A stretch of DNA of 64,000 bases from Pempheris klunzingeri (taxonomy: Eukaryota; Chordata; Actinopteri; Acropomatiformes; Pempheridae). Below are positions 1 through 64,000 of this stretch, in pieces. The stretch's first letter is position 1, and the number at the start of each line of letters is the position of its first letter. The notes beneath the pieces are model-generated. The model saw nothing but the letters and a program-made list of their open reading frames with translations, ran no database searches and was not told the DNA's origin. The translations under genes and the position numbers were made by a program. The DNA is taken from the NCBI RefSeq assembly GCF_042242105.1, contig NC_092035.1, positions 7,529,477 through 7,593,476 of the forward strand. Reading direction: 5' to 3'.

Positions 1-287
1 GGTGGGGGTTGTGCTGAACCTATTGAAAAATGAGCTCAGTTGCTAACTCCTGGTCCCCCTGTACTCCAGATGGAGTCACACTGCAGCCAGTCATTTTCTT
101 CATCCCATACCACACCTCTTTGGTGTTGTTCTGTACCATCTTTTCCTCAATCCTCTCCCTGTATTTGTGTTTTGCCTCTCAGCTTCCCGCGTCAACAGAG
201 TGGATGACGTCACTCGCTGTCCTCGCCACCGCAGATGGGGGGATGAAAACAATGACAACGATGGCGTGAGAGAACTCCCGTGGCAGA
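1..287 (-). mobile_element. LINE fragment, linker between endonuclease and RT
   Basis: Read on the minus strand, this encodes a NNTKEVWYGMKKMTG-like stretch. That matches the linker that follows the APE endonuclease in L2/Rex-type LINEs; the LINE at 14561-16762 has the equivalent NTREVWRGLKSMSG near its start. The RT itself would lie beyond the left edge of the window. The same LINE resumes at 1862, beyond the Tc1 insertion. The part nearest 180-287 (with agaactcccgtggcag) also occurs in the LINE remnant near 30470. The fragment is old and not open throughout. Confidence 0.65.
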
Positions 288-289
288 TA

Positions 290-1859
290 CAGTAGTTTGC
301 AAAAGTATTCAGCCCCCTTGAACTTTTCCACATTTTGTCACGTTACGACCACAAACATAAATATTTTTTATTGGAATTTTATGTGAAAGAGCAACACAAA
401 GTGGCACACAATTGTGAAGTAGAATGAAAATTATACATGATTTAAATTTTTTTTTACAAATAAAAAACTGAAAAGTGCAGTGTGCAAAAGTATTCAGCCC
501 CCTTTTCTCTGAGTGCCACCAATTGCCTTCAGAAGTTGCCTGATGATTGCTGAGTGATAGAATGTTGACCTAATGACTAAATAGAGTCCACCTGTGTGTA
601 ATCTAATCTCAGTACAAATACAACTGTTCTGTGATGGCCTCAGAGGTTTGTTAAGAGAATATTGGGGAGCAAACAGCATCATGATGAACACGCCAGACAG
701 GTCAGGGATAAAGTAGTGGAGAAGTGGAGAAGTTTAAAGCAGGGTTAGGCCATAAAAAGATTTCCCAAGCTTTGAACATCTCACGGAGCACTGTTCAATC
801 TCTAATCTGGAAATGGAAATTGTATGGCACAACCTGGATCTGAACCTACCAAGACACGGCCGTCCACCTAAACTTACAGGCTGAACAAGGAGAGCACTGA
901 TGAGAGATGCAGCCAAGAGGCCCATGGTGACTCTGGACGAACTGCAGAGATCCACAGCTCAGGTGGGGGAATCTGTCCACAGGACAACTATTAGTCGTGC
1001 ACTGCACAAATCTGCCCTTTATGGAAGAGTGGCAAGAAGAAAGCCATTAAAAGAAAACCATAAGAAGTCCCGTTTGCAGTTTGCCAGAAGCCATGTGGGA
1101 GACACAGCAAACGTGGAAGAAGGTGCTCTGGTCAGATGAGACCAAAATTGAACTTTTTGGCCTCAATGCAAAACGCTATGTGTGGCAGAAAACTAACACT
1201 GCACATCACTCTGAACAGCATCATGCTCTGGGGGTGCTTCTCTTCAGCAGGGACAGGGAAGATGGATGGAGCCAAATACAGTGCAATCTTGGAAGAAAAC
1301 CTGTTGGAGTCCACAAAAGACTTGAGACTGGGGCGGAGGTTCACCTTCCAGCAGGACAACGACCCTAAGCATAAAGCCAGGGCTACAATGGAACGGTTTA
1401 AAGCAAAACATATTCATGTGTTAGAATGGCCCAGTCAAAGTCCAGACCGAAATCCAATCGAGAATCTGTGGCAAGATCTGAAAACTGGCGTTCACAAACG
1501 CTCTCCATCTAATCTGACTGAGTTTGAGCTGTTTTGCAAAGAAGAATGGGCAAAAATTTCAGTCTCTCGATGTGCAAAGCTGGTAGAGACATACCCCAAA
1601 AGACTTGCAGCTGTAATTGCAGCAAAAGACGGTTCCACAAAGTATTGACTCAGGGGGCTGAATACTCTTGCACACTGTACTTTTTTTATTTGTGAAAAAA
1701 AATTAAAGTCATGTATAATTTTCTTTCTACTTCACAATTGTGTGCCACTTTGTGTTGGTCTTTCACATAAAATTCCAATAAAATATATTTCTGTTTGTGG
1801 TTGTAACATGACAAAATGTGGAGAAGTTCAAGGGGGCTGAATACTTTTGCAAGCCACTG
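290..1859 (+). mobile_element. Tc1-like DNA transposon, both ends present
   Basis: The left end CAGTAGTTTGCAAAAGTATT is mirrored by the right end ACTTTTGCAAGCCACTG. Longer inverted similarity continues through the GGGGGCTGAATA and CACAATTGTGTGCCACTTTG motifs on both sides. The element is flanked by TA at 288-289 and 1860-1861, the Tc1/mariner target duplication. At 1570 bp it is the usual full length for a Tc1 element. It is inserted in an older LINE, whose sequence continues at 1862. The transposase inside is broken. Confidence 0.93.
900..1648 (+). pseudogene. Tc1 transposase pseudogene
   Basis: The remains of a DD34E Tc1 transposase are spread over more than one frame. The 900-1139 frame holds the end of the DNA-binding part (SVHRTTISRALH, KENHKKSRLQFA). 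The next frame has LWSDETKIELFG, the first catalytic Asp. The 1136-1648 frame holds ILWGCFSS-like sequence, FQQDNDPKHKA (second Asp), SPDRNPIENLW (catalytic Glu) and the true C-terminus before a TGA at 1646-1648. Degraded N-terminal helix-turn-helix sequence is still visible from about 740. A frameshift lies near 1140-1200, and the N-terminal third has stops. It cannot give a functional transposase, but its ends could be mobilised in trans. Confidence 0.9.
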
Positions 1860-1861
1860 TA

Positions 1862-2412
1862 GTAGGGTCTCATACCCACCGCCACGAGTTCAATGTCCAG
1901 GGTGCAGAGACGCTCCTCCACCGCAACATGTCAGGAATTACACCATTTTGAGTTAACAAACTCAGCTAGGCCTCCTCCTCTTTTCTCGCCGCTCTGTTTC
2001 CCTCTGTCCGCCCGCACTAGCGAGAAGCCGGCTAGTTCAAGCAGACTGTCTGGAATATTCCCATGCAGCCACGTCTCTGTGAAGCAAAGCAAACTGCACT
2101 GGAAGGCAGGAACGGTGTAACTCTCCGGTCTGTCTCCCTCCTCTCCTGTATCTTTGCACCGGCTCTCCATCCACAGCAGGTGTGTCTCCATACGTCCTCT
2201 GGTATGTGAGCAGAGGGAACCCTGGCTCCATGACGGTAGCTCAGAAGGTCTTCGCAGGTGTAAATGAGCATCTTTGATGCTAAACAACTGTTTTGTAGCA
2301 GCGTTTTAGTTGCTGTTGTTTTTGTCAAAGTATCACACCAAAAGGAAAATAGAAATAAATAAATACAAGGTACGAAATCGAAAAAAGGTGAGGTAGAAAG
2401 GAAGCACAACTA
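1862..2412 (-). mobile_element. LINE fragment, APE endonuclease and 5' end
   Basis: The minus strand encodes LLCFTETWLHGNIPDSLLEL followed by LVRADR and GGGLAEFVNSKWC. These are hallmarks of the apurinic endonuclease domain of Jockey-superfamily (L2/CR1/Rex-like) LINEs. Positions 2290-2412 are probably 5' untranslated sequence of the same element. It continues the LINE split by the Tc1 insertion at 290-1859 and joins directly onto the composite repeat block at about 2413. Confidence 0.75.
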
Positions 2413-3213
2413 GAAGTTTAAAAATGTATCTCAACAATGTAAATGAAAAGGGAAGGAAATGAGAGAAAAGTCATCAGTGCAAATATCCACTTTTTTATTT
2501 CATACATCAAATGTGTGCAGCCTTGTTCAACATGAAGGTGATACAGCTCTAACTTCTGATCACTTATTGATTGATTCTTTTTCCTTTCGTGCTTCAGGTT
2601 GGCTGGTGTTCACTGCTGAGGAGCTGAGGAAGAGTCTTCAGGTTCGTCCAAATCCTCCTCACTTTTTATTCATCTGACTGCTGACTGTAAACACAACTTG
2701 TATAAAATGTAATTGTTGTACGATTTTCTCCCTCTTGCAGATGTGCGGACTGAAGCGACAACACGTTTGAAGAAGAGGAGCGTTCTGCAGCCACTGAGGG
2801 AACATGTGCTCTGTGCTGAAGCTCTCAGGTAGGAGATTTGTTCTCAGTGTTACCAGCAGCTCTGTTAAATGCAGATGGAACATTGAAAACACGCAGGACA
2901 TTTTCAACGTATTGATTTCTTGCTTAAGAAAAAGACTTAATGGCTCAAATGGTTGTGTAGTTTATTTCCTGAGTGTGGTTGCTGCCTGGACCCTCTCCCC
3001 ATCAGCTGTGTTGTGTGTTTTAAAGCTGAAAAGCCGTCAGTGGAGCAGCGCCATGGTTCACGCCTTGTAGAGCAGCAGCAGCAGCAGCAGCCGGTTGGAT
3101 ATCCATAGTACCCCGACACCTCAAGCACATTCCCATGAGAGTGGATGAGGAGAGCACCGTGTCCTCCAGCTGGAGTTTGAATGTGAAACTGATGACGTGC
3201 AGAACAAGGTGCC
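2413..3213 (+). repeat. Distal left arm with exon-like modules
   Basis: This block also lies at 44031-44935 and, inverted, at 12061-12540. It looks spliced. After ttcag at about 2599 an open stretch reads GWLVFTAEELRKSLQ up to a gt. After ctcttgcag at 2740 an open stretch reads DVRTEATTRLKK and onward, ending at CTCTCAG before gtagga (2828). A later stretch holds a CAG run (about 3073-3090, poly-Gln in one frame). The splice-like borders are kept in all three copies. I do not recognise the product; it could be part of a captured or ancestral gene. Confidence 0.45.
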
Positions 3214-4700
3214 TATTTAGGAGACGAGATCAATATTTCAGCTTTTATTTCCAGGTATTTACATCCAGATCTGATACACAACTTGGAATATAGCATTATT
3301 TGTAACGGAACACCAAATTTTTAGCTGAGCAAAAGTATTGGAACAGACTTCAAATAGATTAAAGTGATGAACAGGATAACAAACTGTTTCTTTATTATTC
3401 TGATTTCTTCCTCGCAGCGTTTCAACTGCTTCACACTTTGAGCTACAGACACCGTTCCAACATCAAACTGTTCAGCTCGTCAGTGCTATGACTTTTCACA
3501 ATTCTACCTTTTAAACTTTTTAAACTATTTAAACTTTTCTTTAAAATGTAACTTTTTGGGGGAATTTTCAAATTTTCTTCAACTTCCTCCACTTAGAAAG
3601 CTTATAGCTTCCTCATACTTTCAGCTAGAAACTTTTAAGTAGGTCACAGCTGTTTCCGCCTAATTTAAAGCTTTTTTGATATCTGACAGTTTTGACGATA
3701 TCACAGTTTTAGTTTTATGCCGTTCTCCCTCCTCCTCACATTTAAATAATGAGCGTATGTGGCGCGGAGAGTGGAAAAATCGCCTGAAACTTTTGTCTTT
3801 AACTCTCTCAAGGCCGAACCGTTTCACCCACAGTCGCAATTTATGCATCAAAACGTAGGAAAAATCCTTGCGGACGCAGCGATGTGGCTCACACTGCACA
3901 GAAGCGTACGCAGCTCCCGCTATGAGCTTTGGAGCGCCGACCGATTGACTCATTGACTGCCATGTTAAGTGAGAGCTCAAAGCTGAGGAGGGAGGGAGAG
4001 ACAGACATAGTTTTCTAAGTGCTCCAGAGCTCTTATTTCACAAGATAGAGACCTTAAATTACATGTACGTGTCCAGCAGACCCTCTTCTCTCTACACATT
4101 AAAGCTGCGACAGTTAGGATTTTCACAGGTGTGTCACAGCTGATAATCCCAATGAAAAGAGCTGCATGTGAGCAGAGTGCCAGCAGAGCAGCATGGCCTC
4201 AGTAAGGCAGCGTGGCAGCATTCACACTGCAATTTCTTCAGGAATTGCAATTTTTCTAGTATTTAGCTGCAAATCCTTTTCTTGCAATAACTGAATCAAA
4301 CCTGTGACCCACTGACATCACCAAACCTTTGCATTCTTTTGCAAACTTTTGTGATGCTTTTCCAGGCTTTCACTGCAGCCTCTTTCGTTGTGGTTTGTTT
4401 TGGTAGGTTACTCCCTTCAGTCTGCTCTTTAGCAGGTAAAATGCATGCTCTATAGGGTTTAAGTCTGGAGATTGACTTGGCCAGTCTAAAACCTTCCACT
4501 TCTTGCCCCTGATGAACTCCTTTGTTGTTTTTGCAGTGCGTTTTCAGTTATTCTCTTGCTGCACTATGAAGGATCTCCCAATCAGTTTGGTTGCATCTTT
4601 CTTTAAATTGGCAGTCAAAATGTTTCTGTAGACTTCTGAGTTCATTTTGGAGGAGAGAGGTCTGAACCCCGGCTGGGACATTGTCCCTCCTTTCCCGCCA
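3214..4700 (-). mobile_element. Tc1-like remnant, split by an insertion
   Basis: Positions 3235-3400 hold a terminal region of a widespread teleost Tc1-type repeat (gagcaaaagtattggaac). Positions 4262-4660 hold antisense transposase sequence with the familiar ggtttaagtctggagattga and aaaatgcatgctctat motifs. The two parts are separated by an unrelated repeat at about 3400-4260. No reading frame survives. The right border blends into arm sequence that is also found at 45905-45990. Confidence 0.6.
3400..4260. repeat. Unclassified interspersed repeat inside the Tc1-like remnant
   Basis: It begins near the cttcctcgcag motif and contains a run of related 'ttttaaactttttaaactat' units. It ends with ttcttcaggaattgcaattt, which also ends the segments at 5243-5395 and 48300-48450. 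The gaaaagagctgcatgtgagc motif is shared with the same two segments. No coding potential was seen, and I cannot name the family. Confidence 0.45.
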
Positions 4701-4730
4701 GTACGTGTTGGGAAAGAAGCACAATTGTTA

Positions 4731-5193
4731 TGGCGCTTTTCCATTACACGGTTTTAGCTGGACTCGCCTCGGTTGGTTGGTTGGTTGGTTGGTTGGTTGG
4801 TTGGTTTTCCATTACAGTAGCGTACCACGTCAAAGTGGGCGGGGTCGTCATAGCAAGGCAGCCTGAAACTCCGGTGGTAATTTGTATACAGCACAAACAC
4901 AACAAAGGACATTGAGTGTTTGGTTTGCGTGTAGCTGTTTACCTCGTTCCCAGAAATAATAAAAACGCCCCGTCTGTTTCCAGCGTTTTAAAAACAGCGG
5001 GTTTGATTCTTGTGAACGAGTCGCTCTCATGACTCATCCAGTGGCGTCACTCCCTGGCTGTCGACGTCACATTTTGGGCTCGACTCAGCTCGCTTGGAAC
5101 TGAGTACATAGTACATAGTATCTGGTACCAGATACTATGTCTAGTGGAAAACCAAAAAGGTCGAGTCAAGTAGGTACTAGTGGAAAAGCGCCA
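4731..5193. mobile_element. PIF/Harbinger-like MITE (463 bp)
   Basis: The ends are TGGCGCTTTTCCATTAC and CTAGTGGAAAAGCGCCA, inverted copies of each other. TTA stands on both sides (4728-4730 and 5194-5196), the three-base target duplication of PIF/Harbinger elements. It has no coding capacity. A (GGTT)n run at 4771-4806 has expanded inside it, and imperfect palindromes such as tggtaccagatacta lie near the right end. A second copy (45993-48246) is interrupted by a pogo element. An 86-bp internally deleted copy is at 26253-26338. Confidence 0.82.
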
Positions 5194-5595
5194 TTAGTAA
5201 CTGTTATCTGATTTATTTATTTATTCTTCTTCTTCCTCGCAGGTGTCGCAGCACAAATCTCCATGAAAAGAGCTGCATGTGAGCAGAGTGACAGCAGATG
5301 AGCAGCAGCTCATTAGTGACGTTTGAGTCACCAGACCAGCAGCAGCAGCAGCATTTACACTGCAATTTCTTCAGGAATTGCAATTTTTCTAGTTAATTAG
5401 TAGAGTTTGACTGTAGTGATGTGCAGAACAAAGTGCTGCGTACAGGTGAGCTATTTTTCAGTCTTTGTACGATTTGATATATTTATAATATATAAATTAA
5501 AAATATAAAGTATTGTTGGAGCTAACTTGTGATTCCATGACCTGATTAACATCTTTCACCTCTAAAGTGTTGTGCCCTCTTTTTTTTCAGCTGGT

Positions 5596-5850
5596 TTTCC
5601 CAAATGAAGATGTCAAATACAACCTGAGCACTTCTTCTAGTGCGACAGGGCTCGTGGTGCGGTGGGATAAGTCGCTGCCATACAAGGCACTGAAGAATCA
5701 GAGGTGCCAGGTTCGATCCCCGCTGTCGGCATGAGTGCCTGTCGCGTACGAGAAGGGACTTGCGAGGGCAAGACTGGGGGGGGCGGTCTATCTCCCCGGC
5801 CATTCCAAAGGCTCAAGTAAAGGGTTATGCAGCTTTTTTATTTGAAAACC
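5596..5850 (+). mobile_element. tRNA-derived SINE
   Basis: The head at about 5647-5735 has the layout of a tRNA gene: an A-box-like tcgtggtgcggtggga and a B-box GGTTCGATCCC. It is followed by a tRNA-unrelated body. Copies lie at 48650-48880 (same strand) and 11555-11715 (opposite strand), at matching places in the composite blocks. The SINE therefore entered before the blocks were copied and is not an independent recent insertion. It is not a functional tRNA gene: the head does not fold cleanly and is embedded in repeat sequence. Confidence 0.72.
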
Positions 5851-6320
5851 CCAAAAAACACTTAGAAAAATTTTTAGGCGGGGATTTCCCTCGTTTTTAG
5901 GGAGTTCATCTAAAGAGGGGAAAAATTTAAAAAAAGTATTTTCTATTGTAAGAGAGAAGAAAAAAAATATACTAAGTGTTTTTTGCCTCTAAATCCAGAG
6001 TAAAATTGCTAAGTATTTTCTATTGTAAGAGAGAAGGAAAAAAATTGTTTTGGCTAAATATTTAACTGCTTCTATTGTGGCAGGGAGAATAAAAAAAATA
6101 TTACTAAGTGTTTTTTGCCTCTAAATCCATTACAAAGTTGCAGGAAAAAAAAATGTTGGCTAAGTATTTTCTTCCAAAGTGACTAGGAGGTTCAGTATTT
6201 AACTGCTTCTATTGAGTAGGGGAATAAAAAAAAATTTACTAAGTGTTTTGCCTCTAAATCCAGTACAAAATTGCAGAAAAAAAAAAAATGTTGGCAAAGT
6301 GGCCTATTTGGGACGCAGAA
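5851..6320. repeat. Degenerate A-rich tandem repeat
   Basis: A phrase of about 110-130 bp recurs three or four times with variation: tattttctattgtaagaga, a poly(A) stretch, then aagtgttttttgcctctaaa. A shorter version follows the SINE at 48950-49110 in block 3. No coding potential. Confidence 0.6.
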
Positions 6321-6559
6321 GAAAATATTAGTGTTTTCTACCTGCTTACAGTCCTAAAGTAGGGTTCACAAATGATCAATTAAACTGAATCCATGACCAG
6401 TAAAACACAGGATTCTGCTCCAAAATTACATCAGTGTGAATGAGGTCATGTAAAAGGCACTACACAAATATTGGATCCACAGCTTTGCCTTTTCAGCAGT
6501 TAAGCCAATGCAAAATCACTCACAATATCAAAGACATAGGAAACAATATGTAGACAAAA

Positions 6560-8200
6560 CCTCTTTTTATTTAAGAAAAGTGAAGGTGCTGCTTGGCTCA
6601 CTGGACATCCAGCAGGAACATGGAGGCAGATCCTGAGAGACAGAAGAAGACAATGATTAAGACCAATACAAACATGTCAGAGGAGCTGCTGCTCTACTTT
6701 TACCTCAAATCAGTTTGTCTATTAACTCTTTCCATAAAGAGCAGCAGCATAAAAGTAACAAAACACAACTTGCACTTCATTGTATGTCTTTATGTAGAAA
6801 TCAGTGCTAAACTGAGGCTCTCATACAAACAGTTCTGTTTGGATCCACAGCTGATTCAGGTTCTCCTGCTGCATCCTGGGAAAACACAAAAACAGCACAA
6901 GTTTTATCAAAGAGTGGCCAGACAGAAGGTTAAACTTGTGATCTGTGCATTTGGAAATTCTCTTCATTTTAAATAAAGTTTGACGTGACAACATCCTGTG
7001 TTCACATTTACTGACTCCTCATCTCTTCCCAGCAGATACTTTTAGATTCTCCCTTTACAAACAAGCACCAAGAGAGAATTATCTACTGCAAGAATTCACA
7101 AATCTTCAATGTTTATTGGCTCCAATTCCAACATTTAGTGACATTAACATTATAGAACTGTTTTCTACCTGGAAATCATCATTAGAAAAGTGGAACAAGT
7201 AGTTCAGGAAGAAATCAGTTTGAAAACGATTGGTTTGCTTTGTGATGAGAAAATAAAAGCTCACATTTCCTGTCTAAACACATTCATCTGATATTCTAGG
7301 TAAAGTTGAGTTTTTACCACAAGCTGTTCCTGTCGCAGGTTCTTCAGCCCAGACTCAGGACACACCACCTGCAACGGAAGAGAGTTACAATAAAACTACA
7401 GCTCTTTACCAAAGTAAAAAGGAACTAAATGACATTATAGATGAAGTTCACCTGCAAACAGACTAAATGTGACAATTAAGTTTGTGATTTCTCACTTCAA
7501 AGCTGCTGGTTGTGGTTCCCCTGATCTCAGCCACAATAAACCACTGATTTATTAATATAAACATGCTACATGCTAACACTAGCCAGCATGTTAGCCACTG
7601 ATTAGCCACAAGGTGAAACTGATCAGTGATTATTGACCCTGCAGTCCAGTCATTAGCAGCAAACTCACCGCAGACACTCTTACTAATTAAACAGGACTTT
7701 AAATTAACGTGACACTGAGTCTGAGCTTTAACTCTCCTGCTGCTGCAGAGTGTCTGTGTTCACTGGTCTTCTTTCTCCCTCTGAAGCAGCTGCAGGATCC
7801 ATGAGGAACTTCTGGAGGTTCTAGGACAAACACAGAGAACATCAGAACCATCAGCCACAATGAAACCACCAACATACCCAAAAATCACAGAGAAACTGTT
7901 GTGCCCTTATTAGCATATATATATATATTAGCATATATCCTCCTCAAGCAGCAGTAAAATGTAGCAGTAACATGCTAGCTAGCATTAGCTAATTAGCTAA
8001 CAACTGACTACTGATTTGTTTGTGATTGTTCGGTCATTCAGCCTCAGACTGACCTCATTAACCAAAGCCAACTCCTCATCTCCATGCTGTTTTCCTCCTC
8101 TGGCCCTCAAAAGACTTTATGAAGCAGAAGCAAAGTGTCTGATTCTTTGTAGCTGAAAGAGAAGAGCCGAATGGCGTCGGGAGAGCCAAATCTTCAGACT
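6560..8200 (-). other. Gene-like unit, inverted copy (left arm)
   Basis: This is the mirror image of the gene-like unit at 9474-10880, read on the minus strand. Its middle exon (7318-7368) is flanked by AG and GT and reads VVCPESGLKNLRQEQLV without a stop; the right-arm copy has a TGA at the Arg. A repeated module (DAAGEPESAVDPN-like) ends at 6875 behind an AG acceptor. The first-exon region (about 8060-8130) is more decayed than in the right arm and lacks a clear open ATG exon. Promoter-side sequence (an inverted CCAAT and aataaaagtctgaag) lies at about 8190-8235. Function unknown. Confidence 0.4.
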
Positions 8201-8489
8201 TTTATTGTGATGGGCCACCATGCGGCCAATCACATGCGAGAACAGAGTAGGATCATACCATTATGTGAAAGTAGGAAGGGAGACAGGAAGTGAGGTGGTA
8301 CAGTCCAGGTACAGAGCCACAGAGAGACGGATTTAAATACATAGCACTTGACTTTGAGTTCAAGAAATGAGCGAAAACCGTAAAAGAAGCAGCATCAGCA
8401 TCAGAGAGGGAAGCTTGAAATAGTCTGTACCTCCACACAGCTCGTCCCATTTAACTCACCCGTCGCGGTGCTCTTTAGCCTGCTAACAT

Positions 8490-8672
8490 CATCCTGTCGT
8501 ACTGCATTCGCGTGTGGTGCTTGAATTACTGCATCAATGCGGCGTGGCATGGAGGCCATCAGTCTGTGGCACTGCTGAGGTGTTATGGAAGCCCAGGTTG
8601 CTTTGAGAGCGGCCTTCAGCTCGTCTGCATTGTTGGGTCTGGGGTCTCTATTCTCTCACCCCATAGATTCTC
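8490..8672 (-). mobile_element. Tc1 transposase scrap (second Tc1 family)
   Basis: Antisense Tc1 transposase sequence: cggcgtggcatggaggccat and tgagagcggccttcagctcg. It overlaps the transposase remnant in 18222-18781 (18450-18521 is nearly identical to 8599-8670). Its left neighbour ctgtcgtactgcattcgcgt resembles LINE sequence at 17696-17720, so at least two broken elements meet here. No terminal repeats remain. Confidence 0.65.
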
Positions 8673-8850
8673 TCTTCACCTCTTGCTGTATTTGCCGGTG
8701 AAACAGAGTGACTTTGACCCCGGCGGTCGGAGCCACTTGTCCCTGCACAGCTGGGTGCTGCAGTTCTTCTGCAGGGGGGAGCAGATTTGTGGTGTTGGAG
8801 TTTACTGGCACAAAGGGGGCAGCAGACGAGGACTCTCTCTTCATGAAAAC
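8673..8850 (-). pseudogene. nfkbiz-like exon fragment (copy 1)
   Basis: The minus strand reads VPVNSNTTNLLPPAEELQ then VAPTAGVKVTLFHRQIQQEV, ending where the Tc1 scrap begins. The more complete copy at 18784-19040 goes on into VSPELLTTQDGDGDTYL. That resembles the entry to the ankyrin repeats of IkB-zeta (NFKBIZ), where vertebrate proteins have a WQ-EQE helix and then DADGDTFLHIAVAQGR. The fragment is truncated and has no start codon, so it is a captured or stranded exon piece and not a gene. The assignment rests on remembered family sequence. Confidence 0.5.
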
Positions 8851-9473
8851 TCAGAAACAGTTACACAAGCACCCCCACTTTACTGAAACTAATTAAACAT
8901 TTGAAATGAGATCACATTTGCCAGCTAGCCTACTGAACGCCCACTATTCTACATCTTTTCAGCTATGGGCTATTCAGACTTGATGTCAGGTATACAGCTA
9001 CAGCCCACTACTTTTCAATTTCATTAAACCCGTTGCAGTGACAAGACATTCATTCATTCATTCATTCCTGCAACCAGACGTGTCAAACAAGACAACAACA
9101 TGAGTTCATGCTTATTTTCTATTTCATTGTGTCAGCTTGAAACCATACAGCCATGTAGTGTAGTGAACAGGAATGAGGATGGAGAATCAAAGCCCAAACA
9201 GTCCATGAACCAAGAAATGACACGTCTCCAGTGCACTTCATCTTATTGACCACTAGATGTCCTACTGGAGCGCGGTGTCATTGAAGCCTCGAGTAATTAA
9301 CCATTTTTCAATTAAGTGTCGAACTTCAACAAAGCCTCGATCAGCCATCACTATGTCCTCTGTACCTGGACTGTACCACCTCACTTCCTGTCTTCAGAGC
9401 GTCTCCCCTACTACATAATGGTATGATCCTAATGTGTCCTCCCACGTGATTTGCCGCATGGTGTGTCCATCAC

Positions 9474-10880
9474 TATAAAAGTCTGAAGGTTTGACTCACC
9501 CGGCGCCAGTCGGCTCTTCTCCTTCTGCTGCAAACACCCGGACGCTTTTCTTGGGCTCGTTTTGTGCTTCATGCAGTCCTTCGGAGGGCCAGAGGAAGAA
9601 AACATCGCGGAGTTGGTTTTGGTATGCAAACAAATGGGTGTTCAGTAGCTAGCTAATTAGCTAACCATGCTAAGGTGCACAGCTGATACATTTTTCTATA
9701 TTGGTGGTTTCATTGTGGCCGATGAACCTGTTTGAGAACTAAAGTACCAGATGACTGTTGTAATAAACACTGATGGTTCTAATGTTCTGTGTTTGCACTA
9801 GAACATCTAGAAGTTCCTCGTCAGGCCTCTCAGCTGTTTTCTGTAACTCAGCAGCTGCAGCAGCAGGAGAGTTAAAGCTCAGGCTCAGTGTCACGTTCAT
9901 TATAGTCCTGTTTAATTGGTGAGCATCTGCAGTGAGTTTGCTGCTAATGACCGGACTGCAGGGTCAATAATCACTGATCAGTTTCACCTTGTGGCTAATC
10001 AGTGGCTAACATGCTGGCTAGTGTTAGCATGTAGCATTAGCATGTGGCCTGTTTGGAACGGATTAAATTAGTTTAAAGACCAAAAGCTAAGCATCAAATT
10101 GGTGGTTTATTGTGGCTGAGATCAGGTGCAGCTTCATCACATTTCGTCTGTGTTTGCAGGTGAACTTCATCTATAATGTCATTTATTTCCTTTTTACTTT
10201 GGTAAAGAGCTGTAGTTTTATTGTGAAAACCTCTTCCGTTGCAGGTGGCGTGTCCTGAGTCTGGGCTGAAGAACCTGTGACAGGAACAGCTTGTGGTAAA
10301 AACGCTCAACTTTACCTAGAACATCACATTAATGTGTTTAGACAGGAAATGTGAGCTTTTATTTTCTCCTCAGAGCAAACTAATAACTTTCATCCACATC
10401 AAACTGATGTTAATGGCACTAAATGTTGGACTTGGAGCACAAACATTGAAGATTTGTAAATTCTTGCAGTAGATAATTCTCTCTATTGGTGCTAGTTTGT
10501 AAAGGTAGAATCTAAAAGTTTCCAGGTGTCTGGTGGGAAGAGATGAGGAATCAGTAAATCTGAACACAGGATGTTGTCACGTTAAACTTTATTTAAAATG
10601 AAGAGAACACGTTTAACCTTCTGTCTGGTCACTCTTTGATCAAAGTAATGCTGTTTTTGTGTCTTCCAGGATGCAGCAGGGGAACCTGAATCAGCCGTGG
10701 ATCCAAACAGAAGGTCCTGTGGAAAAGTAGCAGACTGTATTAATGCATTCAACATGACTCCTCTGCAGCATCTTCATGTATCAACAAAAGAGAAAACTTG
10801 TTTTTTTTTGTGTGTTCCCAGGATGCACCAGGAGAACCTGAATCAACCGTGGATCCAAACAGCACTGATTTCTAAATAAA
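9474..10880 (+). other. Gene-like unit in right arm (promoter, exons, poly(A))
   Basis: Features in order: TATAAAA at 9474-9480; an ATG exon at 9571-9621 reading MQSFGGPEEENIAELVL, then a gtatgc donor; an exon at 10245-10295 between gcag and gtaaaa, reading VACPESGLKNL then TGA then QEQLV; an exon from 10670 after cttccag reading DAAGEPESAVDPNRR; and a terminal exon at 10822-10875 after cccag reading DAPGEPESTVDPNSTDF and a stop, with AATAAA at 10875-10880. Exons 1 and 2 join in phase 0. A near copy lies at 19641-21065 and mirror copies lie on the other strand. I do not recognise the product. It could be a decayed small gene carried by the repeat, or a domesticated transposon gene. Confidence 0.45.
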
Positions 10881-11554
10881 GACATGTAAAATGAAGTGCA
10901 AGTTGTTGTGTTTACTTTTTTGCTGCTGCAAGAGTTACTAGCTAATTGTCAGAAACTGGTTTGAGGTGAAAGTAGACCAGCAGCTCCTCTTCAGTCTTCC
11001 TCTGACAGGATCTGCCTCCATGTTCCTGCTGGATGTCCAGTGAGCCAAGCAGCACCTTCACTGTGTCTTGTATTTTAAATAAAAAAAAAAAAGTTGTCTA
11101 AATCTTGTTTCCTGTTTTCTATTGAGTGATTTTTGCCTTGGTTTAACTACACTGAAAAGGCAAAGCTGTGGATCCACCTATGGTCAGCATTTGTATAGCA
11201 CCTTTCTATGACCTCCTGCCTGAGGAATGACCCACAGCTGGCCCCATTTTATTTTGGAGCAGAATCCTGAATCAATCCAGAATATTTTACTGGTCCTGGA
11301 TTGAATGTAATGTGAAGGTGCTAATTTTTGAACCCAGCAATGGTGAGTTTAAGGGTAAATAAAATGCCAATTTGGAAGCAGGTAGAAAAATACCTGGTTG
11401 GAGCCTGAAAGTATTTTTTTCCTATAAATGTAAAAAGTGCATAATGAGCAAAATGGCTGCTTTTTTTTTTTAACGTGCTTTTTCAATAAAATGAGCTGCA
11501 TACCTGACTTCACCTTGGGGAAATAAATCAGCCCTCGCAAAACACCTTCTTTTG

Positions 11555-11715
11555 CACTATTGCCACACACCGGGATTGAACCCAGCACCTCTGATCTTCA
11601 GTGCCTCTTCTGACTGCGACTTAACCCACTGCACCACAGACACCTGTCACACTAGAAGAAGATCACGGGGCGATTTTGTCATCTTCGTTTGGGAAAACCA
11701 TCTCAAAAAACAGCA
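11555..11715 (-). mobile_element. tRNA-derived SINE, inverted copy
   Basis: Reverse complement of the SINE head at 5620-5735: gggattgaacccagcacctc holds the inverted B box, and the A-box region lies at about 11620-11640. It occupies the mirrored position in the right arm, so it was present before the inverted arms formed. Confidence 0.65.
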
Positions 11716-11779
11716 CAACATTTTAAAAGTGAAAGATGCTAATCGCATCATGGAATCACAAACTAGCTCCAACAAGAAA

Positions 11780-12022
11780 AAAGGAACAAGTGCAATATTT
11801 CATATATATTTATATATTTATATTTTCCCCCATGTGCAATAGCCTTTCTATCACCTCATTCTTTCACCATACATTATTTTTTTGTATATACTGTACATGC
11901 AAACATACATATATTTTATATTTTTTTATTCCCTTTCTTTGTATGTGTGAACTGTATCCTGTATGTGTGAATCAGAACTGCTGATGACTCGAAATTTCCC
12001 CATTGTGGGATAAATAAAGGAA

Positions 12023-12057
<35 letters not shown>
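11780..12057 (+). mobile_element. L2-type LINE 3' end with (ATCT)n tail
   Basis: It is near-identical to the 3' untranslated end of the LINE at 13380-13656: gtgcaatatttcatatatat, then tttccccattgtgggataaa. It ends in about nine ATCT units at 12021-12056. It is a short 5'-truncated insertion that separates the proximal and distal parts of the right arm. Confidence 0.85.
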
Positions 12058-12060
12058 TTC

Positions 12061-12670
12061 TAATTTCTAGATTATAAACCTACCTGAGAGCTTCGGCACA
12101 GAGCACGTTCCCTCAGTGGCTGCAGAACGCTCCTCTTCTTCAAACGTGCTGTCGCTTCAGTCCGCACATCTGCAAGAGGGAGAAAATGGTACAACAATTA
12201 CACTTCATACAAGTGGTGTTTACAGTCAGCAGCAGCGCTGGAAAGTGGAGAACTGCAGGATGCCGATGAATAAAAAGTGAGGAGGATTTGGACGAACCTG
12301 AAGACTCTTCCTCAGCTCCTCAGCAGTGAACACCAGCCCACCTGAAGCACGAAAGGGAAAAGAATCAATCAATAAGTGATCAGAAGTTACAGCTGTATCA
12401 CCTTCATGTTGAACAAGGCTGCACACATCTGATGTAGGAAATAAAAAAGTGGATATTTGCACTGATGACTTTTCTCTCATTTCATTCTCTTTACATTTAC
12501 ATTGCTGAGATACATTTTGAAACTTGCTGTTAAACTTCAGTAACTAAATACTTGGACATTAATGGTGATCACTGACATTTGAATGCAATGTGCTTAAGGA
12601 AGCACTGAGTGATCTATTTCTGATCCTAAAGGTGATCATCATCAGAAATCTGCCTACAATTACAGAAATA
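12061..12670 (-). repeat. Distal right arm (inverse of 2413-2840)
   Basis: The minus strand repeats the exon-like modules of 2459-2830 with the same splice-like borders. Its outermost part (12540-12670) is the reverse complement of 43095-43160 plus 44040-44110. It therefore shows the empty site for the LINE that sits at 43172-44030. The block ends at aataataataatt, against the next LINE. Confidence 0.65.
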
Positions 12671-12677
12671 ATAATAA

Positions 12678-13656
12678 TTCTCTGACGACTCAGCCATCGT
12701 CGGTCTCATCAACAACAGAGACGAGGGGGAGTACAGAGAGCTGAACAAAAACTTTGTGGACTGGTGCCAGCAGAACTGCCTCCGGATTAATGCCGGAAAA
12801 ACCAAAGAGCTGGTAGTGGACTTTCGTCGGCACAAAGACCCTCCCTCTCCGGTGAACATCCAGGGAACGGACATAGAGATTGTGGACTCTTACAAGTACC
12901 TGGGTGTTCACCTCAACAAGAAGCTGGACTGGACTGTTAATACTCAGGCACTCTTCAAGAAAGGCCAAAGCAAACTCCACCTGCTGCGTAGACTGAGGTC
13001 TTTCGGAGTGGCGGAGGGCCTCCTGAGGACTTTCTATGACTCTGTGGTGGCATCAGCCATCTTCTACGGTGTGGTCTGCTGGAGCAGCAGCATCACGGCA
13101 GCAGAGAAGAAGAGACTGAACAAACTGGTGGACAAAGCCAGCTCTGTCCTGGGCTGCAGCCTCGATCCTGTGGAGGTGGTGGGTGACAGGAGGATGGTAG
13201 CGAAGCTGTCATCAATCATGGACAATGTCTCCCACCCCCTACATGAGACTGTAAGAGCCCTGGAAAGCTCCATCAGTGACAGGCTTCGTCACCCACGATG
13301 CTCCAAAGAAAGGCATCGCAGGTCCTTCCTCCCTGCTGCCATCAGACTTTACAACCAAATCTGCTCCCAGTAAACCAAAGACCAAGAAAATAGTAACAAG
13401 TGCAATATTTCATATATATTTATATATTTTATATTTTCCCCATGTGCAATAGCCTTTCTATCTCACCTCATTCTATCATTCTTTCACCATACATTATTGT
13501 TTGTATATACTGTACATGTAAACATATATATATTTTATATATTTTATTCCCTTTCTTTGTATGTGTGAACTGTATCTTGTATGTGTGAATCAGAACTGCT
13601 GCTGACTTGAAATTTCCCCATTGTGGGATAAATAAAGGAATATCTTATCTTATAAC
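12678..13656 (+). mobile_element. 5'-truncated L2/Rex-like LINE, RT end and 3' UTR
   Basis: An open frame from 12678 to the TAA at 13371-13373 begins inside the RT at the catalytic FSDDSAIVG. It continues with KTKELVVDFRRHKDPP, YKYLGVHLNKKLDW and KKRLNKLVDKASSVLG, and ends at RLYNQICSQ. The 3' UTR follows and ends in tccccattgtgggataaata and TATCTTATCTTAT. Endonuclease and the RT fingers/palm are absent through 5' truncation at insertion, as is usual for LINEs. The frame shows no disruption, so the insertion is fairly recent. It lies between the right arm and the tail block. Confidence 0.88.
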
Positions 13657-14560
13657 AGCCAGACTGGACAGTTGTAGCCAAAACTAGAAACACTGCTGCT
13701 ATTTAACCGCAAGCAGCTTGGTTATTTAAATGAACATCATCCACCGAGTTACAAACTTGAAATCATAGTGAGTTTAGTGTTTAGTGTCTGTTGCTGGCTT
13801 TTCTTTCCTCATGTTGATTGTCTGTCACTGTAGCGAAGCTAATCAATAGGCGGTGCTGATTTCCTCTGATAGTAACGGTGTGAAAATAAAACACGTTCCT
13901 TCTCATAATAAGCTACATTTAGTCATCATTCTGGTGAACTTGGCCGCTGGCTGATTTGTTTATCCGCCTCAGAAAGCAGTAAAATGTGGCAGCTGTTAGC
14001 ATGGTTAGCTAGCGTTAGCTAAATAGCTAGCTGTGTGTTGTGTATGTGTCTGTCCGTGCGGCCACTCAGCCTCAGACTGACCTCATTAACCAAAGCCAGC
14101 TCCGCGTCTTCGTGGTGTTTTCCTCGAGTCCTTCTCCACCTTTCCTTTCGTCCTCCAAACATCTTTTTCGAGCAGAAAAACACTCCAACGATCCGCTCAG
14201 GTTCAACGTCACCTGCTCATGACGTCATTTCCTCAACACGAGCACCGTCGCAGCAGGAAAGTTTAGCAGCAGGAAAGTTTAGCAGCAGCTCAGTCGATGT
14301 AGAAACTACGGGTGTTAATCATCCACAGCAAAATGGAACACATTTATTTCAGGGAGTTAAATGGTAAATGGTCTGTATTTGTCTCGCGCCTTTCTAGTTA
14401 CTTCAACTACTCAAAGCGCTTTTACATGAGGGGGGGGGACGACCCGCTCTACCGCGGACCCTCAGCCGAGTTCATCCCACGGAGCAGGTACAAGTTTGGC
14501 TTCACGTGTTTTGCATTTTTGAAGACACAGCGCCCCCTTGTGTCCTGTAGGAGGAACTAT
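13657..14560 (-). repeat. Tail block of composite repeat 1, with first-exon-like segment
   Basis: This block recurs at 22250-22560, 52200-52570 and 54340-54840. On the minus strand at 14090-14190 there is a first-exon-like stretch homologous to the ATG exon at 9571: it begins ATGTTTGGAGGACG and ends gagctggctttggttaatga. It runs into ccgctggctgatttgtttat sequence shared with 52500. It is therefore a further diverged copy of the gene-like unit's start. It stops at 14560, where a LINE is inserted, and resumes at 16763. Confidence 0.5.
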
Positions 14561-14634
14561 AGATAGATAGATATATATTTATTTATTGATCCCTCAGTGG
14601 GGAAACTTTGCTGTTACAGCAGCTCAAAGGGACA

Positions 14635-14855
14635 GAAAAATTAAATAGCAGAATATAATAGAATTAGAAAAATTATATAGCAGAATATAATAGAATTAGA
14701 AAAATTATATAGCAGAATATAATAGAATTAGAAAAATTAAATAGCAGAATATAATAGAATTAGAAAAATTATATAGCAGAATATAATAGAATTAGAAAAA
14801 TTAAATAGCAGAATATAATAGAATTAGAAAAATTAAATAGCAGAATATAATATAA
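14635..14855. repeat. 32-bp minisatellite, 7 units
   Basis: A 32-bp unit (agcagaatataatagaatta plus gaaaaattaaat or gaaaaattatat) is repeated about seven times head to tail. It lies in the 3' UTR of the LINE. The units differ mainly at one position (ttaaat or ttatat), in an order that suggests step-wise expansion. There are no spacers, so it is not a CRISPR array. Confidence 0.9.
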
Positions 14856-15002
14856 TATATACAGTGGTAAAAACCTATGTACACAAAGAAATGTAATTAC
14901 AGAGACAAACAACAACAGGATGAAGTGAAGTGGGGTGAGAATTATTGTATAGTTTATGTTATAGTAAAGTGCACAGGTGGTGGTGGTGGTTGGTGCAGCA
15001 GA

Positions 15003-16739
15003 CTATAATGCAGCATTGTACAGTCTGACTGCAGTCGGGATGAAGGACCTGCGGAAGCGCTCCTTCTTACACCTGGGGTGTATCAGTCTGTGACTGAAGG
15101 AGCTGCTTAAGGCCCCCACAGTCTGATGCAGAGGGTGGGAGGTGTTGTCCAAGATGGAGGACAGTTTGGACAAGGTCCTCCTCTCTCCCACCACCTCTAT
15201 GGGGTCCAGGGGGCAGCCACAGACCGAGCCGGCTCTCTTAATTAGTCTGTTGAGCCTGTTCTTGTCCCGCTCAGAGCACCCCCCTCCCCAACACACCACT
15301 GCATATGAGACCACAGATGCCACCACAGTCTCGAAGAAGGTCCTCAGGAGTGGTCTGCTCACTCCAAAGGATCCTAGCCTCCTCAGCAGGTATAGTCGAC
15401 TCTGACCCCTCTTGTAGAGAGAGTCAGTGTTGTCTGTCCAGTCCAGTTTATTGTTAAGGTGAACACCCAGGTACTTGTATGTCCTCACTCTCTCGATGCC
15501 AAGTCCCTGGATGCTCACTGGTGCAGTGATGGAGGGTTTCTTGTGGAAGTCTTTCGTCTTGCTGGCGTTGACTAGGAGGTTGTTTCGTCCACACCAGCCG
15601 ACAAAGTCCGTGATGACCGTCCTGTATTCACAGTCGTTCCCCTCTGACACACACCCCACGATGGCAGTGTCATCAGAGAACTTCTGGAGGTGACAACTGT
15701 CTGTAGCGTACCTGAAGTCTGATGTGTACAGGGTGAAGAGGAAAGGTGACAGTACCGTTCCCTGGGGGGCCCCTGTGCTGCAAACCACCACATCAGACAC
15801 ACTGTCCTGCAGTCTCACATACTGGGGTCTGTCCGTGAGGTAGTCAGTGACCCATGCAGCCAGCTGGTCACTGACTCCCGCTCTCTCCATCTTCACCCTG
15901 AGCAGTGGAGGTAGGATTGTGTTGAAGGCACTGGAGAAATCAAAGAAAGTGATCCTCACAGTGCTTCCACTGCCCTCCAGGTGAGACAGGGATCTCTGCA
16001 GCAGGTAGATGACAGCGTCATCCACCCCAATTCCAGGCTGATATGCAAACTGCAGGGGATCCATGTCCAGGGGGCGGAGATGGGTTAGGACGATCCTCTC
16101 AAGTGCCTTCATCAGGTGAGAGGTTAAGGCCACGGGTCTGAAGTGGTTGGGCTCCTTGGGGCGCGAGGTCTTAGGAACTGGAACCACACAAGAAGTCTTC
16201 CACATGGCAGGAACTTTTTCCAGACTCAGGCTCAGGTTGAAGATGTAGCAGACCACCTGACAGAGCTGGTCTGCACAGTCCCTGAGGAGTCTGGAGCTGA
16301 TGCCATCAGGGCCCGTGGCTTTCCTGGCTTTGATCTTCTTCAGTTGACTTCTCACCTGATCAACAGTTGGTACGAAGAGAGGAGGGGGAGAAGGGGGAGG
16401 GGGAGGGGAGGGGGAGAGCTGCCAATGAGGTGGTGGGGGGTGGGGGGGTGGAGGTGAGAGGACCAGAGGTGGTTGTGGAAGTGAGGGGGAGGGTGAGGGC
16501 CCCGGAGATGGTGGTGGTGAGGAGCTGGGGGTAGGCTGGTCTGTGCTCAGGCTGGGGAGGGAGGGGGAGGGGGAGGGGGTGGGCCCATTATCAAATCTGT
16601 TGAAAAACAGATTTAGCTTGTTGGCCCAGTCTCTGTCTCCAGGTTCAGGGTCTCTCCTACTGCTTATCTCCTGCCCTGACATGGATTTGAGACCTCTCCA
16701 GACCTCCCTCGTGTTGCTCCGCTGAAGATGATCTTCCAT
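15003..16739 (-). CDS. LINE reverse transcriptase, 578 codons open
   Basis: This is the reverse transcriptase of the non-LTR element, which copies its RNA at a nicked target. Residues 1-50 hold NTREVWRGLKSMSG and NKLNLFFNRF, the linker after the missing endonuclease. Residues 55-125 are a Pro/Ser-rich stretch. The RT follows, with ATGPDGISSRLLRDC, then TFFDFSSAFNTI (first catalytic Asp), GAPQGTVLSPFLF and FSDDTAIVGCV (catalytic Asp pair). The conserved C-terminal part includes TYKYLGVHLNNKLDW and SFIPTAVRLYNAAL before the stop. The apparent start is simply the first Met in a 5'-truncated frame. No stop or frameshift was seen. The clade is L2/CR1/Rex-like; the exact family is not resolved. Confidence 0.92.
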   Translation of the reverse strand: MEDHLQRSNTREVWRGLKSMSGQEISSRRDPEPGDRDWANKLNLFFNRFDNGPTPSPSPSLPSLSTDQPTPSSSPPPSPGPSPSPSLPQPPLVLSPPPPHPPPPHWQLSPSPPPPPSPPPLFVPTVDQVRSQLKKIKARKATGPDGISSRLLRDCADQLCQVVCYIFNLSLSLEKVPAMWKTSCVVPVPKTSRPKEPNHFRPVALTSHLMKALERIVLTHLRPLDMDPLQFAYQPGIGVDDAVIYLLQRSLSHLEGSGSTVRITFFDFSSAFNTILPPLLRVKMERAGVSDQLAAWVTDYLTDRPQYVRLQDSVSDVVVCSTGAPQGTVLSPFLFTLYTSDFRYATDSCHLQKFSDDTAIVGCVSEGNDCEYRTVITDFVGWCGRNNLLVNASKTKDFHKKPSITAPVSIQGLGIERVRTYKYLGVHLNNKLDWTDNTDSLYKRGQSRLYLLRRLGSFGVSRPLLRTFFETVVASVVSYAVVCWGGGCSERDKNRLNRLIKRAGSVCGCPLDPIEVVGERRTLSKLSSILDNTSHPLHQTVGALSSSFSHRLIHPRCKKERFRRSFIPTAVRLYNAAL

Positions 16740-16762
16740 TTTCCTCCTGTAGTTGGCCTTGC

Positions 16763-17409
16763 ACTATTTATCACTGTTCCTCCACTCGTGTTCTCTTTTT
16801 CACTGTTTTGTCTTTTCATCTGTTCTCTCTTTATATTATCTCTTTACTTTCCACTTTGGATTTTACTCCCTACAGATTTATTATAGGAGGTATAATGGAG
16901 CTCCTTGTGCCACAGGTGCTGTTACCACAACACTTTGTGCTCCTGAATTATAAAAACGGACAAAAATTGGTCATTGTCATACACCAAGTCTATGATGGGA
17001 CAGTCAGGGGCAAGCAGCACTGGGAGTGACCACTGACCCTCCTTTTCTCTAAGCTCTAGGCTCAAACTAACTCCGGTGTCGCCTCCAGACTTGTGATGAA
17101 GCTCTCACAGTGGACCCTCACCTGCAGACTGAGGTAGTGGCCTTTCTCAGCACACACTTGCAAAGGAGAGCGGCCCCAGAGGGCAGCGAGCGCACGAGCC
17201 AGAGCCCGTCTGCCCTGAGCCACGGCTCTGTGGACAAATCTGGCAGTTTGAGAAGAAAGGACACAGTTAGATTACATCCACATGCAAATGACTTCAGACT
17301 GTTTATCCATGACTGTGAGCTGTTTCGGTGTTGGACTACGTCAGCCACTTTTAGTTGCCCATGTCAACCTCTTTGCTTGCTAACTAGTGTTCAGTCTTTA
17401 ATACCCTGC
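16763..17409. repeat. Tail block continuation, then unassigned sequence
   Basis: Positions 16763-16830 (actatttatcactgttcctc) continue the tail block after the LINE; the same sequence is at 54784-54840. From about 16850 to 17409 I see no recognisable gene. Positions 17110-17400 may be decayed 5' sequence of the next LINE, but no motif proves it. Confidence 0.4.
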
Positions 17410-18219
17410 CAGGAATGACTGGTTTAAACTGGCGACTTTGTCCACTGCTCGTCTTAGATTTCAGGAGGAGGAAAACAGACATTCAGCCCCTGTTGATTGG
17501 TGGGGATTGTGTGGCGAGGGTCTCCAACCACCGGTTCTTGGGCGTGCACATTGAGGATGACTTGACCTGGAGCGCCAACACCAGAGCCGTCATTAAAAAG
17601 GTACAGCGGAGACTCTATTTTCTGAGGATTCTCAGGAACAACCATCTCTCCCACAAACTGCTGGTGTCTTTTTACCGATGCTCCATAGAAAGCATCCCGT
17701 CGTACTGCATCTGCGTGTGGTTTTCCAGCTGCCGGCAGCAAACAGGAAGGCGCTCCAACGGGTCATCACCATGGCCCAGAAGATCACCGGCTGCCCTCTA
17801 CCTTCCCTGGAGGAAGTCTACAGCTCCCGCTGTCCGAGGAAGGCGCAGAAGATCGGCTGGGATGCGACCCACCCCGGCTTTTCACTGTTCCAACTTTTGC
17901 CCTCTGGTAGACGTTTTCGGACACTGAAGTACGAACAGATTAAAAACAGCTTCTACCCAAGAGCCATAATTATACTAAACACTGCCGGACATTAAATAGA
18001 AGTGTGATGCTGCTGGATGTTATTTATATGAAGATGTTTTTTATTTGTTTTATACTTTGCACTTTGTGCTTTTTTAGATATTATTGTCATTCAGGGTACT
18101 TCTTTTATATACTTTAGACTTTTTTATGGCACTTAAAGTGGATTGCACTTTCAATTTCGTTGTACCTCTATAAACGACGATAAAGACATTCTATTCTATT
18201 CTATTCTATTCTGTTCTAA
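17410..18219 (+). mobile_element. 5'-truncated LINE (second lineage), frame broken
   Basis: The RT C-terminal part is recognisable from about 17450: LVLDFRRRKTDIQPLLIGGD, RFLGVHIEDDLTWSANT, RRLYFLRILR and SFYRCSIESIPSYCICVW. The frame shifts near 17740, and ALQRVITMAQKITG to LKYEQIKNSFYPRAIIILN follows in the next frame, with a stop at 17993-17995. The 3' UTR ends in cgataaagacattctattct and a (TTCTA)n tail at 18190-18215. It resembles the LINE at 43172-44030 more than the 12678 or 14561 elements. Confidence 0.82.
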
Positions 18220-18221
18220 TA

Positions 18222-18781
18222 CAGGTGCATCTAAAAAAATTAGAATATCGTGAAAAAGTTCATTCATTTCTGTAATTCAATTCAAAAAGTGAAACTCATA
18301 TACTATATAGATTCATTCCACACAAAATGAAATATTATTTTTATTATTATTTGTTGTAATTGTGATGATTGTGGCTTACAGCTCATGAAAACCCCAAAGT
18401 CAGGATTAGAATATTACATAAAACCGACTGAAAAAAAGCCCAGGTTGCTTTGAGAGCGGCCTTCAGCTCGTCTGCATTGTTGGGTCTGGGGTCTCTATTC
18501 TCTCACCCCATAGATTCTCTATGGGGTTCAGGTCGGGGGAGTTTGCTGGCCAATCGATCACAGTAATGCCGTGCTCAATAAACCAGGTTTTGGTAGTTTT
18601 GGCAGTGTGGGCAGGTGCCAAGTCCTGCTGCAAAAGAAACTCGGCATCTCCGTCGAGCTGGTCAGCCGATGGAAGCATGAAGTGCTCTAAAATGTGCTGG
18701 TAGACGGCTGCGTTGACTTTGGTCTTGTATAGTATATGAGTTTCACTTTTTGAATTGAATGTTTTGAGATGCACCTACCTG
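18222..18781 (-). mobile_element. Internally deleted Tc1-like transposon
   Basis: The left end CAGGTGCATCTAAAAAAATT and the right end read inward (CAGGTAGGTGCATCTCAAAA) are inverted copies, and both are followed by AAAAGTGAAACTCATATA. TA flanks both ends (18220-18221 and 18782-18783). The minus strand keeps the C-terminal part of a Tc1 transposase: LLQQDLAPAHTAKTTK (catalytic Asp), [18 protein letters not shown] (catalytic Glu region). The DNA-binding half is missing, so the element is non-autonomous. Confidence 0.88.
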
Positions 18782-18783
18782 TA

Positions 18784-19040
18784 GATACGTGTCCCCATCT
18801 CCATCTTGCGTGGTCAGCAGCTCAGGGGAAACTCCTCCGACTCTCTTCACCTCTTGCTGTATTTGCCGGTGAAACAGAGTGACTTTGACCCCGGCGGTCG
18901 GAGCCACTTGTCCCTGCACAGCTGGGTGCTGCAGTTCTCCTGCAGGGGGGAGCAGATTTGTGGTGTTGGAGTTTACTGGCACAAAGGGGGCAGCAGACGA
19001 GGACTCTCTCTTCAGGAAAACTCAGAAACAGTTACACAAG
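18784..19040 (-). pseudogene. nfkbiz-like exon fragment (copy 2, more complete)
   Basis: The minus strand is open through VPVNSNTTNLLPPAGELQ, then VTLFHRQIQQEVKRVGG, then VSPELLTTQDGDGDTYL, and is cut off at the end of the Tc1-like element. IkB-zeta is a nuclear ankyrin-repeat regulator of NF-kB. This order (glutamine-rich helix, then D-GDGDTYL at the first ankyrin repeat) matches my memory of that family. The rest of the ankyrin domain is absent on the other side of the Tc1, where a LINE tail lies. It is a stranded fragment in a repeat, not a gene. A different ankyrin protein is possible. Confidence 0.5.
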
Positions 19041-19640
19041 CACCCCCACTTTACTGAAACTAATTAAACATTTGAAATGAGATCACATTTGCCAGCTAGC
19101 CTACTGAACGCCCACTATTCTACATCTTTTCAGCTATGGGCTATTCAGACTTGATGTCAGGTATACAGCTACAGCCCACTACTTTTCAATTTCATTAAAC
19201 CCGTTGCAGTGACAAGACATTCATTCATTCATTCCTGCAACCAGACGTGTCAAACAAGACAACAACATGAGTTCATGCTTATTTTCTATTTCATTGTGTC
19301 AGCTTGAAACCATACAGCCATGTAGTGTAGTGAACAGGAATGAGGATGGAGAATCAAAGCCCAAACAGTCCATGAACCAAGAAATGACACGTCTCCAGTG
19401 CACTTCATCTTATTGACCACTAGATGTCCTACTGGAGCGCGGTGTCATTGAAGCCTCGAGTAATTAACCATTTTTCAATTAAGTGTCGAACTTCAACAAA
19501 GCCTCGATCAGCCATCACTATGTCCTCTGTACCTGGACTGTACCACCTCACTTCCTGTCTTCAGAGCGTCTCCCCTACTACATAATGGTATGATCCTAAT
19601 GTGTCCTCCCACGTGATTTGCCGCATGGTGTGTCCATCAC
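19041..19640. repeat. Centre of the composite repeat (copy 2)
   Basis: Near-identical to 8870-9473 of block 1, including a short (ATTC)n run, acagctacagcccactactt and the cctcccacgtgatttgccgc segment ahead of the TATA box. It has no gene. It serves as upstream sequence to the gene-like unit that starts at 19641. Confidence 0.75.
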
Positions 19641-21065
19641 TATAAAAGTCTGAAGGTTTGACTCACCCGGCGCCAGTCGGCTCTTCTCCTTCTGCTGCAA
19701 ACACCGGGACGCTTTGCTTGTGCTTCATGCAGTCCTTCGGAGGTCCAGAGGAAGAAAACATCACGGAGTTGGTTTTGGTATGCAAACAAATGGGTGTTCA
19801 GTAGCTAGCTAATTAGCTAACCATGCTAAGGTGCACAGCTGATCCATTTTTCTATATTGGTGGTTTCATTGTGGCCGATGAACCTGTTTGAGAACCAAAG
19901 TACCAGATTACTGTTGTAATAAACACTGATGGTTCTAATGTTCTGTGTTTGCACTAGAACATCTAGAAGTTCCTCATCAGGCCTCTCAGCTGTTTTCTGT
20001 AACTCAGCAGCTGCAGCAGCAGGAGAGTTAAAGCTCAGGCTCAGTGTCCCGTTCATTATAGTCCTGTTTAATTGGTGAGCATCTGCAGTGAGTTTGCTGC
20101 TAATGACCGGACTGCAGGGTCAATAATCACTGATCAGTTTCACCTTGTGGCTAATCAGTGGCTAACATGCTGGCTAGTGTTAGCATGTAGCATTAGCATG
20201 TGGCCTGTTTGGAACGGATTAAATTCATTTAGAGACCAAAAGCTAAGCATCAAATTGGTGGTTTATTGTGGCTGAGATCAGGTGCAGCTTCATCACATTT
20301 CGCCTGTGTTTGCAGGTGAACTTAATCTATAATGTCATTTATTTCCTTTTTACTTTGGTAAAGAGCTGTAGTTTTATTGTGAAAACCTCTTCCGTTGCAG
20401 GTGGCGTGTCCTGAGTCTGGGCTGAAGAACCTGTGACAGGAACAGCTTGTGGTAAAAACGCTCAACTTTACCTAGAACATCACATTAATGTGTTTAGACA
20501 GGAAATGTGAGCTTTTATTTTCTCCCACATCAAACTGATTTCTTCCTGAACTACTTGTTTCCAGGTAGAAAACACACTAACAGTTAATGTTAATGGCACT
20601 AAATGTTGGAATTGGAGCACAAACATTGAAGATTTGTAAATTCTTGCAGTAGATAATTCTCTCTATTGGTGCTAGTTTGTAAAGGTAGAATCTAAAAGTT
20701 TCCAGGTGTCTGGTGGGAAGAGATGAGGAATCAGTAAATCTGAACACAGGATGTTGTCACGTTAAACTTTATTTAAAATGAAGAGAACACGTTTAACCTT
20801 CTGTCTGGTCACTTTGATCAAAGTAATGGTGTTTTTGTGTCTTCCAGGATGCAGCAGGAGAACCTGAGTCAGCCGTGGATCCAAACAGAAGGTCCTGTGG
20901 AAAAGTAGCAGACTGTAGTAAGTATTAATGCATTCAACATGACTCCTCTGCAGCATCTTCATGTATCGGCAAAAGAAAAAACTTGTTTTTTTTTGTGTGT
21001 TCCCAGGATGCACCAGGAGAACCTGAATCAACCGTGGATCCAAACAGCACTGATTTCTAAATAAA
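19641..21065 (+). other. Gene-like unit, copy in block 2
   Basis: It has the same order as 9474-10880: TATAAAA at 19641-19647; an ATG exon at 19727-19777 (MQSFGGPEEENITELVL) with a gtatgc donor; a middle exon at about 20401-20451; a DAAGEPESAVDPNRRSC module from 20848 to 20917 followed by gtaagt, a consensus donor lost in block 1; a terminal module ending in a stop; and AATAAA at 21060-21065. The first exon is open in both plus-strand copies, with one residue changed (Ala to Thr). The full splice pattern cannot be proved, since some exon phases do not join. Confidence 0.45.
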
Positions 21066-22247
21066 GACATGTAAAATTAAGTGCAAGTTGTTGTGTTTAC
21101 TTTTTTGCTGCTGCAAGTTACTAGTTGTCAGAAACTACTTTGAGGTAAAAGTAGACCAGCAGCTCCTCTTCAGTCTTCCTCTGACAGGATCTGCCTCCAT
21201 TTTCCTGCTGGATGTCCAGTGAGCCAAGCAGCACCTTCACTGTATCTTGTACTTTAAATAAAAAAAAAAAAAGTCTAAATCTTGTTTCCTGTTTTCTATT
21301 GAGTTTTTTTTTTTTTTTTTTTTTGCCTTGGTTTAACTACACTGAAAAGGCAAAGCTGTGGATCCACCTATGGTCAGCATTTATATAGCACCTTTCCATG
21401 ACCTCATTCACACACTGACCCATGGAGCTGGAACCCCGACCTCCTGATGGAAGGATGAGCCACAGCTGGCCCCATTTTATTTTGGAGCAGAATCCTGTGT
21501 TTTACTGGTGCTGGATTGAGTGTAATGTGAAATTGTATGTGTAAACATAAGACCACTTTAGAAGCAAGTAGAAAATACAAAGCCAAAAGAAACATTGTTT
21601 GAGTTTGAAACACTTTAATTTTTTAAAAGTGCATAATGAGCAAAATGGCTGCATAAAATCTTACTCCAACTTTGGGAAACACTGGTGGAGATAGACCATC
21701 TTGCGCTGTCGCATTTAGAAGATCTTCAGGGGTTTTTATCTTCATTTGGGAAAACCATCTGGAAAAAACAAACACAAATGAACCTCCAGACACTTTAAAA
21801 GTGAAAGATGTTAATCAGGTCATAGAATCACAAGCTAGCTCCAACAATAATTTATAATATATCAAATAGTAGAAATCAATGATTTAAGTTTTAATTAAAG
21901 TTACTAACCATTGTGCTTCTTTCCCAACACATACTGGCAGGAAGACTCTTTCTCTGCTCCTCAGCAGTGAACACCAGCCCATCTGAAGCATGAAAGGAAA
22001 AAGAATCAATCAATAAGTGATCAGAAGTTACAGCTGTATCACCTTCATGTTGAACAAGGCTGCACACATCTGATGTAGCAACTTGCTGTTAAACTTCAGT
22101 AACTATTTGAGACGGCAAATAAAATATTTTGACATTAATGGTGATTACTGACATTTCAATACAATTAGATTTCAAGGATTCAAGGAACGTTGTCATACCA
22201 ACACACGTTTACACACGAGGAGGTATGAAAATACGTTCTCAGGTCCG
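21066..22247 (-). repeat. Right arm of block 2 with LINE 3' remnant
   Basis: Positions 21066-21850 match 10881-11775, including part of the SINE body at about 21720-21800. Positions 21960-22080 match the distal arm, with its inner part deleted. Positions 22170-22247 are the inverted 3' end of the LINE seen at 43172-44030, inserted at the same point of the arm as there. That implies the insertion happened before blocks 2 and 3 separated. Confidence 0.65.
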
Positions 22248-22249
22248 AA

Positions 22250-22560
22250 TGTAGCGGCTGTTAGCATGGTTAGCTAGCGTTAGCTAAGTGGCTAATTAGC
22301 TAGCTTGTTACCACCATGTGTTTGTTCTCTTTGTGTTTGTATTCGGCCATTCAGCCTCAGACTAACCGCATTAACCAAACCCAACTCAGCGTCTTCGTGA
22401 TGTTTTCCTCTGGTAGTTTTCTTCTCCTCCTCCAAACATGTTTTTGAAGCAGAAAAACGAGCTGCAGAAACACGAGCAGCAAAAAACGTGCCAACGATCC
22501 GCTCAGGCTCTTAAGTCATCTGCTGCTGCGGAAGTGTGCTGACATCATTTCCTGTGCTGC
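22250..22560 (-). repeat. Tail block, copy in block 2
   Basis: Shares gcctcagactaaccgcatta, taaccaaacccaactcagcg and cgctcaggctcttaagtcat with 14060-14220 and 54370-54560. The minus strand again holds a first-exon-like stretch ATGTTTGGAGGAGGAGAAG at about 22440, with stops soon after. Positions 22561-22760 are GC-rich and hold nothing I recognise. Confidence 0.5.
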
Positions 22561-22760
22561 CAATCAGGCGACTTTCCTAATTTCCTTAACTAGCAGCAGG
22601 TGTGACCGTTAGCCCCTCCCCCTCCCCCTCCCAAAGGTCTCGCAGCAGCCTCGCGCAGCCGCAGAGAGGACCGAGGAGAGCCACTCCACTCCTGCTCATG
22701 AATCGCGCACGCGCAGAACCGCCGCTGATGTAACACTAAAATAAATCATTGCATTTGAGC

Positions 22761-23713
22761 TAGAGATGGGATTTATGGCTCTTTGAAGGGAGCCGGATCT
22801 TGAGGAGCCGTTCCTTTCAAAGAGCCGTTCAAACGACTGACTCGTTGTTATATTTACTTATTTATTTATTAGAAGTCAACCAGGGGTAACTTGTTTTCAT
22901 CAAGGAAACAATCACTGGTAGCAGTTGTAAAATAAGATTTGGTTCAGAATAATTCAAATTTATACATATCTATTCTGAAATATTGATTATAATTTCATTT
23001 GGCTTGTGTTTTCAGTGTAATCATTCCATAAGATGGTGCCATACCAACATGCTTTGACAGTGAGATCACTATTTAGAATTTTCCCCTCAACTAAAAAACT
23101 TTGTGGCACAATAAAAACTATGCAGGCTGCAGATAACTTCCATGCAAAATAACTTTAGTGTGAAATTTTCCACACATGAACATTTTAACAATACAGAAAT
23201 AAAAATAATATAAATAAAACTAGAATAGAAATTAGGACATGATACAAATGTGAATGCATAATTGTACTAAACTACCTGGTGTGTGTTCACCTGAACTACT
23301 TTACAAACAGGAACTCAGCTCCTTGACTCGAATCCACATCAAAACAATGGAAACAATAACAAATAACATTTCTTCAATCGTTAATATCTCCTGCTCCCTG
23401 AATGTAAATCTCTTCAGTCCAGTCGGGCGGCACTCACTAATATCTCCTCCCCTAATGCTGCGCATCTGTAGCTGCGTTTACGTCAATGGAGCGTGCTGTG
23501 GACGACTCAAACTCATGTCATTAGTCGTTCAGGTGAAGGCAGCGTGGACAACTCAGACTCGTGGGGCACACAGGTGACACATGAAGGCAGAGCAGGCAAT
23601 TTGCATATAAGAACGGTTCGCAAACGAACGGCTCGCAACTGCGAATCGGTTCTCATCATTCACTTAAAAGAACCGTTCAAAGACTCGACTCGTTCGCGAA
23701 CGTCACATCTCTA
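22761..23713. mobile_element. Non-autonomous hAT transposon with 8-bp target duplication
   Basis: ATTTGAGC stands immediately on both sides (22753-22760 and 23714-23721). The ends are TAGAGATG and CATCTCTA. Subterminal repeats of AGAGCCGTTC and GAACGGCTCGC type lie at both ends, as in many hAT elements. It is 953 bp long with no transposase. The tandem duplication of the boll region begins inside it, at 22909, so only its right part is repeated at 26766-27570. Confidence 0.9.
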
Positions 23714-25198
23714 ATTTGAGCCACACAGCCTCAGTCACTAACTCACCTCGTCCACTGTGTGTGTGCCTCTCTGTGACATAAGCTAATCTAGCTAACTAGC
23801 TCATCATGTCTCAGTCTAATGTGTATGCTCAAAAACAGAGAAAGGAGTGGGAATCAAACTGAATTCAAAGGCTGTTTGAAGCCGTTTATTGGAGACCATA
23901 CACGGGCATGTTGCCTGGATTGTAAGGCTGATTTCTACGCCAAACTTTGTGATAAATGTTGGTCGCAGATGTGGGTGACCAGCGTTTCAGCTTTACCTTT
24001 ATAAATACAGCATGTTTAGAAAACAACATTCATTATCATTATTTCCAAAATTGCATTTTTGGGCCTTAACTACAGCACCACCATGTGGCTGACTGGGCTC
24101 ATGTTTTTGCACATCATTTTCAGTCATTTCAGCCTATTTCATCTTTCTAGATCATTTAAGCACTTTGGAAGACAACAAATAAATCTTATAAACCAGGAGA
24201 AACTCGATGGAGTTCTACCCCTTCTGGGTTTGATCTCCAATTAAAGGTTGGTTGACAAGATGGCGGCGACTTATGCATAATATCTTTCTTACAACAGATT
24301 TCCCCCTCTGATATTTGTGTGTTTGGTTATAAAAAACAGGCCTTTTACTTTTCCAGGATCATGTTGCAGAACAAAGGGCGTCATTCCTTCAGCTCTCTGA
24401 GGATACCGTGGGTAAACCTGGTGCACCGTGGGCTCTACCAACTGTAAAAGTATAGGAAGAGACCAACGTGCGCTCCAGTTAAGAACAAGTGTGGATGTTT
24501 AGACATAAAAAAAGCAGAAAAGGAAGTGTTTGCATTTGCAAGCTCTTAAATCAGACAACATTTAGTTGTAAACTCAATATTTGTCTCTCCACCAACAAAC
24601 TTCTACATTCAACAAACATTCTGTATTCCAAACAAGTTAAACGAGTTGCACTTACACGTGTTTTGAATTTCCGTGGTGAATCTGTACCTCTGGTGTGACG
24701 CCCTCCAGGACCGACAGGGGAGGCTGGACAGAGCCTCCATCGGCAGAGTGGTAAAGATGTTCTGACTGCTGGGAGTACACGGCTGGACTGGAGGGCATGG
24801 GTGACTGGACAACAAAACACTGATGAAAGATGAATTGGCCAAAATCACCTGGACTAAAAAGAATGAATGGCTTTATTTTACCTACCTCGAAGATATTCCA
24901 CTGATACTGGTTTGGGAAACACTGGAGAGAGGGTGATGTAGGAAGACAGCAGAAATAAAAGTCAAACCCCTGCTGTGTTTCTTAAATAGTGACATGATGA
25001 GAAAGCAACATATCGCTGAAGGGCTGAGCTGATAGTGGTGATAAACAGGCCGATTGCACTGAGGAAGCACTACTGGAGGAGCAGGCTGCTAAAGAATAAA
25101 CGTACATAAATCACACATAACGGAATATTCATATCATTCATATTCATATCATCAAACTAGTCCTATATCTGTTTCTATTTCTTTTACTTGTTTCAAAG
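22909..25198. repeat. Tandem duplication, unit A (downstream copy)
   Basis: This unit recurs at 26766-29069, 3857 bp further on. I saw only a few base differences and one 14-bp insertion (in the other copy, near 28417-28430). It spans most of a hAT element and the last four recognised boll coding exons. The near-identity suggests either a very recent event or two haplotypes assembled in tandem. Confidence 0.95.
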
Positions 25199-26708
25199 AA
25201 AAGGCAGCAAGAAAACTCAAGCTCTTGCTAGGCCTGCTGTCATAGCTTCAGAAATTGGTATGTGAAAAGCATATGAAATGATAAGCAGATTTTTTAAATC
25301 AACAATGGTTAATTATTGTTATTTATGTGTAGTGTTATATGGGTATGAGTAAGAACTGACAGGCCAGTGGTGGGCAGGAGGGCTCATGTTGGGGCAGTGG
25401 GAATAGGACACCCCATCGCAGTAGGTATTGGGATAGCCTGTGGATGTGGTCAGGCACAGCGCCCCACAGGACGTCAGCAGAGGTATGGCAGAGTCAAGGC
25501 CGGCTACGGGGGTGCTCTTAACTAGACAAACAAAGAAACCACAATACAGTAAACCTGTGCCTTTTAATGGGCTTTTTTAAAGCTTGTTTTATTTTAAAAA
25601 TCGCGGCACACTTACTTTGTCCTGAGGCTTGCATCTTGCGGACAGCCTGACCAATGCTGAGCTTCTTGTCTTTGAAACAAATTCCATTACCCTTTAATAT
25701 AGCAGCCACATTAGACTAGAACGTGTGGGATATACTCCGCATTATCATACTGAACATGTCCAGGACATTTAGTTGCAAGATACTTTAATGGCCTGCTTCT
25801 ACTCACTTCATGAAGGACTTTCAATGCATCATCTTCACTTTCAAATGCAACAAACCCATACCTGTCCAAAGAGACAGAATCAAAGTAAACCGTTTTAACT
25901 TTAACAGTAAATCTGTGAATAATGTTGGAAATCAAAGGACAGAGAATTATCTCACCCTTTTGAAGTTCCTGAGCGATTGTTCACAATCTTCACCTCTTTC
26001 ACTGCACCATGTTGAGAGAAGACATGTCGGAGGTCACCCTCATTAACCTTCATAAAAATGCACAAACACACACATATATATTTTTGAATGTTATCACCCC
26101 ACAAGATGGTTGCTGTTTGACTTCATTCATTTGTTCCACAATGAACAATTTCAGATTATTGTGCAGCGTTAAAAGATGAGGCAACAGGAGAAAGTGATAA
26201 GTAACTTCAGTTTGACAAAGCCAAGAAACAAGTGGTTCCCAATCGACACTTTTGGTGCTTTTCCATAACACAGTTTTAGCACTACTCTACTCGAGTCGAG
26301 TCGAGTAGAGGCGAGTAGGTGCTAGTGGAAAAGCGCCATTTGTTACCTGTAAAGCAGAATTTAGAAGAACACTAAAAACTGAGTTTTGATTCCATTAAGT
26401 AGGTAATGTCTGGTCTTGACAATACATTTTTTTTACGATTTTGGCATTTTCTAGGTTTATTAGCCAGAGGAGAAATGACAGGAATCTCATCCTGACATTA
26501 GATTTTTGACATGCTTTGCTGCCCTCTAGTGTCTACTCTACAGTAAGACACTCAGTCTGGGCCAAGTTGCAGCTCTCACCTTGCAGTCAATTCCTCAGAC
26601 GAAAATCTGATTAGGGATAGCAGTGCCAAGACGGGGGCTGTGGCGAGTTAGGCTGTCATCGTGGTGTTCTCGAGGTAACACACCAAGGCTGGAGGAGCTG
26701 CTGCCATT
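24349..26708 (-). CDS. boll: boll (boule-like RNA-binding protein), partial, with in-frame TGA
   Basis: Boule is the founding DAZ-family translational regulator of meiosis, acting in germ-cell cytoplasm through one RRM. Exons in transcript order (plus coordinates): 26580-26708 (ends IPNQIFV, TGA, GIDCK; RNP-2), 25956-26047 (NEGDLRHVFSQHGAVKEVKI), 25807-25861 (YGFVAFESEDDALKVLHE; RNP-1), 25616-25691 (CFKDKKLSIGQAVRKMQ), 25361-25521 (LCLTTSTGYPNTYCDGVSYS), about 25012-25088 (QPAPPVVLPQCNRPVYHHYQ), 24886-24921 (CFPNQYQWNIFE), 24658-24819 (HSADGGSVQPPLSVLEG) and 24349-24441 (VEPTVHQVYPRYPQ). Phases join except after YHHYQ, where no in-phase GT donor is seen. The first (Met) exon and the short last exon (TVWSIHY in mammals) were not found. 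The TGA replaces an RNP-2 Gly (26595-26597). Homology is secure; function is doubtful. Confidence 0.88.
25199..26497. other. boll RRM region not present in the upstream copy
   Basis: This 1299-bp stretch holds the second to fifth recognised boll exons (RRM and first C-terminal exon). It lies between units A and C and has no counterpart in the second copy, where A' joins C' directly at 29069/29070. A short Harbinger MITE (26253-26338) lies in one of its introns. Confidence 0.9.
26253..26338. mobile_element. Very short Harbinger MITE in a boll intron
   Basis: It keeps both ends of the element at 4731-5193 (TGGTGCTTTTCCATAACAC and CTAGTGGAAAAGCGCCA), with nearly all of the interior gone and tcgagtcgagtcgagtagag in the middle. 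TTT flanks each side. At 86 bp it is essentially a hairpin. Confidence 0.82.
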
Positions 26709-26765
26709 CTAAGAGAGAAGAGAAGAACATGACGAGGCATCACTGTCATACTTGGGTCACTAGGA
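26498..26765. repeat. Tandem duplication, unit C
   Basis: It holds the boll exon at 26580-26708 with its flanking intron ends and is repeated at 29070-29335 (offset 2572). At its right end it joins unit A' at 26766; in the other copy the sequence continues aaacaacacaagcatcatct, the original flank. Confidence 0.93.
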
Positions 26766-29069
26766 CAATCACTGGTAGCAGTTGTAAAATAAGATTTGGT
26801 TCAGAATAATTCAAATTTATACATATCTATTCTGAAATATTGATTATAATTTCATTTGGCTTGTGTTTTCAGTGTAATCATTCCATAAGATGGTGCCATA
26901 CCAACATGCTTTGACAGTGAGATCACTATTTAGAATTTTCCCCTCAACTAAAAAACTTTGTGGCACAATAAAAACTATGCAGGCTGCAGATAACTTCCAT
27001 GCAAAATAACTTTAGTGTGAAATTTTCCACACATGAACATTTTAACAATACAGAAATAAAAATAATATAAATAAAACTAGAATAGAAATTAGGACATGAT
27101 ACAAATGTGAATGCATAATTGTACTAAACTACCTGGTGTGTGTTCACCTGAACTACTTTACAAACAGGAACTCAGCTCCTTGACTCGAATCCACATCAAA
27201 ACAATGGAAACAATAACAAATAACATTTCTTCAATCGTTAATATCTCCTGCTCCCTGAATGTAAATCTCTTCAGTCCAGTCGGGCGGCACTCACTAATAT
27301 CTCCTCCCCTAATGCTGCGCATCTGTAGCTGCGTTTACGTCAATGGAGCGTGCTGTGGACGACTCAAACTCATGTCATTAGTCGTTCAGGTGAAGGCAGC
27401 GTGGACAACTCAGACTCGTGGGGCACACAGGTGACACATGAAGGCAGAGCAGGCAATTTGCATATAAGAACGGTTTGCAAACGAACGGCTCGCAACTGCG
27501 AATCGGTTCTCATCATTCACTTAAAAGAACCGTTCAAAGACTCGACTCGTTCGCGAACGTCACATCTCTAATTTGAGCCACACAGCCTCAGTCACTAACT
27601 CACCTCGTCCACTGTGTGTGTGCCTCTCTGTGACATAAGCTAATCTAGCTAACTAGCTCATCATGTCTCAGTCTAATGTGTATGCTCAAAAACAGAGAAA
27701 GGAGTGGGAATCAAACTGAATTCAAAGGCTGTTTGAAGCCGGTTATTGGAGACCATACACGGGCATGTTGCCTGGATTGTAAGGCTGATTTCTACGCCAA
27801 ACTTTGTGATAAATGTTGGTCGCAGATGTGGGTGACCAGCGTTTCAGCTTTACCTTTATAAATACAGCATGTTTAGAAAACAACATTCATTATCATTATT
27901 TCCAAAATTGCATTTTTGGGCCTTAACTACAGCACCACCATGTGGCTGACTGGGCTCATGTTTTTGCACATCATTTTCAGTCATTTCAGCCTATTTCATC
28001 TTTCTAGATCATTTAAGCACTTTGGAAGACAACAAATAAATCTTATAAACCAGGAGAAACTCGATGGAGTTCTACCCCTTCTGGGTTTGATCTCCAATTA
28101 AAGGTTGGTTGACAAGATGGCGGCGACTTATGCATAATATCTTTCTCACAACAGATTTCCCCCTCTGATATTTGTGTGTTTGGTTATAAAAAACAGGCCT
28201 TTTACTTTTCCAGGATCATGTTGCAGAACAAAGGGCGTCATTCCTTCAGCTCTCTGAGGATACCGTGGGTAAACCTGGTGCACCGTGGGCTCTACCAACT
28301 GTAAAAGTATAGGAAGAGACCAACGTGCGCTCCAGTTAAGAACAAGTGTGGATGTTTAGACATAAAAAAAGCAGAAAAGGAAGTGTTTGCATTTGCAAGC
28401 TCTTAAATCAGACAGATGTTACAACATAACATTTAGTTGTAAACTCAATATTTGTCTCTCCACCAACAAACTTCTACATTCAACAAACATTCTGTATTCC
28501 AAACAAGTTAAACGAGTTGCACTTACACGTGTTTTGAATTTCCGTGGTGAATCTGTACCTCTGGTGTGACGCCCTCCAGGACCGACAGGGGAGGCTGGAC
28601 AGAGCCTCCATCGGCAGAGTGGTAAAGATGTTCTGACTGCTGGGAGTACACGGCTGGACTGGAGGGCATGGGTGACTGGACAACAAAACACTGATGAAAG
28701 ATGAATTGGCCAAAATCACCTGGACTAAAAAGAATGAATGGCTTTATTTTACCTACCTCGAAGATATTCCACTGATACTGGTTTGGGAAACACTGGAGAG
28801 AGGGTGATGTAGGAAGACAGCAGAAATAAAAGTCAAACCCCTGCTGTGTTTCTTAAATAGTGACATGATGAGAAAGCAACATATCGCTGAAGGGCTGAGC
28901 TGATAGTGGTGATAAACAGGCCGATTGCACTGAGGAAGCACTACTGGAGGAGCAGGCTGCTAAAGAATAAACGTACATAAATCACACATAACGGAATATT
29001 CATATCATTCATATTCATATCATCAAACTAGTCCTATATCTGTTTCTATTTCTTTTACTTGTTTCAAAG
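26766..29069. repeat. Tandem duplication, unit A' (upstream copy)
   Basis: Second copy of 22909-25198. The junction at 26765/26766 fuses 'ctagga' of unit C to 'caatcactgg' from inside the hAT element. The original left (aaggaaacaatc) and right (taggaaacaaca) contexts share the 8-mer AGGAAACA, a likely microhomology for the duplication. It carries a private 14-bp insertion at 28417-28430. Confidence 0.95.
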
Positions 29070-29280
29070 TTAGATTTTTGACATGCTTTGCTGCCCTCTA
29101 GTGTCTACTCTACAGTAAGACACTCAGTCTGGGCCAAGTTGCAGCTCTCACCTTGCAGTCAATTCCTCAGACGAAAATCTGATTAGGGATAGCAGTGCCA
29201 AGACGGGGGCTGTGGCGAGTTAGGCTGTCATCGTGGTGTTCTCGAGGTAACACACCAAGGCTGGAGGAGCTGCTGCCATT
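28206..29280 (-). pseudogene. boll: boll partial duplicate lacking the RRM core
   Basis: Transcript order: exon 29152-29280 (with the same in-frame TGA, 29167-29169), then directly about 28883-28959, 28757-28792, 28529-28690 and 28206-28298. The RNP-1 exons and the first C-terminal exon are missing because 1299 bp are deleted at 29069/29070. It lies upstream of the fuller copy on the same strand. A transcript from the original promoter would therefore meet this incomplete exon set first and could splice into either copy. No functional RRM can be encoded by this copy alone. Confidence 0.85.
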
Positions 29281-29335
29281 CTAAGAGAGAAGAAAAGAAC
29301 ATGACGAGGCATCACTGTCATACTTGGGTCACTAG
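29070..29335. repeat. Tandem duplication, unit C'
   Basis: Copy of 26498-26765 with about one base difference (agagaagaaaag against agagaagagaag). It is followed by unduplicated flank. Confidence 0.93.
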
Positions 29336-29570
29336 GAAACAACACAAGCATCATCTTGTATGACAGCAAGCAAACCACAGAGCAAGAACAAAGCAAATGA
29401 AATACATGCTGGTTTTTTTTATAGATACTGTGGGGGAAAAGGCAATAACAGCTTCTTCTTGATCTGTCATTGAAGTCCAGCAAACTAAACAGTAAGCAGT
29501 AGCTCCTTAAGTCGTTTAAGTCAGACAAAGTTGATGCACCTGCAGCTAGTAGATAGAATCTAGGCTATAT

Positions 29571-29840
29571 GATCAACTAAGACATTTGTATATGTCTTTG
29601 CACGAGAGTGTGTTCAGGTTATCGGAGAAGGAAGGCTTTCCTATTAATTGTGTTTCTTGTCAACTTTTGTTTATGCAGACAGAACAAAGATCATAGCCTG
29701 TGCTGTTCACCAGTCATCATACCATACTGCACTGGAAAAATAAATGTCAGCCTCGCCCATCTAATTCAAGCATTCAAAGTTATGTTTTGTTTGTATCTGA
29801 ACAGTCTGTTGCTATGGTAACCACTACTGGCACCATCTAT
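29571..29840 (+). repeat. Dispersed 270-bp duplicate (copy 1)
   Basis: gatcaactaagaca to ctactggcaccat recurs at 33251-33525 at very high identity. The second copy has an 18-bp addition (tgtggctttgagcgttcg, about 33265-33282), and this copy has a few extra bases near 29803. I do not recognise the family and saw no terminal repeats. It lies in boll's 5' flank or first intron. Confidence 0.85.
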
Positions 29841-30216
29841 GCTGTCTATGAAAAAAACCTAACAACAATCCCCAATAGTAACTCTTACTGTATAGTCAAA
29901 GTTAGCATATTTGATGACATTAAACATGTCCACGATATAACCAACACCAACTGTCAATGTCTGTGCAATGTTTCACTTGAGATATCAATTAAAACATGGA
30001 TAAACTATCAATCAAAAATTATTAGCATGGGAATACCAACCACCAGCAAATACAACGCATGAAACATGCCTTAGATCACCTCATGTTCAGGCCAAACATC
30101 ACACTGAATTTGAGCTCATCTGACGTTATATAGCTACCAAATACCGTTAAATGCTACACTGACTTGGCTAGTCAAGGTTGTATGAGGCTAACATCGGTTT
30201 GCTAGCGCGAATTCCC
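29841..30216. other. Unique sequence, nothing recognised
   Basis: AT-rich sequence in the presumed boll 5' flank or first intron. An open stretch (29700-30062) runs out of the repeat without any family resemblance, and I do not call it a gene. The boll start exon was searched for here and not found. Confidence 0.5.
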
Positions 30217-30720
30217 ATAAATCAGAATCAGAATCAGAATCACTTTAATAATCCCCAGGGGGAAATTGCTTTTTGTTACACAGCTCCAAAAGAATAAGAC
30301 TAACCTTCAAACACAAAAGTAAATCAGGTGAGTCCAGAGTCCAGGGTCCTCTCCTCTCTGGTGAAACAGTTCACGTACCCGAGCGATGGCGGAGTGGATG
30401 ACGTCACACGCCGAAGTCGGGTTGGCAGAAGGAGGAACGTAAACAGTCACCATGACAACATGTGAAAACTCCCGTGGCAGGCAAGACCAACAGCAAACAG
30501 TTCAATGTCCGGGCTCCTTGATAGTAACATGAGCAGCATCAGTTTGGAAGCCACCAATGGAAACATCGTCGTCGGGAATGTCCTGATGCAGCCATGTCTC
30601 CAAAAAGCACACCAGACTACACTCCCGGTGCTCCATCTGACTCCTGGCTAACGCTGTTAGCTCCTCCATCTTGTTTACCAGCGATCTCACGTTGCCCATA
30701 GTAACGATGGACTACGATGG
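30217..30720 (-). mobile_element. LINE remnant: endonuclease start fused to 3' tail
   Basis: The minus strand encodes MGNVRSLVNKMEELTALARS and LVCFLETWLHQDIPDDDVS, the N-terminus of a LINE APE endonuclease (30520-30699). Only about 300 bp later it reaches the 3' tail aagcaatttccccctgggga and (GATTCT)n at 30217-30250. The RT and most of the endonuclease are missing, so this is an internally deleted element and not the usual 5'-truncated one. Confidence 0.78.
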
Positions 30721-33250
30721 ACATAGTAACGATAAACAGCTAACATCAACAAAAAGACTTCTAGTTGACGGCTTTGACGGTTCACCCACCGTGTTCTGAC
30801 TCTTCTTTTCCACACCCACGTGCTCCTGCTTCACTTACTGGCTTTTAAAAGACGTATGTTGGTTGTCAGGGCAGGTGAATCATGGCCAATTAAGCTAGCG
30901 GCTAAGCTAACGTTAACTACATAGACACCTCCGCTAACGGCCTTGCTAACTACCCTTCTTTCTGGATGTTACTCCTCAGGGTTTTTAATAAAAAATCTGG
31001 TATCTAGCAGCAGGTTGTACCTTGAAAAGTATTTATTAATTACATATTCACCCCGCAGATGTCTTCTTCTTTCTGCCCCCTTTATTTTCTTTTGGAAATG
31101 TGCGTCGTTGTAGTGGCCACATCATCACTTCAATGGAGATCAGCAGGAATTAAACGCGGCTTAATCGAGTTGGGAACCTTCAGTGAAGTGAAAAACGTGT
31201 TAACTTACATTTAAATTGTAGTGAACGCTTACACAAATTTACAATAATTATAACAAGGGACGGAAAGTACAATAAATCTGAAGCAGAGTTAAGTTTTCAG
31301 ATTTATTTGTGCGGTACTACATACTTTCCACAGAGCGGCGCCATTTCTCTGTGAATACAAATGTCCAAGTATTTCACATTCTGACTGATCCTGAAAATAG
31401 GTTTCTGCTTTTTCCTACTTGACACATAAGTGATGCTTGACATATTTGAGGACAAATCTTATGCTCAGTCTCTACTGTGTGTTTTAAGAGTTCTCAAAAG
31501 AATACTTGACCTACGGACAACCACAAATGTCTTTCAAGAGTTCTTGCTTTTCACCTAAACTGTAGATTTTCTAATTTATTCCCTTTAATATTATGAGCTT
31601 TATATCTATAAACTTTTAGATTAAGATAGACGGAGCTCACAGGTGGGAAAGACCATGATCCATGTCACATTGGTAGTTTTCCACTCTCCAGCCTCATGGA
31701 GTAACCATGGATGCTACATTCAAACCTCATACAGCTATAACTTCTCTATGACTGGCAACAAAATGCTCCAAAACACTTTAATTTGCATCTTACGCCCCCC
31801 CACCTCATCCTCCTCTTCCCTCAAACCACAACAAAGCAACTGAACAAAGAGAAAAGCACCCAATTCATAGCTGACAATACCAATAATGAATGAACAACAT
31901 GTAATAGGGGCAGCAGTATCTCAAATGTTCTCAGGTTCCTCTAGAACACATCCATATTATTGTGGATACAGTTGTAAACCTTCTTTTCAGAGAGTCATTT
32001 TCCCTCAGCCTTTTGCACATTTCCCATCATTACAACCTCCTTTCTCCGGATTGCTTCTCCTCATCTGAGTAATGTGGGCCACACCATTACTTGTCATTCA
32101 TTTCCAGCTCTTGTTAATTGTTTGGTGAATTTGCCAATGAGGTCTGACTGTGTAAAATGAGAAAGATCCTCAAGATCGTTTAAGACACAAATGCTGTCGG
32201 GGAAATTTGCCTTTCTGTTTGAGTTCCCACTGCAAACAAAAGAGCGAAGTGTGAAGCTTTTACTTTTTTTTTGTCTTAGCTCTTTGTATTGACTAGTTTC
32301 TACCTTGATTTCCTGCAATATTACATTCTTCTTCTTTGTCTTATTATTAATGTCTTTCATGATCATTTCAGAATCTGATTGATTGCAAATCAGTTTTTCT
32401 CCCAAAGGACACACTTTCAGGTTGCCACAAGTGAAGTGAAGTGTTAAATGGCCCTAAACTGTCTTTAAAATGTAAGTGTATCTGTTCTGTGACACAGTAA
32501 GGGTTATCATTTCTGAATAGCTCGTGCTACTGGCTCCTGTTGTTGAAGTTCTGATCGGATATAACATAACAGTGTATTTCCCGAAATGCCTTTAAATCTT
32601 GAGGCTCACAGGGTAAATAAAAACATAGAGAATAGGTGAAATATCAGGTCAAATGTGCATGTTCCATCAAGAAAAAAACAGTTGGTCAGTTAGTCAGACA
32701 GTCGTGGAGACAGAGGTTGATGAAAAATGAGCCGAAACACAAGGGTTTGACTCTGGCTCTGTAATTACTCTACAAATCTCTGATTTCCCCTCCTTCATCT
32801 CCAGACTATTTATAGCTGCTGCATTCCTTTCAGAGAATAAAATGATCTCCTTGAGACAGTACAATGCCAGAAATAACAGGTTTGGACAAACATTTACTGA
32901 GGCGTGGTGGGCCTGGCTGACCATTACTGAGTTCCACTGTGGTTTCAGTCTACTGTTTTTTCCCCTCATCCATTTAATCATCTGTTATTCTAAATGGATG
33001 TGGGTTTGCTGGGAAAGGTGACGAGTAAGATGTGACGGTTCAACAAAAGCGCTAGTACGAACAGAGATTAAATCATTTTATGGTCTAGCAGAGCACAGCA
33101 AATTTTTCTTACTTGTGCAGGAGTGGGCAAAAAGTACATGTTAGCACGCACCTTCAATGTCTGTGAACACTCAGGTGACTACTGGGCTCAGACCTCCCTC
33201 TGTGCTCCATATTGTTTATGTAACAGTCATAGGATTTCACTTACAAATAT
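30721..33250. other. Gene-poor unique sequence
   Basis: I see no convincing exon, RNA gene or mobile element. Positions 31290-31345 contain a gagcggcgccat motif that might lie near a promoter, but nothing confirms it. Longer open stretches (such as 32094-32414 and 32694-32981 on the minus strand) have no splice context or recognisable motif. Confidence 0.5.
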
Positions 33251-33525
33251 GATCAACTAAGACATGTGGCTTTGAGCGTTCGTATATGTCTTTGCACGAG
33301 AGTGTGTTCAGGTTATCGGAGAAGGAAGGCTTTCCTATTAATTGTGTTTCTTGTCAACTTTTGTTTATGCAGACAGAACAAAGATCATAGCCTGTGCTGT
33401 TCACCAGTCATCATACCATACTGCACTGGAAAAATAAATTTTAGCCTTGCCCATCTAATTCAAGCATTCAAAGTTATGTTTTGTTTGTATTTGAAGTTGC
33501 TATGGTAACCACTACTGGCACCATA
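33251..33525 (+). repeat. Dispersed 270-bp duplicate (copy 2)
   Basis: Second copy of 29571-29840, about 3.7 kb further on in the same orientation, with an 18-bp addition near its start. Confidence 0.85.
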
Positions 33526-33649
33526 GCAGTTCAACACACATTGTTACATCTCACATTTTGTCTCATCTGTGACCTGTGTCGTCTTTTATGTCCTTGTTGG
33601 AGCATTATCTGTAGGTGCTCCTTATTACAGCTGTTTGGTGATTTGTTAA

Positions 33650-34195
33650 GCTGAACAATAAACTGGACTGGTCAGACAATACAGACGCTTTAATTAAAAA
33701 GTCTGAGGTCCTTTGGAGTGCGGGGGGCCTCTCCTCAGGACCTTCTATGACTGTGGTGGCACCTGCCATCTTTTATGGAATAGTCTGCTGGGCCAGCAGT
33801 GTCAGAAAGAGACTGGGTAGACTGGTGAGGAGGGCCAGCTCGGTCCTATGATGCCCGCTGGATTCAGTGGAGGTGAACATCCCACCCCCACCAGGACACT
33901 CTGTTAGCACTAGGCAGCTCCTTCAGCGACCGGCTGCTCCACCCACGGTGTGTGAAGGAAAGGTACACTGGACTCATGTACAATATCTTATCCTCATTCA
34001 GGTCTACTACTACAGTGCAATCTCTTGTTATATTTGGATATACTGCACAGCTTTTTATTCTATTAATATCATATTCTACTTCTATAGGCACCTGTTGTTT
34101 AACTTATCTTTGCACTGTTGTCCTTGTTCTTTGCTGCTGCAAATTTGCAAAGTTCCCCAATGTGGGACGAATAAAGGTTTATCTTATCTTACCTC
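33650..34195 (+). mobile_element. Decayed L2-type LINE 3' portion
   Basis: Broken RT C-terminal sequence is recognisable (aataaactggactggtcaga for NKLDW; atagtctgctgggccagcag; agcgaccggctgctccaccc). It is followed by a 3' UTR ending in ccccaatgtgggacgaataa and TTATCTTATCTTA. Several indels and stops make it clearly older than the 12678 element. Confidence 0.78.
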
Positions 34196-36130
34196 AATGG
34201 TCTGATAGATCAGATCCGCACATTCTGGAACTTTGGCTTGCGACACATCACCACCCTTTTCTAGGGGAAAGCAAACAACGCTCACTGTAGACTTTAATGT
34301 AAAATAGCGGTACAAGATACAATAGAAAACCACCTGAATGAAATTATCTTATTAATGACCGTAAGACTCTGTGTCAGGCAAATATACATCCTCTCTGCTC
34401 GAGAGCAAAATACATGTAAAAGATGAATTTGATCAATCTTAAATCATGTCCCTTCATTCTCTCGGATCAAGCTGGTATAATAAGGTGCACCAATAACCCC
34501 ATTCAGTGGCCAGAGGTGCAGTCAGTGTAGCCTGAGCTCCAACCAGTAACCAGTTAGTAACCTACAGAGAACCCAGCCCCACTTCGATCTGTTCTTTATT
34601 AAGCTGTATGAGCACTCAGAGACTCACTGCCTCCTGTCCCGCTGCTGAATATGCTATGACTGACAAGCATCTGTGCTGGTAGCACCAGTCTACAGCCATT
34701 AATATTAAATTCATGAAAGTAAAAATTCATTTGGCTTTGCACCCTTGAAATAAGCTGACAAAGAAAAACCTTCTGTCAGGATCTTCTTCAGGACATGGTA
34801 AAGTAGCAAAACGGAGATGAACGATGTGGACAGCCTTATTTAGACCAACACCAGATAGAAGATATTAAAACTGTACATGACAGATATTACAGGCACTCAT
34901 ATGAGACAGCTAGAATATTATGGATAAATGACATAAAAGATCTGTGTTGATCACATCGTATCATACCAACATAACAACAGTATAGCCTACTGTCCTTTCT
35001 CTGGCTTTCTCCAGTGGTTGTTTGCTCTTTTGTGAAAATTCTTCACCACAATGGTGTTGCATTCCACAGCAACACCCGATGATTTCTCTAAATGGAGACA
35101 TATTATTTAGGGTTTTATATGCTGGGGCCCTGGCTATAGTTAGTGGGTGTGTACACACTGACCTACAATAAAGTAAACACACTTAACTGGGCTCCGGCCA
35201 GCGAACTGAAAATGAAGCCAGGTCTCCTTGCTGTTTGTTTAGCAGCTCCCTTAATTCCTTCATTGGATGTAGTGTGTTCTAAATCGTGATTATCGTTTGT
35301 ACTTGATTCTTGGAGAAAAACACGCATCACAACGTACATATACATGCAATTGTTTATTTACTTTGTGATGTGAATGTAAGTCTCCTGTCAAGATGGAGGA
35401 TGCAATGATTGTAAAAGGCTTTAAGTGCTTCTATGCCCTCCCTGTTTGAAACTTTCTGATGTGTGGCACCTCTAATTGGTGTTTTATCCATCACTCACAC
35501 TCAGTAGTGGTGTCACAGCGTACTAACACACCCTGGAGTACACCTCCACATCACTAAAGTACTGCCGATTAATGGCAGTCTCCAACAGACAGAGCAACAG
35601 AACCTGTGGATGTGTAATTGATTGCATTACATGAAGCATCTTGTACTGTAAAACTGCAGGAAAGGTTCTATATATAAATGCCTTTATACACTGTGTTTGG
35701 CTCGAGTCAGGTCTAAAAGTCATTTTGGATCATACCAGAGAATTCCGAAATTGTAGCTGTATTTATTTACTAGTTTCTGTAAATTGAATAAAACATGATT
35801 CATGGGGGAGAGTGACAAAGACTGAGGGGATGACAAGTCAAGTCATTCTGCTATCATTTCGGTTGCGGGATCATGAATTATTTGGCAGGACGATAACACT
35901 AATTTTGCATTAGATTCACGGTCCAGTGCACCTGCAGATTTTCACCCCCAGCACACACACATTTGTTACCCTACCCCTCCTGACACCCTGTTGTTTGTGT
36001 ATCATGAATGTAGGTCAGAAATGTGTATATGCGTGTTTGTCTGTCTCTGTTTGTGTGCGTGTTTACTGTATGTGGCAGCAATGGACACCCAGTGTGCTAT
36101 GGAGGTCTCCCGACGCAAGTACAAATATGA

Positions 36131-36133
<3 letters not shown>
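34196..36133. other. Unique sequence, nothing recognised
   Basis: No exon-like segment, RNA gene or repeat family was recognised. Positions 35926-36130 read open in two frames only because of the neighbouring (AC)n tract. Confidence 0.5.
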
Positions 36134-36184
<51 letters not shown>

Positions 36185-36190
36185 ACATAC
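36134..36190. repeat. (AC)n microsatellite
   Basis: About 22 uninterrupted AC units at 36134-36178, followed by imperfect units to 36190. Smaller (TG)n and (CA)n tracts lie at 36736-36756 and 39999-40027. Confidence 0.97.
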
Positions 36191-38140
36191 ACCATCCAGC
36201 GGTAGGTCAGTTTAATATTTCATTTGGCTGATGGACGGCGTCTGCTGCTCTGTGAGCCAAACATCATTACAACACACTAGGTGACTTAGCTCTAATTAGA
36301 GCTGAAAATCACATTAAAGTTGCTCCTGTGACAGAAGAAGTAGCTCACCTTTTCCCATAACTGCTGTGGGTTGGTTTTTGAAATGCACGAGGCCCCGGCA
36401 GCTACGCTATTAGACACATAGGTAGAATTAGGTAAAAATAATTACAAACCAAGTGTGATAATTCTTTCTATTACACAGTTCACATGATAACCAAATAGCA
36501 CAACGGTACTTCTAGATTTGGATATTATCGTATTTGATCGTGATACAATTAATACTATTTTGTCCTTTTATTAAATTCTGATGCAACGTAGAAATAAAAC
36601 AAAACCATTACACTTTTACTAGTGATCCTGTGCATCCGGAGTGTTGTGAATGTGTGTGTTTATGTGTATAATTTATGAATGATGAGGGAGTAAACAGCTT
36701 CCACTTTGGTAACATGGTTTTGCACTTTGAATGCATGTGTGTGTGTGTGTGTGTGTAAATGTATGCAGTTCTGGTGTGGATGAATTAACAGCCTGTTGTA
36801 TTCTGTATTCTGTTTTTTTGTTTCCATCTTTCTTTCTTCGTCTTTTGTTTGTCTGCTGGTGGTGTGCCAGAAAAGGTAAAGATTCAAAGTATTACTATTT
36901 TGAGTTTAGGCAATATATTGTAGCATTGCTGTATTGCAATATTAAATAAGTAAGACATAAATACATACTTGCATGCTGTGGGAAACAAAGTTGTAAAAGA
37001 AATTATTAAAGCTCAATTTATTATTAGGAAATGTTACTGTGCTGATTTCATTTTACTTGATTATAGATAAGATGTAATTCCAAGTAGTTCTAGGTATGTT
37101 CTGGCAGTCCAAGTAGTGCTGTTGATATAGATTGCTGAAGCAAATGTGCCTCCACATCACCACAAGGACTATTACATCAAATACAAAACACCAACTAACC
37201 ACTTTATTTCTCATCTGCAGCGTCAGTGACTCTTATTTTAACAAGCTAAACCAATGGAAATCGGCTGTGGCATCCAACAACACACAGAAAGCCCTGATAA
37301 GCATTGAGAGGGAAGATTTCATTCAGAAGCAGGTAGAATGAGAATTGGAGATGACACCACAAGCTGAAAGAAAAGTGGGACAAGAAACAAGAAATTCAAT
37401 TATTGGGGCGGAGCAAAACATAAATTAGCAAACTGGTACTGACTAGTTTTTCTGAATATAATTAAGATCCAAAGGAAAACTCCACAAGTTCTGAATAGTT
37501 TAGTTTATGGAAAGTCTCAGGTCAGGTCTTGTTAAATTCCAGAAATCTATCTGGCGAGTTCCTTTCCCATTAAAGGTCCTCCCTCTTGTGATCAAGGGCT
37601 TCTTCTTCATTAACTTCCTCTCATATTCTCTTTATCTGGATGAAACTGTTTTGCATTGCATTCCTTGTTGGAAACATGAACTTTTAAAACACCATCAACC
37701 ACCTCCTCCAACCCCCGTCTGTTCCACTGCACAGCAACATGCTTCACCCAAGGTGGGAGTCAGCGATGTCCTTGTTTTCTCCTCCCTCCATCCCTTCATC
37801 CCTTGCTGTGTTTGTGCTGAACAGATGCCAGCACTGGGTAAAGTCCTCTCCAGAGGGGCTGCCAGCAGCATATTGGTTTATAATTAATGAAATTAGGGCC
37901 GTTGTCTGCCGAGGAGGCTTCAGTCCCAGCGTAGGATAGACTGCTGCATGCCAGGAAGACAGATGACAGGAGAGCTTTAAGAGGACAGACATAGAGAGAC
38001 AGATGTAGTTGGATCATTGTCGATCCACTATAAGACCACTGAACTCATTCAGGATCTTCATCTTCTTTATCAGTTTGTCTTGTTTTAAAAATGGGATCTG
38101 GTCCAGTCAATGACACTTGTAGCGTTCTATAATCTTTAAG
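36191..38140. other. Unique sequence with one exon-like stretch
   Basis: The only segment worth a note is 37214-37341. It follows an acceptor-like ctcatctgcag and is open through FNKLNQWKSAVASNNTQKAL and SIEREDFIQKQVE to a TGA. I cannot match it to a family. A lone terminal exon is possible but unproven. The rest has no recognisable feature apart from a short (TG)n at 36736-36756. Confidence 0.4.
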
Positions 38141-38907
38141 ATCCATCCATCCAATGTCTATACCGCTTATCCTTAAGGGTCGCAGAGGGGCTGGAGGCAA
38201 TCTAAACTTTTTTTGTTGCACCTAACAATGTCAGCAAATCTCTATATATCAAAAATCTATTGATTCCAGTGAATTCATCTGCTGGGAAGAAAATGCAGCA
38301 TTGATTGTTTGGCAAGTTGTTTTTTGACAATGTTGATCTTTGAGGTAACAGAGAGGAAGAAGAACCCAACATGGAGGAGATATATATAATATAGTAGCAT
38401 ATTGGCTTGATTGCACTGTCCTCTTTTAACCGTCTCTGTCAGAGAATAACCTGCTGTGCTAAAGAATAATAGTTTGCATCTTGAATGAATATCATTGTGC
38501 TGCTCTCTGGTCTGACTGGAGATGGGACAGTCAGAAAAACACAGGGAGACCTCGCTTGAGGGCATGCAAACCAGAAAATGTTCAATCCATGCCTGAAAGA
38601 ATGTTGTTTTCCTGTCAAAAACGTGTGCTCCTCTACAATATGATGATGCTATGACCATCCATTTTAATCCATGTTTTCTTCTCAATATTTAATAGCAGAA
38701 GCAGCTTGAATGTTTCTATGGAGTTGTAGACGCTCCACTTTTCCTCAGGGTCACCGCTTTCCTGCTAAATATTTCTCAACATAAAAACACAAAAGTGTCC
38801 TCGACAGCTCCACAATACGACAGACTACTGTTTTGAGGTGGGGTACACCGTGGACTGGTTGCCAGTCAATCACAGGGCTGACACATAGAAACAGTCATGC
38901 ACAAACC
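38141..38907 (+). repeat. Common teleost repeat split into two halves
   Basis: Positions 38141-38202 (atccatccatccaatgtcta, taccgcttatcc, gggtcgcagaggggctgga) and 38835-38907 (gtggggtacaccgtggactg, cagtcaatcacagggctgac) are normally adjacent halves of a widespread fish interspersed repeat. About 630 bp of unrelated DNA lies between them, without obvious transposon ends. Confidence 0.65.
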
Positions 38908-40993
38908 AACACCAATATTTTCTTAACGTGGATCATCATGCAGTGTAATTACTGGTTTGGGCATACTAGATGTGTGATATATTAATTTGATATATCTTTT
39001 TATGACCCTATTTGCGACCCTATAAACTAAAAACTACAACCGACGTGCCAATTTGTATTTAATTGTATGGTGCAGCTCTAGGGAACTGTAGTTTTTGAAG
39101 AATTAGAGCTCTCTATAACAGTTGGTCCATGTGTGTAGCCCCTTATGATGTAGCCCTCAAACATGCTCTGAGGTAAAGGTTCAGAGGTCAGTAGCTCAGA
39201 GCAGGAGACATCTTCACACTGAGATATGTTATTTGCCAGGTTGACACCTTTCTAACAATCTATTTGGTTTACCTCTATGATACCGAAACATTAAATGAGC
39301 AACATTTTACAATGGTCACTGATTTTGCATGTATTGCTATATTATATTCACATATGTTATTGCACTGCCTGCAGCTACACTAGATTTTTTTTTTTTTTTT
39401 TGATCTAATTACCAATTACCAATGTAATGGAAGTTTATGGAGCCTCAAAGCTCATACCTTTCCCTTGTAGTTTGGATTTATTGAAAAGTCACTGTTACTT
39501 ATTAATATAGTAATTATATAAAACATTTGATTATTTGTTTTTCTGCATCAATAATCGTTTTAATAACTAATAATAGTGTGTTTCAATGTTTGTAATATAT
39601 TACAGTATATAAAGTCATATATTTGTATTCAGATTTGTAATATGCAGCTGGCGTTAGTTTTCATACAAATATATTTTTTGAACTATCTTGTGACAATGTG
39701 TGCATGACGGGCAGACAGAACAGTTTCATGCTGCATGCTACTATTGAAAGCAGCCTGCAGTATAGAGTACATACCTCATGCTGGTGTTGTCAGTAGTATC
39801 TAGTAGGTGCTTTTGAATACAGCTATTGACTTGTCACATTTTGAAAAGCAGGTGTTATTAATCATGTTGCTGTTACATTAATGTGTTGCACATGACAGTG
39901 TGACAGTGAGTCAGCATGAATACCAGGATCCTGAAAATGAAGCAGCTAAATGAAACTCAAGCATCATTACTTTAAGCCTTCTTAAAGACAGTGGTCATGA
40001 CACACACACACACACACACACACACACTTTAGTTCATGCCCACTAACCTTATTTCAGTCACTTGCGAGTTTAGTTTGCATTTAATCCAGTTAGAGCTGCT
40101 AAATCCAGCTGTAGCCGTTAAGGCTTTGTGTCATGACACACTCATTTGACCTCTTCTTTCTTGATTTTGTCTTTAGCCTCCTGTTAACATGCAGAGGATT
40201 CAGCAAATGTGCTGAAACGTCTGTAAATCCACCCCCATTGTGCTCTTTTCCATAGTTTAGCACAGACCTGACTTTCAGGCATCATGTTAATAATGCATCT
40301 TGTTTGTCTCAAAACTTCTCTGTTATGACATTTGTGTTCAATCACATTATAAACAGGCAGTGTGGTTGGCTGGCAATGCCGAACCGCTAATTGTTGTAAT
40401 TGTTAGCAGTTGTCTGGGCTGCAAGTATGGCTGCCTGGTCTGATTGTGTGTGTTTGTATTTGTCTATATGAACATGCTCATGAACACAAATCATGGGTGG
40501 GGGGGAGGTATAAATACTACTCTGAAGGCCTCCCTCTATCTGTTTACATCCCAGTTAACCTTAACACACTCATGAAAAGGGGGAGGGAAGGAAGGAGGAG
40601 GAGGAAGGAGAAAACGACGAAGGAAGGAGGGGGGAGGAAAAAAGGTTGGAAAAGAGGTTGTTTCATACATCTAGTACATTCCTAATACTGTACCAAGTAT
40701 TTCTATTGGACACAAATCTACCAAAATATAATGTCTGGGTTAATGGTTGCTGGCATCTGTTCTGATAAAAGTACAAAAAGGGTTTGTTCACCCAAACAAC
40801 ATAAACAACATCTTTTCTCATTTACTGCTGGTGGCTAACTGACCACTCGAACACGTAGAGGCTGAATAGAACACCATGCAGGTTACACTTACATGAACAG
40901 ACGGGCATTTTGGGAAATAGTATTTCCTTTCTTACTGAAAGTTACATGAGAAGATTGGTACAACTCTAAAGTCAGGAGACAGTAAAGGTCTAT
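38908..40993. other. Unique sequence, nothing recognised
   Basis: Contains (CA)n at 39999-40027, a poly(T) run at 39387-39401 and a purine-rich ggaaggaggaggaggaagga stretch at 40580-40650 that is open by composition only. No gene seen. Confidence 0.5.
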
Positions 40994-41308
40994 ACATACT
41001 CCGCAAGAACAGAGACATTTGTTAGTTTTCTCGAGGTGGCAAGAAAAAAGAACAAAGTTCGTTCTGGCCAGGACATTTCATACTTTAGAAATTTCCACTT
41101 ATCTGCATTAACCACGCCCACTTCAAATTTCTGACCAATCACACAATAGTTCTGGGACACCACATGAGAAAAAAGTTCTGTCCAGATGATGTGTCAAGAA
41201 CAAGCCGCAAGAACTCCCAAACCAGGGCTGCAAGAAAAGAATGACGTCATTTTTTTCTTGCAGCCCTGGGAGAGAGAACAAATTTCTCTGTTCTTGCGGA
41301 GTATGTAC
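40994..41308. mobile_element. hAT-like MITE with internal hairpin
   Basis: The ends ACATACTCCGCAAGAACAGA and TCTGTTCTTGCGGAGTATGT are inverted copies. AGGTCTAT (40986-40993) and AGGTCTTT (41309-41316) flank the element as an 8-bp target duplication with one mismatch, which points to hAT. Near its right end a perfect inverted repeat of about 17 bp (ccagggctgcaagaaaa at 41222-41238 against 41253-41269) surrounds a TGACGTCA-like loop. No coding capacity. Confidence 0.82.
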
Positions 41309-41316
41309 AGGTCTTT

Positions 41317-43090
41317 AGCTTTGCTTGGACTGAAATCAGTACCTCTAAAGCTAGCTGATGAACACAAGTCTCGTCATCGCTGAGGTTGCCAGGAAACCAT
41401 AAATCATCGCTCGTAGTCGAGACATTGTTCGGCTCATGACCCCGCCATGTGATCTTGGTTGTAGCTTTGGACCAACATGAGAATGGACTCGACCTTCTCA
41501 TCTTATTTTCAGGAAGATAGCAAATATGTTTATGTCCCAAAATGTCAAAACCATTCCTCTTTAAAAAATCAACAGCAACATCTCTTTCCAAAAAAATAGA
41601 TATCAGTTATTCTGACTAAACCACGCAACATGCTGCTGAGTAAAAACTATTGACATCCTGTTCTGTGGGTTGTCTAAAATTACTGGTAAATTGAATCTGA
41701 CACTTCTCTTTAAAAAGTTTCCATTCACCTTGTTTGCATTGGGGTGAAGGCACAAATGTTAGACTTGACCTCAAAACTTGAAACAAGTAAAGAACAAACC
41801 AATCGTGAAAAATGAGGAGGAAATTATGCCGAGACAGAGGAAATAACTGTGATCAACAGCTCTGCAAACAGCTCACACCCTTCACCAAAGAAAGGTTGCA
41901 AAAAGTGTCTCAAAGTAAACCTGAAAATGAATCCAAACATACTTTGTTCTGTCTTGTACGAGGGAGATGGCACCAGTCGATAAGCAATAAGGAGTGCTGA
42001 GCTGTGGGCCCACGGCAGCACCAAGGAAGAACAGCCGGTGTTAATCCAACCCAGTAATGGTTCAGCAGGCTGCAGTGGGAACCAGTGGAGGAGGGAAGGA
42101 GCGTGAAATTCCTGACACCTGGTGGCTCTTTCTGCACAAGAGTCTGCAGCTGGTGTCAAGAGCCCACAGCCACTTGGACAGCTGTGCTTCCTCAATGGCT
42201 CGTTTGGCTTAACACCGAGGTTACATGAACTACTAAAGAGTCAAAAGAATTCACCTGTGGTCCAGTAACTTATCCATCCATCCAGAAACGGTTTCATCGC
42301 TGCCTCTGAATCGATTCTGTGTTTTGGTTTCTTTTGAAAGAAGTGCTGGACATGGTGTGAAATCCAGAGTGGTGAAGCGAGCTCACTGTGCAATGACACA
42401 ATTATTTACAGAGCGTGAATGAAGCCACTGCCGCCTTATGTAATCACAGAATGCCTTAATAGCTCATTGACTCTCACCTTTGCTTGTTGGTAGGCTGGTG
42501 CTGAGGTTCATACTCGCCAAAGCCAAGTAATCAGTGTCGGATTTGGCCCTGCCGCCAACCTCCCAGTTCAAACTACATCACATGAGATGCTATGTTTTGC
42601 CCAAATCAATATGTGCACAGTACATATTGACTTTTTTTTGGAGGGGGGGGGGGGGCTAGATGAAACCTAATAATACAAATAATGAATATTTTTTCACCAC
42701 AAGCAGATTGCAAGTCACTCACATTAGATAAAGATCAAATACTCTATGTAGGTCAATTGGAATCATTTCATCATCAGTCATTGTAGTAGATTAAGTACAT
42801 ATTTAAGTACACTGGACTAAAGTGTGTTGGATATGATTTCCAGAAAGTTTTTATCAGTTGTAGAGAAACAACAATGGTAAACCACATGCATCAATAATTT
42901 CTCCAAGTTGTTCAAAAACATCCACTTCCCCCACTGCCTGACACAGTGAGGGAATAAGTCAATCAATCAGCCATTAATCAGAGTAGATGGAGAAATAGTT
43001 GTGTATTTGTCTTTACTCATGAAACATTTCACAGGCTACAGCTAGTGTCAGAGCATCGATTTCTGTCGGATCTGACTCCAGTCTGGCTGT
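41317..43090. other. Unique sequence, nothing recognised
   Basis: Open stretches on the minus strand (41824-42195) carry no recognisable motif and no splice context. A poly(G) run lies at about 42642-42656. No gene or mobile element is supported. Confidence 0.5.
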
Positions 43091-43171
43091 TATTTCTGTA
43101 ATTGTAGGCAGATTTCTGATGATGATCACCTTCAGGAACAGAAATAGAACATTCAATGTTTCCTTAAGCAC

Positions 43172-44030
43172 ACTTACATTCCTGTTCACTCTGCTGACAT
43201 ACGACTGCTCTGCTGAACACCAGAGCTGTCATACAGTGAAGTTCGCAGACGACAGCAGTAGTGGGACGCATCACCAACAACGAGTCCGTGTACAGAGAGG
43301 AGGTGGAGCGCCTGGTGGGTTGGTGCAGAGAAAATAACCTCTGCATCAGCGAGAAGAAAACCAAGGCGATGGTGGTGGACTTCAGGAGGGACAGACGACC
43401 CGTCCCTCCCCTGCACTTCAGAGGAGCAGCTGTGGAAGTGGTGTCCATCTTCAGGTACCTGGGGGTACATCTGACCGAGGACCTCACCCGGAGCTGCAAC
43501 ACCTCCCGCCTGGTCAGGAAGGTCCACCAGCATCTCTACTTCCTCAGGAAGCTGCGGCGCACCGGACTGGGGAGCTCAGCCCTGAGGAGCTTCTACCGAC
43601 GTGAGGTGGAGAGCATCCTCTGCACCAGCATCCCTGTGTGGCACGACAGCTGCTCTGCTGCAGACAGGGAGGCTCTGCAGAGGGTGGTGAAGGCTGCACA
43701 GAGGACTGTGGGGAGCGGCCTTCTCACCACCACAGACATTTACACTAGCAGATGCAAGAAAACACTCCACCCACCCCGCACACCCTCCAGACCACCAGGC
43801 TGAGGAACTTCTTTCCAGAAGCTGTTAGACTGCTGAACTCCCCCATGCCCACACACCTACCTGCACCAAGTACTTCTATTTTGTTTTATATAGGACCTCT
43901 ATTTTCTATATTTTATTTATTTGATATTTATCTTGGCTTAAAACGGGACCTGAGAACGTAATTTCATACCTCCCCATGTGTAAACGTGTGTCGGTATGAC
44001 AAAGTTCTCTGATCCTTGAAATGTAATTGC
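43172..44030 (+). mobile_element. 5'-truncated LINE, RT C-terminal half
   Basis: It begins near HTVKFADDSSSG, the RT catalytic motif. An open frame at 43261-43803 continues with KTKAMVVDFRRDRRPVPP, FRYLGVHLTEDLTRSCNT, VRKVHQHLYFLRKLRR, REVESILCTSIPVWHDSC and TTDIYTSRCKK; the final segment (RNFFPEAVRLLNS) is in another frame at 43796 and onward. The 3' UTR ends ctgagaacgtaatttcatac and gtgtcggtatgacaaagttc. It interrupts the arm at a site that is empty in 12540-12600 and occupied, inverted, in 22170-22247. Confidence 0.83.
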
Positions 44031-45030
44031 ATTAAAATGTCAGTAATCACCATTAATGTCAAAATATTTTATTTGTCGTCCAAATAGTTACTGAAGTTTA
44101 AGAATGAATCTCAACAATGTAAATGTAAAGGGAATGAAATGAGAGAAAAGTCATCAGTGCAAATATCCACTTTTTTATTTCCTACATCAGATGTGTGCAG
44201 CCTTGTTCAACATGAAGGTGATACAGCTGTAACTTCTGATCACTTATTGATTGATTCTTTTTCCTTTCATGCTTCAGGTTGGCTGGTGTTCACTGCTGAG
44301 GAGCTGAGGAAGAGTCTTCAGGTTCGTCCAAATCCTCCTCACTTTTTATTCATCGGCATCCTGCAGTTCTCCACTTTCCAGCGTTGCTGCTGACTGTAAA
44401 CACAACTTGTATAAAATGTAATTGTAATTGTTGATTTTCTCCCTCTTGCAGATGCACGGACTGAAGCGACAACACGTTTGAAGAAGAGGAGCGTTCTGCA
44501 GCCACTGAGGGAACATGTGCTCTGTGCTGAAGCTCTCAGGTAGGAGATTTGTTCTCAGTGTTACCAGCAGCTCTGTTAAATGCAGATGGAACATTGAAAA
44601 CACGCAGGATATTTTCAACGTATTGATTTCTTGCTTAAGAAAAAGACTTAATGGCTCAAATGGTTGTGTAGTTTATTTCCTGAGTGCGGTTGCTGCCTGG
44701 ACCCTCTCCCCATCAGCTGTGTTGTGTTTTAAAGCTGAAAAGCCGTCAGTGGAGCAGCGCCATGGTGCACGCCTTGTAGAGCAGCAGCAGCAGCAGCAGC
44801 AGCCGGTTGGATGTCCATAGTACCCCGACACCTCGAGCACATTCCCATGAGAGTGGATGAGGAGAGCACCGTGTCCTCCAGCTGGAGTTTCAATGTGAAA
44901 CTGATGACGCGCAGAACAAGGTGGGGCCCACAGGGAGCTATTTTAGCATCTTGTTCATTGTTTATTTCTACTAATACTGACTTGATATATATAGTTAGTT
45001 ATTGTTGGAGCTAGTTTGGGATCCCATTAC
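44031..45030 (+). repeat. Distal left arm, copy in block 3
   Basis: Matches 2413-3213 with the same exon-like modules and borders: GWLVFTAEELRKSLQ near 44280, a module after ccctcttgcag at 44451, and CTCTCAG before gtagga at 44540. The CAG run is longer here (about 44780-44803). From 44940 to 45030 it continues into arm sequence (ttattgttggagctagtttg) that in block 1 lies at about 5510-5530, after the insertions. Confidence 0.6.
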
Positions 45031-45099
45031 CTGATTAAGATCAATTACTTTGTTATTTAAGCGTTTAAGCGTTTCCAAACCATCCTCCTCATCAGCTGT

Positions 45100-45870
45100 T
45101 TTCTTGCTGAGCTGTTCCTCAGGCTGGAGCTTGTACTTGTTCTTTTAAACCTGTTTCTTGTTCTCACTGCTCAGTCCTGACAAGAAACAGTCAACAGTCA
45201 GGATTTCATCTCTTCACCTCAGACTTTTAGCCTGAACTACATGCCTGTCCCAGCTTAAGTCTTTTACCAGGGGAGGTGGTAACATGCACAGTCTGATCAC
45301 TCTAACTCCTCAGGTAGTTTGCTCTGGTTACGTGACATTTTAAAAGTCAGCTGATGATTGAAAAGCTGCTCTTGTGAAAACTCCTGTTCTTCATCCGGTT
45401 GTGGGTTCAATATCTCATCTGTTGTGGATTGTTGAAAGCTGTCGCCTGTGGGATGGATTCTGTCTCCATCATCAGTAAGAAGAGCAGATTTGCTTCTGGT
45501 AGCAGATGATAAGAGGCACATTAGAACATGCACAATACTAATGTACAATACTAATACAATACTCTAATACTTTGATCTACCTGCGGGTTTCAGGTCTTAA
45601 ATGTTGCTTCTTATCATCTGCTATCAAAAGCAAATGATGATGGAGACAGAATCCATCCCACAGGCGACGGCTTTCAACAATTCACTAACAGATGAAATAT
45701 TGAACCCACAACCAGATGAAGACCTGGAGTTTTCACAACTGATGGCTAAAAGTCTGAGGTGAAGAGATGAAATCCTGACTGTTTCTTTCCACACGTTTCT
45801 TGTCAGGACTGAGTGGTGAGAACAAGTACCAAGAAGTGAGGAACAGCTCAGGAGCACAGTCACATGACTT
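45100..45870. repeat. Local palindrome of about 0.77 kb
   Basis: The left parts 45100-45225 and 45360-45525 recur as reverse complement in 45590-45860. Examples are tcaggatttcatctcttcac against gtgaagagatgaaatcctga, and ggatggattctgtctccatc against gatggagacagaatccatcc. A loop of about 70 bp separates the arms, and the left arm has an extra segment (45226-45360). It encodes a partly open stretch (TDDGDRIHPTGDSFQQSTTD) on the minus strand that I do not recognise. It is absent from blocks 1 and 2. Confidence 0.75.
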
Positions 45871-46411
45871 CACCTGTAGCTCAGTGAGATCAGGTGCTGA
45901 CTCAGCACCCTAAGGAGAAAGGTCTGAACCCCGGCTGGGACATCGTCCCTCCTTTCCCGCCAGTACGTGTTGGGAAAGAAGCACAATTGTTATGGCGCTT
46001 TTCTATTACACAGTTTTAGCTCGACTCGGTTTGGTTGGTTTGTTTTCCATTACAGTAGCGTACCACCTCAAAGTGGGCGGGGTCGTCATAGCAAGGCGGC
46101 CCGAAACTCCGGTGGTGTAATTTGTATGCGGCACAAACACAACTAAGGACATTGAGCATTTGGTTTGCGTGTAGCCGTTTACCTCGTTCCCAGAAATAAT
46201 AAAAACGCCCCGTCTGTTTCCAGCGGTTTAAAAATGGCGGGTTTGATTCTTGTGAACGAGTCGCTCTCATGACTCATCCAGTGGCGTCACTCACTGGCTG
46301 TTGACGTCACATTTTGGGCTCGACTCAGCTCGCTTGGAACCGAGTAGGTCCTAAAATAGTACCTGGTACCAGATACTGTCTAGTGGAAAACCCAAAAGGT
46401 CGAGTCGAGTA

Positions 46412-48225
46412 CTATTTTCCGCACTATAAGGCGCACTTAAAAGCCTTTAATTTTCTCAAAAAACGACAGTGCGCCTTATAATCCGGAGCGCCTTATATAT
46501 GGATCAATTGGTTAATTGGTTGATCCATACTGGTTGTACACGGCCCCAAAATGGCACCTTCTAAGAGACACGCTTACGACACAGAGTTCAAGCTCAAGGC
46601 TATCGGTCACGCAGTAGAATATGGGAATAGAGCAGCAGCGAGAGAATTCAATATTAATGAATCAATGGTACGGAAGTGGAGGAAGCAAGAAGATGACCTG
46701 CGCCAAGTTAAGAAAACTAAACAGAGTTTCCGAGGGAACAAAGCGAGATGGCCACAGCTAGAGGACAAACTCGAACAGTGGGTTGTTGAACAGAGAGCAG
46801 CAAGTAGAAGCGTCTCTACAGTCACTATTCGAATGAAGGCAACAGCGCTAGCACGGGACATGAACATCGATGAATTTCGAGGCGGTCCTTCTTGGTGCTT
46901 TCGTTTCATGAAAAGACGTAATCTCTCCATCCGCACACGAACTACCGTCTCGCAACAACTGCCAAAAGATTACCAAGAAAAGCTGGTCACTTTCCGCGCA
47001 CACTGCAAAAAGAAGATCACTGAAAAGAAGATCCGGCCAGAGCACATCACCAACATGGACGAGGTTCCACTCACCTTTGATATTCCCGTGAACCGCACTG
47101 TGGAAAAAACGGGGACCAGTACGGTGTCTGTACGCACCACAGGGAATGAGAAGTCATCCTTCACTGTAGTTCCCGCCTGCCAGGCTAATGGCCAGAAACT
47201 TCCACCCATGGTTATTTTCAAGAGGAAGACCTTGCCAAAAGAAAACTTTCCAGCCGGCGTCGTCATCAAAGCTAACCCGAAGGGATGGATGGATGAGGAA
47301 AAGATGAGTGAGTGGCTGAGAGAAATTTACGTTAGGAGACCGGGTGGCTTTTTCCACACAGCTCCGTCCCTATTGGTCTACGACTCCATGCGCGCCCATA
47401 TCACCGATGCTGTCAAAAAACAAGTGAAGCGAACTAATTCGGAGCTTGCCGTCATTCCGGGTGGATTAACTAAAGAACTCCAGCCGCTAGATATTGGTGT
47501 CAACAGGGCGTTCAAAGCTAGACTGCGAGCTGCGTGGGAGCAGTGGATGACAGAAGGCGAACACACGTTCACCAAGATGGGGAGACAGCGCCGGGCGACT
47601 TACGCCACTATCTGCCAATGGATCGTGGATGCCTGGGCTGATATATCAGTCTCAACTGTGGTCCGAGCTTTCACGAAGGCAGGAATAATCTCTGAACTGC
47701 CAGGCAGCAGCAGCGACACTGACTCGGATAATGACGAGAGGGAGCCGGGCAGGTTGGATGCCGTACTCGCCCAACTGTTCAATTCGGACACTGAAGAAGA
47801 AGAATTCGAGGGAATCGTGGACGAGGAATGAACTGAAAAAGTGAGCTTTACGTGTTATACGTAACTGAACAATGTTGAGTTATGCACTAACGTTTGATTT
47901 AGTGGTATCAGACTGTTTCTTTTACTACGTGTTTACTGAACCAGGGAAAAGTTCCCCTCCACGTTTGGGAGAAGAGTGAGCAAGGCTGGGAGATATTGTT
48001 AATATAAAGTTGTCAGAACGCTTAATAAAGTTTGACTTTATCTGACTGTTTTGTTGACATTCCTTTTTAGCACAGCTCCATCTAGTGGATGCACAACGCA
48101 ACCCCAGCGTTTGACTGCAGTATCTTCTATTCTATGCGCCCTATAATCCGGTGCGCCCTATATATGAAAACAGTTCTAAAATAGGCCATTCATTGAAGGT
48201 GCGCCTTATAGTGCGGAAAATACGG
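46412..48225 (+). mobile_element. Pogo/Tigger-like DNA transposon, apparently intact
   Basis: The ends share TATTTTCCGCACTATAAGGC in inverted orientation; the right end reads CCGTATTTTCCGC inward, the left CTATTTTCCGC. Further GCGCCTTATA-type motifs repeat just inside both ends. TA flanks the element (46410-46411 and 48226-48227). The empty site is known from the related MITE at 5160-5180. It is 1814 bp long with a single uninterrupted transposase frame, the only clearly intact DNA transposon in the window. The left terminus appears two bases shorter than the right. Confidence 0.92.
46551..47831 (+). CDS. Pogo-family transposase (CENP-B/Tigger type), 426 aa
   Basis: This enzyme cuts and pastes the surrounding element at TA sites. 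Residues 8-55 form a CENP-B/psq-type helix-turn-helix (TEFKLKAIGHAVEYGNRAAA, INESMVRKWRKQ). Residues 62-130 form a second CENP-B-type DNA-binding domain (RWPQLEDKLEQWV, WCFRFMKRRNLSIR). The DDE_1 catalytic domain has D170 in TNMDEVPLTF, D278 in LVYDSMRAH and D314 in LQPLDIGVN; the last two are 35 residues apart, as in pogo/Tigger. The C-terminus is acidic (DTDSDNDERE, DTEEEEFEGIVDEE). The start ATG follows the left TIR by about 140 bp and fits the family's usual N-terminus. No stop or frameshift was seen. It could be active, or simply recent. The fit is closer to Tigger-like transposases than to host jerky/CENP-B genes because its TIRs flank it. Confidence 0.95.
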   Translation: MAPSKRHAYDTEFKLKAIGHAVEYGNRAAAREFNINESMVRKWRKQEDDLRQVKKTKQSFRGNKARWPQLEDKLEQWVVEQRAASRSVSTVTIRMKATALARDMNIDEFRGGPSWCFRFMKRRNLSIRTRTTVSQQLPKDYQEKLVTFRAHCKKKITEKKIRPEHITNMDEVPLTFDIPVNRTVEKTGTSTVSVRTTGNEKSSFTVVPACQANGQKLPPMVIFKRKTLPKENFPAGVVIKANPKGWMDEEKMSEWLREIYVRRPGGFFHTAPSLLVYDSMRAHITDAVKKQVKRTNSELAVIPGGLTKELQPLDIGVNRAFKARLRAAWEQWMTEGEHTFTKMGRQRRATYATICQWIVDAWADISVSTVVRAFTKAGIISELPGSSSDTDSDNDEREPGRLDAVLAQLFNSDTEEEEFEGIVDEE

Positions 48226-48649
48226 TAGGTACTAGTGGAAAAGCGCTGTTATCTGATTTATTTATTTATTCATTTATTCTTCTTCTTCCTCGCAGGTGTC
48301 GCAGCACAAATCTCCATGAAAAGAGCTGCATGTGAGCAGAGTGACAGCAGATGAGCAGCAGCTCATTAGTGACGTTTGAGCCACCAGACCAGCAGCAGCA
48401 GCAGCATTTACACTGCAATTTCTTCAGGAATTGCAATTTCTCTAGTTAATTAGTAGAGTTTGACTGTAGTTAGTGCAGAACAAAGTGCTGCGTACAGGTG
48501 AGCTATCTTTCAGTCTTTGTATGAGTTGATATATTTATAATATATAAATTAAAAATATAAAGTATTGTTGGAGCGAACTTGTGATTCCATGACCTGATTA
48601 ACATCTTTCACCTCTAAAGTGTTGTGCCCTCTTTTTTTTCAGCTGGTTT

Positions 48650-48880
48650 TCCCAAATGAAGATGTCAAGTACAACCTGAGCACTTCTTCTAGTGCGACAG
48701 GGCTTGTGGTGCGGTGGGATAAGTCGCTGCCATACAAGGCACTGAAGAATCAGAGGTTCGATCCCCGCTGTCGGCATGAGTGCCTGTCGTGTACGAGAAG
48801 GGACTTGCAAGGGCAAGACTGTGGGGGGTGGTCTATCTCCCCGGCCTTTCCAAAGGCTCAAATAAAGGGTTATGCAGCTT
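48650..48880 (+). mobile_element. tRNA-derived SINE, copy in block 3
   Basis: Same head as 5640-5735 (gcttgtggtgcggtgggata, GGTTCGATCCC) with a short deletion just before the B box. It sits at the same arm position as in block 1. Confidence 0.72.
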
Positions 48881-49379
48881 TTTTATTTGAAAACCCCAAA
48901 AAACACTTTTTTAATTATTTTTTTAATTGTGTATTTCCCCCATTTTTAGAGAGTTAATTTGAAGAGGGAAAAATATTACTAAGTAAATACTTGGTAAAAT
49001 TTTTAGGGAGTTAATTTGAAGAGGAGAAAATATTACTAAGTATTTTCTATTGTAATAGAGAGAAGGAAAAAAAAAAAAATACACTAAGTGTTTTTTGCCT
49101 CTAAATCAAGTGCAAAAATCACTGAAAATGTTTTCTATCTGCTTACAGTCCTAAAGTGAGTTTTTTGGGGTTCACAAATGATCAATTTCACATTAAACTG
49201 AATCCATGACCAGTAAAACACAGGATTCTGCTCCAAAATTGGGTCAGTGTGAATGAGGAGGTCATGTAAAAGGCACTACACAAATACTGACCAGAGGTGG
49301 ATTCACAGCAGTTAAGCCAGTGCAAAAATCACTCACAATATCAAAGACATAGGAAACAATATGTAGACAAAACCTCTTT

Positions 49380-50960
49380 ATTTAAGAGTGTGAAGTGAAG
49401 GTGCTGCTTTGCTCACTGGACATCCAGCAGGAACATGGAGGCAGATCCTGTGAGACAGAAGAAGACAATGATTAAGACCAATACAAACATGTCAGAGGAG
49501 CTGCTGCTCTACTTTTACCTCAAATCAGTTTGTCTATTAACTCTTTGCAGCACAAGTTTTATCAAAGAGTGACCAGACAGAAGATTAAACTTGTGATCTG
49601 TTCATTTGGAAATTGTTCTCTTCATTTTAAATAAAGTTTGATGTGACAACATCCTGTGTTGATATTTACTGACTCCTCATCTCTTCCCAGCAGACACCTG
49701 GATACTTTTAGATTCTCCCTTTACAAACGAGAATCATCTACTGCAAGAATTCACAAATCTTCAATGTTTATTGTGCTCCAACATTTAGTGGCATTAACAT
49801 TACAGAACTGTTTACCTGTAAATCATCATATTAGAAAAGTGGAACAAGTAGTTGAGGAATTTTTAACCACAAAAAAAAGCTGTTAGTGTCCCACAGGTTC
49901 CTGAGCCACCTGCAACGAGAAGAGATTTTCACAACATGAAATTGACCTGCAAACATCAGACTAAATGTGACAAAGTTTGTGATTTCTCACATCAAAGCTG
50001 CTGGTTCACCACCTGATCTCAGCCACAATAAACCACCACTGATATTAATACTTACCTGATCTTTGAGAGTCTGAAGTTTCATTAGAGCAAAACTCCACTT
50101 TGTTGGTCAGGAAACAAACTTTGTCCCTTAACTGCAACATGCTCCCACCGTGATGCGTTCATGGCACCAAGTGATGATTTTTCCTCAAAGGGTGGAGCGG
50201 GGACACCACAGGGAGCAACGTCTCTGCTCCTGAAGAAGATCAGTTAGAAACAAGCCACATGTTAGTCAGTGATTATTGACCCTGTAGTCCAGTCATTAGC
50301 AGCAAACTCACTGCAGACACACTTCAACATTTTTCACAACTTTAACATTAAATCCAACAGGACTTTAAACTGTCGTCACAGTAGGTCTGAGCTTTAACTC
50401 TCCTCCTGCTGCTGCTGCAGAGTCTGTATGCTCACCTGTTTCATCCTCTTTCTCCCTCTGAAGCTGCAGCAGCTGATTAACAGGAAACAGCTGCGAGGAT
50501 CAACGAGGCCTGATGAGGAACCTTTGGGGTTCTAGGACAAACACAGAGAACATTAGAACCATCAGCCACAATGAAACCACCAATATACCCAAAAATCACA
50601 GAGTAAAACTGTTGTGCCCTTATTAGCATATATAATTTAGCATCTATCCATCAAGCTGCAGTAGCATGTTAGCTAGCATTAGCTAATTAGCTAACAAGTG
50701 ACCACTGATTTGTGTGTGTGGCCATTCAGCCTCAGACTGACCTCATTAACCAAAGCCAACTCCGCGTCTCCATGATGTTTCCTCCAGTCGTTCCACTTTA
50801 TGAAGCAGAAAAATGAGCCCAAGTAAAGCGTCTGATTCTTTGTAGCTGCAGGAGAAAAGCCGACTGGCGTCGGGGAGCTCCGAACCTTCTGTCTTTATGG
50901 TGATTGGCCCACCATGATTGGCCCACCATGCGGCCAATCACATGCGAGAACAGAGTAGGA
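49380..50960 (-). other. Gene-like unit, decayed copy in block 3
   Basis: Minus-strand counterpart of 6560-8200. The middle exon region (49880-49915) and the DAAGEP module have been shortened by deletions. The first-exon region at about 50745-50800 keeps ggagacgcggagttggcttt but has no clear ATG frame. Promoter-side sequence is duplicated locally (gattggcccaccatg occurs twice, 50901-50930). Not expected to encode anything. Confidence 0.4.
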
Positions 50961-51134
50961 TCATACCATTATGTGACAATAGGAAGGGAGACACTCTGAG
51001 GACAGCTAGTCTAGTGGTACAGTCCAGGTAAGAGCCACAGAGAGCCGGGTTTAAATGCAAGCGGGTCTGGAAAGAGTGAACACTTGACTTTTAGTTCAAG
51101 AAATGAGAAAACCGTAAAAGAAGCAGCATCTGGC

Positions 51135-51416
51135 CTTTATTTATTTATTTGATTTGTTTGCTGTGGTTCTGTGTTCAGTTGTTCATTTAAAGGTTTGTTT
51201 CAAATCAAAACAATAGTAACTGTAGTTTTTTGTAACGAAAAAAAAGCATTAAAAAAAATAAGGCTTTTATGAAAACACTGAATAAAAAACTGCTTACCAA
51301 AACACAAACCAGTAATTGCTAAATCAGGCTAAAATAGAAGGCTCCAATACAAAATGAAGAGCCATTTGGGAGCCATAAGAGCAGAAAGTTTGTCAAGAGC
51401 CGGACTTCCCATCACT
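51135..51416. mobile_element. hAT element end fragment
   Basis: It ends in agagccggacttcccatcac and TA, a hAT-type terminus (inward: TAGTGATGGGAAGTCCGGCT). Subterminal agagccatttgggagcc repeats lie inside, and the family is related to, but distinct from, the 22761 element. The other end is missing, and the left side is AT-rich interior. Confidence 0.6.
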
Positions 51417-52570
51417 AGCGTCCTGACGTCGTTTCCCTGACAACAACCAGGCAGGAGCCACAGCGCCCCCTTGTGTCCTGTAGGGAAATAAACACAGTTG
51501 TTAGTGTTTTTTTGTCATTTATTGCATCTTTATTTTTCACAGTGGAGATATTGTACTGAAATGTTACTACCTTAAGATTTATTATATCCCAGATGTAACT
51601 GCTAGTATTTACAACATAACACAGTCAAGTAACGGGGGCCTACTGAGTCCTCCACTTGTACTCTAACAGTTAAGTAAAGTTCAGATTAAGTTTGCTCCAC
51701 TTACGCTGTTCTCTGTGTGCAGGCCTGACTGCTGACTGCGCTGCATGTTGCAGTCCTGTCTCACGACACTGTGGTTAAAGAGCTGAGGAGTCTGGAGAGT
51801 CCATGTTCATACATGATGATGCACCTGCTGCAGAGGAGACAGTCGTATGTTGAATGCATTAAGACTTTGCTGCTAATGGGCGCCTTCTGTGAGACAAAGG
51901 TAACTACAGTCTGTTACATTTATTGAAAAGCCACAAAAAAACTTAAATAAAAAACACACACATTTTTAGGCAGGGATTTTGCTCCTCAGCAGTGAACACC
52001 AGCCAACCTGAAGCATGAAAGGAAAAAGAATCAATCAATAAGTGATCAGAAGTTAGAGCTGTATCACCTTCATGTTGAACAAGGCTGCACACATCATTCA
52101 GCTCAACAAGAGCAACATTACAGTATTAAAACAATCAAGTGAAACAGGGCATTAGGACAGGATATTTAACACAAACAGACACAACATGTGCTAAGAGGCC
52201 AAATAAAACTGCACCAAAACTAGAAACACTGCTGCTATTTAACCGCAAGAAGCTTCGTTATTTAATCATACATCATACAACAGCATCCACCGAGTTACAA
52301 ACTTAATAATAGTGACTTTAGTGTTTAATGTCTGTTGCTGGGCTTTTCTTTCCTCATGTTGTTCACTAGCTTGTTTGTTTGTCACTGTAGCGAAGCTGAT
52401 CCATAGGTGGCACTGATTTCCTCTGATAACAGTAAAACTATAACAGATGAAATATAAAGCATGCTCCTTCTCATAATAAGCTACATTTAGTCATCATTCT
52501 GGTGAATTTGGCCGCTGGCTGATTTACTTATCCGCCTCAAAAAGCAGTAAAATAACTTAACTTCCGGGCG
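51417..52570. repeat. Residual arm and tail pieces of block 3
   Basis: Positions 51417-51485 share cacagcgcccccttgtgtcc with 14527 and 54758. Positions 51490-51960 are unassigned. Positions 51975-52105 are an inverted piece of the distal arm (cagcagtgaacaccagccaa). Positions 52200-52570 match the tail block at 13690-13990 (tagaaacactgctgctattt, gtcatcattctggtgaattt). No gene. Confidence 0.55.
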
Positions 52571-53429
52571 CCTGAGAGGTCGGCAGCCTGTTGCAGCAGC
52601 TTCCTTTCTACTGTGGGGAATGTAATATTTGTGATGAATATAGTATCAGTGAAGAATATAGTGTTACTATTCCAAGTGCCTCATGATGTGTGGAGATCAG
52701 ATTGTTATTATTCATAGTGCCTTATTTTACACCTTATTCACTGCTTTGTATTTACAGGGACAGACACATATTGCTTAAATGTATTGCTATAGAGTTGGCC
52801 AACTTCATAATGTCAAAGACAGAGAGCAAAGAGCAGTCTGGCAAGAGGACACACAGCTTACATGCACCACACTAACAGCTCCATATAAGGGAGCTCCAAG
52901 GACAAGAGACGCTCCCTCTGAATGCCCCCATCGTAGAAGTTAGACAAGATAGACACAATAGGGACAGGTTGCACTGAAGGATGATCATGCATGAGACTAG
53001 AGTAGGTAGGGTACTTTTTCCAGGTTCGGCTTTACCGGATTGGAGGTCGTGATGCCAAGAGGCTGGGACCAGCCTGTGCACCAACAAGGGCGAGCCAAGT
53101 CTAAACCTTGGTCTCCCCCCACCTAATCTAAACCAATCACAATTCTATCCACAATATCTGAATGTACAAAATGATGCATTATACAGAGCCCAGGGCTCAC
53201 TCTGCTCTCTGTTGGCTACAGAGGAACAGTTTGCTGACTGTGGTTTTCTGAGAACAGACTGAATCCATGACCATGCTTATGTTTTATTCTTACAAATATT
53301 AAAACACCTTAAATAAGAGAAGTTGCCTGTCTTCTTTTGAAAAAATGAACATGACACTACCTCGCCTTTTTTTTGATTTTGTACCTCATATTTATTTATT
53401 TCTATTTTTCTTTTGGTGTGATACTTTGT
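52571..53429. other. Unassigned sequence
   Basis: I recognise no gene, RNA or repeat family here. Short open stretches are within chance expectation. Confidence 0.5.
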
Positions 53430-54327
53430 GTTTTGTTGAACTGTGGAAGACCTCCTGCGTTGTCCCGGTGCCGAAGAATAGTCGTCCCAGTGGTCGACTG
53501 GTGATGCCAACGAGGTGAACGAGCTGGTGAGGAAGGCCAGCTCAGTGGTTGGACTGGAGCTGGACAGGATAGTGGTATTATTTGTATCATTATTATTATT
53601 ATTATTATCATTATTATTACTTTTGTGTTTGAAGTTTATTCTTATTCTTTGTGTGTACCAAAAAGCAATTTCCCCCTGGGGATTATTAAAGGAATTCTGA
53701 TTCTGATTCTGATCCAACCCAAGACCAAGACGGAGCGCTTCAGATGCTCATTTGTGCCCACTGCCATCAGAGTGTTTAACAGCAGTGGAGAACTCAGTCT
53801 GCCATCAAGCTGAGCCCCCCACCCCCCAACAAACACCACTCACTGATCCCCCACCTCTTGCACTGGACTGACTGAATATGCACATAACATTCTACCTATC
53901 AGCCATACTATTATATCTTAACATTATCATCATTGTTGTAAACTTTATTATTATGTCATATTGAACTCTCATTAATATGGTTGTTTCTGGAACATTATTA
54001 TTGTCATATAGTATATTATTATTATTACTATACCAGTAGTCATGGTTGATGGTAGCACTGTACTTGCACATATTTATCCATTCCATATTATATTATTATA
54101 CCATACAGCAACACATCAGGCCTTCACAGCTGCACTATTCTCACACCTGCTGCTAATTATATATGACATCACTGTCATAAAGTGACACTTTCTTTTTTAA
54201 CGTGTTTTTCTATTGCGCTTTTTAATTTGGTATTTTTAATTTTGTACTTTAATGTTGTACAGTGGGCTGTTGCAACACCTGAATTTCCCCCATGGGGATC
54301 AATAAAGGATTATTATTATTATTCAAA
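53430..54327 (+). mobile_element. Decayed LINE with a second LINE tail inserted
   Basis: The outer LINE has gtggaagacctcctgcgttg (an RT fragment), a deletion, then aacgagctggtgaggaaggc (NELVRKASSV). It resumes at 53714 with KTKTERFRCSFVPTAIRVFN and a stop, and runs through a 3' UTR to ttcccccatggggatcaata and (ATT)n at 54310-54326. Between these, about 53600-53713 is a foreign 3' tail ending aagcaatttccccctgggga and three GATTCT units, the same tail as in the 30217 LINE. A (TTA)n run at 53580-53612 may mark where it entered. Confidence 0.75.
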
Positions 54328-54339
54328 TGTAGGAGCTGT

Positions 54340-54840
54340 TAACGTTGGCATGGTTAGCTAGCTACTGCCATTCAGCCTCAGACTGACCTCATTAACCAAA
54401 GCCAACTCCGCGTCTTCATGATGTTTTCATCCGGTCGTTTTACAGTTTTCCTCTGGTCCTCTAAACATCTTTTTGAAGCAGAAAAACGAGCCAACAATCC
54501 GCTCAGGTTCCAACATCATCTATTGCTGTTGTTGTTGCTGTTGCTGCTGCGGAAGTGTCCTGACGTCATTTCCTCGACCTGAGAAACGTCGCACCGTTGT
54601 GACACAACCAGCCAGGAAAGTTTAGCAATAACTCTGTAGATGTAGTAACTACGGGTGTTAATCATTCACAAATAAATGTAATAAATTATTTTCAGGGAGT
54701 TCATTCCGCAGTGCAGGTAGTAGTTTGGCTTCAGGCGTTTTACATTTTTGAGGACACAGCGCCCCCCTGTGTCCTGTAGTAGTAACTATTTATCAATGTT
54801 CCTCCACTCGTTTTCTCTTTTTCACTGTTATTTCTTTTCA
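54340..54840 (-). repeat. Tail block copy beside gca
   Basis: Matches 14060-14560 plus 16763-16815: ttcagcctcagactgacctc, ccgctcaggttccaacatca, acagcgcccccctgtgtcct, then the uninterrupted taactatttatcaatgttcc that proves the LINE insertion point in block 1. The minus strand has another first-exon-like ATGTTTAGAGGACCAGAGG at about 54467, soon stopped. Confidence 0.6.
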
Positions 54841-55250
54841 TTAGGGCCCGAGCACCGAGTTTGCAAGACTTGGCGAGGACCCTATTGTACTTCACTGTAT
54901 TATTATTATTCTTTGGACATTTCGCGGGGGGAAACAAGGTGCAAGGGATACTCGAAAGTTCACCAAAATCTGCAAACATGTCAGGGGTGTTTCACATGGC
55001 CGTGCAGAAATGGCTCGATTGCACCCCCAAACAGTTTTCAAAGCCGAAGCCCCCTCCTTTCTCTTTGCTCTACAAAGATCAAATTTGGTGAGCACGTGTA
55101 GGACATCCAGACCTAAAAAAAAGCCTTTTGGGGCCTTGCCAAAAAACGCACATAAAGTCTGGCGAAATTGTAGATGGAACTTAAATTTACGAGAGGTCCC
55201 TAAAGGCAGCACACACTGTCAATATTCGGGTGGTGGGCGGGTCTTTTTCT
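54841..55250. repeat. Teleost 'GGGCCCGAGCACCGA' repeat
   Basis: agggcccgagcaccgagttt then gcgaggaccctattgtactt is the start of an interspersed repeat that is very common in teleosts. It carries ATT-rich sequence and long pseudo-open stretches in both strands. It lies about 180 bp upstream of the gca start codon, so it may form part of the promoter region. Confidence 0.7.
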
Positions 55251-55431
55251 AATAGTCTCCATCCATTGGTTCTCTCTGCTGTCAATCAACTCACTTCCGA
55301 CAGATCGGATATGATGTAGAAAATGTTCAGACTTATCGGAAGTTACAAGCCTGGTGTAAAGCGACTAGTGCTCGACGCCAACCACACTTTAAAGATTTTA
55401 AACTTGTGACCAGTTTGCCCTCTTCCACCAA
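55251..55431 (+). promoter_or_regulatory. Putative gca promoter / 5' UTR
   Basis: Short unique stretch between the teleost repeat and the gca ATG. An inverted CCAAT motif (attgg) is at 55265-55269. No TATA box was seen. The transcription start cannot be placed from sequence alone. The ATG context is ccaaATGG. Confidence 0.35.
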
Positions 55432-58400
55432 ATGGCTTATCCAGGGTATGGCGGGGTGAGTAAATAACACGTTACCGTGATTTTATGCTGATAGACAAGC
55501 TACAGTGGTTAGCAGGAAAGCTAGCAAGCAGCTCTTGGTTCAGTGGATCTCCGACAGTTTGTCACAGTGTGTGCTGTTACAGGTTTCCTTGTCTTCCTGT
55601 TGTAAAGCAGACATCCTCAAACCCGTTAACCACAATAAGGTGTACGTCTGGAGCCATACTGGCATCCACAGTTTATTAGAAATTGACTGTAAAACTAAGA
55701 AAAAAATTACTTCCGGGATGCAAATTCCGCCACATTCAGGATAATAAAGACCAGAAATCACCTACCTAGCTGACTGTGTATTTGAAAGGAGGGCACACCT
55801 ACAGTGTGGGAAGTTTGTCAAAAAAAACCCTGTACACTTTGCATCAACAACAAATACACACAATTTTGATTTTATTCTGCTGCCTGGAAAATCTTTCAAA
55901 TTCCCTTTTAATAGGTCTTAAATGGTCCAAAAAGTATGAGCTTTGTATACGTAAAGAAGCTAAAAATAACTTTTATTAAAGTCTAAATGTTCACTGCAGT
56001 GATTTCTTTGTGATCTAAATAATAATAGAGTAGATTAATTATGGAGACACACCCTCCACCCTCTTAAGCATTGAAGTAACAGTCAGGGCTCCGTCACATC
56101 AGCATCAAACACACTTCTTACACAGCTTTTATTAGAGATCTCCAAACACATGTGTTGACAAACTCAATAAATGCCTGGTATGTTTCTGAACCAAATCCTC
56201 CTCTCTGCCTCAGTATGGGGGTCCGATGCCAGGCATGCCAGCTCAGGGGATGCCGCCTCAAGGAATGCCAGGAGGGCCCATGAGAGGCCCCATGGGAGGC
56301 CCCATGCCTGGACACATGGGTGGGCCGATGGGAGGTGCACCACCTCAGGGAGGATATCCCGCTTATGGAGGAGGCTATCCAGGCACGTATGGTGCCCCGC
56401 CCCCAGCTGCCAATGATCCAATGTGGGGTTATTTTACAGCCATCGCAGGCCAGGTAAGAGAGGGTAAACTGCAACCTTTGTCCGCTTATAAATGATTTGA
56501 AGAGCACATTTTATACATGTAGTCTTTTATGAAAGCCAAATGTTTGTTTTCGCTTTCACATTCCAGTTCGGACAAGAACAAAAAACGCCGTTTTTGCATT
56601 TTCATGTAAACAGTTCAGTATCGTCATGGCTGAAATGTATGAGGCCTCTGCCTCAACTTGATTTCACACTGCTTGAAATGTTGGAAATGCGACCAGTGCA
56701 AATGACTGATTTAACGGTGAAAGATGTAAAGTAATCTTTGGTAGTTTAAAATGGTTAATTCTGTGTTTTGGTTTTTGTCATTTTGTACAAAACTATGGAA
56801 GATTAAGCACAAACAACCAAAGCAACACGCTTAGACAAATGTATTCGTTTTATTTATATGCATTTGTTTGATCATAATCAAATAAAAATAAATGTCAATC
56901 AGACAGTTATTTCATTTTTTGTGATGTGAATTTTCCAGTGATGTATTTCAGTGCTGCCCTGCAGACTGCACCTATCACTGGTGGCATAAGCTGATGGCAG
57001 CTTTTCACAATAAAACAGTTTCCAGTGGATCCGCAGGCCTGAGAGACATCACTGCTGACTGTTGGTTACATAAACTGTTTGCAGCTGTAAGGGATGGACT
57101 GTGCTGTTGGAAGCTGTACAAACAGACGCTTAAAGGGAAGTGTTGACAGCTAATTAGTGTTGGTTAACTTACAGAAAACACTGCCAGGTTTAATGGAGGA
57201 GGATATGCTAATGATAATAGATGTCCTCAAGGAAGAGATTCAGGATGGATGAATTTTTCAGTGCATAACGGTACTACCACTGACCGTCAACTGCCACCTC
57301 AGCTCTGCCAATGAAACAAAGTGCCAAAATTCTGAATAGTTTAAGAGACCTATTGTGAGTGTCCTTTATTTGTCTTCATTTAATCAGCAAAAAGTAACGT
57401 GCTGTAAAATGTACCCACCCTATAGTCTTACATTCAGCCCCTCTGGCAGCTCTAGCTCTGCCTCCCAGACACCTATTAGCATTAGCATATCCTCTTCCAG
57501 TAAAGCAGTGAGTGTTTACTGTAAGCTAACACAAGCTCACTAAGGCTATAAGGGTCTGTTTGTACAGGGTCCTGTGGTCACAAATGCAACTCAATGCACA
57601 TTCAATGTTATTGACTCATTCTGCTGTACATAATGTTTAGTCTGTCCATACTTTAAATATCATAGCTACTTCAATTCTGTAGCTGTATTTGTTTTGTGTT
57701 ATAAATATCGCAGTGCATCCCGTCTTTTTTACTTTTATTAACTATATACACTTGCTACTGTTTGTGCTATCTGGTGAGATGCTAAACTGCATTTCATTTT
57801 ATTGGCGCTTACATAATCACAGACCAGCAGATTGGACAGCTGCTTTTTTTCCGTTTTGGAGCAGAAAAAACATTTCCATTCCAGACTTAGACACACATTG
57901 TTTATAATGAATGAGACTACTTCACTTCAGAGATGCTTGAAACTCACACTTCCTTTTTCTTTCTTGCTGCTTTCTCTATTTTAACTCGGCATAGTTTATA
58001 CAGCACTTAAGCAGTGGCAGACACGAGGACATGGAGGATGTTTCTTTTTGTGATTCTTGACTCCCATCTTCACACATGAGCAGCGGGCCAGTCTCCTTAG
58101 AACATTTTTTATTCCTGAGGGTCACACATGACTGAATATCTCTCTCTGTCCTGCACAGGATGGTGAGATCGATGCGGAGGAGCTCCAGAGGTGTCTGACC
58201 CAGTCTGGTTTCACTGGCAGCTACACTCGTAAGTTCACCCAAATATCCCCCAGGAGATATTTTACAATGTGCAGTCAGGTTTTATTCAGTCAAGTGTAGT
58301 AACATAATGGATTTACTAATAAACAGCTGGGGCTGCACTCACGCCATTAGAGGAGCGCGGTTGACCCTCATGCTTGTGGTTGACACGTTTCCTGAATGAG

Positions 58401-61400
58401 CACCTGGTGTGTTTCAACACCTTCTTCACTTCCTCCTGGCATATATACGAGGTAGCACCACATGTCATCAGGGTTGATCAGCAGTCTTTTGATAAGACAC
58501 AATCTGCATTGAAATCACATTTTCCCGCACAGTGTTGGAGGGCTTTAAGAACGCAATATATTTGGTAATAACTATTGACACACTATTGACAGACCAAACT
58601 TGCAGCAAGTCCTCTTGATTTTTCAGAACATTACTGAACATGGCAGTGGGGATTCCCTTAAGGGGAAGTGAATTAGGGGAACAGAGTGAGGGCCTGCTAA
58701 ACCACAATTACAATACATGGATGTATGTTGATGGTGATTGGCTGACTGCTGACAGATGCTAGATGGCTAGTTTATGAAATGTAATAAATATGTGTGCTGC
58801 AAAAATGTGATTTTTCACTGTCACACATGATTGTGTGACACCATCTTTAGTGTTCTTGAATTGTTTTGATTTGTAGGTGAGCTGACTAGATCCTTATTTA
58901 CTCACCCACCACCCAAATATCCTTTTAAAAGTCCCTCAGCATATGTTTCCAGAAGTGACTGAATAAGCACATTACCTGCAGGATTCAGTTGATTATGAAC
59001 AAGACTTTGTGATGTAGAAGTAAAAAAATAGGGTGTGTTAACTCAGCTTGTCAGCAGGAAACCTTTAGCCTGAGGGTGTTATGTGAACATGTGAAGCAGG
59101 TTGTGCAGCTGCTCACCATCCTTTACATTTTACATCATAGACTGTCCCTGTTTCAAATGACTTAAAGGATAACTGCAGTATTTTTAAACCTGGGTGCTGT
59201 TTTTACACATTTTCCATATTTTGGGTTACAGAAATGATCCTGATTGACCTCTAAGATCCTTTATGTTTAACCAGAAACAGCCATTATGCCTCCATTGTCC
59301 ATTGACTAAAACTGGAAGTTTTTCTCACAGAACACAGGAGATGCTGATCTGCACTGCCTTCATTGGTTAGGGTGTGTGTGTGTTATTGTTTGTCTTAAAG
59401 GTTTAGTTCAAATCCACTATAATATTTGTGTAACACAAAATAACACAAATAAACTAACCAGGCAGCTGTAGAACAGCACTCCCATGTTCTGCAAGGCCAA
59501 AGTACTGTTTTGGTCAATGTAGTCTAGTGGCTTTGAAGGGAGTGATATAATGACAGTTTCTGGTTCAACAAAAAGGATCTTGTCTCTGTAGGGATCCTTT
59601 CTGTAATGCTCTTAGAACAACAACCCGGGCCTGTTAGTGGCTAAAACAAGCACTCTTAGCAGATGTGCTTTGATAGATTCAGTTACAGATATCACAGCTG
59701 ATTTGCAGCTGCCGGCTGAGGTGATCTACAGGACTGATTCCAATCATTTACATCCCAACATATGTAAATAATAGGGTTCAGTTTTAAAAATCACTAAGTT
59801 ATTGTTACAAGTTTAGAAATCTTGATGGTGTTTTTATGTTTGTGTCTTAACCTGACTAATTCTTACCTTGTGTCATCTTCGCAGCATTCAGCCTGGACAC
59901 GTGCAGGATAATGATTGCAATGCTTGATGTATCCTTTCTGTATGATGGGGGTGGAGCTAGAAAAAAACCTCTCTGTGTCAGTCAGAGCTGGAAAGAAGAC
60001 TGAAGTCCTGGTTCAAGTATGTCACAGTGCTGCTATCATGTTCTAACTCCTCATTCAAACTTGTTGAAGTATGTGTCCAGTAGGTGTGTTTCAGCCTCGA
60101 ACTAGCTGCTTTCTCCACTACATCCACACCTTGCAGTCATTGTCCATGTGGCACGGCAGTTATTTAAGCTTAACCAGCCTGCTGCCAGAGGGACTGCACA
60201 GGCAAGATGGGTTTCAATGAGTTCAAGGAGCTGTTCACAGCCCTGAACGGCTGGAAGCAGAACTTCATGATGTTTGACCAGGACAGGAGTGGAACCGTTG
60301 AACCTCACGAGATGACTCAGGCAATCAGCGCAATGGGTGAGAGCCTTAACGTTTTGGTTCTCTTTCAACATTTGTTTTGCTATTTCACTATGGAGCACGC
60401 TCTCCATGCTGTCCCCCAGAAGCTGCTTAACACTACACCAGTCCTGACTGGCTGACAGACGTGACGTCTGCTCCCTAGAGGCACTTCCTCCTGCTATAAA
60501 AACCTGACGTCATGTCCTTATCCTCAGTCTAAAACCTATTCTCGCTCTCAGAAGCTACCTCTCAGTCTGCGGGTGTTGCTAACGGCTAGCAACACAGTTT
60601 ACAGAGTGAGCTAACCACTCGCTACCGGACGCTGCACTGCTTTCTGGGTTTAGCTGGTCTGTCATCAAACAGCAGCTACTTCAGCTAGCCACCATACTAG
60701 CATATCGCTTCTCTTTTGGAGCTGACTATGTCGGAAACTCGACCTCCCCTCACCATGGACAAGGGCGGGCTCCCAGCCAGGACCTGCACATGCAGGCACA
60801 AGATTGCTGGGGCGGATACCCACTCTGTATGTACTGCATGCCTGGGGCTGCAACATGCCTCAGCACCTCAGCTTTCTTGTGAGCGTTGTGCTCGTCTCTC
60901 TACAAAGACTTGCCTGGCCAAATGTGCCCTTCAAATCATTTATAAGCGGACAAAGGTTGCAGTTTACCCTCTCTTACCTGGCCTACCGCATCCCAAAGCG
61001 TCAGCCTCAACTTCAGGCGGCCGACCGAGGTCAGTGCAAGCCGCCTGAAGCCAAAGGTGCTTGGGCTAAGAAACCCTTTGCAGCCAATGTGACGCCAGGG
61101 GACCAAGCTGCCCATCCTGGCCAAGAAGAAGAGCCGCACTACTTAGTGCTGCCGGTCTCCTTCCCATGGAAAGATGTTCTGTTCCTGAACAAGTTAAAAG
61201 GGGAATGTTGCAGGCCCTACAAGAGGTGTGCAGAGGCCGTGTTGGCGCTCATAGTTCACGACCACACAAAGAGGAGGACATTTGGACCTGCAGAGAGCTC
61301 AGAGGAGCCACGACTGAGTCACAGAAGCACACAACAGTACCTAGTCTCTAAAATCATTAATAAACATGTTTTCCGGTACGCATCCAGGCCCCAGGTCGAG

Positions 61401-63489
61401 GGCACAGTTATTAATGGAAAAAATACAAATAAGACAGGAACGGGATATGGCTGCACAGCCCTCTGCAACACTGCAAGGGGGCGCCATGAGGCCACTGTTG
61501 GTACAGGGGGGCTGGGTGGCTGGGCTTCATGAGCACTGTGACTGCGCAGCCCAGCGCAACCGTCCAGCACGGTACGCCGGTGGCACCATTGGGCCCGCTG
61601 GCGGAGAGAGCACAACAGTGGGGTGCATGTGGGGCGTCAGATTGGGTGATAAGAACAGTAACCAGGGATTATAGGCTCCAATTTGCATCCACTCTACCCT
61701 GATTCAACGGGATATTGCAGTGTCAGGCTCAGGGAGAAAAGGCTCTTATTTTGAAGGAGGAAATCATCTCTCTGCAAAACAAGGGAGCAATCCGGGTTGT
61801 TCTGCCAGAACAAAGTTAGAGCTGTTTCTATTCAAGGTATTTCCTAGTCCCAAAAAAGGGCGGGGGACTACGGCTGATATTAGATCTGCATGCTCTGAAC
61901 AAATACTTAAGACAGTACAAGTTCAGAATGTTGACGCGCGTAACTCTGATATGCTTTGTGCACCCAGGCGATTGGACCTGAAAGACGCCTACTTTCACAT
62001 CCCTATCTATCCCCCGCACAGGAAATATCTCAGGTTTGCCTTCCAAGGCATAACATACGAATATCTGGTGCTCCCGTTCGGCCTTTCATTAAGTCCACAG
62101 GTGTTTGTAAAATGCACCGAGGCTGCCATTGCACCCTTAAGGGAGGGAGCTTGTCTGGCACTTTTTCACCGGGGAGGCGATGCAAAATTTCCAATTAGTC
62201 ATGTCTGCATTATTATGGCTTATAATAGCAAAGGGGGTACGACCTCCTGTAAGTCTGCATGCCCACTCCACCTGCGGTATGGCTATATCCTGGGCGTTGT
62301 TTCAGGGTGTTTCTGTTGAGGAAATATGTGCGGCACTGTCTCATACTGCCAGTCTTCGAGGTAAGCTTGTCTGGTAATACGGGAGTCTCTATATCCCATA
62401 GTGAGATACCGAAACAAATGTTGAAAGAGAACTTTAGGAGACTGTCATCTACAGTTCAACAGTGAAAACATCACTCATGTTTTACTCTAATTCCCACCAC
62501 ATATGTTCCATATTCCAACATTTCATTTAATATATTCCCTCTAAATGTACATTCAGGTTAGAAGAGGAGAAGTTAGGATGGGACATTTTATGACGTGAAA
62601 TGCCATTTATTTCACAGTAATTATTTAAAAGCATTTAAAATGTCCGACAAAGTGTCATTCTGCCTGACATTATAGTTCATGTAAAGTTTATAATTTCACT
62701 GTGGTTTAGTTAAGAAATCAGCCTAATTAAATGATTTTCTGGCGTATTTGTCTACCATTCATGTTTAATATGCAAATGTTAATAAAGTCCCTCTGAGTGA
62801 GCAGAGAGAGAGCAGTGTTTCCAGTGGAATTAGGGTATTAATGTTAAACATTACATGCCGACTATGGCGCACTGCTAATATAATGATATACTGTCAGCAG
62901 CCATGTAGCGAATTCAGATACAGTGAGGTTTTGTGTATTTTTAGGGCTTTACAGTCATGTTAAGGTGCATCTTTGATCCACAGTTTGACAGGAAATAGTG
63001 GCACTACATGTCGAAATGAGAATCAAAATAAATCTGACATTTTCCCCCTCTGTATCAGGCTACCGCGTCAGTCCTCAGGCTTTAAATGCCATCATGAAGC
63101 GCTACAACAAAGGAGGAAGAATCTTCTTCGACGACTACGTGGCCTGCTGTGTCAAACTGCGATCTCTCACAGGTATGAAACGCAAGACCGGGATCTGTAT
63201 CAGACAGAAATGACCTGACACGTTCAGTGAACAGCCACTCGTGTGCAGATGCGTGCTTTTAATGTGGCGTGACGGTGAAAGCGAGTTTGGTTTTCATTCC
63301 GCCTGTAATCCCCGCTGTTTGCTCTGAAGTGCGGTGACATTCTGTCCGGCTCTGTGAACAAATCTCTGTCACTAGGTGCTGTGAAAGAAGCTTTATTGAA
63401 AGCTGTGACAGTCTACTCTTTCTGTTGCAGACCACTTCAGGCGGAGAGATACCATGCAGCAGGGATCTGTCACCTTCCAGTACGATGAT
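55432..63489 (+). CDS. gca: Grancalcin-like penta-EF-hand protein, 7 exons, 3' incomplete
   Basis: Grancalcin is a Ca2+-binding penta-EF-hand protein of granulocytes and macrophages that moves to membranes and granules with calcium. Exons: 55432-55455 (MAYPGYGG), 56214-56453, 58159-58228, 59885-59928, 60189-60336, 63059-63172, 63431-63489. All have AG/GT borders and all phases join, giving 233 residues; the last exon lies beyond the window. Residues 9-70 are a Gly/Pro/Met-rich tail ([20 protein letters not shown]). EF1 is at 89-100 ([12 protein letters not shown]), EF2 loop 126-137 ([12 protein letters not shown]), EF3 loop 156-167 ([12 protein letters not shown]), EF4 about 192-203 ([12 protein letters not shown]). 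[22 protein letters not shown] and [15 protein letters not shown] favour grancalcin over its paralogue sorcin, which remains the alternative. The tail is longer than in mammalian grancalcin. No disruption seen. Confidence 0.92.
56454..58158 (+). other. gca intron 2
   Basis: No further gene recognised. Its first 57 bp, together with the last 7 bp of exon 2, recur inverted at 60921-60984. AATAAA-like motifs near 56880 are probably incidental. Confidence 0.6.
58229..59884 (+). other. gca intron 3
   Basis: Unique, AT-rich sequence with no recognised exon, RNA or mobile element. Confidence 0.6.
60357..62432 (+). mobile_element. DIRS-like tyrosine-recombinase retroelement, fossil
   Basis: It lies in gca intron 5, in the same orientation. 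Its ends are inverted repeats of about 45 bp (gttctctttcaacatttgtt at 60357; the mirror ends at 62432), as DIRS elements have. A leader with ctataaaa (about 60497) leads into a gag-like region (about 60728-60915) with the Cys pattern [14 protein letters not shown] and [10 protein letters not shown]. The RT part at about 61680-62160 has [20 protein letters not shown] and [14 protein letters not shown]. No recombinase domain is seen. At about 2.1 kb it is much shorter than a full DIRS, and it is broken in several places. It is of moderate age. Confidence 0.8.
60921..60984 (-). repeat. Inverted copy of the gca exon 2 / intron 2 junction
   Basis: These 64 bp are the reverse complement of 56447-56510 with one mismatch inside. 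They include the last 7 bases of exon 2, the GTAAGAGAGGG donor region and 50 bases of intron. The copy sits inside the DIRS-like element. Either the host piece was inserted into the element, or the element's sequence was copied into intron 2. The exon bases are coding and conserved in the family, so host-to-element is more likely. Confidence 0.9.
62433..63058 (+). other. Remainder of gca intron 5
   Basis: Unique AT-rich sequence between the DIRS-like element and exon 6. Nothing else is recognised. Confidence 0.6.
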
Positions 63490-64000
63490 GTAAGTCCATC
63501 TGTCACACTGTGACCGTTGTTTTCTTTTTGGAGCTCCCACTCACTTTATGACTAGTTTGCACATATCATTGTCTTGGGCTGTATGGAAACTGGGGAGGGG
63601 GACTAACCTTGTGCTGCAAGCACCTCCTTAGCTTTATTAACATTTTATGCAGCAGCAGAGAATACTGAACCTGCATGCAGACTTTAAGGGAGGAGTGATC
63701 ATTTCTGACCTGTAGAAGTTCCTGTATTGAAAAATGCCTTTAAATCAGGCAAAAAGTGAAGTGAAGGGATTTCTAATTTTGTGTTGAGTTGATTTTAAAT
63801 GTGCAAATTCAAAAGATCCCATTTAGTCATCTGTTATGGAGTTAAACATGTCTTTTTTTTTTGAACGTACGTTACTGTCAGGCATTTTTTATTATTAAAC
63901 TAAAGAAAAAAGGTCATTAGGACATACCAGAAATGCTCCTTTTCTCACAGCTGTGCTAGGGTTGTGTCAAACTCTGATACACATGGGAAAATGCACCTTT
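63490..64000 (+). other. Start of gca intron 7
   Basis: Follows the gtaagt donor after QYDD. The last coding exon (family ending F-QC-M-) is not present before the window ends. Nothing else is recognised. Confidence 0.6.

Follow-up and report, generated by a model that had tools for sequence, protein, structure and literature searches.

Boule genes have been described in teleosts such as medaka (Obol) and stickleback, and the gene described here resembles them in having an RRM followed by a DAZ-type region. Medaka Boule is reported to be 42% identical to human BOLL (PMC2698988), compared with ~45% for our gene. The same account describes one intact medaka gene of 295 aa (PMC2698988). In contrast, our fish has four gene copies, all of which bear a stop codon.

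Boll is reported to have no zebrafish orthologue while it is present in other bony fish (PMC6609395). Zebrafish offers another likeness, as a teleost that has dazl but no functional boll. It also differs, because no orthologue is reported there, whereas in our fish the apparently dead gene persists almost complete and in several amplified copies. Loss of boll in a teleost has a precedent in zebrafish, while it would be unusual for the gene to have died recently and then been amplified.

Primate DAZ genes derive from DAZL, and are expressed and coding. The copies studied here, on the other hand, derive from boll and are broken. What they share with the primate Y DAZ cluster (PMC2322974) is that a DAZ-family gene has been amplified by segmental duplication on one chromosome. 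Judged by titles and the opening lines of abstracts, the literature that we searched holds no account of a fish boll that is dead or amplified, and the text of PMC8273981 contains zero occurrences of boll, boule or dazl.

A boule gene with a stop codon in RNP-2

Our window is a stretch of 64,000 nucleotides (positions 7529477-7593476 of contig C24) of the 646-Mb genome assembly of Pempheris klunzingeri, which has 439 contigs; C24 measures 14.9 Mb. The window contains a chain of nine exons that runs on the minus strand from 26708 to 24349 and amounts to 849 nt with a single stop. The nine-exon model is 45% identical to human BOLL over 251 aligned positions. A chance open frame is countered by this identity and by the length of a chain with one stop.

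The chain starts with the RNP-2 exon (26580-26708, 129 nt), followed by eight exons for which the numbering 4-11 is our own. Next come exon 4 (25956-26047; VNEGDLRH..SKG, with the RRM_1 match), exon 5 (25807-25861; YGFVAFESEDDALKVLHE), which holds RNP-1, and exon 6 (25616-25691; GNGICFKDKKLSIGQAVRKMQASGQ). Downstream follow exon 7 (25361-25521), exon 8 (25029-25088), exon 9 (24886-24921; CFPNQYQWNIFE), exon 10 (24658-24804) and exon 11 (24349-24441; LVEPTVHQVY..DPGK), all on the minus strand. A regular-expression search with tail motifs recognised no coding exon beyond exon 11. The RRM is spread over four exons, the number described for boule, where it spans exons 2-5 (PMC2904765), and the introns may lie at the boule positions too.

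With an X put at the stop, the model matches RRM_1 with an E of 1e-16 at residues 35-103. A PDB search returned mouse Dazl RRM entries at ranks 2 to 4, behind a multi-RRM poly(A)-binding protein at rank 1. Within the RRM, the gene shares 53 of 81 residues with human BOLL, but 39 of 79 with mouse DAZL and 38 of 80 with the fish's own dazl. Sequence comparison therefore places the gene closer to boule than to dazl. Thirty-nine RRM positions are invariant among human BOLL, mouse DAZL and the fish's own dazl; the window gene keeps 32 of these and departs at seven, including the stop. Part of the seven may be usual in boule of fishes. Because most of the invariant positions are retained, any loss of boll is recent, and the RRM was largely kept until lately.

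The minus-strand translation of the RNP-2 exon is NGSSSSSLGVLPREHHDDSLTRHSPRLGTAIPNQIFV*GIDCK, with the stop at codon 38. The exon reads IPNQIFV-TGA-GIDCK and has an acceptor AG and a donor GT at its flanks. Its TGA (26597-26595) takes the place of the first Gly of FVGGID in human BOLL, mouse DAZL and the fish's own dazl. This agrees with the initial annotation, which had reported an in-frame TGA within the RNP-2 motif of boll, and an identical exon at 29152-29280 (minus strand) carries the same TGA at 29169-29167. The exon had also been described as fitting its neighbours in perfect phase. Its join to the next exon downstream is indeed of phase 0; a regular-expression search with motifs found no first coding exon upstream of it, and only the downstream phase could be checked. 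Skipping this 129-nt exon would keep the frame, but it would not rescue the gene, as RNP-2 and the start of the RRM would be lost.

A second lesion concerns exon 8, which ends in YHHYQ. The absence of an in-phase GT donor, pointed out earlier, is borne out: the donor is CT in all four gene copies, and the second copy in the window is identical there. It is the one exception among the 18 splice-site dinucleotides listed, of which 17 are canonical. The loss of this donor alone need not kill the gene, because exon 8, with its 60 nt and phase 0-0, could be left out without a frameshift. Exon 10 has the in-phase donor GTGTAA; by eye, a GTAAGT located 2 nt further downstream looks stronger, and its use would cause a frameshift.

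Amplified copies on contig C24

Two copies of the gene lie side by side in the window, both on the minus strand. Copy 1 (22908-26765) consists of segments A, B and C, and copy 2 (26765-29337) of A' and C'. Segment A (22908-25198) is repeated at 26765-29069. The next stretch, 29070-29337, repeats segment C (26498-26765), while segment B (25199-26497), which contains RRM exons 4-7, is missing from copy 2. The duplication proposed in the initial annotation therefore exists, although not as one simple block. Given the minus-strand orientation of boll, copy 2, which has no exons 4-7, is on the upstream side. The two copies differ by four single-base differences and one 14-base indel in ~2559 aligned bases. 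At three of these four sites, copy 2 carries the base of a distant copy, located at 7.41 Mb (site 23619) or 6.55 Mb (sites 23885 and 24290) of C24. Exchange between amplicon copies is hence likelier than simple duplication on the spot. The four distant loci described below rule out that one local tandem duplication is the full account. The window also contains a 2.6-kb direct repeat to the left of boll (8670-11215 and 18841-21405; 95.6% identity).

At the scale of the genome, boll occurs at four loci, spread over 1.5 Mb of C24 and in both orientations. Four copies of the gene have each of the nine exons that we recognised. They diverge pairwise by 0.10-0.34%, and the copy at 6.55 Mb is the most distant. 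Exons 4-7 were found at four places, all on C24 (4 of 4 candidates scored). The RNP-2 exon is more numerous. Where two copies had been noted earlier, a DNA search of the genome gave eight matches (8 of 8 candidates scored), all on C24 and all identical, including the TGA, so that the second stop-bearing copy stands and the total rises. Their positions are 6549946, 8073285, 8076934, 8080590 and 8084240 on the plus strand, and 7411927, 7556056 and 7558628 on the minus strand, the last two being those in the window. An intact coding frame with RNP-2 was found in none of the eight exon copies.

The shared amplicon measures roughly 35-43 kb, an extent limited by the fact that only fetched stretches were compared. 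In the window it covers 1-42279, which is shared with the other C24 loci with gaps, rearranged pieces and insertions. Pieces of the window from -803 to 42279 match C24 at 8.05-8.11 Mb (inverted), pieces from 6360 to 42279 match 6.53-6.58 Mb (mostly inverted), and pieces from 7462 to 41542 match 7.39-7.43 Mb (direct). A probe at 37100-38400, ~10 kb upstream of the RNP-2 exon, was found at at least four places, all on C24, among the best 40 of 1300 candidates, which were scored. Sex-chromosome ampliconic gene families are marked by highly similar segments that occur several times on a single chromosome. We observed such segments at four loci, all on contig C24, which may be a whole chromosome or part of one.

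A ~6-kb insertion, placed at two different sites, lies upstream of the exon in the three loci at 6.55, 7.41 and 8.08 Mb and is absent from the window. The insertions are bounded by ~1-kb direct repeats that are 99.7-99.8% identical within each insertion, and from these repeats we infer that they are LTR-type elements. Their sites correspond to 29641-29645 and 29760-29897 of the window (loci L014, L013 and L009-L011). At C24 8065396-8084182 (L009-L011), four units spaced by ~3.65 kb each combine a stop-bearing exon with part of the LTR-type element, and three of these units, at 8.07-8.08 Mb, lack the remainder of the boll gene. The window itself is rich in transposable elements. Their frames include 15003-16763 (minus), 46524-47831 (plus) and 61675-62319 (plus), with RVT_1 reverse transcriptases and a DDE_1 transposase of 435 codons.

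Probable loss of boll before amplification

Both the TGA and the CT donor occur in all four gene copies. Because each lesion is found in every copy, both probably predate the copying, or else were spread by gene conversion. The initial annotation considered the TGA older than the duplication in the window; this holds, and extends to all four loci. Apart from the TGA, three of the four copies keep an open frame, while the 6.55-Mb copy has a second stop in exon 7 (TGC to TGA).

The four copies show 17 single-base differences. Four of them fall within the 849 exonic nt, a rate of 0.47%, and the remaining 13 within 3009 nt of other DNA, a rate of 0.43%. Exons and other DNA have thus changed at similar rates since amplification. 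None of the four exonic differences is silent: the 6.55-Mb copy has K>T, P>S and C>stop, and the 8.08-Mb copy has E>K. Without constraint, 26% of changes are expected to be synonymous, so that four out of four is not significant (P about 0.3). With a total of just 17 differences, the exonic changes are compatible with neutrality without proving it.

A six-frame protein search of the 646-Mb assembly with the 283-residue model, in which the best candidates were scored, revealed no intact boll elsewhere. It gave 100 matches (97 of 97 candidates scored). Those on C24 were 62-97% identical and all at the four loci, whereas those on other contigs reached at most 43%. The dazl gene served as a control. 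It was found with the mouse Dazl RRM at C16:15019743 (15.02 Mb), and the boll query also reached it, at C16:15019734-15019862, with 40% identity. Since dazl was found at such a low identity, an intact boll should be far easier to detect. The RRM of dazl (locus L035) lies on four exons with AG/GT edges, reads FVGGID and contains no stop. A TAA counted inside its six-frame match falls outside the aligned dazl exon bases, which are stop-free.

Our results therefore support the earlier suggestion that boll is decaying in this lineage: stop and lost donor are present in all four copies, one copy has a second stop, and no intact boll was found while dazl was. In the assembled genome, boll is very probably a pseudogene that was killed before it was amplified. 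Since every copy bears a disabling lesion and we found no functional boll beside them, it would qualify as a unitary pseudogene, within this assembly and the sensitivity of a search that had dazl as its control. On the other side of the balance, two shared lesions are few, and the splice sites are mostly canonical.

The course of events may have been as follows. A Gly codon in RNP-2 would have mutated to TGA, and the donor of exon 8 became CT instead of GT. The dead locus would then have been copied, within an amplicon of roughly 35-43 kb, so that it now lies at four places on C24. Later local rearrangement might have produced the partial copy in the window, which lacks RRM exons 4-7, and the three extra stop-bearing exons at 8.07-8.08 Mb, while the copies appear to drift without visible constraint. 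Translation of a transcript would yield the 37 codons of the RNP-2 exon plus any upstream codons, and stop before the RNA-binding domain, so that presumably no functional Boule protein is made. Its loss may be tolerated through dazl or a relaxed need. For mice that lack Boule, compensation of a similar sort has been suggested in meiosis (PMC2904765).

Alternative explanations and significance

The main rival explanation is that the species does have an intact boll, located outside the assembly, for example on the second sex chromosome or within an assembly gap, and that the C24 copies are dead duplicates. An assembly of 439 contigs may omit sequence, for instance the other member of a sex-chromosome pair. 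In favour of this explanation, all copies that we found are on one 14.9-Mb contig, in a recently amplified and transposon-rich region. Moreover, HSPE1 lies near BOLL in the human genome, whereas the sole genome match to Cpn10 (hspe1) is one exon at C10:706024-706167 and not on C24. The old neighbourhood of boll may therefore not be on C24, and the lone match on C10 would hint at a move. Yet, the idea of C10 depends on that single Cpn10 exon, and a protein search of the whole 646 Mb that reached dazl at 40% identity met no second boll. We consider an intact gene outside the assembly unlikely.

A related but speculative scenario, which we regard as rather unlikely, is that C24 is a young sex-linked ampliconic region where boll moved in, multiplied and decayed, with dazl taking over its role. 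Boll would then have been amplified like primate DAZ, but when already dead.

Assembly error is a much weaker explanation. It would require that haplotypes or misjoined reads made the copies, or that a shared base error made the TGA. The copies indeed differ by only 0.10-0.34%, which is within the range of allelic variation in fishes. However, they are up to 1.5 Mb apart, in both orientations and with the ~6-kb insertions at two different sites. There are no N bases in the window or in any fetched locus, and the partial copy in the window matches the 7.41- or 6.55-Mb base, not that of its neighbour, at three of four differing sites. A random base error is ruled out as the source of the TGA by a stop at the same base in all eight exon copies. 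We find an artefact highly improbable.

Equally improbable is that TGA-bearing transcripts serve as non-coding RNA in the germ line, for example as antisense RNA or piRNA precursors. The amplicon copies lie in both orientations on C24 within transposon-rich DNA, which would suit such a use, but an obvious target is missing, since our search revealed no intact boll.

Least credible of all is the unusual decoding that the initial annotation had put forward, for which we considered selenocysteine insertion, stop readthrough and RNA editing to Trp as ways to a full Boule protein: in three of four copies nothing else interrupts the frame past the stop, but Rfam gave no SECIS match at an E of up to 1 on either strand of 20000-31500 (the sole match listed there being MAT2A_C at 22778-22825, under its gathering score), the TGA is followed directly by GGA and not by the readthrough context CTAG, human BOLL, mouse DAZL and the fish's own dazl all have Gly at this site, exonic and other change rates are similar, and the lost donor and the second stop of the 6.55-Mb copy would be left unexplained.

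If boll was killed before it was amplified, as we think very probable, the consequences reach beyond this locus. A fish with a just-dead, nearly whole boll would offer a direct test of boule function in teleosts and of its replacement by dazl. Amplified dead copies would also show that a fertility gene may be present in many copies without selection for its product. Boule is a very old fertility gene of sperm and egg, and this fish appears to have lost it.
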